Shown: piece after piece, positions 1 through 42,453 of the stretch | Layout of the letters: each line of letters begins with the position of its first letter | Position numbering within the stretch: position 1 is the stretch's first letter | NCBI GenBank assembly: GCA_009929275.1 | Contig: SAAW01000008.1 | Span: forward strand, 1-42,453 | Length of the DNA: 42,453 bases | Origin: Clostridia bacterium | GTDB lineage: Bacteria; Bacillota; Clostridia; Christensenellales; UBA1242 | Reading direction: 5' to 3' | Notes under the pieces: generated by a model | Databases searched by the model: none | Seen by the model: only the letters and a program-made list of their open reading frames with translations | Told to the model about the DNA's origin: nothing | Translations under genes and position numbers: made by a program

Positions 1-35
1 AGATATATTTAATATAGATAATGAGGTATGTCTTA

Positions 36-884
36 ATGAACAATCAAAACTTGTCACCAGGTAGGATTAAAATTTTAGAAAAAATTAAATCTTTTGAAAA
101 ACAAGGCCTTTGGAACAAAGATACTGAGGACGATCCAGAAGCCCCTGTTTTAATGCCCGACAAGATTGATTATTTAAACAAAAAACTGATCAACAAATTT
201 AGCAATAAATTTGCAAATTATATCGCAATTAAATTTTATGACAAAGAAATAAAAAAAGGAAATCTTATCATAAAAAATGTTGTTGGACTTGAAAACTATG
301 ACTCTGTCAAAGGCGGAGCAATCATCACTTGCAATCATTTTAATATCTATGACAACTATGTTATGTTCAAAGCCCTTCAAAAAAGGTTAGGCAAGAAAAA
401 CCTTTACAAAGTTATTCGTGAAGGAAATTACACAAATTTTCCCGGATTTTTTGGCTATTTATTTAAACACTGCAACACCTTGCCTTTGAGCAGTAATTTT
501 GAAACTATGAAAAAATTTATGAAAGCGGTGGAAACACTTCTAAAACGTGGCGACAAAATTTTGATATACCCTGAACAAGCCTTGTGGTGGAACTACAAAA
601 AACCTCGCCCATTAAAACCCGGGGCTTTCAATCTTTCTGCAATAAACTTTGTCCCAGTTATTCCCTGCTTCATCACGATGATAGACAGTGATAAAGTTGC
701 TCCTGACGGCTCTTTTTTTCAGGAATACACTCTTCACATAATGCCCCCAATTTTCCCAGACAAAAACAAATCTGTGAAAGAAAACTCAAAAGATATATGC
801 GAAAAGAACTATCAATTGTGGAAAGAAAAATACGAAGAAGTATACAAAATCCCTCTTACATATTTAACTGAAAATAATGATTAG
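36..884 (+). CDS. PlsC-like 1-acyl-glycerol-3-phosphate acyltransferase family protein
   Basis: ORF 21..884; ATG at 36 has GAGG about 9 nt upstream so is the likelier start. Contains CNHFNIYDNYV (HX4D-like motif region) and YPEQALWW, typical of PlsC family. Confidence 0.75.
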   Translation: MNNQNLSPGRIKILEKIKSFEKQGLWNKDTEDDPEAPVLMPDKIDYLNKKLINKFSNKFANYIAIKFYDKEIKKGNLIIKNVVGLENYDSVKGGAIITCNHFNIYDNYVMFKALQKRLGKKNLYKVIREGNYTNFPGFFGYLFKHCNTLPLSSNFETMKKFMKAVETLLKRGDKILIYPEQALWWNYKKPRPLKPGAFNLSAINFVPVIPCFITMIDSDKVAPDGSFFQEYTLHIMPPIFPDKNKSVKENSKDICEKNYQLWKEKYEEVYKIPLTYLTENND

Positions 885-990
885 AGTTGATAAAAATATA
901 TTAGACTAAAAATTGAATTGAAAAAATTATATAATTTATATTTTTTTAATTTAAAAAAAATTTATTCTTTATTAAAACAAAAAAAATAAA

Positions 991-1055
991 GCCGTGCGGT
1001 ATTAGTGTGAACCCCAATTAGTGGACAGTTCAGTATAAGACGGCTTTTTATATTT
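991..1055 (+). terminator. Terminator-like inverted repeat (GCCGT...ACGGC + T-tract) with a long interrupted loop
   Basis: gccgt at 991-995 pairs with acggc at 1040-1044, followed by tttttatattttttt; loop about 44 nt. Confidence 0.4.
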
Positions 1056-1185
1056 TTTTAATTTTTTATTATTAACTAAAAACAGCCAAACTTCCCTATT
1101 GCAATTAAACTTTTAAAGTGATAAAATTATTTTAAAAGAAAGACTTAATATTTTGTTGAGAAAATAAATTTTAAATCGAGAAGAA

Positions 1186-1611
1186 ATGAAAGTTGTTTTT
1201 AAAGATAAAAAAGATATATTTTTAGATATCAGTTTTGACAGTTTTAAAAATTACTATACTGTTAGAACTTTTTCCTTAAAAAATGTTCTACTTGGTCAAA
1301 TGACTTTTAAAATTGACCAAGAGAGTTTTACTAAAAAAATTTGGCTATACAAAATTGAAACTTATGGCGAAAATCAACATAATGGAATTGGCTCAAAAAT
1401 GATAAGCTTCTTGGAGAGATTCGCAATTCAAAAAAGGATTTACTACATTGAAGGCAAATACTTCCCTGAAAATGATAAGGCAAAAGATTTTTATGAACAC
1501 AGAGGCTATACAATTGAAAAAGACGGCTACGACTGGTTCGTTTGCAAAAGCCTAAATCATCAAGAAAATGTTGTAAAAATCCCACAAAATTCTCAACAAC
1601 TAGGTCTTTAA
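1186..1611 (+). CDS. GNAT-family N-acetyltransferase
   Basis: QHNGIGSKMISFLERFA (acetyl-CoA binding Q/RxxGxG/A-like) and FYEHRGY near the C-terminus. Confidence 0.65.
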   Translation: MKVVFKDKKDIFLDISFDSFKNYYTVRTFSLKNVLLGQMTFKIDQESFTKKIWLYKIETYGENQHNGIGSKMISFLERFAIQKRIYYIEGKYFPENDKAKDFYEHRGYTIEKDGYDWFVCKSLNHQENVVKIPQNSQQLGL

Positions 1612-1667
1612 ACTTTCAAATAATTATTTTTAATCATATATTTTTAATCATATATAAATAGTATTTA

Positions 1668-1698
1668 TTAAAAAAACAGGCTTTCACCTGTCTTTTTT
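1668..1698 (-). terminator. Intrinsic terminator downstream of tRNA-Asn (possibly bidirectional)
   Basis: Minus strand AAAGACAGG TGAAAG CCTGTTTTTTT; stem plus T-tract immediately after the CCA end. Confidence 0.7.
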
Positions 1699-1773
1699 TG
1701 GCTCCCCGGGCCCGGCTCGAACGGGCAACCTGTCGGTTAACAGCCGAATGCTCCACCATTGAGCTACCGAGGA
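1699..1773 (-). tRNA. tRNA-Asn (anticodon GTT)
   Basis: Reverse complement TCCTCGGTAGCTCAATGGTGGAGCATTCGGCTGTTAACCGACAGGTTGCCCGTTCGAGCCGGGCCCGGGGAGCCA: acceptor TCCTCGG/CCGGGGA, anticodon loop CTGTTAA, T-arm GTTCGAG, encoded CCA. Confidence 0.95.
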
Positions 1774-1842
1774 AAATCCGCATTTTTGAATGCATACATA
1801 TGATAGCAAAGGCAAATTAAAAAGTCAATGAAATTATTAGAA

Positions 1843-3624
1843 TTATTTCTTATTTTTTAGAGAATTAAGCATTTTTAACTTCCCTTCAATATATTCAAAT
1901 GCAGTCTTAAAAGGTTCTTCTGTGTCAAAATTTACATCGACAATTTTTAAAAGTTCTGTAGGAACATCAGTGCAACCAGAACTTAAAAATTTCTTGTAAT
2001 TTTGAACTGAAATTTTGCCTGACATTAAGTTTTTAACAATATTTATTGCTGAAATAAGACCTGTTGCATATTTATAGACATAAAATTCATTGTAAAAATG
2101 TGGGATTCTGCTCCACTCATATTTTACTTCGTCAAAAATTTTGACCTTTTTTCCAAAATATTTTTTAACAAGGTCAAAATAAATTGAATTTACAATTTCA
2201 GTGGAAATATCTTCGTTTTTTTCAATTTTTGAATGAATTATTTCCTCAAAATTTGCAAACATAGTTTGTCTAAAAATGGTGGAGTAACATTCAGACAAAA
2301 ATTGATTAATAAAATAAATTTTTTCATCGCTATTTTTTGCATTTTTTAACATATAATCATTAAGCAAAATTTCATTCACAGTGCTTGCAATTTCCGCCAA
2401 AAAAATTGTGTATCCCGAATTGACAGCACTTTGGTGTTTATTTGAATAGACACTGTGCATCGCGTGCCCTAATTCGTGTGCCAGAGTTGAAAGATCGTTA
2501 AAAGTTCCCACAAAATTGAGAAGAACTCTTGGCGTTTTTTTCGTCGCCATAGTCTCATATGCCCCACTCGCTTTATTTTCGGTTGGAAAAACGTCAATCA
2601 TTCTTTTTTCTGACATAAATTTGATATAATCAACATAATCGTCGCCCAATATTGCAAGGGCTGAACAAACAATATTAATGGCATTATCATAAGAATATTT
2701 GCTTTTTAACTTCAGGGGGCAAAAAAATAAATCGCTTAACTTAAACTGTTTTAGCCCATAAATTCTTTTTTTAATCTCAAAATATTTTTGATTAAGATGA
2801 AGATTTTCTTCAACATTTTTAACCAAATTATTATAAACATTTTCTCCCACTTCCTCATAAAACAAAGCACTTTCTAGCGAAGAATTAAACTTTCTCGCTT
2901 TAGCATAAAAAGCATCTTTTCTGACACTTCCCAAATAGTTCGAAGTGAGAAAATTGTTAAATCTTCCATGTGCTTGTTGCAATTCCTTATAGGCATTTTC
3001 TCGAAGTGTATCGTCAGGGCTTTGCAGATAGATCATCGCCAAACTGCTAGACATTTTCATATCTTTTCCTTTGCTATTTTTAACCAAATTATACTTTAAA
3101 TCACCATCTTCAAAATTGGAAAAAATACTTGAAAAATTGCTTGAAAAAGAGCCAGTCGCCGAAAGCAACTTCTCAATTTCTTCAGAAAGAGTGTGTTTTT
3201 TTGATTTTTTTACATCTCTTAAAATTTTTGTGAAGTCAGAAAACTCTTTGTCTTTCAACATTTCATCTAAAAACTTGTCATCTAATACACTTAATTGTGG
3301 TTCAATAAATGAAGATATTTCGTTTTTTTCTGTAAGTTTCTGCTCTATTTTGCTTAAATAAACCTGATATTTTGGATTTGAAATGTCAAGGTTAGACAAA
3401 CAATTAGCATAAATATAAAGCGCTTCCGCTTTGATTGATATTTTTTCAATGAGTCTAAAACAAGACAAAATTTGCTTTTTTTCACTTAATTTTCCATAAA
3501 AATCACTTATAACATAAATTTCATTTGAAAATTGTTCAAAATTTTTGTTCCAATCATCATCATTTTTAAAATAATCTTCAAATGACCATTTATATTTGTC
3601 TTGAATTTCACTTCTTTTTTTCAT
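1843..3624 (-). CDS. pepF: Oligoendopeptidase F (M3 metallopeptidase)
   Basis: 593 aa; zinc motif HELGHAMHS, plus flanking STLAHELGHAMHSVYSN typical of PepF. Confidence 0.9.
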   Translation of the reverse strand: MKKRSEIQDKYKWSFEDYFKNDDDWNKNFEQFSNEIYVISDFYGKLSEKKQILSCFRLIEKISIKAEALYIYANCLSNLDISNPKYQVYLSKIEQKLTEKNEISSFIEPQLSVLDDKFLDEMLKDKEFSDFTKILRDVKKSKKHTLSEEIEKLLSATGSFSSNFSSIFSNFEDGDLKYNLVKNSKGKDMKMSSSLAMIYLQSPDDTLRENAYKELQQAHGRFNNFLTSNYLGSVRKDAFYAKARKFNSSLESALFYEEVGENVYNNLVKNVEENLHLNQKYFEIKKRIYGLKQFKLSDLFFCPLKLKSKYSYDNAINIVCSALAILGDDYVDYIKFMSEKRMIDVFPTENKASGAYETMATKKTPRVLLNFVGTFNDLSTLAHELGHAMHSVYSNKHQSAVNSGYTIFLAEIASTVNEILLNDYMLKNAKNSDEKIYFINQFLSECYSTIFRQTMFANFEEIIHSKIEKNEDISTEIVNSIYFDLVKKYFGKKVKIFDEVKYEWSRIPHFYNEFYVYKYATGLISAINIVKNLMSGKISVQNYKKFLSSGCTDVPTELLKIVDVNFDTEEPFKTAFEYIEGKLKMLNSLKNKK

Positions 3625-3672
3625 ATTATCTCCTTAAACTATTATAAGTAGTCACCAAATTTTATATTCGGC

Positions 3673-4557
3673 TTAAAAAAAGTTTACTATAATCCCAAGC
3701 AAAACTCCAAGCACATAAAGAGAGATTGCAATTAAGATATTTTCCTTCAATTTTTTGTTTAATCTAAAAAGTAAAATAAGTGCAATGCCCGCATTAACCG
3801 AAAGCCCTGCGATGCACGAGCCCAACGATATGTTGCCTATTATAAAAAGTTCGGTGATTAAAACAGATGCAGAACAGTTTGGAATCATACCCACAAGTCC
3901 TACCAAAAATGGCTGAAAAAAACCAAACGAGAGCATAAAATTTTTAACATTGTCTTCTCCAACATAAAAAATTAGAAGTCCAAAAATTATGTTAATAATT
4001 AAAATAAAAGAAAAGATTTTTAGAGAATGAATGAGGGGGTGAATTAAAATTTCTTTAACAGTTTTCTTTCCATCTTCAAGATGATGCTGACAACACCCAC
4101 AAACACTTTCTTGATGTCCATTGGCACCATTTTCTTTAAAAATAGGGGTAATTCTTCGTCTAAAGATAGCATCGAGAGTTATTCCAATTAAAACTGCATA
4201 TATAAATTTGATGGATAAGATTAAAATCATATCAACATATCTGTCTGGATTTGAAAGCAAAATGGGGAGTGCTTCGTCGGAAGTCGCAAGATAAATCGCC
4301 ATAAGAGAGCCAATTGTGATTATTCGCTTACTATATAAATCCGTCGCCACAACAGAAAATCCGCATTGCGGGATTAGCCCAAAGCCTGCACTAAAAACTG
4401 GTGCAAATTTTCCATTTAAAAGTTTGCTTGATTTATACTTTTTGAGAACTTTGTCTTCAAGCAATTCAATTAATATGTAGCACAAAACAATTACGGGCAA
4501 CATTTTGAGTGAATCCAAAACTGCTTCCAATAATACTTCTAAAATTTCAATAAACAT
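3673..4557 (-). CDS. Polytopic membrane permease, ArsP_2 / putative manganese or heavy-metal exporter-like
   Basis: Multiple TM segments; duplicated GLIPQCGFSV...GMIPNCSASV motif halves and CGCCQHH linker characteristic of this family. Confidence 0.6.
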   Translation of the reverse strand: MFIEILEVLLEAVLDSLKMLPVIVLCYILIELLEDKVLKKYKSSKLLNGKFAPVFSAGFGLIPQCGFSVVATDLYSKRIITIGSLMAIYLATSDEALPILLSNPDRYVDMILILSIKFIYAVLIGITLDAIFRRRITPIFKENGANGHQESVCGCCQHHLEDGKKTVKEILIHPLIHSLKIFSFILIINIIFGLLIFYVGEDNVKNFMLSFGFFQPFLVGLVGMIPNCSASVLITELFIIGNISLGSCIAGLSVNAGIALILLFRLNKKLKENILIAISLYVLGVLLGIIVNFF

Positions 4558-4653
4558 AGCAAAATCATATACTATTTTACTTTGATAGTAAAGAATTTTT
4601 TGACTCTTTACAAAGCCTAGAATAAAATGATATAATTATAAAGGATAAGGGAT

Positions 4654-5703
4654 ATGAATTATACAATTTTTAAACTAAGTTATATTTTATATTTACAAAA
4701 AAAGTATTATCCCACATTTAAACTTGGAGAAGAAAACATTTATGTTTTGCCACCAATTTTAAAACGAAGAGGGTTATTTTTTTCACTTGCATTTCCTGTT
4801 GCAAAAAGATTTGACAAAAACACAATTTCGCGACCTGTTGGCGTTATTTTGGTGAATAAAAATGCAAAAGAAAAATTCTATGATATGTCGGACTACGAAT
4901 TTACAAATTTTTCACAAGATTTTAAAAAGAAATATACCTACAAAACTTATGAACAAGAATACCTTAAAGTCACTTTACATCTTCTCTTGTCATGCTATCC
5001 AAAATTTTCTGTGATTAAGACAAAAGATTACACTGAAAAATATCTTGCACGCTTAAAAAATTCTTTTGATGAAAAATTTTGGAATTTTTATGAAGATTTG
5101 CAATCTAACAAAATTACATTAATTTCGAGCAAAGTGATTGATGAACGGAAACTTTCACTTAACAATAACTGTCAAAAAACTTATAAAAAATTGAAAATTA
5201 AAGAAAAAATTAAAAAAAAAGTTGATTTTGAGTTAAAAAACTTTGTTAGAAATGAAATTTGGAACACTTTTAAGAATAAAAATGCCTTTTCAAAACTTAC
5301 TTTTTTAGATTTATTGGGTGCGACATTAAAAAAGAAGTTTGAATTTATTGATAAAAATGATTTATTAAAGCAAAAAAAGTTTGAAGTAGTAAAAAACTAT
5401 GCTAAATCGGTTAATTTATTAAAAGTTGAAAATGAAAATATCAATTATTTAAGTAAACTTCTTATTATTTTTTTAAACTCAATGCTAATTGAAGAAAAAG
5501 AAAACAAAGTGATTGAATCTTTTGAAGTTCAAATTAAAGATTCTTGTGCTCTTTTTGATGAAGATTTGCCAAAAATTGAAGACATAAAAATCAGGAAAAT
5601 AATTTCCTCTTATAAAGAACAACTTATTAAAGACTATTCCACAGTTGACAAAAAATATCTTTCAAATGTTTTTTCTGCTTATTTATTTTTGTTTTTAAAT
5701 TAA
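4654..5703 (+). CDS. Hypothetical protein (lysine-rich)
   Basis: 349-aa ORF with RBS-like AAAGGATAAGGG upstream; no family recognised. Confidence 0.6.
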   Translation: MNYTIFKLSYILYLQKKYYPTFKLGEENIYVLPPILKRRGLFFSLAFPVAKRFDKNTISRPVGVILVNKNAKEKFYDMSDYEFTNFSQDFKKKYTYKTYEQEYLKVTLHLLLSCYPKFSVIKTKDYTEKYLARLKNSFDEKFWNFYEDLQSNKITLISSKVIDERKLSLNNNCQKTYKKLKIKEKIKKKVDFELKNFVRNEIWNTFKNKNAFSKLTFLDLLGATLKKKFEFIDKNDLLKQKKFEVVKNYAKSVNLLKVENENINYLSKLLIIFLNSMLIEEKENKVIESFEVQIKDSCALFDEDLPKIEDIKIRKIISSYKEQLIKDYSTVDKKYLSNVFSAYLFLFLN

Positions 5704-5734
5704 TTTTTATATTGCTTTTAAAATTAATTATATA

Positions 5735-6643
5735 TTAATTTTTCTTTTTATTATCATTATAAAAATCAAAAGCTTTCATAATTTCACTCAAATCATCTTT
5801 TGGATTGACTGCTTCCTTTAAGTCAAATCCCGTTGCATTTGGCGATAAATCACAAGTTACTCTTGAATGTTTTTCAGATTTTTCAACTTCATTTTCTTTC
5901 ACAGTTTTATTGCTTTTTTGAGAAAACATTATACTCTCAAAATTTGCTCCATTACTTGCCTTTCCCTTCGACAAAAATCTATCAAATTCGGCTAAATCAG
6001 GTTTTAACTTTCCATCTTGCTTTTTATTTTTGTCGGCAACGCTAACATTTTGAGCACTGGGGGAAGATATAACTTTCTGAGCAGTTCTTTCGTTTAAGTT
6101 ACTTTTTTCGATAGATTGAGACTGCTCTTTTTTCTTCACGACCTTGATTTGAGGTCGATTTTCTTCCGAAGGAACAGGAACTTTGTTGAAACCTATCATT
6201 TTTGAAAGTAGTTTTTTAATAGGATCTCCAGTTGTGCTTTCAATGATATTTTCTCGCTGAGCCTGAATATTGTTTTGCAATGAATTGCGACAATCTTGAA
6301 CCAATTGCAAAAATTCTTCTCTCTTAATTCTATCAATGTTGACTTCTTCATCTTTTAACAACATTTCCATTTTTTGATATAACATATTCAGTTTTTTCGT
6401 TTCAAGTTCATAGATATTTTTAGAACTATTTTCAATCACTTTTGCTCTTTCAACAGCACAAACAAGCGATGACATAAGTTCGTTGTCGGTGGAATTTGTG
6501 ATTTTATCGAGTTGGTCTTTTAAATAAAAAATTCTGTCTTTTTGCTCTGCAAGGTGAGATTCATAATCATATTTTAATCTGTCGATATAACTGTCAACTT
6601 CGATTTGACTGTATCCATGCTTAACAATCTTAAAATTATCCAT
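5735..6643 (-). CDS. DivIVA-domain protein with long low-complexity C-terminal region
   Basis: N-terminus FKIVKHGYSQIEVDSYIDRLKYDYE matches DivIVA F...GY...V..F/Y pattern; coiled-coil follows. Confidence 0.7.
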   Translation of the reverse strand: MDNFKIVKHGYSQIEVDSYIDRLKYDYESHLAEQKDRIFYLKDQLDKITNSTDNELMSSLVCAVERAKVIENSSKNIYELETKKLNMLYQKMEMLLKDEEVNIDRIKREEFLQLVQDCRNSLQNNIQAQRENIIESTTGDPIKKLLSKMIGFNKVPVPSEENRPQIKVVKKKEQSQSIEKSNLNERTAQKVISSPSAQNVSVADKNKKQDGKLKPDLAEFDRFLSKGKASNGANFESIMFSQKSNKTVKENEVEKSEKHSRVTCDLSPNATGFDLKEAVNPKDDLSEIMKAFDFYNDNKKKN

Positions 6644-6826
6644 CTACAACGGCTCCTTTAATTTTTAAAATAATTGTAAAATATTTAATTAATTAGTTAA
6701 AAAATATAAAAAATAAAAATCAACAAATTAATAAAATAATTTTTTGCATTTTTGAATTAAAATTGAAAAATTAATCTAAATTAACACTTTAAGTATAATA
6801 CTTTTAAACGAAATAATCAAAATATT

Positions 6827-8083
6827 TTACTTCCTATTTAAAACTACAAAACTTTCTATTTCAAAAGTTTGTGGAAAAATGTCAAAAATTTCAAAATTTA
6901 CGACTTCAAATTTGTCTTTTAGCAAATATATATTTTGCTTTAATGTATATGGATTACAAGAAATATACACAACTTTTTTTACGTCTGAATTTATGATTGC
7001 ATTAATAATATTTTTGTCAAGCCCGCTTCTTGGCGGATCAACAACAAAGGTGGCATTTGGAAATTTTTTTACAAGTTTTGGCAATAATAATCCACAATCT
7101 CCATTAATATTTTCAAGATTAAAAAGTGAATTTTCAATTTTAGTTTTTTCCGCGTCAAGCGATGCCGTTTTGTTAATCTCCACAGCAAAAACTTTTTCTG
7201 CCTTTTTAGCCATCACGGCACTTAAAAGTCCCGCTCCACTATAACCTTCGATGACAACCCCACCATCAATTTCTCTCAATATTCTGTTATATAATTTATC
7301 ACGGACATCGTCATTAATTTGCAAAAAAGAATGGGGCTTAACAAAGAAATTTATACCCAAAGCCTTTGAACAAATTTCTTTTTGACCACACACATATTGC
7401 CATTTGTCACCCAAAATTTTATTCTTTGAAGTGTTGAAATTTAAAAACAAACCAAACCTATTCCCAAAGGCACATTCTAACTTTTTGGCACAAAAATCCA
7501 AGTTTTTTGGGGTAATCTTGCACACTAATACTACAGAAACATAATTGTCGACTGCTCGAATAACTAGATGATTTATAGTTGAATTTTGTGTTTTTCCCAA
7601 ATATTCTCTAAATATTTTTAACACCATATTAATTTCATTTTTAGCCACCAAACATTCATCAACTTCAACAATTTCATTTGAATTTTTCTTTTGAAGCCCA
7701 ATTTTATCTCCATTCACAGCAAAAGAAACTTTGTTTCGATAGTGAATATTATTTTTTGATGAATGCGTAATAATTTCTTTTGAAAAAAAATCTAAAAAAT
7801 AATTTTTTATTATGTTTTTCTTAACTTTAAGAGCATTCTTTTCATCTGCAAACATAAAATCACAGCCACCACATTTGTCACACCAGACACATTTTGACAA
7901 GATTCTGATTGGAGACGGGTGGACAATTTTATTCAATTTTGTGTCGACAAAATTTCTTTTTTCGCTCTTTTCTAGCACATCAACATTTTCGCCTGTTAAA
8001 ACACCTTTCACACAATATTTTTTCCCATCAATGTATGACAGACCCTCTCCATTAATGTTTAATTCTTCAATTAATATTTTCAT
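6827..8083 (-). CDS. RumA/RlmCD-type RNA m5U methyltransferase
   Basis: CVWCDKCGGCDF cluster cysteines, VVDPPRSGLD, VYISCNPYTLKQN. Internal ATG (MKILIEELN) at 8083 preferred over 8101. Confidence 0.85.
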   Translation of the reverse strand: MKILIEELNINGEGLSYIDGKKYCVKGVLTGENVDVLEKSEKRNFVDTKLNKIVHPSPIRILSKCVWCDKCGGCDFMFADEKNALKVKKNIIKNYFLDFFSKEIITHSSKNNIHYRNKVSFAVNGDKIGLQKKNSNEIVEVDECLVAKNEINMVLKIFREYLGKTQNSTINHLVIRAVDNYVSVVLVCKITPKNLDFCAKKLECAFGNRFGLFLNFNTSKNKILGDKWQYVCGQKEICSKALGINFFVKPHSFLQINDDVRDKLYNRILREIDGGVVIEGYSGAGLLSAVMAKKAEKVFAVEINKTASLDAEKTKIENSLFNLENINGDCGLLLPKLVKKFPNATFVVDPPRSGLDKNIINAIINSDVKKVVYISCNPYTLKQNIYLLKDKFEVVNFEIFDIFPQTFEIESFVVLNRK

Positions 8084-8167
8084 AGTTTTATGATAGCACA
8101 CATGTAAAAAAAAGAAAACGGATTGTTTCCTAACTTGTTTTTAAACTAAAAATAGTCATTCTAAAAT

Positions 8168-8509
8168 TTAGATTACACCCAAACTAATCATAATTGCTTT
8201 GTTAACTTGTGTCATTTTTTGCTCGCTAATTTCACCAATTTTTTCTCTTAATCTTGTTTTATCAATCGTTCTAATCTGTTCTAGCAAAACAACAGAGTCT
8301 TTTTCAAGCCCATAGTCAAGATAAGATAGTTCAATGTGCGTTGGCATTTTTGCTTTGTCGAGTTTGCTCGTGATTGCTGCTGCAATAATCGTGGGGCTAT
8401 ATTTGTTTCCAATATCGTTTTGAACCACCAAGACAGGACGAATTCCCCCTTGTTCACTTCCAACCACAGGACTCAAATCTGCATAGTATAACTCTCCTCT
8501 TTTTATCAT
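8168..8509 (-). CDS. MazF/PemK/EndoA-family endoribonuclease toxin
   Basis: [32 protein letters not shown] typical MazF N-terminus. Confidence 0.9.
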
Positions 8510-8691
8510 AAAACTCCCCAGTCAACCAAAAATTTATATCTACTTTCTTTTGTTTTTTCCATAGCATATTCCGAATCCAAACTGCAACGTAACTGATAAT
8601 ATTTGTTTTTTGAATTCAAAAAAGAGCCTTCATTCATTATATGAGAAGATTTGCAATTAATGTTAAGTGCGATAATTTTTGTTTTTTTCAT
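8506..8691 (-). CDS. Small protein overlapping mazF; candidate non-canonical antitoxin
   Basis: [19 protein letters not shown]...KFLVDWGVL (61 aa from the internal Met); stop overlaps the mazF start as ATGA. Confidence 0.55.
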
Positions 8692-8746
8692 AATATAATT
8701 TTCTCCATCAAAATTAAAATTAATCAAAAAAATAAACAAAAAAAAT

Positions 8747-8774
8747 AACGCCAACAATTTAGCGTTTTTTTATA
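8747..8774 (-). terminator. Intrinsic terminator after acpS
   Basis: Minus strand AAAAACGCTAAATTGTTGGCGTTATTTTTTT; stem AACGC/GCGTT with T-tract. Confidence 0.55.
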
Positions 8775-8852
8775 ATATCAATTTGTTATTTTTAAATTAA
8801 AATAAAAAATTTTTTAAGTTTTTTTTCAAAAAATTATATTATATAAAAATAA

Positions 8853-9212
8853 TTACTCAATAACACAAATTGCCGTCGCAAAATTCTTCGTGTGACTGAT
8901 GCTAATTTCAATTTTTCTTCCCTTAAGAAGATTGTTTAGCCTAAGATTATTCGTGTTTATGAAGGGAGAACCATCTTTATTATGCATAATCTCGACATCA
9001 ATTGGAGATAAAAGTTTTCCAAATCCTGTTTTAAACGCCTTCGCCACAGCCTCTTTTGCACAAAAACAACCTGCAATATGCATTAAATTTTCCTTAAAAT
9101 TTTGAAAATATTGAATTTCATTTTGGGTAAAAATTTTTTTCATTTTATTTTCATTTTCACTCATATCAATAAATCTTTCAACTTCTAAAATGTCTATTCC
9201 AACACAATTCAT
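8853..9212 (-). CDS. acpS: Holo-[acyl-carrier-protein] synthase
   Basis: MNCVGIDILEVERF and FCAKEAVAKAFKTGF motifs. Confidence 0.9.
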   Translation of the reverse strand: MNCVGIDILEVERFIDMSENENKMKKIFTQNEIQYFQNFKENLMHIAGCFCAKEAVAKAFKTGFGKLLSPIDVEIMHNKDGSPFINTNNLRLNNLLKGRKIEISISHTKNFATAICVIE

Positions 9213-9222
9213 ATTATTTCTC

Positions 9223-9822
9223 CTAAAAATATTTTTTTAAACTTTGCAAAATATCGTCATTTTTAAAGCCTTTTGAAATTAAAAAACGATAAGACTTTTG
9301 TTTCATTTTTTCATCAAATTGTTTGTTTTTTAAATATTTTTCAAGGAGTTTGTTTATTGTTGATAATTCATCTTGAATGTTTTCTATATTTTCATTAACA
9401 ATTTTTTCACAAATGCCTTTTTGACGCATTTCAAATGCAATTTTCTTTCCACCACACAATTTACTTTTGAACTTTACAAAATTTTTTGCATAGACAGAAT
9501 CATCAACATATTTATATTCTTTTAATTTTTCCAGCACTTTTTGACATATATTAAGTTCAAAACCTTTCTTTAAAAGATAATCCCTTACTTCTTTTTCTGT
9601 TTTTTGCACTTTTGATAAATAGTTCCCTGCTTTTGCCATTGCAACAGAAATTTCACTTTCATTTTTAAAGTATTCAAGCATTTTTTCTGAAATTTCCTGA
9701 TTTTCTTTGATATAATTTTTCATTATTGTTTCAAGAGAAAGCCCGCAAATAAACTCGCCATCAGCAAATATGCTGACTCTATTTTTGTCTTTTTTTTGAA
9801 TTTCAATTTTTGTTATAATCAT
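9223..9822 (-). CDS. recX: RecX regulatory protein
   Basis: SVAMAKAGNYLSKVQKTEKEVRDYLLKKGF...YVDDSVYAKNFVKFK RecX pattern. Confidence 0.8.
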   Translation of the reverse strand: MIITKIEIQKKDKNRVSIFADGEFICGLSLETIMKNYIKENQEISEKMLEYFKNESEISVAMAKAGNYLSKVQKTEKEVRDYLLKKGFELNICQKVLEKLKEYKYVDDSVYAKNFVKFKSKLCGGKKIAFEMRQKGICEKIVNENIENIQDELSTINKLLEKYLKNKQFDEKMKQKSYRFLISKGFKNDDILQSLKKYF

Positions 9823-9832
9823 TTATCCCTCT

Positions 9833-10408
9833 TTAATTAATTATATAAGCACTTTTTTCTTGCAAAATTGTAATCTTTTCAATTATATCTTTATCAATTT
9901 TTGAAAGAAAAACCTCAAAAAATACAGTATTTTCAAACTTTACACTTTTCAATTTAACATTTGTTTTTTGAAAGTATTTTTGAATTAAGTCAAAAGAATT
10001 ATAACTGCAACTCCCTGAATAAAGTGTCTTTTTTTCAACACATTTAACATTATCAACAAGACACATTTTTGCACAATTTTTATAGACTTTTCCAAGTCTA
10101 CTTGCACCCAACTTTACTCCGCCAAAATATCTGACAACAACACACAAAGTATTTATGACATCAAATTCTTTTAGTTCAGACATTATCATTGCACCCGCCG
10201 TGCCCGAAGGTTCAGAATCGTCGCTCATATGTTGTTCATTTTCAAATACGCTGGCAAAACAGATATGACTGGCAGAAAAATGCTCTTTTCTAATGTATTT
10301 TAGCCTTTCATTTTGTTTTTTTAAATCCTCACAACTAAAAACAAATGATAAAAATTTTGATTTTAAAACAATGTTTTTACAAGATTTTTCTTCAATTATA
10401 CTATTCAT
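9833..10408 (-). CDS. YigZ/IMPACT-family protein
   Basis: DDSEPSGTAGAMIMSEL...VVVRYFGGVKLGASRLGKVY signature. Confidence 0.85.
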   Translation of the reverse strand: MNSIIEEKSCKNIVLKSKFLSFVFSCEDLKKQNERLKYIRKEHFSASHICFASVFENEQHMSDDSEPSGTAGAMIMSELKEFDVINTLCVVVRYFGGVKLGASRLGKVYKNCAKMCLVDNVKCVEKKTLYSGSCSYNSFDLIQKYFQKTNVKLKSVKFENTVFFEVFLSKIDKDIIEKITILQEKSAYIIN

Positions 10409-11102
10409 TATTATTCACAATTTGTTTTGATTTATTGTCTTTTTGTTCTTGTGATTTTTTTATGACTTTATTTATTTTTTTGAAAATAAACCAAAATATG
10501 TCAAGGATTTGCAGAGGAATGGCTATGATAAAAATTAGCCAATTGTTTTCAAATGGAATGCAGATAAAAAGTGCAAGGGCCGTCGTCCAAATCAAAAATG
10601 ATACAGTTATACTGTTTAATAAGTTTGTGCACCATAAACTTGAAAAAACTGTGGAAATTATGCTTGAAACCGCAAGCGAAATTATAAAAATTTTCCAAAC
10701 CCATGTTTGAGAACTTGGCATTAGCCCAACAAAAAAGGAATAGACAACAACCGCAACGAGCCAGACAAGAGATATTGAGAGAAATAAAATAAGAAACTGC
10801 TGTTTAGAAAAAAATTTGGTCGCTTCACGCTTTTTGTGTTTATCAACATTACCAATTTCGACTTTGCCATTTTCAGTCAAAAAATCATTAACGGTTATGC
10901 CAAAAATATCTGCAATTTGTTTTAGAATTAAAACATCAGGGATAGATTCTCCTCTCTCCCATTTCGAAATATTCTTGTCCGAATATAAAAGCCGTTCTGC
11001 CAATTCAAGCTGTGTCAACTTCGCAGCCTTACGATATTTCACAAGATTGTTTGCTATTATCATCTTAAATTTGTCATTTGATTCCAATTCATTTTCAATC
11101 AT
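10401..11102 (-). CDS. XRE-family HTH regulator with C-terminal transmembrane region
   Basis: LVKYRKAAKLTQLELAERLLYSDKNISKWERGESIPDVLILKQIADIFGITVNDFL; several hydrophobic segments after. Internal ATG (MIENELESN) taken as start. Confidence 0.8.
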   Translation of the reverse strand: MIENELESNDKFKMIIANNLVKYRKAAKLTQLELAERLLYSDKNISKWERGESIPDVLILKQIADIFGITVNDFLTENGKVEIGNVDKHKKREATKFFSKQQFLILFLSISLVWLVAVVVYSFFVGLMPSSQTWVWKIFIISLAVSSIISTVFSSLWCTNLLNSITVSFLIWTTALALFICIPFENNWLIFIIAIPLQILDIFWFIFKKINKVIKKSQEQKDNKSKQIVNNNE

Positions 11103-11186
11103 AAATTCATTATAATATAGATAAAAATATAAATCAAATATTTTTGAAAGCAATTCTACAATTAGTAGAGAATATAATTTGATTGT

Positions 11187-11759
11187 TTATTCAAAAATAT
11201 TTAATAATCCAATAATTATAAAAATTACAAAAGTGATAAATCTAGTGTCAAAAGTTAATGTCTTTTTTATCCTTAATCCTAAGTCAAAACCAATTATAAA
11301 AAACAGATAATGAAAACAAAAACTTGTTATAACAAAAAACTCAGGAAAGCATAAAGTGGAGTAGAAAATAAAAGTCGAAAATAGATTTTCAGATATAAAA
11401 ATAAGCAGAAGAGATAGAAGATCAAAAAGACTAAAAAAACTGTCCTGAAAATTACTTTTTATAATTTTTATTTTGTCATATGCTTTTAAACTCACAAAAA
11501 GAGCCTTGTAAGCCACGAGAGCATTATATAACCCAAGGACAAGCAAGATATAACCGCTCATTCTATGCACGATTTTTGAAGAGAATAGAAAGGATATTTT
11601 TGGACAGTTCAACATAAACAGAACTAAAATTGCTGTGTTTATTAAGTTTAAAATTAGAAACTGAACTTGTGTTAATTTTGTATTTTTACTGCCGAATCCA
11701 ACTGAATATCCAAATGCATCAACACTTATTGAAAACGAAAAAAGCAAGACTTCAAACAT
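11187..11759 (-). CDS. MntP/YtaF-like membrane protein
   Basis: FSFSISVDAFGYSVGFGSKN N-terminal motif and six hydrophobic segments. Confidence 0.6.
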   Translation of the reverse strand: MFEVLLFSFSISVDAFGYSVGFGSKNTKLTQVQFLILNLINTAILVLFMLNCPKISFLFSSKIVHRMSGYILLVLGLYNALVAYKALFVSLKAYDKIKIIKSNFQDSFFSLFDLLSLLLIFISENLFSTFIFYSTLCFPEFFVITSFCFHYLFFIIGFDLGLRIKKTLTFDTRFITFVIFIIIGLLNIFE

Positions 11760-11843
11760 ATAACATAATATGAAAAAATGTTATTATTGTGATTGATTTC
11801 TGCTTTTTATATATTTTTATTTTTAAAATATAATTTTTTATTT

Positions 11844-12935
11844 TTAGAAAACAACTTTGTCAATTACTCCCCCGCCCAAACAATTTTCTCGCTCATCATA
11901 CAAAACAACATATTGTCCGGGAGTTATTGCCTTTTGTTTTTCTTTAAAAATGACTTCAACATTTCCATTACCTAAAATTTTAACAGTTACTTTTTGGTCT
12001 GGTTGTCTATACCTAAATTTTGCTAAACAATCAAATTCATTTTTATTTGGTTTAAAAGGAATCCAGTTAAAATCCACTGCAATAAGTGAAGAACTAAAAA
12101 GTTTTTCGTCCAATCCTTGAGTTACAATCAAAACATTATTTTTGACATCTTTGTCGACGACAAACCATCTTTCGCCATTTCCGTCACTTTTCCCGCCAAT
12201 GTCAAGTCCTCGGCGTTGTCCTAAAGTATAAAACAAAACGCCTTCATGTTCGCCTACGACATTTCCTTTCAAATCAACAATTTTCCCTTTTTTCGCAGGA
12301 AAATAGGTCTGCAAAAAGTTTTTAAAATTCCTTTCTCCGATAAAGCATACCCCTGTGCTATCTTTCTTTTTTGCATTTTCCAAATTATTTTCAAGGGCAA
12401 TCTTACGGACAACTGTTTTTTCTATGTCTGCAAGAGGAAAAATAACTTGGGAGAGTTGTTTTTGTGAGAGTTGATTTAGAAAATAACTTTGATCTTTGCT
12501 TTTATCTTTTGCTTTTTTTAGATAAAAATATTTTCCGTTAGTTTCAATTTTGCAATAATGCCCTGTTGCGATGCAATCTGCCCCCAAAATTTTTGCATAA
12601 TCTAAAAAAGGGCCAAATTTAATTTCTCTATTACATAAAACATCGGGATTTGGAGTCCTTCCCTTTTCATATTCGCTTAAAAAAATGGCAAAAACATTGT
12701 CTAGATATTCTTTTGAAAAATTTACAGAATAATATGGAATTCCAATGCTAGTGCAAACTCTGCGAACATCTTCATAGTCTTCCGTTGCACTGCAAACTCC
12801 ACAATCGTCCTTTTCTTCCCAATTGTTCATAAAAAGTCCGATGACATTATAGCCTTGCTCTTTTAAAAGCAATGCTGACACGGAACTATCCACTCCGCCA
12901 CTCATTCCAACAACAACTGTCTTTTTTTCATTCAT
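11844..12935 (-). CDS. mnmA: tRNA-specific 2-thiouridylase MnmA
   Basis: VVVGMSGGVDSSVSALLLKEQGY, PNPDVLCNREIKFG, DKSKDQSYFL, GQRRGLDIGG. Confidence 0.95.
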   Translation of the reverse strand: MNEKKTVVVGMSGGVDSSVSALLLKEQGYNVIGLFMNNWEEKDDCGVCSATEDYEDVRRVCTSIGIPYYSVNFSKEYLDNVFAIFLSEYEKGRTPNPDVLCNREIKFGPFLDYAKILGADCIATGHYCKIETNGKYFYLKKAKDKSKDQSYFLNQLSQKQLSQVIFPLADIEKTVVRKIALENNLENAKKKDSTGVCFIGERNFKNFLQTYFPAKKGKIVDLKGNVVGEHEGVLFYTLGQRRGLDIGGKSDGNGERWFVVDKDVKNNVLIVTQGLDEKLFSSSLIAVDFNWIPFKPNKNEFDCLAKFRYRQPDQKVTVKILGNGNVEVIFKEKQKAITPGQYVVLYDERENCLGGGVIDKVVF

Positions 12936-12937
12936 TT

Positions 12938-13666
12938 TTAGCCTTCCAAATTTTCATCACATTTTGGGCAAATTTTTTCACCCTCAAACACCCAAACGCT
13001 TCTACCACACGATTTACAAACAACTTTATTTTTTTTTCTCGAAGTGTTTTTAACATTATTTTCTGTTCTATTTGACTTCACATCACTCAAAATCTCACCA
13101 GCAATTTTTATATCATAATCATTAATTACAATGTTTTCATCGATGGCAACTGGAACTTTAAAAGTATTTGTTAAGATCTGCAAAACCGAAAAAAACCAAA
13201 TTATAAGCCCAAAAGAAGAGGGGAGAATCATTGCTAACGCTAAAAAAGCCCAATATTTTTCATAAATTATAGATGTTGAAAAGATGTTTGTTATAAGAAA
13301 AATTGTAAAAAGAACAAACAAACAAAAAGAAAAAAGCAGATAATAAAATAGTTTTTTCCTGCCAACCTTTTCATATTGCAACCCAAACCACCCACAAAAA
13401 AGTGCCAGAAAGAACAATCTCCATTTATTCACATCTTTTGGGAGAGTTTTGTCAAAAATAACCTTGTTTTTTTCGCCCTTTTCTAAAGCTTCTTTTCCCG
13501 CACGGTTGCTCACTTTTTCCATTCTCAAAAATATCAGTCCACACCTTTCACAGACTGGTTGATTTTTAGGGGCTCTCTTATTGCACCGTGGACAATATTT
13601 ATACAATTTTGTATTCATATTAAGTATCATATCAAAAAATATTATATAAGTCAAATTAGACAACAC
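12938..13666 (-). CDS. Zinc-ribbon protein with TM2-like membrane core
   Basis: N-terminal CPRCNKRAPKNQPVCERCG, C-terminal CKSCGRSVWVFEGEKICPKCD, central FFLALFCGWFGLQYEKVGRK and TM helices. Confidence 0.6.
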   Translation of the reverse strand: MLSNLTYIIFFDMILNMNTKLYKYCPRCNKRAPKNQPVCERCGLIFLRMEKVSNRAGKEALEKGEKNKVIFDKTLPKDVNKWRLFFLALFCGWFGLQYEKVGRKKLFYYLLFSFCLFVLFTIFLITNIFSTSIIYEKYWAFLALAMILPSSFGLIIWFFSVLQILTNTFKVPVAIDENIVINDYDIKIAGEILSDVKSNRTENNVKNTSRKKNKVVCKSCGRSVWVFEGEKICPKCDENLEG

Positions 13667-13670
13667 TAAA

Positions 13671-13693
13671 AAAGAACGCTCAATTTGCGTTCT
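13671..13693 (-). terminator. Intrinsic terminator at the end of the minus-strand T4SS-like gene string
   Basis: Minus strand AAAGAACGCAAATTGAGCGTTCTTTTTT; stem AAGAACGC/GCGTTCTT overlapping the stop codon of the last ORF. Confidence 0.65.
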
Positions 13694-13946
13694 TCTTTAA
13701 TTTTTTTTCTCTATCATCAAATATCTTTGAAATTTCCACGGCTTGTTTTATTTCGCTAAACTCTAGGCCATCAAGTCTTATTATTGCTTTTTTAAATGAG
13801 TCAATAACTTCATTGGAACTGTTTTTTGACTGTGCAATTTTAAGCATTTCTCTTGCGGTGTCCAAAACTTCTTTTTTGTTATTAAATTCTTTTAAACCTA
13901 ATATTTTTAAAAATACTTTGAACCCATAATCAATTTTTCGCTCCAT
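13680..13946 (-). CDS. Small hypothetical protein, last gene of the T4SS-like string
   Basis: MERKIDYGFKVFLKILGLKEF...; ATG at 13946 preceded by GGAG; longer upstream ORF extension overlaps the next gene out of frame. Confidence 0.6.
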   Translation of the reverse strand: MERKIDYGFKVFLKILGLKEFNNKKEVLDTAREMLKIAQSKNSSNEVIDSFKKAIIRLDGLEFSEIKQAVEISKIFDDREKKLKKNAN

Positions 13947-14010
13947 AGTCGTCTCCATTTTTATGAATTTAGCAAACAAAGTTGTTGAATAGAAGTAAAG
14001 TCCTGATAAA

Positions 14011-14589
14011 TCATTGTTCACTTGTTTCTTTTTCAAAATTTTCTTGTTTGAAATCTTTCTTTTCAAAGTTTTTTGTAATTCCTTCGTCTTTCTGCTCTTC
14101 AAGTGGATTGTAGTCTACAACCCGAAGTCCATTTTGATCAGTCTTAAATTTTATCTTTTTTGGTGGAAGAACAATGAAATCTCCCCCCTTTGAAAATTTA
14201 GCCATTTCTTTGGACAATTCAAACAAATCACTCGCTTTATCCTGCAAATCTCTTTTTTTAAACTCTCTTCGTGCCTTATTTATTGCATCTTCTTGTTTTT
14301 TTAAAGGCTGTAATCTTTTTCTATACTCTAAGGCATTAAATCTTTCGATTGAATCAAAAAAATTGTTTGCAGCAATTTTATTATCTAGTTCCTCAATTAA
14401 TTTTGCAATTTTGTGATCATCTTCATCTTCATTTTCACTTTTTCCACATTTTTCTGAAGATTGTTCACTATTTTTCCCAAAAACTCTTTTATTAAACTCA
14501 GCAAAATCTCTTTGTTGTTCTATAAAACGTTCCCTATTTTCTCTCTTTTCTTTTTCTTCTCTTTTTTTAGAGAATTTTATACCAAACAT
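14011..14589 (-). CDS. Highly charged coiled-coil-like hypothetical protein
   Basis: MFGIKFSKKREEKEKRENRERF...; ATG at 14589 with upstream GGGAAAA; the 14619 start in the track is a TTG. Confidence 0.65.
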   Translation of the reverse strand: MFGIKFSKKREEKEKRENRERFIEQQRDFAEFNKRVFGKNSEQSSEKCGKSENEDEDDHKIAKLIEELDNKIAANNFFDSIERFNALEYRKRLQPLKKQEDAINKARREFKKRDLQDKASDLFELSKEMAKFSKGGDFIVLPPKKIKFKTDQNGLRVVDYNPLEEQKDEGITKNFEKKDFKQENFEKETSEQ

Positions 14590-14658
14590 ATTATATTTTC
14601 CCTTAAAAAATTTTAACAAAAATTGAATTAATTAGAAAAACAGTATGTATGATTATTA

Positions 14659-17163
14659 TTAAAGAGAAAGTTCTTCTTCTTGATTCCTAAGTTGTTTATA
14701 ACAAAACTGTGTAATTTCTTTAATTGTAGGATTCTTTCTATCAAACATAAGATCAACATACTCTGCGCAATCTCTTAAATCAGTGATAGTTCTGATCCTG
14801 CTTATTAACTCAATTTCATTATTTTTTGCTTCAGAATTCAAGTTTTCACATTGTAAAATTTCATTAAATAGAAGTTTTTTATAATCTTCGACAGTCTTTT
14901 CTTCACCATCATTTACTTCTTCTTCAATTTCAGGATTACTGTTTGATGAATCTAAACCCATTGAATTTTCCATTATAAATCCATCATTTGCTTCAGATTC
15001 TCTTCTTTCTATATTTGCTTTAAGAGTTTCAATCGCTTCTTTTGAAGTTTTTGGAACAAAATTTCGTTGTTCTTCTTCAATTATTTCTGGCTGTTCAGCA
15101 GGTTCTGGCTGTTCAGCAGGTTCTGGCTGTTCAGCTGTTTTCATTGCTTTGGCTTGTGCTAATGCCTCTGCTTCTGCCTTTGCTTTCTCTGCTTTTTCTT
15201 TTTCTTCAAGAGCCAATCTATTATTAAATTCTTTTTCAGCTTTTGCAATAGCCTTTTCCTTGGCATTCTTATAGAAAGCTTCGTTTTTGAAAATAGAATA
15301 GTCTGAATTTTTTATATCAACTTGCTGATATATTTTATCCATAAGTTTTTCATTATAATATTTTTTAGAAGTCAAAAACTCTTTCGTCATTTCAGAAGAA
15401 TTGATTTTTGCTATCTTTTCACTCTCAATATCCTTTGAAACATTACATACTCCCGTTAAGAAAGAACTGTTTCCAATAACAATATCCTTGCTTGGGTCGA
15501 AAGAATCAACATCGCAACCATAGTCAATCTTACTATCGTATTTGAATTGTTCAAGTTCTTCTTTTGTGAATGAAGGTTTTGAATAGTCATAATACACCTT
15601 ACCATCACTCGAAGTGACTAAAGAAACTGGAATATTTTCAACTCTAATTACTACATCTCCAAATCTAGCATAACCCTCAACCTTTATCTGCTTAGGTGAA
15701 TCAGGTAAAACAGGATTTATTGGTTGATGTATATCTTTATTTTTATCCATCAATTTTAAAATGGTTGGTTGGAAAGCAATAGAGACTAGTTTACTCATAA
15801 ATTCTTCACAAGAAGTTTTTGCTAAAGCGTTTGAAGAAACAACTTCATTTATAATTATTTCTTTTGTTTCATCTGTGTTTAAGACGTCTCTGAGAGTAAT
15901 GTCAAAGTAATTATTCATAAGGATTGAATAATTTTCCATTTTTGTCATAAGGCTTGAAAAATCACTTTTTTTCAAATCAGCAAGTTGACAAAACAAATCG
16001 CTTTGATTTTCAGTTATATTTGAAGGATTAAAAGCCTCTTCTTCAGTTGCAACGCCCAAATATGTCTTGAAAACAGGTGTTAAAGCAATATTTCTGATTG
16101 TCTCATCGGCGTTAACAATGTTTTTAAATTCTTCCATTGTTGCTTTATTCTTTTTGTTTATAAAAAATTGCACACTTTCATCTTTTGTCAAAAAACTTTT
16201 GATTGCATCTGTGTCAATCCCAATTTCTTTTAGTTCATCAATCACAAATGGTTTGATTGATTTCTCGCCTGTTTTTCTTTTTACATTAATTTCAATAGGT
16301 TTAATTTTTATTTTTTTAATTAATTCTTTGCCTTTTGATATTTTTCTTTTTAGTTCTTCATTTTTTTGTTTTCCAGTGAGAATTTCAGGTTCGTTTTCAT
16401 TCTTTAACCCTTTAAACGCATTTGTGATATAAGAAACTTTTTCTTGTTTAGGTTCTTCTTCAATAATTTCAGGAGTAACAATAGGCTCTTCATTCTTTGG
16501 TTTTGGCCCAATTATTTTTTTGGAAATTTCATAATTTTCATCAAACATAAGTTTTTGAACAGCGCTTATGTAATGATTAACAGATTTGTCGTTTTCTTTA
16601 TAATAACTTAAAATCTTGTTTGCGGCGACAAGAAGAGCAACGGCTTCACTTGCAGTGATGTCTTTGCTTGACCTTAAAGCAGAACCCATATCTCCCTGAT
16701 CAAGAAGAGCAGAATTGAAACTTTCAAGTAACTCCTGTCTGTTAATTTTTTTAAGAACCTTGTCATCACCAATAACAACATTGCCATATTTATTTCTTTT
16801 TGTCTGTTTTATTAATACTCTTTCAACAACGTCATTATATCTGTCTAGATATGCTTGTTCTCTATTTTCCCCAACTGCAAATCTTGGATTGAAGTGTGAA
16901 GAATAATAGAAAAATTCGTTAAAGTTGTTATTTTTGACTCCTGCTCTGAATGAAGCAGCCAATTGGTCTCTATCATTTTCACTTAAAAATTTGAGAGAGC
17001 CGACGCCAGATATGGCAAAAAAATTCTTTTTCTTAAGGAGTTTGATTACATCTTCATTACTGCCAAGATACCTATCGACTTCCGCTTTTCCACCAAGAAA
17101 ATCCACTAAAACTCTTGAAATGATTTTGTTTGATTCTTTTTCAGTATAAGAAAATAATTCCAT
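14659..17163 (-). CDS. 834-aa hypothetical protein, T4SS-locus associated
   Basis: Long uninterrupted ORF in the same direction as the VirB4-like gene; Lys/Glu-rich, contains PEPAEQ repeats; no family recognised. Confidence 0.75.
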   Translation of the reverse strand: MELFSYTEKESNKIISRVLVDFLGGKAEVDRYLGSNEDVIKLLKKKNFFAISGVGSLKFLSENDRDQLAASFRAGVKNNNFNEFFYYSSHFNPRFAVGENREQAYLDRYNDVVERVLIKQTKRNKYGNVVIGDDKVLKKINRQELLESFNSALLDQGDMGSALRSSKDITASEAVALLVAANKILSYYKENDKSVNHYISAVQKLMFDENYEISKKIIGPKPKNEEPIVTPEIIEEEPKQEKVSYITNAFKGLKNENEPEILTGKQKNEELKRKISKGKELIKKIKIKPIEINVKRKTGEKSIKPFVIDELKEIGIDTDAIKSFLTKDESVQFFINKKNKATMEEFKNIVNADETIRNIALTPVFKTYLGVATEEEAFNPSNITENQSDLFCQLADLKKSDFSSLMTKMENYSILMNNYFDITLRDVLNTDETKEIIINEVVSSNALAKTSCEEFMSKLVSIAFQPTILKLMDKNKDIHQPINPVLPDSPKQIKVEGYARFGDVVIRVENIPVSLVTSSDGKVYYDYSKPSFTKEELEQFKYDSKIDYGCDVDSFDPSKDIVIGNSSFLTGVCNVSKDIESEKIAKINSSEMTKEFLTSKKYYNEKLMDKIYQQVDIKNSDYSIFKNEAFYKNAKEKAIAKAEKEFNNRLALEEKEKAEKAKAEAEALAQAKAMKTAEQPEPAEQPEPAEQPEIIEEEQRNFVPKTSKEAIETLKANIERRESEANDGFIMENSMGLDSSNSNPEIEEEVNDGEEKTVEDYKKLLFNEILQCENLNSEAKNNEIELISRIRTITDLRDCAEYVDLMFDRKNPTIKEITQFCYKQLRNQEEELSL
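15085..15135. repeat. Direct tandem repeat, 18-bp unit (about 2.8 copies) encoding PEPAEQ
   Basis: ttctggctgttcagcagg at 15085-15102 and 15103-15120, partial third copy to 15135. Confidence 0.9.
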
Positions 17164-17274
17164 AATTTAAAATCCCCTTTTTTTAATGACTTAATATTAA
17201 CATACTTTAAAATTTATTTCAATAGTCAAATTTATATTTTTGTCACTTTTGACTAAAAAATAGCAAAATTGTTG

Positions 17275-19902
17275 TTATGAAAAAAGTTTAATAACTGTGC
17301 TGTTTGCCTCAATTTTGACTGACGTCCTTGAAAGCGCTCCGGAGATTAGGAAACATTGCCCAACGCCTGCCGTGACAATGTTGTCTTGTTCTTCTTTATT
17401 AATCTCGCCTGCGTTTCTATATAAGTCAATCAAATCGGTGATATCATTTGGAGCAAGCGAGAAAATGAATGAGTATTGGCTTGCATTGATGATTGCGGTG
17501 GACTGTCTTTGAATCTCCGCACTACCCACAAAGTCTTTGATATTCTGCGTGATAACAATCTGCATTCCGTTATATTTACGGATACGCTTTGCCATTTGTG
17601 CCATAAATTCAAGAGCAATTGGGTGCTTTGGATTGATGAAAACGTGGGCTTCGTCGACAGCAACAATGATGTGCCTGTTAGCCTTATATTTATCGTTAAA
17701 ATCCTTATTTTTAATGATTTCATTATCTAAATATTTAAACACCAAAAGCATCTGTGCGTTTGCAATCGTTTGGTTCCTGTTTGCAAGCAAAGAACGAAAG
17801 TTGAATGTCACAAAATTTTCCTTTGTGGCGATCGACATTGGCCCATTCCATAGGTTGCTGTTACGCCCGCCAGAAGAAAACTTTGAAATGTAAGTCAGCA
17901 CAGTTTGCAACGTGGCGTGCAAATATACATCTTTTTCTTTTTCCATTTTCTTTCTAACAAGATTATTCACGTCGTCGAAAATTGGATAATCTTCAGGGTT
18001 TAACTTGGTGAGTGGGGTCTTGGCGTCAATTCCCTTCTCTTTATAAACTTCAATAGTTAAAGAATTTAAAAGTTCAAAAGCGTCTGACGGAATTCCCGGC
18101 AAAACAACACGGAAAAATTCCTCCAAAAACTGCAAGTGAGTTGAATATGAGTCGTCATCTCCACCTTCATCAGATTGCAAAGTGGTCATAATATGAAATG
18201 GATTAAAACGCCCTCTAAGCGAAGAACCGACGTCAATGAATTTGCCACGCATATTGTGACAAAGTGGAGTGTATTCGTCTTCTGGGTCGAGAATAAAAAC
18301 TTTGCTGTTGTCGCAGGCAAGGTTTGTCAAGAGCATTTTTGTTGCGAATGATTTTCCTCCACCAGACTTTCCGATGATCATAATGTTGCTGTTTGCTCTC
18401 TCATTGTCTCTCTTAAAAAAATTGACAAACACGGGATATTCATTATAACCAATATATATGCCTCTTTCGTCCAAAAGTGCACCGGAAATAAATGGGAAAA
18501 CTGATGCAAGTGTGGTGGTTGGGATCTCCCTTTTGTGCTGATTTATGGTGTCGAGAGCGGAAATATTTCGGCTGATGAACGAATCGACTTGCCTACCAAA
18601 CATCTCAGTGTATTTAAAGCCATATTGTTTTAACATAGCCCGAACTTCTTTTTTGGCAGATTCTTCACAGACAATGTGGGTGTTCACTTCAAACAATTGC
18701 TCATTGCTCGTTTTGAGCATTTGCAAAAGTTCTTTGAGAGAGTTATATTGCAACTCATTTTCCACCTGTTTACTGCTCTTATAACTATTTGACATTTTTG
18801 TTTCCATCTCAATGATAGATTTATCAATCTTTTTTTCGCCAACCGCCTTTTGAATAGGCTTAAAATTCATAATAATATTTGCCCTGTCCAACAAGAAAAA
18901 TGACGCGCCCCAAGCATTCCCCACTTGCGCAGGATAGTCTGTGAGAGTGAATGAACGATAAGGTTGTTTGTCAATAAAAAACTTCGTTGTTTTAAATCTA
19001 ATATCCTCTGGAATAGACCAATTTGAAAATTGATTTGTTGGTGTGCTTTCAAGGTCTCTCTCGTCGAAATATCTGCCATAGTTTGCCTTCAAAAAAACAG
19101 CAAGTTCCTTGTTTCCTAACCTATGGCAATTCAAAGGAACGACACTGTTTGACAAAGTGCTCACAATGCCATTAACCGTTGTTTCCAAAGTGTCTTTATC
19201 TTTGTCATACACGGCGATGTAGAAAAAATCCTTATAGACTTTTTCTTCCTTATTCATTCCTTCGAGTTGACTCACGCGAGTCTCAAAAACTTGCGCCCTT
19301 GCTTCAATCTCTTCCATAGCCATTTCGTCTTCATATTGAAGTTCCATAAGAGTGTCGTATTTTTTATCTTCGTCTGCAATGTAGTCGTCAAAGACGAGAG
19401 ATTTGCTCACTTTTATTATGCTGGCAGTTTGGTCGTTATTAATTCTCCTAAGGCTGTTTGCAAAAGATTTTATGACTAAATCTTGCCTATCGCCCGACAA
19501 AAGCCCAAATTCAATGGGTTTAATCTCAATAACCATTCCATAATATTCCTTGAAATCAAGAAATTTATCTTTAACTATTCCCTCATATGGAATGATATCC
19601 TTAATTTTAAGTCTTCCCGTTTTTTTGTCCACATCGGACTTGTTATATTTCTTTTTAAAAGCAATGAAGCGAATGGTAAGCCCTAGAGAACTGTATATTC
19701 TCAAATCGTCTTCAATTTTCAAAAAGAGCATTGCAACAAGTGAAACCCACGCTAAAGCAAGATACCAATTGTATGGCAAATTACTTACAATAAGCAATAT
19801 TGCACCTATAAAACCAATCGCTGCCACAATGATGTCTGAAAGAGTTATTCCTTTAAAAAACTCCATTTTAACTCTAATTTTTTTAGGAATATAATTTACC
19901 AT
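17275..19902 (-). CDS. VirB3/PrgI-like domain fused to VirB4/TraE/TraC-like conjugation ATPase
   Basis: Walker A IMIIGKSGGGKSFATK, Walker B HIIVAVDEAHVFIN; N-terminus IPKKIRVKMEFFKGITLSDIIVAAIGFIGAILLI with two TM helices resembles PrgI/VirB3. Confidence 0.9.
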   Translation of the reverse strand: MVNYIPKKIRVKMEFFKGITLSDIIVAAIGFIGAILLIVSNLPYNWYLALAWVSLVAMLFLKIEDDLRIYSSLGLTIRFIAFKKKYNKSDVDKKTGRLKIKDIIPYEGIVKDKFLDFKEYYGMVIEIKPIEFGLLSGDRQDLVIKSFANSLRRINNDQTASIIKVSKSLVFDDYIADEDKKYDTLMELQYEDEMAMEEIEARAQVFETRVSQLEGMNKEEKVYKDFFYIAVYDKDKDTLETTVNGIVSTLSNSVVPLNCHRLGNKELAVFLKANYGRYFDERDLESTPTNQFSNWSIPEDIRFKTTKFFIDKQPYRSFTLTDYPAQVGNAWGASFFLLDRANIIMNFKPIQKAVGEKKIDKSIIEMETKMSNSYKSSKQVENELQYNSLKELLQMLKTSNEQLFEVNTHIVCEESAKKEVRAMLKQYGFKYTEMFGRQVDSFISRNISALDTINQHKREIPTTTLASVFPFISGALLDERGIYIGYNEYPVFVNFFKRDNERANSNIMIIGKSGGGKSFATKMLLTNLACDNSKVFILDPEDEYTPLCHNMRGKFIDVGSSLRGRFNPFHIMTTLQSDEGGDDDSYSTHLQFLEEFFRVVLPGIPSDAFELLNSLTIEVYKEKGIDAKTPLTKLNPEDYPIFDDVNNLVRKKMEKEKDVYLHATLQTVLTYISKFSSGGRNSNLWNGPMSIATKENFVTFNFRSLLANRNQTIANAQMLLVFKYLDNEIIKNKDFNDKYKANRHIIVAVDEAHVFINPKHPIALEFMAQMAKRIRKYNGMQIVITQNIKDFVGSAEIQRQSTAIINASQYSFIFSLAPNDITDLIDLYRNAGEINKEEQDNIVTAGVGQCFLISGALSRTSVKIEANSTVIKLFS

Positions 19903-19965
19903 TCTTTTTTACACCTCATAAATTTTGTTTATTCTGAAATTTGAACCTTTATATTCCACCGCCAC

Positions 19966-22680
19966 TTAATCATCTTTCTTATCCTCACCCTTGAGGATTT
20001 TCCCAAGAGATTCAAATCCACTATTGATGGCTCTCTTAAGACCTTCCATCTGTTCAAGTTGAATTTGTTCATTAGACTGTTCATTAATGCCTAAATTTTC
20101 ATGTTTTTGTGTTTCAAGAGATTCTTTCAAAAGTTTGTTTGTCTCTCCCAAAGATTCTTTAAAGACATCTTTATTAGCGGCTGCTTGATCTTGTAATTCT
20201 TTATTTGTCTTTGCGGTGGCCTCGTCTTCAGCCTGCTTTCTTGCATTTTTTAACCAATCATTAACTTTATCTATATTTTCGAAATGACTTTTGTCACTAA
20301 CTTTGTTAATGGACGCCTGCATAATCTCTGCTTGTTTTGTTATCCCGTGTTTTGTTTCGAATTTTTCCAATTCTTTTTTGGCAGCAACTTGTTCGCTTAA
20401 AACTCCGTCTTTAGTTGCATTTGCAAGATTTTCGTTAAGTCGTTTCGACTCGGACTCAATTTCCGAACCTCTTTCTCTTGCAACACCTTTTTTCAAAAAT
20501 TCGAGTTGAGATTCTTTTCCAGAGGAATAGTCTGTTTCTTTTTTATCTCTCTTTTTCTTATCATCAGCAATTTCTTCTTTTGATTTGTAAAAACTTGAAC
20601 GCTCGCCATTTTTGTTCATTATTAAATTTATTGCTGCTTGTCCACTTTCATTTGTAAGTCCACCCAAAGATTCAAGAAGTCGATCACGCATTGAGCCAGC
20701 ACTAGCCCCAAAAACATCTTTTAAGAGGAATTTGCCTTGCTTTAAATCGCCCAACTTTCTACCCACAAAACTTGCATCAAATTTCTCTTTTCTATTCTCT
20801 CTTCTTTCCTGTTTTGCAGTCTCTCTCTCTTGTTTTAATCCAGAGACTTTTGCTTCTTCCTCTGCTATCAAGTCATCATTTGCATAACTATCTTCCAAAC
20901 TGCCAGTAGGTCTTCTTTTTATATCTTTAATTTTTTGCTTAGAGGACCAAATTTTATAGTCATCACGTCGATTTTTTGGAACTTTATCAAGTTTTGCTTT
21001 AATGTTTCCGATTCTTTCAGTGCTGATTTTTACCGCTTCATCATCGCCTTTTTCATAAGCTTGACTCAATATTTCTTCTTCTTGCTCTAATTCTTTTTCA
21101 TTTTTGACTTGACCTTGATATCCCGTAAGTCTACTCGCTCCGCGAAGTGCCGCTTTTCCTGTAGCCCCCACACCCTTGCCAATTCCTACGGCTGCTTTCC
21201 CAGTAAGTTTTGCTGCTGTGCCTGTTGCTTTAAAAGCGAGACCACCCAATGCCGTTGCCCCCAGAGCAACTTTACCCGCTGTTCCCATAACTTTTTTCGC
21301 ATTAGCATCGGCTTGTCCCAGCATATCTTCCAAGCCAAGCATAGAAGTGAAGAGGCTGTTTGCTGTTTTCAAAAGATCAAGACCAACAATAATTACTGCA
21401 ATTTGGAACATTATGTCAAAAACACCAAGAACAATCTTGTTCATTACTAGCCCAAAAATAACATTAGTTTTTCCTCCCGTGAAAGGAGATAGACTTCCAA
21501 AAATCCCAATTATAATAAAAAATAAATTATAAGCAAAAACTGGGCCTATCACAGCAAGAAGTCTTTTCAAAAATTCACCACGAAGTTTTTTCTCTGCATT
21601 GCCACTATCAAGTGGTGCCACAGCAGTCATAACAGGAGCAAGAAGGAATAAAATAAGCATTTCAAGGATACGTTTGAATAGCAACAAGCATACAGTAAGC
21701 ATACTCCAGCCAATAATAATGGCAGAACCAAGAGCTAAAATATAGTTAAAAGATGAAAAATCATAAAAATAGTTCACGATATTTATGTTCAATATATTTA
21801 TTCCGTTTGTAAAATCCGGATAATCAATTAAAGAAACATGCCAGTCGACATAAGTTGTATCCATATTTGTATATCTATATGTATAATTATATTCTACTAG
21901 TTTAACAACATTGGTATAAACTTGATCAACACCTTTTCCTGATATTTCACCAGTTAATATTTCACTAAGTTTTTTACCATCACTACCCACTTTTCCAGCA
22001 AAAATATCATCAACCTTTTTTGCAACTGTTTCTTGAGTTGAACAATTTTTGAAAGGATTTCTTTCCTGATAAGCTGATTTTAACCAAGCTCCTCCTCTTA
22101 AATAGTCTGCAAAAGCCTTATCATTTCGTGCTCTGTTTGCTCCAGAAGACCCCACTAAAAAACACTTAAATGCCATCGAATCGTCTGCCCCTTCACCAAA
22201 AACCTTGGAGACAACATTAAGAAGTTGGCTCGTCGCATAAATTCCCACAATGAAAATGACTGGGATCATAATAAAATTGGCAAAAGAAGTGAGTGCTCGA
22301 GTTATTATCGGTGCTTTGGAAGAATATTTTAAAGAAAATTCGGCTTTAATGACTGCTACAATGGTGAAAACAACCAAAAGCACAATGCAAACACCTAAAA
22401 TTGACCAAAAAACAATCTGAACATTAGTATTTTTAAGCACCCCAACTATTAAATCATCGTTTGATCCACCATAAGTTGCTGAAGTATCAAGCGACATTTC
22501 TTCTATTCCAGCAAGCATTCCAAAAAGTTTTTGAACAAAATTAATTATGAATGAGACTCCAATAAAGGCAAAATAGAGAATGTAGCCAAAAAAAATTGCA
22601 ACAAAGATTTCTTTCATATAAGGCATAATTCCATTAAAAAATTCAAACGCACCCAACATAGACAAAAACTGAAAATTCAT
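19966..22680 (-). CDS. VirB6/TrbL-like (CD0411-like) polytopic membrane protein with about 400-aa charged C-terminus
   Basis: Hydrophobic segments across the first half, then KATGTAAKLTGKAAVGIGKGVGATGKAALRGASRLTGYQGQV and a charged coiled-coil tail; adjacent to VirB4. Confidence 0.75.
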   Translation of the reverse strand: MNFQFLSMLGAFEFFNGIMPYMKEIFVAIFFGYILYFAFIGVSFIINFVQKLFGMLAGIEEMSLDTSATYGGSNDDLIVGVLKNTNVQIVFWSILGVCIVLLVVFTIVAVIKAEFSLKYSSKAPIITRALTSFANFIMIPVIFIVGIYATSQLLNVVSKVFGEGADDSMAFKCFLVGSSGANRARNDKAFADYLRGGAWLKSAYQERNPFKNCSTQETVAKKVDDIFAGKVGSDGKKLSEILTGEISGKGVDQVYTNVVKLVEYNYTYRYTNMDTTYVDWHVSLIDYPDFTNGINILNINIVNYFYDFSSFNYILALGSAIIIGWSMLTVCLLLFKRILEMLILFLLAPVMTAVAPLDSGNAEKKLRGEFLKRLLAVIGPVFAYNLFFIIIGIFGSLSPFTGGKTNVIFGLVMNKIVLGVFDIMFQIAVIIVGLDLLKTANSLFTSMLGLEDMLGQADANAKKVMGTAGKVALGATALGGLAFKATGTAAKLTGKAAVGIGKGVGATGKAALRGASRLTGYQGQVKNEKELEQEEEILSQAYEKGDDEAVKISTERIGNIKAKLDKVPKNRRDDYKIWSSKQKIKDIKRRPTGSLEDSYANDDLIAEEEAKVSGLKQERETAKQERRENRKEKFDASFVGRKLGDLKQGKFLLKDVFGASAGSMRDRLLESLGGLTNESGQAAINLIMNKNGERSSFYKSKEEIADDKKKRDKKETDYSSGKESQLEFLKKGVARERGSEIESESKRLNENLANATKDGVLSEQVAAKKELEKFETKHGITKQAEIMQASINKVSDKSHFENIDKVNDWLKNARKQAEDEATAKTNKELQDQAAANKDVFKESLGETNKLLKESLETQKHENLGINEQSNEQIQLEQMEGLKRAINSGFESLGKILKGEDKKDD

Positions 22681-22842
22681 CTTCTATTTTTTCCTTTTTA
22701 TGATTTTAAGTCCTGCACAAAATTAGTATTAGTCAAATTATAACAAAGTAATTAAAAAAAGTATAATAAATTGCAATTTTTTTTGCTCAAATCTCATTTA
22801 TTTTTGATTAAATAAAATTTTTTTTATTTTATATAAATAAAA

Positions 22843-24828
22843 CTAAATCATAATGTCTTGGATTGTTATCGTTGCAAGGCTTGAAGCCGACGGTGGCACA
22901 AGAATAAGTTCCACAAAGTCAAAAGCATCTCTTGAAAGCGAATAATACTCTGGGTTACTATCATAAATCAAAACAAAATTATCTTTATTAAACTGAACTG
23001 TGCTTATAAAACCATTATTTAATGGATTATCTTCATAAGCATGATAATTTCGAAGTTCTACTTTAGTGTTTTTAGCCTTAAAAATAGCCTTTACATCAAC
23101 ATAAATAACGCCAGATTCAAGATTTTTTATAAATTCATCATTTTCATCATTTATATCAAAATTAATTTTTATTAAACTACTGTTTTCTTTTATATTCCCA
23201 TCAGCATCAACAGATGCAATAGCACTTAAATTTACATCGCCCCATTTATGATAGTATAAGTAAAAAGAGTAAGTTTTTAACAAAGCCATATTTACTTCAT
23301 CGGCTTTAAAGAAAATAGTGAAGTCTGGGAAACTTGTGTTGGTGCTAACAAATAGACTTGTTTGATTATTACTGTTTGAAAAAAACAATGCACTCAACGA
23401 GCAAACAATTTCATCTCCAAAGCCATCTTTTTCAAGAAAATAGCCTTTTGTGGAAGGATATATTGATGAACTATTAGGGTCGTTATTAGCCCCAATATAT
23501 TGGGTAATAATATTTGTCACCAAGGCTACATAGTTCTTAAAAAATGGTGAACTTAAGTCTAGTTTTTCAACGGCGGTTGAGGTGGAAGGGGTGAGTGTGA
23601 AAAATGTTGTTCCAATTATTTCGCTACAAATGGAATATCGAATATAATTTACATCGCCCTGTTGATAAACTAGATCCTCACCTATAGTAGAAGTGACATA
23701 AATAAAAAATTCCATTGAGGAGTCCACAGCTTGTTGGTGAGTTGCTGAACCGTTAATATAATTTTGAATAACATTCATTGCAGTTGTATATTTTGCTGAA
23801 AGAGTTTGTCCTGCTGTTCCATAAGATAATAAACTGCCAGAACCAACCAATATGTTTTTAATGATGAGCATTGCCAAATATTCATCATACTTTTGAATGA
23901 AAACTTCTTTTCTTTTTTGAATATCAGTTTTATTTGTCAACTTTTCAATTAAAGTTTTTGATGCTAATTCAGCATTAGTCAAATGGCAATTCCAAGTTGA
24001 TGATGTAAGCGGAATATATTGCCAAAAAGTATTCATCATTGCTGAAGCATTATCAAATTTAATATTATTTTCTATAGCATTAACATGCGAGTATTGATAA
24101 AACCTTTTTATAAAAGAAATGGGTTCACTAAGAGAATCTCCGCCAACTGTTTGTCCTACAAAAACATAGGCAGTGAAAGTTTCAAAATCAGTAGATTGAT
24201 TTGTTAAATGAAATTTACATACATTGTTAGAACCAATTGGAATTGGATTTTTTTGTAGACCTTCATAATACAAAGTGCTGTTTGTTTTCAAATTAGTAAC
24301 TTTTATATTATTAGCACCATAAATTGAACCAGTTAAATTTCGATTACGAATATAAAACTGCCCGTTTTCATAACCAACAATCATTCCGTCATTTTCGCCA
24401 CTTCCAAGTTCTACATCATAAAGCACTCTTGTAGAACAAATGATTATGTAACTACCACCTACAGTTTTTATATAAAAATTTTTAAAGTTGGACAAGTCAT
24501 CTGCAATAATGATGCTTGAAGTTTCTTCGTTTGCGCTGTCATAACTGCCCGAATAGCCAAATAAAGATTCATAATTAATTGAACCCCAGTTATTACTCCC
24601 ACTTTTTGTTCCATTCGCCATTCCATATTCATCATATAGGTCACTCAAAATCGGGGCTGAGGTGTTCTTCACAATATAATCATAACCTCTTTGAGTGTAG
24701 ACCATTCCTGAATAAATATTTCTTGTGCTACAACCTGTCAAAGCAAAAAGCGACGAGAAAATAAAAATCGTCGTTAGGATTAAACTGTTTAATTTGCTAA
24801 ATTTTTTCCACATTTTTTGCTTTTTCAC
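22843..24828 (-). CDS. Large secreted lipoprotein, T4SS-locus associated
   Basis: Signal LILTTIFIFSSLFALTGCSTRN with lipobox LTGC; 661 aa, no known domain recognised. Confidence 0.75.
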   Translation of the reverse strand: MKKQKMWKKFSKLNSLILTTIFIFSSLFALTGCSTRNIYSGMVYTQRGYDYIVKNTSAPILSDLYDEYGMANGTKSGSNNWGSINYESLFGYSGSYDSANEETSSIIIADDLSNFKNFYIKTVGGSYIIICSTRVLYDVELGSGENDGMIVGYENGQFYIRNRNLTGSIYGANNIKVTNLKTNSTLYYEGLQKNPIPIGSNNVCKFHLTNQSTDFETFTAYVFVGQTVGGDSLSEPISFIKRFYQYSHVNAIENNIKFDNASAMMNTFWQYIPLTSSTWNCHLTNAELASKTLIEKLTNKTDIQKRKEVFIQKYDEYLAMLIIKNILVGSGSLLSYGTAGQTLSAKYTTAMNVIQNYINGSATHQQAVDSSMEFFIYVTSTIGEDLVYQQGDVNYIRYSICSEIIGTTFFTLTPSTSTAVEKLDLSSPFFKNYVALVTNIITQYIGANNDPNSSSIYPSTKGYFLEKDGFGDEIVCSLSALFFSNSNNQTSLFVSTNTSFPDFTIFFKADEVNMALLKTYSFYLYYHKWGDVNLSAIASVDADGNIKENSSLIKINFDINDENDEFIKNLESGVIYVDVKAIFKAKNTKVELRNYHAYEDNPLNNGFISTVQFNKDNFVLIYDSNPEYYSLSRDAFDFVELILVPPSASSLATITIQDIMI

Positions 24829-24890
24829 TACGCCAAATCACCTCAAATTATTTTAAAACATTCAAAAGCATTTTAAAAAAAATTAAAAAC

Positions 24891-25214
24891 TTAAAAACTT
24901 ATAACTTCTTCAAAAGTTTTTTGAATGTTAGGTAAATTTGTGATTATCCACCCTAAAATCCAAACAAGTCCAATGATTATAAAAATAGTCACAACCATTC
25001 CCATCATTTTCTTCTTATAATCTGCTATTTTAGAAGAGTCCGTCTCCTTCACCATTGCTGCCGCCAAAACAATTGCGACAATCGCTCCCAAAACACAAAG
25101 AGCAATTGTGAAAGGAATTAAATTCTCGTTTAAGAAAGTTGCTATTACATCAATAGCAGTGTTACCTTCCGTTACGGGAAAAATATCTGCACCTAAAAAG
25201 TATAGAAAATTCAT
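24891..25214 (-). CDS. VirB2/TrbC-like small two-TM protein (pilin-like) 2
   Basis: 107 aa, two hydrophobic segments separated by a short charged loop (KETDSSKIADYKKKMMG). Confidence 0.65.
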   Translation of the reverse strand: MNFLYFLGADIFPVTEGNTAIDVIATFLNENLIPFTIALCVLGAIVAIVLAAAMVKETDSSKIADYKKKMMGMVVTIFIIIGLVWILGWIITNLPNIQKTFEEVISF

Positions 25215-25234
25215 AGTTTATCTCCACTTATAAA

Positions 25235-25264
25235 TTATTATACCAAATTTTAGCATAAAACAAC
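25235..25264 (-). promoter_or_regulatory. Putative sigma-A-type promoter for pilin-like 2 and downstream genes
   Basis: Minus strand TTGTTG - 18 nt - TATAAT, about 20 nt upstream of ATG with GGAG RBS. Confidence 0.45.
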
Positions 25265-25349
25265 AAAAATCTCCAATTAATTTATTAAAAATAAAATATT
25301 TTTAACAATTGCAAAAGAAATTTTGAAATTTATTTTTATTTTTTAATCA

Positions 25350-25379
25350 AAAACAAAAAGCCCGATAAAAATCGGGCTT
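25350..25379 (-). terminator. Intrinsic terminator between the two pilin-like genes
   Basis: Perfect 9-bp stem AAGCCCGAT-TTTT-ATCGGGCTT followed on the minus strand by TTTGTTTTTGATT. Confidence 0.75.
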
Positions 25380-25413
25380 AATAATATTAAAATAAAATTT
25401 CTAAAGCTACAAA

Positions 25414-25767
25414 TTAGGTTGTAGGGATTGTGCTGCCATTGAAAATTGTTGAAGCGGAAGCACTGAACCATGTCAATATCCAAATGAGAATAATGACAGA
25501 AACCATGGCAATGACAACATTGATAAGTTTGCCTTTTGCTTCTTTTTGTTTGCCAGCTTCTTCTGCTTTAGCAAGTTGAACGCCCAACCAAATAATCCAA
25601 ACTGCACCAATTATAGAGACTATAATTGTCACAGGAAGTATCATATTGTCCAAAAATATTGCAATGTTTCTTACCCACTCAATACCTGTCCAATTACTAT
25701 TTTCTTCTATAACAGTTTTGAATGGTCCGTTTGATGTTACTGCTCCCAAAAGATTTAAGAAATTCAT
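25414..25767 (-). CDS. VirB2/TrbC-like small two-TM protein (pilin-like) 1
   Basis: 117 aa, two hydrophobic helices with short charged loop KAEEAGKQKEAKGK; strong RBS AGGAGG. Confidence 0.65.
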   Translation of the reverse strand: MNFLNLLGAVTSNGPFKTVIEENSNWTGIEWVRNIAIFLDNMILPVTIIVSIIGAVWIIWLGVQLAKAEEAGKQKEAKGKLINVVIAMVSVIILIWILTWFSASASTIFNGSTIPTT

Positions 25768-25946
25768 ATTTTCCTCCTAAAATTTTTATTATAGAAAATA
25801 TATCACAATAATTTTTTAATTCAAAACGTTTTTTTAATATTTTTTTAATAATTTTATTTTTGTTTTTTTGTGCTCTTTTATTTGTTTTATTCTTTTAATA
25901 AATATATAATACAAATAAAAAGAAATTTTTCACAAGGGAGAAATTT

Positions 25947-27950
25947 ATGAAGAGATTTTTATACATTCCGGTTATATTTCTTTTATGTCTTGCAGCTGGA
26001 ATTGGCGCAGAATATTATATCACAAATGGTGGCACTGGAGCATTTGAAATTGCCGAACTTTCAAGCGGAATGTTTGTCCCACTTTTTGCAATCGTCGGCA
26101 CAGGAAGTTATATCATATTTTGTTTAAACCACTCTCTCGACAAAAAAGAAAAACCAAAACTTGGGGCTAAAACAAAAGAAGGAGTGGATTTATCTCAATA
26201 TTTCGATTCGCATTGGACAACTGAAAAAGATTTGCAAACTCAAAAACAATTTATGTATTGCACTTGGGAAAATTTGAAAAACAGCCCCGACGGCATTGTT
26301 ATTCGCAGTCAAGTGAAAAATAACAAACTTCACATTAATATGTATAAGGCAATTCACACGATGATTATCGGAACAACCGGCGTTGGAAAAACTCAAAAAT
26401 ACATCGAACCTAGCATACAAATCCTTTCTTCCACTCGCACAAAACCTAGCATGGTCATCACCGACCCAAAGTCAGAACTCTATGGACACCACGCAAACAA
26501 ATTGAGACAAGAGGGGTATGATGTCAAAGCTTTTAATCTTCGTAGGCCATATGAATCGGCAAGATGGAACCCAATGGAAAATTCCTTCTCACTCTATCAA
26601 AACGCCTTCACCCTTTATGACAGAGTTATCACTCATGTGGGCATCAATCCCGCAGATTTAGGGCTTCGTATAATTGCAGAAGAATATGAAAATGAATGGT
26701 ATGAATATAACGGTGTTGCCTATCCAAACAAAGAAACTCTCGACACTGACCTTATTTCCAAAAAAGCGGAATTAATCGACCACGCAGAGAATGAACTGCG
26801 TGAAATTGCAGCAAATCTCTGCCCTGTTGACCCAAACAGTAGAGAACAACAATCTTGGGACAGAGGTGCACAAGAATTTATATATGGAACAATGCTTGCA
26901 ATGCTTGAAGATAGTATGAACCCCGAACTTGGAATGACAAAAGATAAGTTTAATTTCTATAACCTTGCCAAAATTTGCAATTTCAAAGACCCCGACCCTG
27001 AAAATCCATATAGAACTCTCAGGCAATATTTCACAGGAAGGGAAAAATTTAGCAAAGTGCTCTCTCTTGTGTCCACAGCGGTGAACAATGCTCCCACCAC
27101 GACAAAAAGTTATATGGGAATTGTCGCAGCACATATGAGTGTTTTCAACGACAGCGGAATGTGTTATGCAACAAGTTCAAACGAGATTGATTTTAGCAAC
27201 TTTTCTGAAAAACCAACTGCTCTTTTCATCATTTTCCCAGACGAAAAAGTCAATCGTCACGGCATTGTCACTCTTATGATTTCCCAAACTTACAAAAGGC
27301 TTGTTGAACTTGCTGAAAAATATCCCGGAGGAGAACTTCCAAGGACTTGCTATTTCCTCCTAGACGAATTTGGCAACCTGCCAAAGATTGAAAAAATCGA
27401 CTCAATTGTCACTGTTTCAAGAAGTAGAAAGATTTATTTTTCACTCATCATTCAATCATATAGTCAACTATATTCAAAATATGGCGCTGACGTCGCAGAA
27501 ACTTTAAAAGGCAACTGCCCAATTAAGATTTTTATCGGCACTGACGATGCAAAAACTTGTGAGGAATTTAGCAAAACTTGCGGTGACATCACTTTGCAGA
27601 CAACTTCAACCTCTGAAAGCAAGCAAAAAGACAAGGACGGCAAGGAGACTCCAAACAAATCTGTCAGCACTTCCGTCACTTCTCGTCCACTCATCTATCC
27701 CGACGAACTCCGCCACCTCAGCAAAGCAGACGGCACAGGTGAAATGGTTGTGTTTATCTTAAACGAATTCCCTATTCGCACACTTTCAAATCCTTATTGG
27801 CAAACTGTTCAATTTGACCATTCTCGTGCACCTGACATATATGTTGTATCAAAAGCATTAAACGAAGAAAAAGTGGCTTATAACATCATTGAAAGAAATG
27901 AAAAAGTTTTGCACCAAAGACCTTTTCCAAACAGACCAATTAATTTTTAA
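25947..27950 (+). CDS. VirD4/TraG-like type IV coupling protein
   Basis: Walker A IIGTTGVGKTQKYIEPSI, TDPKSELYGHHA, Walker B CYFLLDEFGNLPKI, SLIIQSYSQLYSKYG; N-terminal TM helices. Confidence 0.9.
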   Translation: MKRFLYIPVIFLLCLAAGIGAEYYITNGGTGAFEIAELSSGMFVPLFAIVGTGSYIIFCLNHSLDKKEKPKLGAKTKEGVDLSQYFDSHWTTEKDLQTQKQFMYCTWENLKNSPDGIVIRSQVKNNKLHINMYKAIHTMIIGTTGVGKTQKYIEPSIQILSSTRTKPSMVITDPKSELYGHHANKLRQEGYDVKAFNLRRPYESARWNPMENSFSLYQNAFTLYDRVITHVGINPADLGLRIIAEEYENEWYEYNGVAYPNKETLDTDLISKKAELIDHAENELREIAANLCPVDPNSREQQSWDRGAQEFIYGTMLAMLEDSMNPELGMTKDKFNFYNLAKICNFKDPDPENPYRTLRQYFTGREKFSKVLSLVSTAVNNAPTTTKSYMGIVAAHMSVFNDSGMCYATSSNEIDFSNFSEKPTALFIIFPDEKVNRHGIVTLMISQTYKRLVELAEKYPGGELPRTCYFLLDEFGNLPKIEKIDSIVTVSRSRKIYFSLIIQSYSQLYSKYGADVAETLKGNCPIKIFIGTDDAKTCEEFSKTCGDITLQTTSTSESKQKDKDGKETPNKSVSTSVTSRPLIYPDELRHLSKADGTGEMVVFILNEFPIRTLSNPYWQTVQFDHSRAPDIYVVSKALNEEKVAYNIIERNEKVLHQRPFPNRPINF

Positions 27951-28014
27951 AAATCTTAAAAATTTTTAGAAAAAAATGCTTGAAATTTTAAGGCAAAAAT
28001 TATTTAAAAACATT

Positions 28015-28058
28015 AAAAAACTTTTAGAAAAATATAACTTTTTTTAAAAGTTTTTTTG
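28015..28058 (+). terminator. Weak terminator downstream of VirD4-like gene
   Basis: AAAAAACTTTTA ... TAAAAGTTTTTTTG, AT-rich stem and T-tract. Confidence 0.4.
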
Positions 28059-28137
28059 TTGTTTTCATTTTGATTTCAACTCTTATTATGTTAGTATATA
28101 AATTATATTATATCATAATCAAATATATTGGAGATTT

Positions 28138-28179
28138 ATGTGGAATAATAAGATTATGATTTTGCTAGTTAGTCATTAA
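28138..28179 (+). CDS. Possible 13-aa leader peptide MWNNKIMILLVSH
   Basis: ATG preceded by TTGGAG at 28129-28134; stop TAA 28177-28179; lies in the intergenic region before the giant gene. Confidence 0.3.
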   Translation: MWNNKIMILLVSH

Positions 28180-28259
28180 ACCAAATTAATTTTTATAAAA
28201 TTAATTTTTTGCTTTGTAAATTTTAATTCTTTTAAGATAAAAATAAAGAGGTGTCTTCA

Positions 28260-31200
28260 ATGAGAAATCATAAATTCAAATCCATCATAACTTCGAGTAT
28301 TTTGTTTTTATTATCCTTTTGTTGTTTTTATTTTGTCGCTCCTAATGCAAGCGAAGTTATCTCTGCAAACGCTTTTTCAAACAGTGTTACAAACACAGGA
28401 ATAACCGAAGACTCAAAGCAATATTCCTACACAAATTCTTCGACAGGAAACATTCCTTTTTCTCTTTTTACCTCTGCCCCAAGTGCCACAAATAATGAAT
28501 ATATTATCACCGACTACCTTCCCACTTTCACGGCGACAACTTCCACTAACAACACCTATTATTACTCAATGAACGACGACACCGTTCCATACATAGTCCT
28601 CTCTTCCAGTTCGCCCGACGACCTCCTCTATAAGACTTTGTTTTTTAGATTTAACGATGCAAATGGGGCAACCACTTCCACAACAGCGCAGATAAATTCG
28701 ATTGCTGTGCAAGGAACAGTTCGCACTGCAAGTTCTGACGATGAGATATCACTTTATTGCCCAACAGACCAGACAACTTCCACAAACACTCGATATTCTT
28801 TCGCTGTGAACCTATTATCACTCGTTACAAATGACCAAGCAAATCCAGACGCCGAATGTCCTTTCGTTTTGGGCGAAACAACTTTAAACAAACTTGGAGG
28901 AAATGGGGCTGAAAATGATGTTTCATTCCGCACAGGACTTTATAGTTTTATTATTAGTTACACCTTCACAAGAAATGGCGCAGTTTCAAATTCTTGTGTT
29001 TTTGAACTTTCATTTTATATTATTGACTACGACGCATATATTGACAATAACACAAACCCACTTATCTTCTCTAACACCGACACCTATCAATATAGAGACG
29101 AGGCAACAAACACAACTTATGACACCGACTACGAACTCTACAACTATAACTATGACGACGAGCCTGTGATTGAATATGACGCAAGCAAATTTGGGCTTGA
29201 TTTTTCTTTCACTTCTGGCAGTAATATATACAATTTCACTTATGCTTCTTTCACCTATAACGTCCCCTCGGGATACACTGGAAAAGTGACACTAGATTGC
29301 ACTATTAACAACTTGCTATATCAATATTCTTTCTATACAAAACAAGTTGGCAATGTCACATATTCTGCCTATTTTGACTTCGCAGATTTTCAAAAAAATA
29401 TGATTGTTAAAAATAGCACTGCATTTAAAACAAACTCTTTTCAAGGGGTGTATGCTTTTTCGCTTAACATTCTCATTCCAACTTCCTCGTCTGAAAATTT
29501 CATCACAATCCCCTCTTTTATTCTCGACGACACAGTGGATGAAACATTAAACTGCAAAAAACTTGCCATTTTTGGCTATGAATTAAAATATACTGACTAC
29601 ACGACATCTGAAAGACTTGCTCTTGTAAAATATGATGACGCGGGAAATCTTATCACCAAATCTTCAGTCGTCGCCAAAAACGACCATTCAGCGAACTATT
29701 ATGTCTCCGTTCCAGAAAGCATCGCCATAACAAACCAAAAGAATTTGCGTTTTGACAATTTTGGCAATTTGACTTCTTCCTACACAGCAAAATATCTGCT
29801 TTTAAATTACAATCAACTTTCAAATGACGACATTTTAAACACCGAAGAAAACTATTTTGGGCTAATCAAATCTTCCACGCCAGAAACCCTTTCTACAAAC
29901 CTTGCGACGCTTGACACTCTCATCAATGCAAGTGATGTCACCTACACACAAGGTTCGCCAATCACCGTCGACGGCATTTACATTATGAAACTTGTTTATA
30001 GTATTTCCATAGACATAGATTTCTCAAATGGCAATTTGTCTTTTCAGGGTTCAAAAAGTGTTATGGGCGAACAATACATCGTCTTTGAAGTGAATAACAA
30101 TATTCAAAAACTTAACATTCAGGCAATTAACACAAGCACTCAATATCTTTATGATTTTAACACCTACACAAATCAATCTGTGAGAATAGGCATTAAAGAT
30201 ATGCCAAACGCGTTTTTTCTGCCAACTGTTGTGAGCTACACTCGTTCGGCAAATTTTAGTAGCACTTCTTCAAATTCAGGTGTTCTCTCTCTCAAAGCAA
30301 ACACCACCTATCTCGTTGACGGAACAAGTTATAGATACTATGTGACAAACAGTTCAAATAATTTCACTTTTAGTCAAGACGGACTATACACCGTGACCAT
30401 TCGAATTGCCACCACAAGCACCACATCTTCCGAAACATACACTTTCTATATCGACAGTGACACAAACAAAATCTCGGGGACAAGTGGTATCACAAACGCA
30501 CAAAAAATCACCCTGAACGACGCTAGCATAACCTCCGCAGTCATCAATGACGGAAAATATATCAAAACGACAGATTATGTTGCAAAAGAAACATCAAGCG
30601 ACCTCTACATAACCGCCGAACCATTCTCTTTGAGTTGGAAACCAAGCGACAGTGGTGCGAGAGAATATTGCTATGTGTCATATATGGAGCAAACAGAGAC
30701 TTCAAACGATTTGTCTTTGTTTAAAGAAAACACTTCGCAATATTGGCTAACAAACAGTTTTGAATTTAGTTCCATTTTAAACAATGTTGAGAGTGGCTAT
30801 GTTAACAGCTACACTTTAAACGTTGGAAGTGAACTTTCTGCAAAAAGTTATTTCAGAAAAGATGGCATCTATTTCTTTTTCATCTACGACCAAGCGGGAA
30901 ACAATTTTTATCTGACTGTGCTTGTGGACAGTTCAAATTCTTCCATTCTTCAAGGCAAATGGGCAAGCACTTCGGAAAATTCTTCGTGGATAAACACTTA
31001 TGACAAGACGAACAACGAGAGCAACTATGTGAACAGCGACACAGTGCTTTATTTTGGCACCCACAAAGCACTTCTCCTTCCCAATCTTTCCGCTGGCACA
31101 GCCGTCACCGTGACCAACCCAAGTTACACTGCTTGCTATGATCTCTCGACAGGAATTTTGGCAACAAAAACAAACTATAATGTGGATTTTTATCAAATTT

Positions 31201-34200
31201 TGAGTGGAATAACTTCATATGTCTGTACAAATTCAACGAGCGACCTTTTGGACTTCGGCGGTGCAAATGCGAATGATATAAACTACTATTTAATCTTATC
31301 AAATACTTCTGTGACTGAATCAACCACATCAAGCACTTTCACCACTCCGTCAACAATCTATCGTTCCGTCATATATAATGTCACGAGCCTAACTGTTCCC
31401 TTTAAAGGCGAAAACAACTATTTCTTCACCGTGACAAACAAAACTGGAGTTGCCACACAAAGACGAATTAATATGAATTTTGACGTTATTCAAGGCACTT
31501 TTTATGCTTATAATTCAATCGGGGAACAATATGTCATCACACAAGGTGCAGGCACAAATCTAAATGTTTTAAAATTTTCATACACAAAAAACAATTCCTC
31601 TGCGGCTTCCTACTATAATGTCGCAAGTTTATATTATGAATATTATAATTTTGCTCTAACCGAAGATGACCCAAACTATTCTTCATCTTCCTATCCATTC
31701 TCTTCATCTGTCACCTATCAAGACAATCTATTTGCCACGCCAGATGAAGGCGGGGTTATATTTAGTGTGGATTCCATCAATGTCACCTATGATTCGGGCT
31801 TGGGACTTAGTGGTGTGACGAAACCTGGAAAATATGTCATCACTCGTGTTTATCAAGGTGGCACTCACAAAAGGGTGGACAACGGCGATGGCACTTACTC
31901 TTTTATCCTTGAAAGTGGTGGGGATTACTACACAAACGATGGTGGTGAAACTTTCATCTATCTTTTCGGTGCAGATTCAAAAGTTCGAAGATACACTGTT
32001 TATGTCGACCACAATGGCATAATAACTGAAGCAACTTCAAATAGAGATGCAGTGGGAGACAACATTTCCATTATTCTTGGCACAGATAACAGCGTTTCAA
32101 ATCAATGGACTTTTAAAGAATTTTATAAAACTTCCCTTGCTGGCAATTCACTCACGACAAACAAAGTGCCAGTTCAAATCAATGTTCCTTATTCAAAATA
32201 TTTTTTAAACACTTCTTCGTCATATGTTTTTTCAAATTTGAATTTTGCAAAACTTAGTGTTAAAATTTATTATAGTTCTGGCACGGCAAACATAACCTAT
32301 GTTTCAAATGTAAACACATATAATGTCTCGACAGGAATGCTAACTTGCTCGGCTCTTGTGAGTTCTAAAAACCCTTCTGGCAACCTCCTATTCTCAAATG
32401 AAGGCAGATATAACGTCGTCATAACCGATAAGACAGAGACAACCCCAACAACCTATTCCTTTGTGTTCTATATCACCTATTCTTCGCCTGAGATTTCTAT
32501 ATATACTCACAGTTTTTCATCTTCAACTTTCAGCAACACCCTCCTCACAAACGAAGATAGTTCAAACAATTTTGCCACAAATATAAAGGCAGTGAACGAC
32601 AGCCCTTCTTTGGAAGATAACAAAATTTATCTCAAATGGAATGACCCAAGCACTCCATACCTTGCTCAAATAGACAAAATTACTGTGAGTGTTCAAAACA
32701 GCGATAGTACGACTTCGTCATATTCCATAATACTTTCCGAACTTAACAAAAACACAATTATTTCAAGTATAAACGGAGAAGTCAATCTCTCGCTTGGAGA
32801 TTCCACTAACCTAATCACTAGCGGGCAATTTGTGCTTTCTTTTCATTTGGCTTACTACAACCCAACCTCTCCATATGAGACTTTTGACAGCAAAAATTAT
32901 TATAGATATTCCTATCAAATGGCTCTTTCCATCGCAAATGAAGTGAAATACACAATCGTTGTTTCCTACATTTCTATCTTAGATAATTCTGAGAGTTATG
33001 ACAGGAACGATGACACAAGTTTTGCCGACTCCACCTACACCGTCACTATTGACAGAACAAAACCAAATGTAAACATAAATCGACTTATAAATTCTGAGTC
33101 GCTTTTAATGCACTATTTTACAAACACAAGCGAATTTAAAGAAGAGAACTATGACTATGAAGCAAATGGGACTTCGTCTGACCCAACTTCACTCACCTAT
33201 GCTTTTGGGATTAACAGTTCTTTCGCGCTGACATACTCTTCAAGTGAGACTTTAAACTATTTCTACATTCGCTCCTATGATAAATATAACGGCGATTATT
33301 CAAGCATCACACCTGATATGATTGACACAATCTACCCCTCCTCGCACGCATATTATGAAAATCAATTATATTTCAGCGGATATCCAAGATTTTCTGAGAT
33401 AAGACTTATAAGCGACACCATAAATATTGGCACAGAAACATACTATAAAATATACTATAATTTGTCCACTTCCCTCTATTCTCTAATTAAGTCAACTCTT
33501 GGCATCGAAAATCCAACTGGATTTTATGAAGTGATTGAAAAAGACTCTGCAGGAAACTATCGCTCTTTCTCTGTGTATTTTTCAAGTTATTCAAACACAT
33601 ATGAAATCATAAATGTTGACGGAATTCACGAAAATGGATATGCCACAATGTCGGGAAATGCAATAACCGCAAAAGAATATTTCACTTTAACTTCCCTTTC
33701 CAGCAGACTTGGATTTGGATATGTCACGCTTCGAAACGAGACTTTGGGCACAAACTTTTCATCTGTCATCGAATTAAGTCCTGTTTCCACTTCCATTTCA
33801 AGTCAAATGCTTACAAGAATTAATGCGTTTTTAACCTGTGAAATCAATTCGCGTTTTAGCTTCACTCTTTCGCGCTATAACTCAACATTCCCTCTTTCGA
33901 CTGTTTATATAAACGTCATCACAAATGATAGCACGGCTTATCTTTCGTCGCCAACAGTGCAAGAGAGCAGTTCGTCCACGGGAACGACTTATAACCTCGT
34001 CCTCACAACCAGCACTGCCACAACTTTCCTATATCTTGAAAGATTTTCACTTTATGTCTATTCAAACAACGCTTGGCAAGCCACTTCGCATATATACACT
34101 TCAAATATCCCAAGCAACATCACTGGTCTTTCCAGTGGCATATACAAAGCAGTGTATAAAGACAACTACAACGCAAATACCTATTTCTTCATTCTCTATA

Positions 34201-36719
34201 TTGGCGAGTTTTATATTAACAATTTCTCAAAAGAAGTCGTATTTTCTTTGCAAAATTACATCTACGACAGTGAAAATAAGATGTATTATAGCGGTGATGA
34301 CGTTCAAATTACATATGAAGCAAACATATATCAAGTGAGGGTCAATGGTGTTTTGTATAGTGGAACAAATCTTGAAACTTTGTCTTCAAAATATTCTTCT
34401 TACAATTGTAAAACTTTCACTCTTTCTTCCGATTATTCCTACAATAATGTTGATGCAGAATACTCTGTCGGTGGCGTGACAACTTATGAGATTGTCTATT
34501 ATGACATCACTGACGGCTCAATTCAAAAGACTTTGAACATAACTATTTTTGACTATCTCCCTGAGATTATCCTCACAAATGAGAACGACGGAAGTTCTTC
34601 CATCACTTCAACCTTGCAAGAAAGTGAATCTCAGATTACAAACGCGATTGTAAACATTGACTATGGCACGATTGGTGGCTGTGCGTATGCAGGTTTGAAT
34701 GATTCAAGCACAAACAATGTAACTGTGGCTAAACTCTACACAAGAAATGATGAGGGCGAATATGCTTCCTATAAGATTATCTCCGCGGGCGAAGTTGTGT
34801 CGGAAGAGGGCTACTATCGCCTTGATATTTCAAACAGCAAACTGGCTAATATGAGGAGTATATATTTTGTCATTCAATTTGGCGACTTCCCTCTCTACAC
34901 TGTCTATGCAAACGAAGCGGAACTTTCGCCTTCATCTCAGGAAATTCTCAATCTTTCCTCCACGACCACGGCAAATAGTTCAAAATTTAACAGTTCGTCA
35001 GCATCACAGACGGTTATCCAAACAATATATCAAGCATTAACTTCGCTTAATACAGCAGGATATCTCAACGACATTGTCGACAGGACAACAAGTTTGCCAA
35101 AAACTGAATATGACATTCTTATCAGTAACTTAGGCTTCACATCTAGCGGAGTTTTTAGTGCTTCTAACATCGGTATTGCGAACATTCTTAATGTGGAGCA
35201 TTTCTATTCAATTTATTCCCCAAGCATAGTTTATAATAGTAATATAAAACTTAATATAATAGAATTTGTGTTCACAAATGATATTCTTACCAACTATTTT
35301 TTAAACGACGAGGGCATAAACACAACCCCATCAAATGTTGGAAGAGATTATTGGACAACAATCTATCTCGTCTATAATTTGACAGGGCCAATTAGGATTG
35401 AACTTTTTGCTTTCACAAAAGTGCCAACAAGCACTTCGCTTATAAGCGGAAATATCTACTACAATTCCACTGAAGTGATCAACCTAACAAGTTCTTCCAT
35501 AACTCTTGAAAAAGTTTTGACAAACAGCGAGATAACTAACAGCACAACTCTGATCAGCTGGAATATGTTGCCATCTGCGGAGACTGCAAAGTGGTTCAAA
35601 CAAGGCAATTTTGTGTATCTTCTTGAACAATATAGCCTTAACGACACCTATTATTCAATCAATTTCGCTGTCAACACAGCAACAAGCGTTAATTCCTCCA
35701 CAATCTCAGGCTCTGGAACGCACAAAATTATGTTTAAAGATATTGCAGGAAACACTCATCAGTTCACCACAAGTTCTTTCGTCAGCGAGAAAAATGTCTT
35801 TAAAATTCATTTGCTCGACCAAGTGATATACTATTTAACACAAGATGAAGAAGATCGCGACCCAATTCAATATGCCATTTTTAACTCCCCTGTTGAAATT
35901 ATTCTCGACCAATATTATTTAAGTCTGCTTTCAAACATTAAAATTCGGGTGACTCTCAACGGAACTTCCACGACAAATTTTACCACAAACGGAAATGTTT
36001 ATACTTTCTCAAATGCGGGCAAATATATCGTCAAATTTGACGGGAAATATAATGGCAAAGATTTGAACACTGCCACCTATAATTTCTCCATAATTAATGC
36101 AAATGCGTCAAGGCTTTCCTTTGAATATCCAAGCATAAAGGGTTATAAAATTACAAAAGTGATTAAAGACAGCAGAAATATCACAAGCAGTATCCTTGCA
36201 AGCGATGGCTCGCTTTTCGTGACGGCCAGTGATAGTCTCAGCGGAAGTGGACATTACACTGTCACTTTAAAATATGGACAGAACGCAAATGATGTCATAG
36301 AATTTTCTTTCCTCATAAGCGAATTTGTCCCAACAATTTCTTGCAACATAAATTATGGGGAAACAACGACTTCCAACATTATTCTTTCTTATAATGGAAA
36401 TTATATATACAGCCAAATCGGGCAATGTAGCATCAATATTTTGGTCTATAATTCCGACAGCAACACTTTCTACACTTATCAAACCATTTCAATTTCGGAC
36501 GCTTCCAGCACTGGGAATTCAACAATCACACTCTCCAATTCAAACTCCTATTTTGTTCAAGTTAAGACAGAGAATGGCAATGTCATCAGCAGTTTTAGGG
36601 TGAACAAAACAGACCCTCTAAACTCTTTTGCAATCATTGCCATAATTATTGCTTCAATTGCTGGCATCGTGCTTCTCATCGTCATCATTAAACTTAGGAC
36701 AAAGATGAAAGTAAGATAA
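28260..36719 (+). CDS. Giant (about 2,819 aa) secreted repeat protein with C-terminal membrane anchor
   Basis: Signal sequence MRNHKFKSIITSSILFLLSFCCFYFVAPNASE; recurring G-x-Y-x-V/I...Y-x-F-x-I Ig-like strand motifs; C-terminal SFAIIAIIIASIAGIVLLIVIIKLRTKMKVR. ATG at 28260 with AAGAGGTG upstream is preferred to the GTG at 28251. Confidence 0.85.
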   Translation: MRNHKFKSIITSSILFLLSFCCFYFVAPNASEVISANAFSNSVTNTGITEDSKQYSYTNSSTGNIPFSLFTSAPSATNNEYIITDYLPTFTATTSTNNTYYYSMNDDTVPYIVLSSSSPDDLLYKTLFFRFNDANGATTSTTAQINSIAVQGTVRTASSDDEISLYCPTDQTTSTNTRYSFAVNLLSLVTNDQANPDAECPFVLGETTLNKLGGNGAENDVSFRTGLYSFIISYTFTRNGAVSNSCVFELSFYIIDYDAYIDNNTNPLIFSNTDTYQYRDEATNTTYDTDYELYNYNYDDEPVIEYDASKFGLDFSFTSGSNIYNFTYASFTYNVPSGYTGKVTLDCTINNLLYQYSFYTKQVGNVTYSAYFDFADFQKNMIVKNSTAFKTNSFQGVYAFSLNILIPTSSSENFITIPSFILDDTVDETLNCKKLAIFGYELKYTDYTTSERLALVKYDDAGNLITKSSVVAKNDHSANYYVSVPESIAITNQKNLRFDNFGNLTSSYTAKYLLLNYNQLSNDDILNTEENYFGLIKSSTPETLSTNLATLDTLINASDVTYTQGSPITVDGIYIMKLVYSISIDIDFSNGNLSFQGSKSVMGEQYIVFEVNNNIQKLNIQAINTSTQYLYDFNTYTNQSVRIGIKDMPNAFFLPTVVSYTRSANFSSTSSNSGVLSLKANTTYLVDGTSYRYYVTNSSNNFTFSQDGLYTVTIRIATTSTTSSETYTFYIDSDTNKISGTSGITNAQKITLNDASITSAVINDGKYIKTTDYVAKETSSDLYITAEPFSLSWKPSDSGAREYCYVSYMEQTETSNDLSLFKENTSQYWLTNSFEFSSILNNVESGYVNSYTLNVGSELSAKSYFRKDGIYFFFIYDQAGNNFYLTVLVDSSNSSILQGKWASTSENSSWINTYDKTNNESNYVNSDTVLYFGTHKALLLPNLSAGTAVTVTNPSYTACYDLSTGILATKTNYNVDFYQILSGITSYVCTNSTSDLLDFGGANANDINYYLILSNTSVTESTTSSTFTTPSTIYRSVIYNVTSLTVPFKGENNYFFTVTNKTGVATQRRINMNFDVIQGTFYAYNSIGEQYVITQGAGTNLNVLKFSYTKNNSSAASYYNVASLYYEYYNFALTEDDPNYSSSSYPFSSSVTYQDNLFATPDEGGVIFSVDSINVTYDSGLGLSGVTKPGKYVITRVYQGGTHKRVDNGDGTYSFILESGGDYYTNDGGETFIYLFGADSKVRRYTVYVDHNGIITEATSNRDAVGDNISIILGTDNSVSNQWTFKEFYKTSLAGNSLTTNKVPVQINVPYSKYFLNTSSSYVFSNLNFAKLSVKIYYSSGTANITYVSNVNTYNVSTGMLTCSALVSSKNPSGNLLFSNEGRYNVVITDKTETTPTTYSFVFYITYSSPEISIYTHSFSSSTFSNTLLTNEDSSNNFATNIKAVNDSPSLEDNKIYLKWNDPSTPYLAQIDKITVSVQNSDSTTSSYSIILSELNKNTIISSINGEVNLSLGDSTNLITSGQFVLSFHLAYYNPTSPYETFDSKNYYRYSYQMALSIANEVKYTIVVSYISILDNSESYDRNDDTSFADSTYTVTIDRTKPNVNINRLINSESLLMHYFTNTSEFKEENYDYEANGTSSDPTSLTYAFGINSSFALTYSSSETLNYFYIRSYDKYNGDYSSITPDMIDTIYPSSHAYYENQLYFSGYPRFSEIRLISDTINIGTETYYKIYYNLSTSLYSLIKSTLGIENPTGFYEVIEKDSAGNYRSFSVYFSSYSNTYEIINVDGIHENGYATMSGNAITAKEYFTLTSLSSRLGFGYVTLRNETLGTNFSSVIELSPVSTSISSQMLTRINAFLTCEINSRFSFTLSRYNSTFPLSTVYINVITNDSTAYLSSPTVQESSSSTGTTYNLVLTTSTATTFLYLERFSLYVYSNNAWQATSHIYTSNIPSNITGLSSGIYKAVYKDNYNANTYFFILYIGEFYINNFSKEVVFSLQNYIYDSENKMYYSGDDVQITYEANIYQVRVNGVLYSGTNLETLSSKYSSYNCKTFTLSSDYSYNNVDAEYSVGGVTTYEIVYYDITDGSIQKTLNITIFDYLPEIILTNENDGSSSITSTLQESESQITNAIVNIDYGTIGGCAYAGLNDSSTNNVTVAKLYTRNDEGEYASYKIISAGEVVSEEGYYRLDISNSKLANMRSIYFVIQFGDFPLYTVYANEAELSPSSQEILNLSSTTTANSSKFNSSSASQTVIQTIYQALTSLNTAGYLNDIVDRTTSLPKTEYDILISNLGFTSSGVFSASNIGIANILNVEHFYSIYSPSIVYNSNIKLNIIEFVFTNDILTNYFLNDEGINTTPSNVGRDYWTTIYLVYNLTGPIRIELFAFTKVPTSTSLISGNIYYNSTEVINLTSSSITLEKVLTNSEITNSTTLISWNMLPSAETAKWFKQGNFVYLLEQYSLNDTYYSINFAVNTATSVNSSTISGSGTHKIMFKDIAGNTHQFTTSSFVSEKNVFKIHLLDQVIYYLTQDEEDRDPIQYAIFNSPVEIILDQYYLSLLSNIKIRVTLNGTSTTNFTTNGNVYTFSNAGKYIVKFDGKYNGKDLNTATYNFSIINANASRLSFEYPSIKGYKITKVIKDSRNITSSILASDGSLFVTASDSLSGSGHYTVTLKYGQNANDVIEFSFLISEFVPTISCNINYGETTTSNIILSYNGNYIYSQIGQCSINILVYNSDSNTFYTYQTISISDASSTGNSTITLSNSNSYFVQVKTENGNVISSFRVNKTDPLNSFAIIAIIIASIAGIVLLIVIIKLRTKMKVR

Positions 36720-36751
36720 TGTTTAAGAAAAAACAATGCTTATAAATTCAC

Positions 36752-36787
36752 AAAAAAAATATTTGCTTTTTTAGCAAATATTTTTTT
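36752..36787. terminator. Bidirectional intrinsic terminator between giant surface gene and Rho-like gene
   Basis: AAAAAAAATATTTGCT-TTTTT-AGCAAATATTTTTTT nearly perfect stem. Confidence 0.7.
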
Positions 36788-36827
36788 ATTAAAACTATAT
36801 ATTTTTTATTATATTTGTTTAAAAAAA

Positions 36828-37979
36828 TTACAATTTTATTTCCACTATTTCACAATTCATATTTTCAAGTTCTCCAAGCAGGCAATTGTAGCAATCGTTT
36901 GAATTGTTTTGTTTTAAAAGTGCAAAAATAGTAACACTTGAGCCATTATCATAAACGGACGCCAGCCTCATAATCTGCAAGCAAAGTTCAAAAGATTTGC
37001 TTTTCACATCAAACATACTATTACCGTTGATATAATTTTGATATTTCACAATTTTCAAAAGTTCGTTCACCAAAACAACAACTTTTTTGCCTTCTTCCAC
37101 CATACGCTTTATTCTCTCAATGAAGAGTTCAATTGTGAAGACATTTTTCTTTTCGCAGTCCCCTGCAAAAGTATGAAAATTGTCAAACTTCATCGGCAAA
37201 TCTTCTGGCAAAACATCAAGAGAAAGACAAAAAACAGAATATTCTTTTGAAATATTTTCAAAACTAGAAAGCATTTTCTTTCTGTTTTTTAGGGATTGAA
37301 CTAACAGAACATTCCTTCCTCCCTCTTGCCATTTCATTTCAAGCGGAGCACCAAGCGAAAAGTTAACATTTGTCTTAACGCTTTTTAAGTCATTAAAATA
37401 TGTTCTATTTTTAAAATCTTTTTCATTTTCAATGTTTATGAGCAATCTGGCATTTTGAGTGTCCATATATTTGCACGTGCATTCAACAAAATCGCCCTCT
37501 CGTAAATTGCAACTTTTAATGAACGAATTTGGCACATGAATTGCTTTTTTAGCGTCGGCAACATAGCCTTTGTTAAACAAAAAACCATAGCCATTTTTGT
37601 CCAATTTCAAAAATCCAGAGTCTTCAATATATTTGGCATTTGAATTTCCAAATTTAATGCCGTCATCTGATAAAGCGAAAAGCCTTCCGTCTAAAAAACC
37701 TTTCACATCGTAATTTTCTTCACTATTTTTTTCTTCAAATCCATTAAAAGCAAATGAGTTGTCTGCATTAACATAAATCTTATTCCCTGCTTTTGGAGGT
37801 CTGCCTTGTCTTGTCTTTGGGAGTTCAGGCTTAACTTCACCCTTCATAATATTCATAATTTTGACTATGAGTTCTTCTTTTTTATATATAGTGGGTGATC
37901 TGACACCCATATCTCTTGCCACATTTCTCAGTTCAAATATGCTGGCGTTTCTCATTGCAATTTCATCAATTTGTTTCAT
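36828..37979 (-). CDS. Rho-like protein with apparently degenerate ATPase domain
   Basis: Rho_N-like SIFELRNVARDMGVRSPTIYKKEELIVKIM; cold-shock-like SGFLKLDKNGYGFLF...IHVPNSFIKSCNLREGDFVEC; ATPase-region synteny with lost Walker residues. Confidence 0.75.
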   Translation of the reverse strand: MKQIDEIAMRNASIFELRNVARDMGVRSPTIYKKEELIVKIMNIMKGEVKPELPKTRQGRPPKAGNKIYVNADNSFAFNGFEEKNSEENYDVKGFLDGRLFALSDDGIKFGNSNAKYIEDSGFLKLDKNGYGFLFNKGYVADAKKAIHVPNSFIKSCNLREGDFVECTCKYMDTQNARLLINIENEKDFKNRTYFNDLKSVKTNVNFSLGAPLEMKWQEGGRNVLLVQSLKNRKKMLSSFENISKEYSVFCLSLDVLPEDLPMKFDNFHTFAGDCEKKNVFTIELFIERIKRMVEEGKKVVVLVNELLKIVKYQNYINGNSMFDVKSKSFELCLQIMRLASVYDNGSSVTIFALLKQNNSNDCYNCLLGELENMNCEIVEIKL

Positions 37980-38127
37980 TTTTCCTCACTTACAATAAAA
38001 TTATACACAAAATTTTTCATTTGTCCATCTTTATTTTTTTAGATTTGAATAATTTTTAACTAATTAATTCAAATTCTTTGTTGACTTTTATAGAAAACAA
38101 ATTTTTAAAAATAAAATTATAGAATAT

Positions 38128-38160
38128 AAAAAAAAAGACTTAAAAAAGCCTTTTTTATTA
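38128..38160 (-). terminator. Intrinsic terminator after ypeB
   Basis: Minus strand AAAAAAGGCTTTTTTAAGTCTTTTTTTTT. Confidence 0.5.
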
Positions 38161-38170
38161 TTTTTAAAAC

Positions 38171-39547
38171 CTAAATCATAAGTTCGCCCTCATCTGTTTG
38201 AATGACTCTTAGCACTCGCACTTGTGAACCTGTGTAGGCGTCTATATACAGATAATATTTAAAATTGTCGAATTCGCCGGCAAATTCATAGGCCAAAGTT
38301 TCACCCACATAGTCCAGTGGAATGACGCACAATTTTGTGCTGTCCACAACTAAACTGGTGCTCACAAGAGCCTTTGCCTCACTCTCGGTGATTTGAGCAA
38401 TGAGGTCTTCTCTTTCGGTATGATTGATGGCATAACTCGACGCCTCATAACCAACGATTTCCTCACTTGAAAGTTCAATCTTAACTTTCACAAGGTCTGG
38501 ATACATTATTATATCGTCCACGACAGGAGCAAGATTGACATAACAAATGTTATCCGAACTGGCACTCCACACGCATTTCATATTCTCAAGCCCTCTGTTT
38601 GTGGCAAAAGTCTGCGCAATTTTGACTGCGTTATTTGTCTTCTCGTCTGTGCTGTTCACACTGTCACTTGTCACAGTTTCTCCGCTTGAACTTGTCTCTT
38701 CTTCGCTTACAGTCACAGCCTCCTCAGTTATGTTTGCACTGATGTTTAACAAAAAGCCTCCCCTTTTTGTGATTTGGACATAATAGTTTTTGTCCGCCGT
38801 GTTCACTCCAAAATCATATGTTTCAAATGTCCCCGAAGTGTTTCCTATGAATGTCATATTTGTCATTTTGTCGCCGAAAATACTCTCAATTTTCAGTTCT
38901 GCCTCCGCTTCGTTTATTTCTTCACCTGTTAAACCTTTCACAGTTTTATTCGTCGTCGATGCCGAAAATGGTCCGTCGTAAATCATACTTGGATATTCAA
39001 TGGTGTCATTCACAAAGTTTGAAAATTGAAGAGTGAAATCCCCGCCGTCTTCTCCTGAAATATTTTGTGAAATCATATAACCTTGCATAATCTTTTCCAT
39101 AATTGCATTCAGTTCTTCTTTGATTGATGTCAAACTTAGGTGAACTTGTGACAGAGTCTCAAAATCTTCTCCCTCAATTACTCCGTCTTTATATGTCACA
39201 AGCGAAGTGCAATAGCCATTAAGTTGGTTCATAAAATCACTTGTTTGCGTGAGGATTTGAGCATTGAGTGGCAGAAGGCTCAGCGAATTTTCCGCATCAC
39301 TCGACTGTTGTTTTAGGCTCGTCAAAATTTTTTGTTGCGAAGCGGAGTCATTGCTCACCATCAATTTGCTCATTTCCACTTCCATATTATTTACATTGTT
39401 CACAAGTTCATAAAATGAGCGTTGATATAAATTTTCCAAACTGGCACTTGTTGCCGTCAGGCTTGTTGCAGTTGTGAAAAGATAGATGCCCAAAACTAAA
39501 ATCACACAACTTAATATTGACACTGTTATTATAAATGCTTTTTTCAT
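38171..39547 (-). CDS. ypeB: Germination protein YpeB
   Basis: N-terminal TM, 458 aa, directly downstream of SleB; C-terminal PepSY-like repeats (ESEAKALVSTSLVV...; AVKIAQTFATNRGLENMKCVWS). Confidence 0.8.
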   Translation of the reverse strand: MKKAFIITVSILSCVILVLGIYLFTTATSLTATSASLENLYQRSFYELVNNVNNMEVEMSKLMVSNDSASQQKILTSLKQQSSDAENSLSLLPLNAQILTQTSDFMNQLNGYCTSLVTYKDGVIEGEDFETLSQVHLSLTSIKEELNAIMEKIMQGYMISQNISGEDGGDFTLQFSNFVNDTIEYPSMIYDGPFSASTTNKTVKGLTGEEINEAEAELKIESIFGDKMTNMTFIGNTSGTFETYDFGVNTADKNYYVQITKRGGFLLNISANITEEAVTVSEEETSSSGETVTSDSVNSTDEKTNNAVKIAQTFATNRGLENMKCVWSASSDNICYVNLAPVVDDIIMYPDLVKVKIELSSEEIVGYEASSYAINHTEREDLIAQITESEAKALVSTSLVVDSTKLCVIPLDYVGETLAYEFAGEFDNFKYYLYIDAYTGSQVRVLRVIQTDEGELMI

Positions 39548-39561
39548 TCTTTTTCTCTCCT

Positions 39562-40239
39562 TTAAAGTGCAAACACATGGTCGCCAATCGTCGTCACAAC
39601 TTGCCTAGAATAAATCCAACTGCTTGTGGAAGTTGACGGATTATAGAAAAACAAACACCCGTAGGTGGGGTCCCACCCGTTCATTGCATCTCTTGCAGCA
39701 TTGTAAGCGGTGGTGTCTGGTTCATAGTTTATCTGCCCGTCCGTCACCGATGTGAATGCCCAAGGCTGATATATCACACCCGCTATGGTGTTTGGAAAAC
39801 TTGAACTCTTCACTCTGTTTAAAATGACTGCTGCCACGCCAACTTGCCCTGCATATGGCTCACCTCGCGCCTCTGCATGCACACATTTCGCGAGAAGATA
39901 GAGATCACTAGACGATTGAGAACTAGAACTGGAAGAACTCAAACTTATGCCAATGGCTGCCGCCGTCTTTGAGCCAACAATTCCGTCGACGACAAGTCCG
40001 TTATTTTTTTGAAATTTCTTTATTGCCGCAATGCTTATTGGCCCCAAAATTCCATCGACCGCACCCGTGTAGTAACCCCAACTCTTCAGCCTTTGCTGAA
40101 TAATTTTGTTTTGAGATGTGGTTGTTGCGACTTCCACAACCTCATTTTTTAGTGGCATTGAAATGTAGTTTGTAACAACATAAGATATCCCCATAACAAA
40201 GCACAGACAGACTGCCAAAACAACCAAAAATCTTTTCAT
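39562..40239 (-). CDS. sleB: Spore cortex-lytic enzyme SleB
   Basis: Peptidoglycan-binding repeat QQRLKSWGYYTGAVDGILGPISIAAIKKFQKNNGLVVDGIVGSKT and hydrolase_2 DLYLLAKCVHAEARGEPYAGQVGVAAVILNRV. Confidence 0.93.
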   Translation of the reverse strand: MKRFLVVLAVCLCFVMGISYVVTNYISMPLKNEVVEVATTTSQNKIIQQRLKSWGYYTGAVDGILGPISIAAIKKFQKNNGLVVDGIVGSKTAAAIGISLSSSSSSSQSSSDLYLLAKCVHAEARGEPYAGQVGVAAVILNRVKSSSFPNTIAGVIYQPWAFTSVTDGQINYEPDTTAYNAARDAMNGWDPTYGCLFFYNPSTSTSSWIYSRQVVTTIGDHVFAL

Positions 40240-40254
40240 ATTCCCTCCAAATTA

Positions 40255-40722
40255 TTAAAAGATTCGGCTTTTATAAACAGCAGTTTTTTCGCCACATTCC
40301 ATAACATAATAATCTCCGTCGCCCGCGCCCTCTCCTAAAATAAGCAAAAGTTGATGATAATTCCCCGCTTTTAAAGTGACATTTAGGATAGTTTCTTCTT
40401 CAAAAAACTTGCAAGATAATTCTGCCGAACTTTTATAATCAAAATTATTTTGTGCAAGAATTTCGTTTGCTATTCCACAAATATTTTTTAAATTTTTTTT
40501 AAGATAATTTATAACTTCATCAGTGTTTGAAAGAAGAGGAGAGAGAAAACTACATAACTCCTCTTTCACCTGATTTTTTGCTCTTTCATCGCTCACATTT
40601 GAACTATTTGCAACAATATGTATCCTCACATAACTCTCGCCCTTTTCGCCACAAGATAGTCCCAAAAGAACAACTGCCAAAAGCAAAATGCTCAAAAAAA
40701 ATATGGCAAACAATCTTTTCAC
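40255..40722 (-). CDS. spoIIR: Stage II sporulation protein R
   Basis: YVRIHIVANSSNVSDERAKNQVKEELCSFLSPLL typical SpoIIR N-terminal motif. Confidence 0.85.
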   Translation of the reverse strand: MKRLFAIFFLSILLLAVVLLGLSCGEKGESYVRIHIVANSSNVSDERAKNQVKEELCSFLSPLLSNTDEVINYLKKNLKNICGIANEILAQNNFDYKSSAELSCKFFEEETILNVTLKAGNYHQLLLILGEGAGDGDYYVMECGEKTAVYKSRIF

Positions 40723-40777
40723 AAAAAAGATTATTCACCACAATTCATTTTTTAATCAGTAATTTTAATTTTTTTCT

Positions 40778-42298
40778 TTAATTATTTTCACTTTCTTTTC
40801 TAAAATATGCCACAATTTTTTCTTCATCTGCCAAAGGAAGCGTCAATTCTCCGTTTTGCTCCACAAGTTCTGCCGTTGAGATGTTAAGTTCTTTTGCAAT
40901 GTCCCACAAAGTTTGACTTGACTTTGCAAGATAGATTTCCATTGCATAATCTCTTTCGGGCTTATCTTCACCAAGTGCAATTTGCGAAGTAATTGCGGAG
41001 GTTGACAGTGATGTTTGACTTATGTCCACCTTCACTTCTGCAAAGATTTCGAGTTCTCTGCCGTGTTTCACCTTGACACTGATGTCCCCCAGCACTGCCT
41101 GTGAAACAATTTGGTCACTTTCTGAAATTTCTGCTAATTTAAGAGAGATTGAGTATGGAACTTCGACATCAAGCGAGTTAAGAACATTGTTTCCGTCAGC
41201 ATCTTCGCTGTAATATATAAGATTGATGTTTGCAAGACCTTCAAGGACAACTTCGCTGTTTTTCACAATTTGATTTAAAATGGTTATGTATGTTGGAGTC
41301 GTTGCAAGAAGTTTGTCAATCTGTGGAATACTCTCGCTAAGCGTAAAGTTTGTTAAAATATTTTCGTCTGCTTGCTTTGTTGAAGCAAATTCTCCCACAC
41401 TGAAAGATTCCGTCGTCAAATTCACTTCATTTTTCAAACTATAAGCGTCAATCACTGTTTTTGTGCAATTTTTATTATAAACTTGGGCAGAAATGGCAAT
41501 CGGAACATCAAAAACGAACATATTTTTGTCGCTATTTTCGGTTGAAACAGCCTCTTTTGTGAAAATTAATGCTTGAATATTGCTCTCTTTTGTTGTGCCT
41601 TTTGCCTCAATTTCCTCTGAAAAGTTGTTTTCTTTAACTATGCTTCTAATGCTTTTGTCTTCCGTTTCATAGATTATGGAACTAAACACCGTCCCACTCA
41701 CCACAAAATAGTCGACAGCGGAAATGACAGATTTAATTGTGGCACTATTTTTGACAAACAAAATCTTGGCAATCTTGCTGTCTTTTGAGAGTTCAAAGTT
41801 AATCACGCCATCATATTTCACATCTGTCACAAGAGAATTGAAGCAGACCTCGCACTCCCGCACAAACACTCCTTCTGGCATAACAGCATTTCTAACTTCG
41901 CAGTTTTTTGAGATAATATTAATGTTGAATTCAATTGTTGAAGATAAATGCAAACTTTCGTCACCGCCACCGCTAGAATTTAATTCCGAAAGCAACAAAT
42001 CTGCACAAATCGCACTGTTTTCTGAAATCTCACTGTTTTCAAACACTTGGGAAAATTTTGCTTTTTGAGTTAAAGGAGTGATCTCGTTGTCCTCTAAGAC
42101 GACGAGTAAATCATAATCAATCTCCCCTTCTAATATCACTTTTCCAGCAAAAATAGTGGTTGTTTCCAAATTTGGTTTGGCAGAAAGTGTCAAGACTTTG
42201 ACAATTTTGACGTCGCCACTATAATCTTGCTGGTTTTTAATCTGCACAGTCCCCACATTTTTTTTCAAAGCAACTTCAAGTTTTTCATTATTATCCAT
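40778..42298 (-). CDS. sipL: SipL-like SPOCS (DUF3794) protein with C-terminal LysM
   Basis: About 506 aa, SPOCS-like repeats and C-terminal YLAKSSQTLWDIAKELNISTAELVEQN (LysM). Confidence 0.75.
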   Translation of the reverse strand: MDNNEKLEVALKKNVGTVQIKNQQDYSGDVKIVKVLTLSAKPNLETTTIFAGKVILEGEIDYDLLVVLEDNEITPLTQKAKFSQVFENSEISENSAICADLLLSELNSSGGGDESLHLSSTIEFNINIISKNCEVRNAVMPEGVFVRECEVCFNSLVTDVKYDGVINFELSKDSKIAKILFVKNSATIKSVISAVDYFVVSGTVFSSIIYETEDKSIRSIVKENNFSEEIEAKGTTKESNIQALIFTKEAVSTENSDKNMFVFDVPIAISAQVYNKNCTKTVIDAYSLKNEVNLTTESFSVGEFASTKQADENILTNFTLSESIPQIDKLLATTPTYITILNQIVKNSEVVLEGLANINLIYYSEDADGNNVLNSLDVEVPYSISLKLAEISESDQIVSQAVLGDISVKVKHGRELEIFAEVKVDISQTSLSTSAITSQIALGEDKPERDYAMEIYLAKSSQTLWDIAKELNISTAELVEQNGELTLPLADEEKIVAYFRKESENN

Positions 42299-42453
42299 TC
42301 AATCTCTCCCCTTAATGCGAAAGCGAAAAAAAATTGCTTTCTTCATATGATATATGAATACAACGCAACTTTCTTTTTTATGAATATATTTTATAATTTT
42401 TTAAAATTTTTCAAAAATTTTGACATCTCCACACAGCACATCTGAATAGGAAC

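What the first reader, a model, noticed from the sequence alone, without database searches (positions are those of the whole stretch)
28260..36719. Giant approximately 2,819-aa repeat surface protein paired with the T4SS
Seen: signal sequence, Ser/Thr/Asn/Tyr-rich ectodomain, C-terminal TM plus basic tail without LPXTG. Repeated beta-strand-like motifs include GLYTVTIRIATTSTTSSETYTFYID, GKYVITRVYQGG, GRYNVVITDKTETTPTTYSFVFYI, GFYEVIEKDSAGNYRSFSVYF, GIYKAVYKDNYNANTYFFILYI, GKYIVKFDGKYNGKDLNTATYNFSI and GHYTVTLKYGQNANDVIEFSFLIS, suggesting a degenerate tandem Ig-like stalk. Same strand as and directly downstream of the coupling protein. Inference: a cell-cell adhesin dedicated to the secretion machine.
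Basis: partly seen in the sequence, partly recalled or inferred. Interest (0 to 1): 0.7.

Follow-up and report, generated by a model that had tools for sequence, protein, structure and literature searches.

The report
Giant stalk protein of a T4SS
A 2,819-residue surface protein built from many degenerate immunoglobulin-like units is the constant partner of a chromosomal type IV secretion machine in a whole family of gut bacteria with very small genomes, and is most likely the arm with which that machine takes hold of another cell.

Summary
In detail: one intact 2,819-aa ORF with signal peptide, all-beta ectodomain, C-terminal membrane helix and short basic tail, no LPXTG, just downstream of VirD4. 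Internal repeats are real (26 of 88 unit pairs at E<1e-3, none of 88 shuffled). The C-terminal 1,060 residues model well (pLDDT 87) and match Ig-type chains; the N-terminal half is beta-rich but less clearly Ig. The protein is not a local oddity. Its C-terminal module occurs in 138 of 147 genomes and all 42 sampled genera of a family of about 1-Mb Clostridia, as does VirB4; in 41 of 54 testable loci it directly follows VirD4. Homologues outside the family sit in the slot VirD4–surface protein–pilin–VirB6–VirB4 of conjugative elements that do carry a relaxase. In Spiroplasma plasmids of the same VirB4 lineage that slot holds ScARP adhesins. The core locus here has no relaxase beside it, and the family lacks PurM and AroA. 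Best reading: the surface contact protein of a fixed, non-conjugative T4SS in dependent bacteria, paralleling Patescibacteria. 'Dedicated to the T4SS' is well supported; 'adhesin' and the partner cell remain inference. New variant of a known kind.

The parts
28260..36719 (+). Giant surface protein, 2,819 aa (finding)
   Evidence: translation; homologues 2,303-3,930 aa across the family
28247..28253 (+). Shine-Dalgarno-like AGAGGTG, 6 nt before the ATG
   Evidence: sequence
28260..28367 (+). Signal peptide region (about aa 1-36)
   Evidence: MRNHKFKSIITSSILFLLSFCCFYF..., basic n-region and hydrophobic h-region; same in all full-length homologues
28368..36626 (+). Ectodomain (about aa 37-2789): degenerate beta/Ig-like units with conserved GxYxV and DxAGN motifs
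36627..36689 (+). Single C-terminal membrane helix (aa 2790-2810)
36690..36716 (+). Short basic C-terminal tail KLRTKMKVR, conserved as LRxxMK[VI][RK] at the very end; R2813 invariant in 60 homologues
25947..27950 (+). VirD4/TraG coupling ATPase (CD1115 family)
   Evidence: PF02534 1.2e-45; NF045973 285 bits over cut-off 250
25414..25767 (-). Pilin-like VirB2 protein, 117 aa
   Evidence: PF18895 6.7e-4, below cut-off; NF045849 Mbov_0395 pilin-like 9.4e-8, below cut-off
24891..25214 (-). Second pilin-like protein, 107 aa
   Evidence: NF045849 1e-5, below cut-off
22843..24828 (-). Fast-evolving 661-aa lipoprotein (LTGC lipobox)
   Evidence: sequence; no Pfam or PADLOC family
19966..22680 (-). 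VirB6-like membrane protein, 904 aa
   Evidence: NF045848 MMCAP2_0566 family, 96.7 bits over cut-off 90
17275..19902 (-). VirB4 ATPase of the Mbov_0397 (mycoplasma/Spiroplasma ICE) type
   Evidence: NF045975 580.5 bits, cut-off 590; homologue in G024 603.8 bits
14659..17163 (-). 834-aa fast-evolving protein after VirB4, probable T4SS accessory
   Evidence: a large ORF of 485-1,626 aa in the same place in relatives; no family

Best explanation
The giant is the dedicated surface contact protein of a chromosomally fixed, relaxase-less type IV secretion system. SHOWN by sequence: signal peptide, very long beta/Ig-like ectodomain, one C-terminal membrane helix, strictly conserved short basic tail; presence with VirB4 and VirD4 as family core genes; homology to the protein between VirD4 and the pilin in related conjugative elements. 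INFERRED: it is exported by Sec, stays anchored as a type I membrane protein with the conserved Ig pair-helix-tail module beside the T4SS base (the tail possibly touching VirD4 or VirB6), and reaches far beyond the cell wall (perhaps around 100 nm, if about 25-30 units of about 4 nm). Its fast-evolving outer part binds a partner cell so that the T4SS, with its pilin-like subunits, can transfer its cargo. The cargo is unknown. As no relaxase is encoded beside the locus and the bacteria lack PurM and AroA, protein delivery or small-molecule/nucleotide exchange with a neighbour is somewhat likelier than dedicated conjugation.
For: C-terminal module in 138/147 family genomes and 42/42 genera; VirB4 in 138/147 and 42/42; the absences overlap in one genome only, as expected from incomplete MAGs. 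Directly downstream of VirD4 in 41 of 54 testable loci, divergently next to it in two more; all ten genomes with neither arrangement nor a nearby copy still carry VirB4. Outside the family, in about 183 other genomes of the order, 9 of the 18 genomes with a C-terminal match have it within 10 kb of a Mbov_0397-type VirB4; gene order there is relaxase-VirD4-surface protein-pilin-VirB6-VirB4, and the C-terminal modules align at E=7.9e-15. In Spiroplasma plasmid pSci1 the same slot is annotated 'adhesion related protein, transmembrane', i.e. the ScARP family, whose repeat domain binds insect cells (PMC3485318) and which has the same signal peptide/C-terminal TM/basic-tail plan (PMC2386487). VirB4 of the family is one clade, SH-aLRT 99. 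Ectodomain evolves fast (41% median identity in the genus, VirD4 62%, VirB4 75%), as expected of a recognition surface. Ig-type fold. PurM 0/36 in the family against 18/24 elsewhere in the order; AroA 0/36 against 17/24 over cut-off.
Against: No binding, surface exposure or T4SS dependence has been measured; the organisms are uncultured. About a fifth of testable loci have the giant unlinked from VirD4. Some genera have only a 560-855-aa version with the same C-terminus, so giant length is not essential. Overall length and scattered invariant residues are conserved, which would also suit a structural role. The N-terminal half has no confident fold match. Related relaxases exist elsewhere in 9 of 36 family genomes, so DNA transfer through this machine, at least in trans, is not excluded.
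Confidence: 0.68

Rival explanations
1. The giant is a structural part of the transfer apparatus (a cell-wall-spanning scaffold or sheath replacing the VirB1/VirB8/VirB10-type parts this minimal system seems to lack) rather than a partner-binding adhesin.
For: No hydrolase or VirB8-like gene was recognised among the T4SS genes; mycoplasma ICEs likewise lack VirB1 and VirB8 (PMC12857230); invariant residues run the whole length in 60 homologues; universal in the family.
Against: Related systems do with 530-2,500 aa and some family genera with 560-855 aa; the ectodomain is among the less conserved parts; a reach far beyond a cell wall is more than a scaffold needs.
Confidence: 0.15
2. The giant is a cargo of the T4SS, exported through it like RSP of IncHI plasmids, and acts at a distance or on the partner.
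For: RSP, a large Ig-like protein, needs the T4SS gene trhC for export and is required for conjugation (PMC6764697); gene next to the coupling protein.
Against: N-terminal signal peptide and C-terminal membrane helix in all full-length homologues examined point to Sec export and membrane retention.
Confidence: 0.05
3. The locus is a domesticated or decaying conjugative element that still moves DNA: the giant is an ordinary mating adhesin and the relaxase is supplied in trans by mobilisable elements.
For: Homologous ICEs with a relaxase next to VirD4 exist in the order; 9 of 36 family genomes carry a related relaxase elsewhere, some (G006, G019) with a single VirD4 and VirB4; mycoplasma ICE machines move whole chromosome stretches (PMC12857230).
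Against: 27 of 36 family genomes have no relaxase of this type, PF03432 passes its cut-off in only 2 of 59; the T4SS is kept in all 42 genera as one clade, which suggests selection for a function of the cell.
Confidence: 0.25
4. A general surface or S-layer-type protein that sits near VirD4 by accident.
For: One of the weaker Foldseek matches is the EA1 S-layer; S/T/N/Y-rich composition.
Against: Same neighbour across the family, same slot in unrelated ICE insertions, and matches outside the family concentrated at VirB4 loci.
Confidence: 0.04

Closest known systems
ScARP / P89 / SkARP adhesins on Spiroplasma citri and S. kunkelii plasmids (pSci1-5, pSKU146)
   Same: Signal peptide, repeat ectodomain, C-terminal membrane helix, short basic tail; gene directly precedes pilin-VirB6-VirB4 of the same Mbov_0395/0396/0397 T4SS lineage; homologues of our protein hold that slot in Clostridia ICEs
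   Different: No detectable sequence homology (E 0.006, probability 6%); 690-830 aa with sarpin repeats or propeller-like units, not 2,800 aa of Ig-like units; plasmid-borne in wall-less insect/plant associates
PrgB / aggregation substance of pCF10 and other LPXTG conjugation adhesins
   Same: T4SS-encoded surface protein making cell-cell contact (PMC12857230)
   Different: PrgB is sortase-anchored by LPXTG and carries a polymer adhesin domain; neither is present here
RSP of IncHI plasmids
   Same: Large Ig-like protein encoded in a T4SS region and required for conjugation (PMC6764697)
   Different: Gram-negative, exported through the T4SS itself; no C-terminal membrane anchor is reported in the passages read
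CDS14 surface lipoprotein of Mycoplasma agalactiae ICEA
   Same: Surface protein of the same VirB4-lineage machine, essential for transfer and proposed to start donor-recipient contact (PMC6030558)
   Different: A lipoprotein; the 661-aa lipoprotein at 22843-24828 may be the nearer analogue
Chromosomal relaxase-less T4SS of Patescibacteria / Saccharibacteria
   Same: Core, chromosomal, mostly relaxase-less monoderm T4SS with VirB2-like pilins in small-genome, biosynthetically poor bacteria; essential in Southlakia epibionticum (PMC12102498, PMC12857230)
   Different: Different phylum; no adhesin was detected there (PMC12102498), whereas here a giant one is universal; an epibiotic lifestyle of the Clostridia family is not known

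Membership tests
Mycoplasma/Spiroplasma-type (Mbov_0395-0397) T4SS | VirB4 of family NF045975 | tested here: inconclusive
   580.5 bits over full length against a cut-off of 590; other family members pass, e.g. G024 603.8
Mycoplasma/Spiroplasma-type (Mbov_0395-0397) T4SS | VirB6-like MMCAP2_0566/Mbov_0396 protein next to VirB4 | tested here: met
   NF045848 96.7 bits over cut-off 90, adjacent gene
Mycoplasma/Spiroplasma-type (Mbov_0395-0397) T4SS | Mbov_0395 pilin-like protein (NF045849) | tested here: inconclusive
   31.6 and 25.1 bits against a cut-off of 40 in the window; a homologue in L164 passes with 47.5
Conjugative element (ICE) | relaxase gene with the T4SS | tested here: not met
   none in the window; the G000 relaxase lies on another contig; cognate profile A5 gives no match in G000
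Conjugative element (ICE) | integrase/transposase and variable insertion site | tested here: not met
   none among the window ORFs scanned; same chromosomal flanks throughout the genus
LPXTG conjugation adhesin (PrgB type) | C-terminal LPXTG sorting signal | tested here: not met
   C-terminus ...DPLNSFAIIAIIIASIAGIVLLIVIIKLRTKMKVR
LPXTG conjugation adhesin (PrgB type) | polymer adhesin / glucan-binding domain | tested here: not met
   no Pfam family at E<=1
ScARP adhesin family | signal peptide, surface repeats, C-terminal TM, short basic tail | tested here: met
ScARP adhesin family | sequence homology / sarpin repeats | tested here: not met
   hhalign E 0.006, probability 6%
ScARP adhesin family | gene immediately before pilin-VirB6-VirB4 | tested here: inconclusive
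   met for homologues in ICEs; in the window the gene follows VirD4 and the pilin-VirB4 block is divergent
Bacterial Ig-like (Big) repeat protein | Ig-like beta-sandwich repeats | tested here: inconclusive
   Foldseek PDB: 224 matches E<=1e-3 for aa 1760-2819, mainly Ig/FN3/MG-type chains, low overall TM-scores; homologues outside the family match BiPBP_C (to 6.5e-10) and weakly Big_3; the window protein has no Pfam hit and the N-terminal half is weak
Patescibacteria-type relaxase-less core T4SS (works-like) | core, chromosomal, without relaxase, in biosynthetically poor small genomes | tested here: met
Patescibacteria-type relaxase-less core T4SS (works-like) | VirB4 inside the Patescibacteria clade | not tested
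   no Patescibacteria VirB4 was put in the tree
Cell-cell adhesin | binds another cell | not testable with these tools
   needs binding or co-culture assays

The most novel reading that the evidence does not exclude
A whole family of genome-reduced gut Clostridia lives by contact with other cells through a domesticated, non-conjugative T4SS fitted with a giant Ig-like docking arm: a second, independent evolution of the Patescibacteria-like epibiotic or exchange T4SS, in Firmicutes, and this time with a visible adhesin.
Probability: 0.33. Interest if true: 0.88.

Novelty: new variant of a known kind. Interest (0 to 1): 0.68.

Why it matters
A 2025 review (PMC12857230) calls it a long-standing question whether Gram-positive T4SSs have become dedicated non-conjugative translocators. 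Here is a T4SS kept in all 42 sampled genera of one family, without a relaxase beside it, in bacteria that cannot make purines or aromatic amino acids by the usual routes (as far as PurM and AroA show). It comes with a constant surface protein whose conserved membrane module gives a handle for pull-down, imaging and search for partner cells. The same module marks the matching adhesin in related conjugative elements and lines up with the ScARP slot in Spiroplasma, so it may be a general contact subunit of this T4SS lineage. No paper describing it was found in the searches made.

Tried and rejected
Pfam, NCBIfam and PADLOC on the giant: nothing useful. PDB sequence search with both profiles: nothing significant. 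Co-loss statistics inside the family: uninformative, since neither gene is ever clearly lost. Homology to ScARP: tested, rejected. Chance neighbour or S-layer reading: rejected because outside-family matches concentrate at T4SS loci. Literature searches for a T4SS in reduced gut Clostridia: nothing. The family could not be named: two member records are 'uncultured Clostridia bacterium', one from goat cecum.

Full report
OBSERVATION. The ORF at 28260-36719 (+) is intact and 2,819 aa long. A Shine-Dalgarno-like AGAGGTG lies at 28247-28253. It has a signal-peptide-like N-terminus, an S/T/N/Y-rich (43%) ectodomain, one C-terminal membrane helix and the tail KLRTKMKVR, with no LPXTG. VirD4 (PF02534 1.2e-45; NF045973 over cut-off) ends 309 nt upstream on the same strand. 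On the other strand lie VirB4, a VirB6-like protein, a 661-aa lipoprotein and two pilin-like proteins. The flanks are chromosomal: MnmA, RecX, MazF on one side and a Rho-N-like gene, YpeB, SleB, SpoIIR, SipL on the other; the same genes flank the locus in the other members of the genus wherever the contigs reach.

REPEATS AND FOLD. GxY-type motifs occur 14 times (shuffle mean 4.4, maximum 11 of 500), and many of the most conserved residues of the protein fall on them. Profile comparison of 14 anchored units gives 26 of 88 pairs at E<1e-3 against 0 of 88 for column-shuffled controls; because anchors were chosen by motif this overstates the signal, but the two halves compared blindly also match (E=2.3e-6). 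Spacing is irregular, so 'tandem' is only loosely right. AlphaFold2 with 60 homologues models residues 1760-2819 at pLDDT 86.6 as a chain of beta units ending in a membrane helix. Foldseek finds 224 PDB matches at E<=1e-3, mainly Ig/FN3/macroglobulin-type chains, led by the neck of the Aureispira grappling hook protein GhpA (5.7e-16), though overall TM-scores are low as expected for flexible chains. Residues 190-1260 are beta-rich at pLDDT 82 but match known folds only weakly. Homologues outside the family match the Ig-like BiPBP_C model at up to 6.5e-10.

DISTRIBUTION. Full-length homologues occur in the genus. A profile of the last 130 residues is found in 138 of 147 family genomes, 42 of 42 genera (E<=1; a few matches are weak); proteins are mostly 2,300-3,900 aa, but some genera have 560-855 aa versions with the same end. 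VirB4 is likewise in 138 of 147 and 42 of 42; both are present in 130, only one in 16, neither in 1, so absences look like assembly gaps. The giant directly follows VirD4 in 41 of 54 loci with enough upstream sequence, is divergent beside it in two (L075, L150) and 2.75 kb away in one (L094). The ten other genomes still have VirB4. Outside the family, among about 183 genomes of the order, matches at E<=1e-3 were found in 18 genomes, and in nine of them the match lies within 10 kb of a Mbov_0397-type VirB4. Reading 15 such T4SS loci, 12 show a large protein with one C-terminal membrane helix next to VirD4 and/or the pilin. C-terminal modules of the two groups align at E=7.9e-15.

WHAT THE T4SS IS. 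VirB4 and VirB6 belong with the mycoplasma/Spiroplasma ICE lineage (best named plasmid hits are Spiroplasma, about 26-30% identity). In the order, related elements read relaxase-VirD4-surface protein-pilin-VirB6-VirB4: the 430-aa protein before VirD4 has the invariant H-x-H of relaxases and weak PF03432 matches. The family locus has no relaxase beside it; PF03432 passes its cut-off in 2 of 59 family genomes, and the cognate relaxase profile matches in 9 of 36, almost always on contigs away from the core T4SS or with accessory VirD4 copies (exception: a fragment at the edge of the giant's contig in G016). VirB4 of the family forms one clade (SH-aLRT 99, quick tree), nearest to G337 and G272, which also have about 2,500-aa giants, give no PF03432 match and, in G337, have MnmA beside the T4SS. 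This fits one acquisition followed by vertical inheritance (inference).

THE BEARERS. Genomes are about 0.8-1.4 Mb with few exceptions. PurM is absent from 36 of 36 family genomes and present in 18 of 24 others in the order; AroA passes its cut-off in 0 of 36 against 17 of 24 (the weak family hits are probably MurA). So the family depends on others for at least these products (inference from two markers). Sporulation genes nevertheless remain.

MECHANISM. Most likely the giant is the contact arm of this T4SS. The conserved membrane module would sit at the machine and the fast-evolving ectodomain (41% median identity in the genus, VirD4 62%, VirB4 75%) would meet the partner. Precedents: in pSci1 and pSciBLHMB-1 the slot before pilin-VirB6-VirB4 holds an annotated adhesin; ScARP3d's repeat domain binds insect cells (PMC3485318) and ScARPs have the same plan (PMC2386487), but no sequence homology was found. 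Gram-positive conjugation uses adhesins rather than pili (PMC12857230); the IncHI Ig-like protein RSP is required for conjugation (PMC6764697); the lipoprotein CDS14 is essential and proposed to start contact in mycoplasma ICEs (PMC6030558). Binding, partner and cargo are not shown.

NOVELTY. The kind (T4SS-linked surface contact protein) is known; the lineage, size, Ig-like build, conserved tail and universal presence with a relaxase-less chromosomal T4SS in reduced Clostridia were not found described. The parallel with Patescibacteria (core, relaxase-less, pilin arrays, but no adhesin detected; PMC12102498) is the most interesting reading and remains a hypothesis.

Noticed in passing
window 22843-24828 (-): A 661-aa lipoprotein of the T4SS block with almost no detectable similarity even within the genus: a second fast-evolving surface candidate, possibly analogous to mycoplasma CDS14.
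   Followed up: partly
window 24891-25767 (-); L067, L076, L098: Pilin-like genes of the T4SS vary in number (two in the window, up to four in relatives), reminiscent of the VirB2 arrays of Patescibacteria.
   Followed up: partly
VirB4 of G082, G092, G100, G104 and others: VirB4 is matched in two pieces around residue 580 with an extra stretch of about 70-90 nt in between in several genera: a lineage-specific insertion.
   Followed up: no
L177 (G312) and L182 (G300): Nearly identical relaxase-bearing conjugative elements in two different families of the order (VirB4 branches 0.045): recent transfer, with a short 533-557-aa version of the surface protein.
   Followed up: partly
L173 (G337) and L176 (G272): Relatives outside the family with about 2,500-aa giants and no PF03432 relaxase match; in G337 MnmA stands next to the T4SS as in the window, suggesting an older fixed locus.
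   Followed up: partly
window 38171-42298 (-): YpeB, SleB, SpoIIR and SipL genes in a 1.2-Mb genome lacking PurM and AroA: sporulation-associated genes kept despite strong genome reduction.
   Followed up: no
window 36828-37979 (-): A 383-aa protein with Rho N-terminal and RNA-binding domains, fast-evolving (37% median identity in the genus) and kept next to the giant; whether it is a functional Rho is unclear.
   Followed up: no
window 14659-17163 (-): The large gene after VirB4 evolves fast and varies from 485 to 1,626 aa in relatives, with acidic repeats (EPAEQPEPAEQPE) in the window copy.
   Followed up: no
G000:C50:623-1021: A separate MOBP relaxase elsewhere in the same genome, possibly on a mobilisable element that could borrow the chromosomal T4SS.
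   Followed up: no

Follow-up and report, generated by a model that had tools for sequence, protein, structure and literature searches.

The gene at 36828-37979 on the minus strand of the window, by which we mean the whole 42,453-nucleotide stretch analysed here, is in our estimate, with a probability of about 0.93, a vertically inherited rho that has turned into a selectively maintained pseudoenzyme: the only Rho of its genome, and one whose motor is dead. The window is an entire contig of a genome of 1.18 Mb that is 95% complete, and the family to which it belongs, small-genome gut bacteria of at least 42 genera, lives without a Rho motor.

The reading frame is uninterrupted over 383 codons from an ATG start (Table 1), and several lines of evidence tie its product to Rho. 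Two NCBIfam Rho models match it with E values of 6e-17 and 1.6e-14, the bit scores of 61.5 and 53.6 lying under the curated cut-offs of 315 and 509. Among Pfam families, Rho_RNA_bind is matched over its cut-off (E 5.3e-9) and Rho_N below threshold (2.1e-4), in keeping with an earlier note on this DNA that had recognised both the Rho_N and the cold-shock RNA-binding parts. An AlphaFold2 model built on 40 aligned sequences has a pLDDT of 83.4, mostly above 90 in the folded core, and the predicted structure has the Rho fold, with an N-terminal domain, an RNA-binding fold and a RecA-like ATPase. Rho accounts for all of its top PDB matches (E 2.6e-18, probability 1.00); rmsd is high over the full-length structural alignments, which we take to reflect domain orientation, and over about 290-300 aligned columns the superposition is at 3.1-3.9 Å. 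The protein also bears some likeness to the short-form paralogue NF041509 (paralog_Rho2), being a shorter Rho-like protein with a weak match to that profile, but at 39 bits it falls far under the cut-off of 628, and it is the sole Rho-derived protein of its genome rather than an extra copy.

The catalytic motifs were read from an alignment with 11 same-order canonical Rho proteins. Walker A has R for Lys and K for Thr, the catalytic Glu is replaced by V and the Walker B Asp by N, and the protein ends before the arginine-finger column, which is a gap in a genus-weighted 58% of the family. At the primary RNA site aromatics are kept at two positions and the Arg, Asp and Tyr are lost; across the family, most residues of this site are unconserved. 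The earlier note had listed four replaced motifs in an intact 383-residue frame with a Rho fold, and a stop that precedes the arginine finger and C-terminal region. All four replacements are present and align with the P-loop, DERPEEV, Walker B and GGSLT regions of same-order canonical Rho, the alignment confirms the position of the stop, and the frame and the fold were borne out as well. The comparison with canonical Rho (TIGR00767/NF006886) is thus two-sided: the position is orthologous, the Rho_N, cold-shock-like and ATPase-like folds follow in the same order and the predicted structure matches, whereas the protein has no Walker A, lacks both the catalytic Glu and the Asp of Walker B, stops short of the arginine finger and C-terminal region, has an eroded primary RNA site and scores far under the family cut-off.

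Table 1. Features of the pseudo-rho locus in window coordinates.
Feature	Position	Strand	Remarks
Pseudo-Rho gene, 383 aa	36828..37979	-	Sole Rho-derived gene of the genome
Rho_N helical module, residues 6-45	37845..37964	-	Near-invariant LR..(A/G)R..GV..PT..KK..LI
Basic AT-hook-like motif KTRQGRPPK, residues 55-63	37791..37817	-	
Variable linker	37635..37790	-	Predicted disordered; residues 59-111 have pLDDT <50
Cold-shock-like RNA-binding fold, residues 116-183	37431..37634	-	Fold kept; most primary-site residues unconserved in the family
ATPase-like core, residues 206-383	36831..37364	-	Fold kept; catalytic residues, arginine finger and C-terminal region gone
Erased P-loop, residues 219-236	37272..37325	-	EGGRNVLLVQSLKNRKKM where GKGQRxxIVxPPKAGKT is expected
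Erased catalytic loop, residues 252-261	37197..37226	-	LSLDVLPEDL for LLIDERPEEV; catalytic Glu replaced by Val
Erased Walker B, residues 299-315	37035..37085	-	KVVVLVNELLKIVKYQN; Asp replaced by Asn
Promoter-like TGGACA-16-TATAAT, 11/12	38000..38027	-	48 nt before the start codon
ypeB (spore germination)	38171..39547	-	Conserved upstream neighbour
sleB-like cortex hydrolase	39562..40239	-	Conserved neighbour
spoIIR	40255..40722	-	Conserved neighbour
SipL/LysM protein	40778..42298	-	Conserved neighbour

The same condition extends through the family, from which we aligned 95 sequences of 39 genera with the 11 canonical Rho proteins and some intermediates. Only four of the 95 keep both the Walker A Lys and the Ser/Thr, all of them from genus g2, where the P-loop still reads GPKGSGKT or GPKKSGKT in an intact-looking core and Lys replaces the catalytic Glu (DKRPE) in every one. 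Erosion is graded: none of the five scored catalytic features is left in 50 of the 95, and in other genera the P-loop, arginine finger and C-terminus are gone. The shorter pseudo-Rho proteins of g5 and g8 (L070, L071, L075-L077), which keep part of the ATPase-like core and have no GRPPK hook, appear from what they retain to be on a different trajectory of decay. The alignment shows that motor chemistry would be impossible in nearly all family members. The lesions are shared by same-genus relatives whose ORFs are full-length, and the family holds about 180 relatives more; since these lesions recur in intact frames, chance, a sequencing frameshift and an assembly error are ruled out. A scan of the collection places the relatives of pseudo-Rho among metagenome-assembled Clostridia from the gut. 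Of two named genera that NCBI places in Christensenellales, Candidatus Onthoplasma carries the dead form, Candidatus Ornithoclostridium a canonical Rho; how they relate to our family grouping we infer from the similarity of their sequences.

Searches of the window's own genome found no Rho over the TIGR00767 cut-off and nothing over that of PF00006, the latter returning just a weak fragment of another protein. The TIGR00767 cut-off was reached by none of 149 sampled family genomes, and an independent ATPase model agrees for the family genomes in which it was run, its one exception being the g2 protein, itself partly degraded. A hidden canonical Rho is ruled out by the two independent profiles in the genome itself and by TIGR00767 in the family. 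A relative of pseudo-Rho is present in 190 of 199 family genomes, and in 131 of the 134 of good quality. Across the order sample the cut-off was passed by 78 of 121 genomes, all 78 from other families, and several of those not over it hold fragments or score just below. We also note that two rotary-ATPase-type (PF00006) subunits are found in most genomes of the same genus; none was found in the window's genome, which is possibly incomplete, and none was seen in many other genera of the family.

These searches bear directly on two functions that the earlier note had proposed when it called for a check for a second rho, namely that the protein acts on a canonical Rho hexamer as a dominant-negative partner or as an antiterminator. 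The fold is indeed similar, but the dominant-negative role is unsupported, as neither its own genome nor any of the 149 family genomes offers a canonical Rho for it to poison, and an RNA-binding antiterminator is weakened by the lack of any Rho termination to oppose and by the unconserved residues of the primary RNA site. Such action on a Rho partner, which we find hardly credible, is refuted unless a canonical rho lies hidden in the unassembled sequence of every family genome.

The order sipL-spoIIR-sleB-ypeB precedes pseudo-rho in many genera of the family, as it does in the window, and the arrangement spoIIR-sleB-ypeB-DUF1934-rho is found in related families, with a canonical Rho in one genome (G249) and a damaged one in another (G068). 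Because this neighbourhood is shared with the rho of related families, the dead gene is the old rho in its old place and not an extra copy; by position, it is orthologous to the resident rho. The same neighbourhood, kept in many genera, could be taken to point to a role in sporulation or germination. We consider such a role improbable, since the position is ancestral and, with DUF1934, also accommodates canonical and damaged Rho, since pseudo-rho has a promoter-like site of its own, and since several genera retain the gene without the sipL, spoIIR, sleB or ypeB neighbours. Most other members of the genus have a promoter-like site some 52-55 nt ahead of the start, and sites with at least 10 of 12 matches occur upstream of pseudo-rho in 45% of cases, as against 11% in shuffled sequence. 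A scan by a G+C-rich rule detected no terminators around pseudo-rho.

Convergent with pseudo-Rho lies a gene for a giant protein of 2822 aa (28251-36719, plus strand), rich in Ser, Thr, Asn and Tyr and with a C-terminal membrane helix. Relatives of the giant protein adjoin pseudo-Rho in much of the family. That pseudo-Rho is a locus-specific regulator beside this giant surface gene is nevertheless not the reading we favour: in many genera no giant gene is recognisable within reach, and the more telling neighbourhood is sipL-spoIIR-sleB-ypeB-rho, ancestral and common to the Rho of related families. Elsewhere in the window we observed a TraG/TraD-like conjugative coupling protein (25947-27950, plus strand; Pfam T4SS-DNA_transf, E 1.2e-45), a homologue of which also adjoins the pseudo-Rho of genus g28 (L106, L107), and four long ORFs of 834, 875, 904 and 661 aa at 14659-24828 on the minus strand, the one scanned, at 22843-24828, having no clear Pfam family.

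Selection was measured by the Nei-Gojobori method on non-overlapping pairs of close relatives, a simple method whose results are unreliable at dS above about 1. Over 13 pseudo-Rho pairs (dS <2) the median dN/dS is 0.11, and in the ATPase part alone, the last 190 residues, it is 0.125; the same part gives 0.002-0.011 in close canonical pairs. In most pseudo-Rho pairs the N-terminal module has a lower dN/dS than the ATPase part, the reverse of what is seen in canonical Rho. Conservation, expressed as the genus-weighted frequency of the commonest residue per column, follows the same division. Dead and canonical proteins are alike in Rho_N (0.60 and 0.59) and in the hook region (0.46 and 0.44), whereas the RNA-binding fold falls from 0.59 in canonical to 0.29 in dead proteins and the ATPase part from 0.84 to 0.26. 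As the canonical proteins come from many families and the dead ones from a single family, any bias would raise conservation in the dead set; that Rho_N is equal and the other parts drop is a contrast within the same proteins. As read from these alignments, the pattern shows selection to act mainly on the N-terminal Rho_N-GRPPK module.

The retention of pseudo-Rho by purifying selection, and with it its status as a pseudoenzyme, is therefore strongly supported. The earlier note had envisaged a maintained pseudoenzyme and had named dN/dS across orthologues as a check; the median of 0.11 gives no sign of relaxed selection, and fold retention, loss of catalysis, family-wide intact frames and a ratio that is well under 1, the dead ATPase part included, together uphold that view. 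Recent decay is ruled out by dN/dS. Slow decay, in which Rho is no longer needed and the gene is gradually disappearing as a pseudogene, would fit the graded erosion, from the intact-looking core of g2 to proteins without P-loop, arginine finger and C-terminus, and also the fast divergence, identity among same-genus pseudo-Rho being only about 40%. We judge it very improbable all the same, given that most of the 190 matching genomes still have an ORF of about 300-490 codons, that dN/dS is far below 1, that conservation of Rho_N and the hook matches that in true Rho and that promoter-like sites persist.

The conserved module consists of LR..(A/G)R..GV..PT..KK..LI followed by (K/R)xGRPPK, and it is ancestral, since many canonical Rho proteins of the order also have it. 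Within the AT-hook-like core (K/R)xGRPxK the genus-weighted conservation is 0.93 for G, 0.89 for R, 0.87 for P and 0.72 for K. The Pfam AT_hook model, which is very short and whose weak matches are dropped by filters, was not reported for the window protein at E values up to 1, and the GRPPK tail qualifies as an AT-hook solely by its motif. The hook is absent or altered in g5, g8, g15 and g30, where Rho_N is mostly kept.

The module also occurs on its own, in proteins of about 100-160 aa with a C-terminal tail that is charged and probably helical. Of 120 family genomes sampled, 7 have such copies at a distance from the main gene (G016, G021, G042, G141, G160, G143 and G124); beyond these seven, G151 has a further module ORF of 195 aa, and the other families yielded one short module ORF (G244, 131 aa). 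Four copies were inspected in detail. Examples of about 95-130 aa, away from the main locus, are L215:4442-4831, L216:4642-4956, L217:4275-4562 and L206:4022-4327, the last of which comes from a different record, a named contig. Where their neighbours can be identified, the free-standing modules lie among ordinary chromosomal genes. Use of a Rho_N nucleic-acid-binding module without the Rho motor has a parallel in RHON1, a Rho_N-only protein of the plant plastid, which the small free-standing proteins resemble; RHON1 is not derived from a resident rho gene, however, and the window protein retains a whole dead ring domain. The basic (K/R)xGRPxK motif beside a small helical module likewise recalls AT-hook-like DNA binders, such as the HMGA AT-hook and the QGR/RGR motifs of H-NS and Lsr2, although pseudo-Rho has one hook per protein and its DNA binding is putative. 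We know of no homology between this hook and HMGA, H-NS or Lsr2.

A similar decay of Rho has occurred in at least two other families of the order, and probably in four, as judged from the motifs of their members. Family f29 has both canonical (G249, G269) and dead (G088, L129; G287, L132) members, and f4 has a canonical member (G307) and two that are divergent or dead (G063, L133; G254, L134). Since these families hold canonical members, their decay must be independent of that in the window's family, unless canonical copies were re-acquired. Both sequences examined from f32 (G091, L130; G271, L131) look dead, and in f9 the protein of G068 (L137) has a damaged P-loop, PPKTDPTT, and an altered catalytic loop; in these two families, too, the decay probably arose independently. 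G088 also retains Rho_N and a GRP hook. No Rho match at all was found in three genomes of f13 (G072, G099 and G277), and they have apparently lost rho outright; a canonical Rho is present in another f13 genome, G258.

Selection still preserves the motor-dead Rho, and so it probably has a new, non-motor job. Taken whole, the account in which a motor-dead, maintained Rho acts as a passive nucleic-acid binder is one we moderately favour; the binding mechanism in itself, suggested by the pattern of sequence constraint, has about an even chance of being right. The Rho_N-GRPPK module would grip AT-rich DNA or nascent RNA, with the dead ring domain as a scaffold, perhaps for oligomerisation. Pseudo-Rho would then coat or mark transcripts or DNA, neither translocating nor stripping RNA polymerase, and termination would be left to intrinsic terminators. 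The contribution of the dead ATPase part is left vague by this account; that part is under purifying selection within genera and must do something. In a more specific and unlikely version, the protein would be a silencer that coats AT-rich DNA or transcripts in a role like that of H-NS or Lsr2, with the dead ring oligomerising and copies of the module budded off. If so, a whole family would have converted a termination helicase into a silencer, and the free-standing modules would be small chromatin- or RNA-binding proteins.

The main rival to passive binding is a motor-less termination or pausing factor, which would dock on RNA polymerase or NusG together with nascent RNA and slow or trap elongation without ATP hydrolysis. 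It is a minority possibility in our view. NusG is kept in nearly all family genomes tested, but it also has Rho-independent functions; the entire protein, dead core included, is under purifying selection, yet among what is unconserved or absent are the primary RNA-site residues, the GQR-loop Q, the arginine finger and the C-terminal region. Purine content has been considered as well, Rho-less species having been predicted to lose the purine bias of their genes (PMC13323073). With simple ORF calls and about 6-33 kb of ORF sequence per genome, the overall purine content is 0.557 in the family and 0.534 in Rho-positive relatives, not lower but confounded by low GC, and the wobble purine fraction is 0.496 and 0.491, respectively. 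That coding-strand purine content is not relaxed could suggest that pressure on pyrimidine-rich transcripts remained. The test cannot discriminate, however, as the Rho-positive relatives likewise have no wobble purine preference; the absent drop gives no support for a loss of termination and does not decide the matter.

Outright loss of rho has been described in several Bacilli (PMC13323073) and in cyanobacteria (PMC13289151). Those lineages resemble the present family in having cells without a Rho motor and differ from it in that the gene here is kept, motor-dead and under selection. Homology surveys that require the ATPase would miss pseudo-Rho; in one study, for instance, two Rho sequences were discarded as having no convincing ATPase hits and not being reciprocal best hits of E. 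coli Rho (PMC11829017). In the literature searched, which did not take in the principal overview of Rho diversity (Moreira et al., 2024), we came across no account of a motor-dead Rho that is maintained.

The usual picture of Rho is of a motor that a lineage either has or has lost; here a motor-dead descendant is kept under selection. This amounts to a natural separation of Rho functions, in which what stays conserved must be useful without ATP, and it bears on how much of Rho's cellular role needs translocation. The family is also a natural set of genomes for the study of termination and antisense suppression without Rho.
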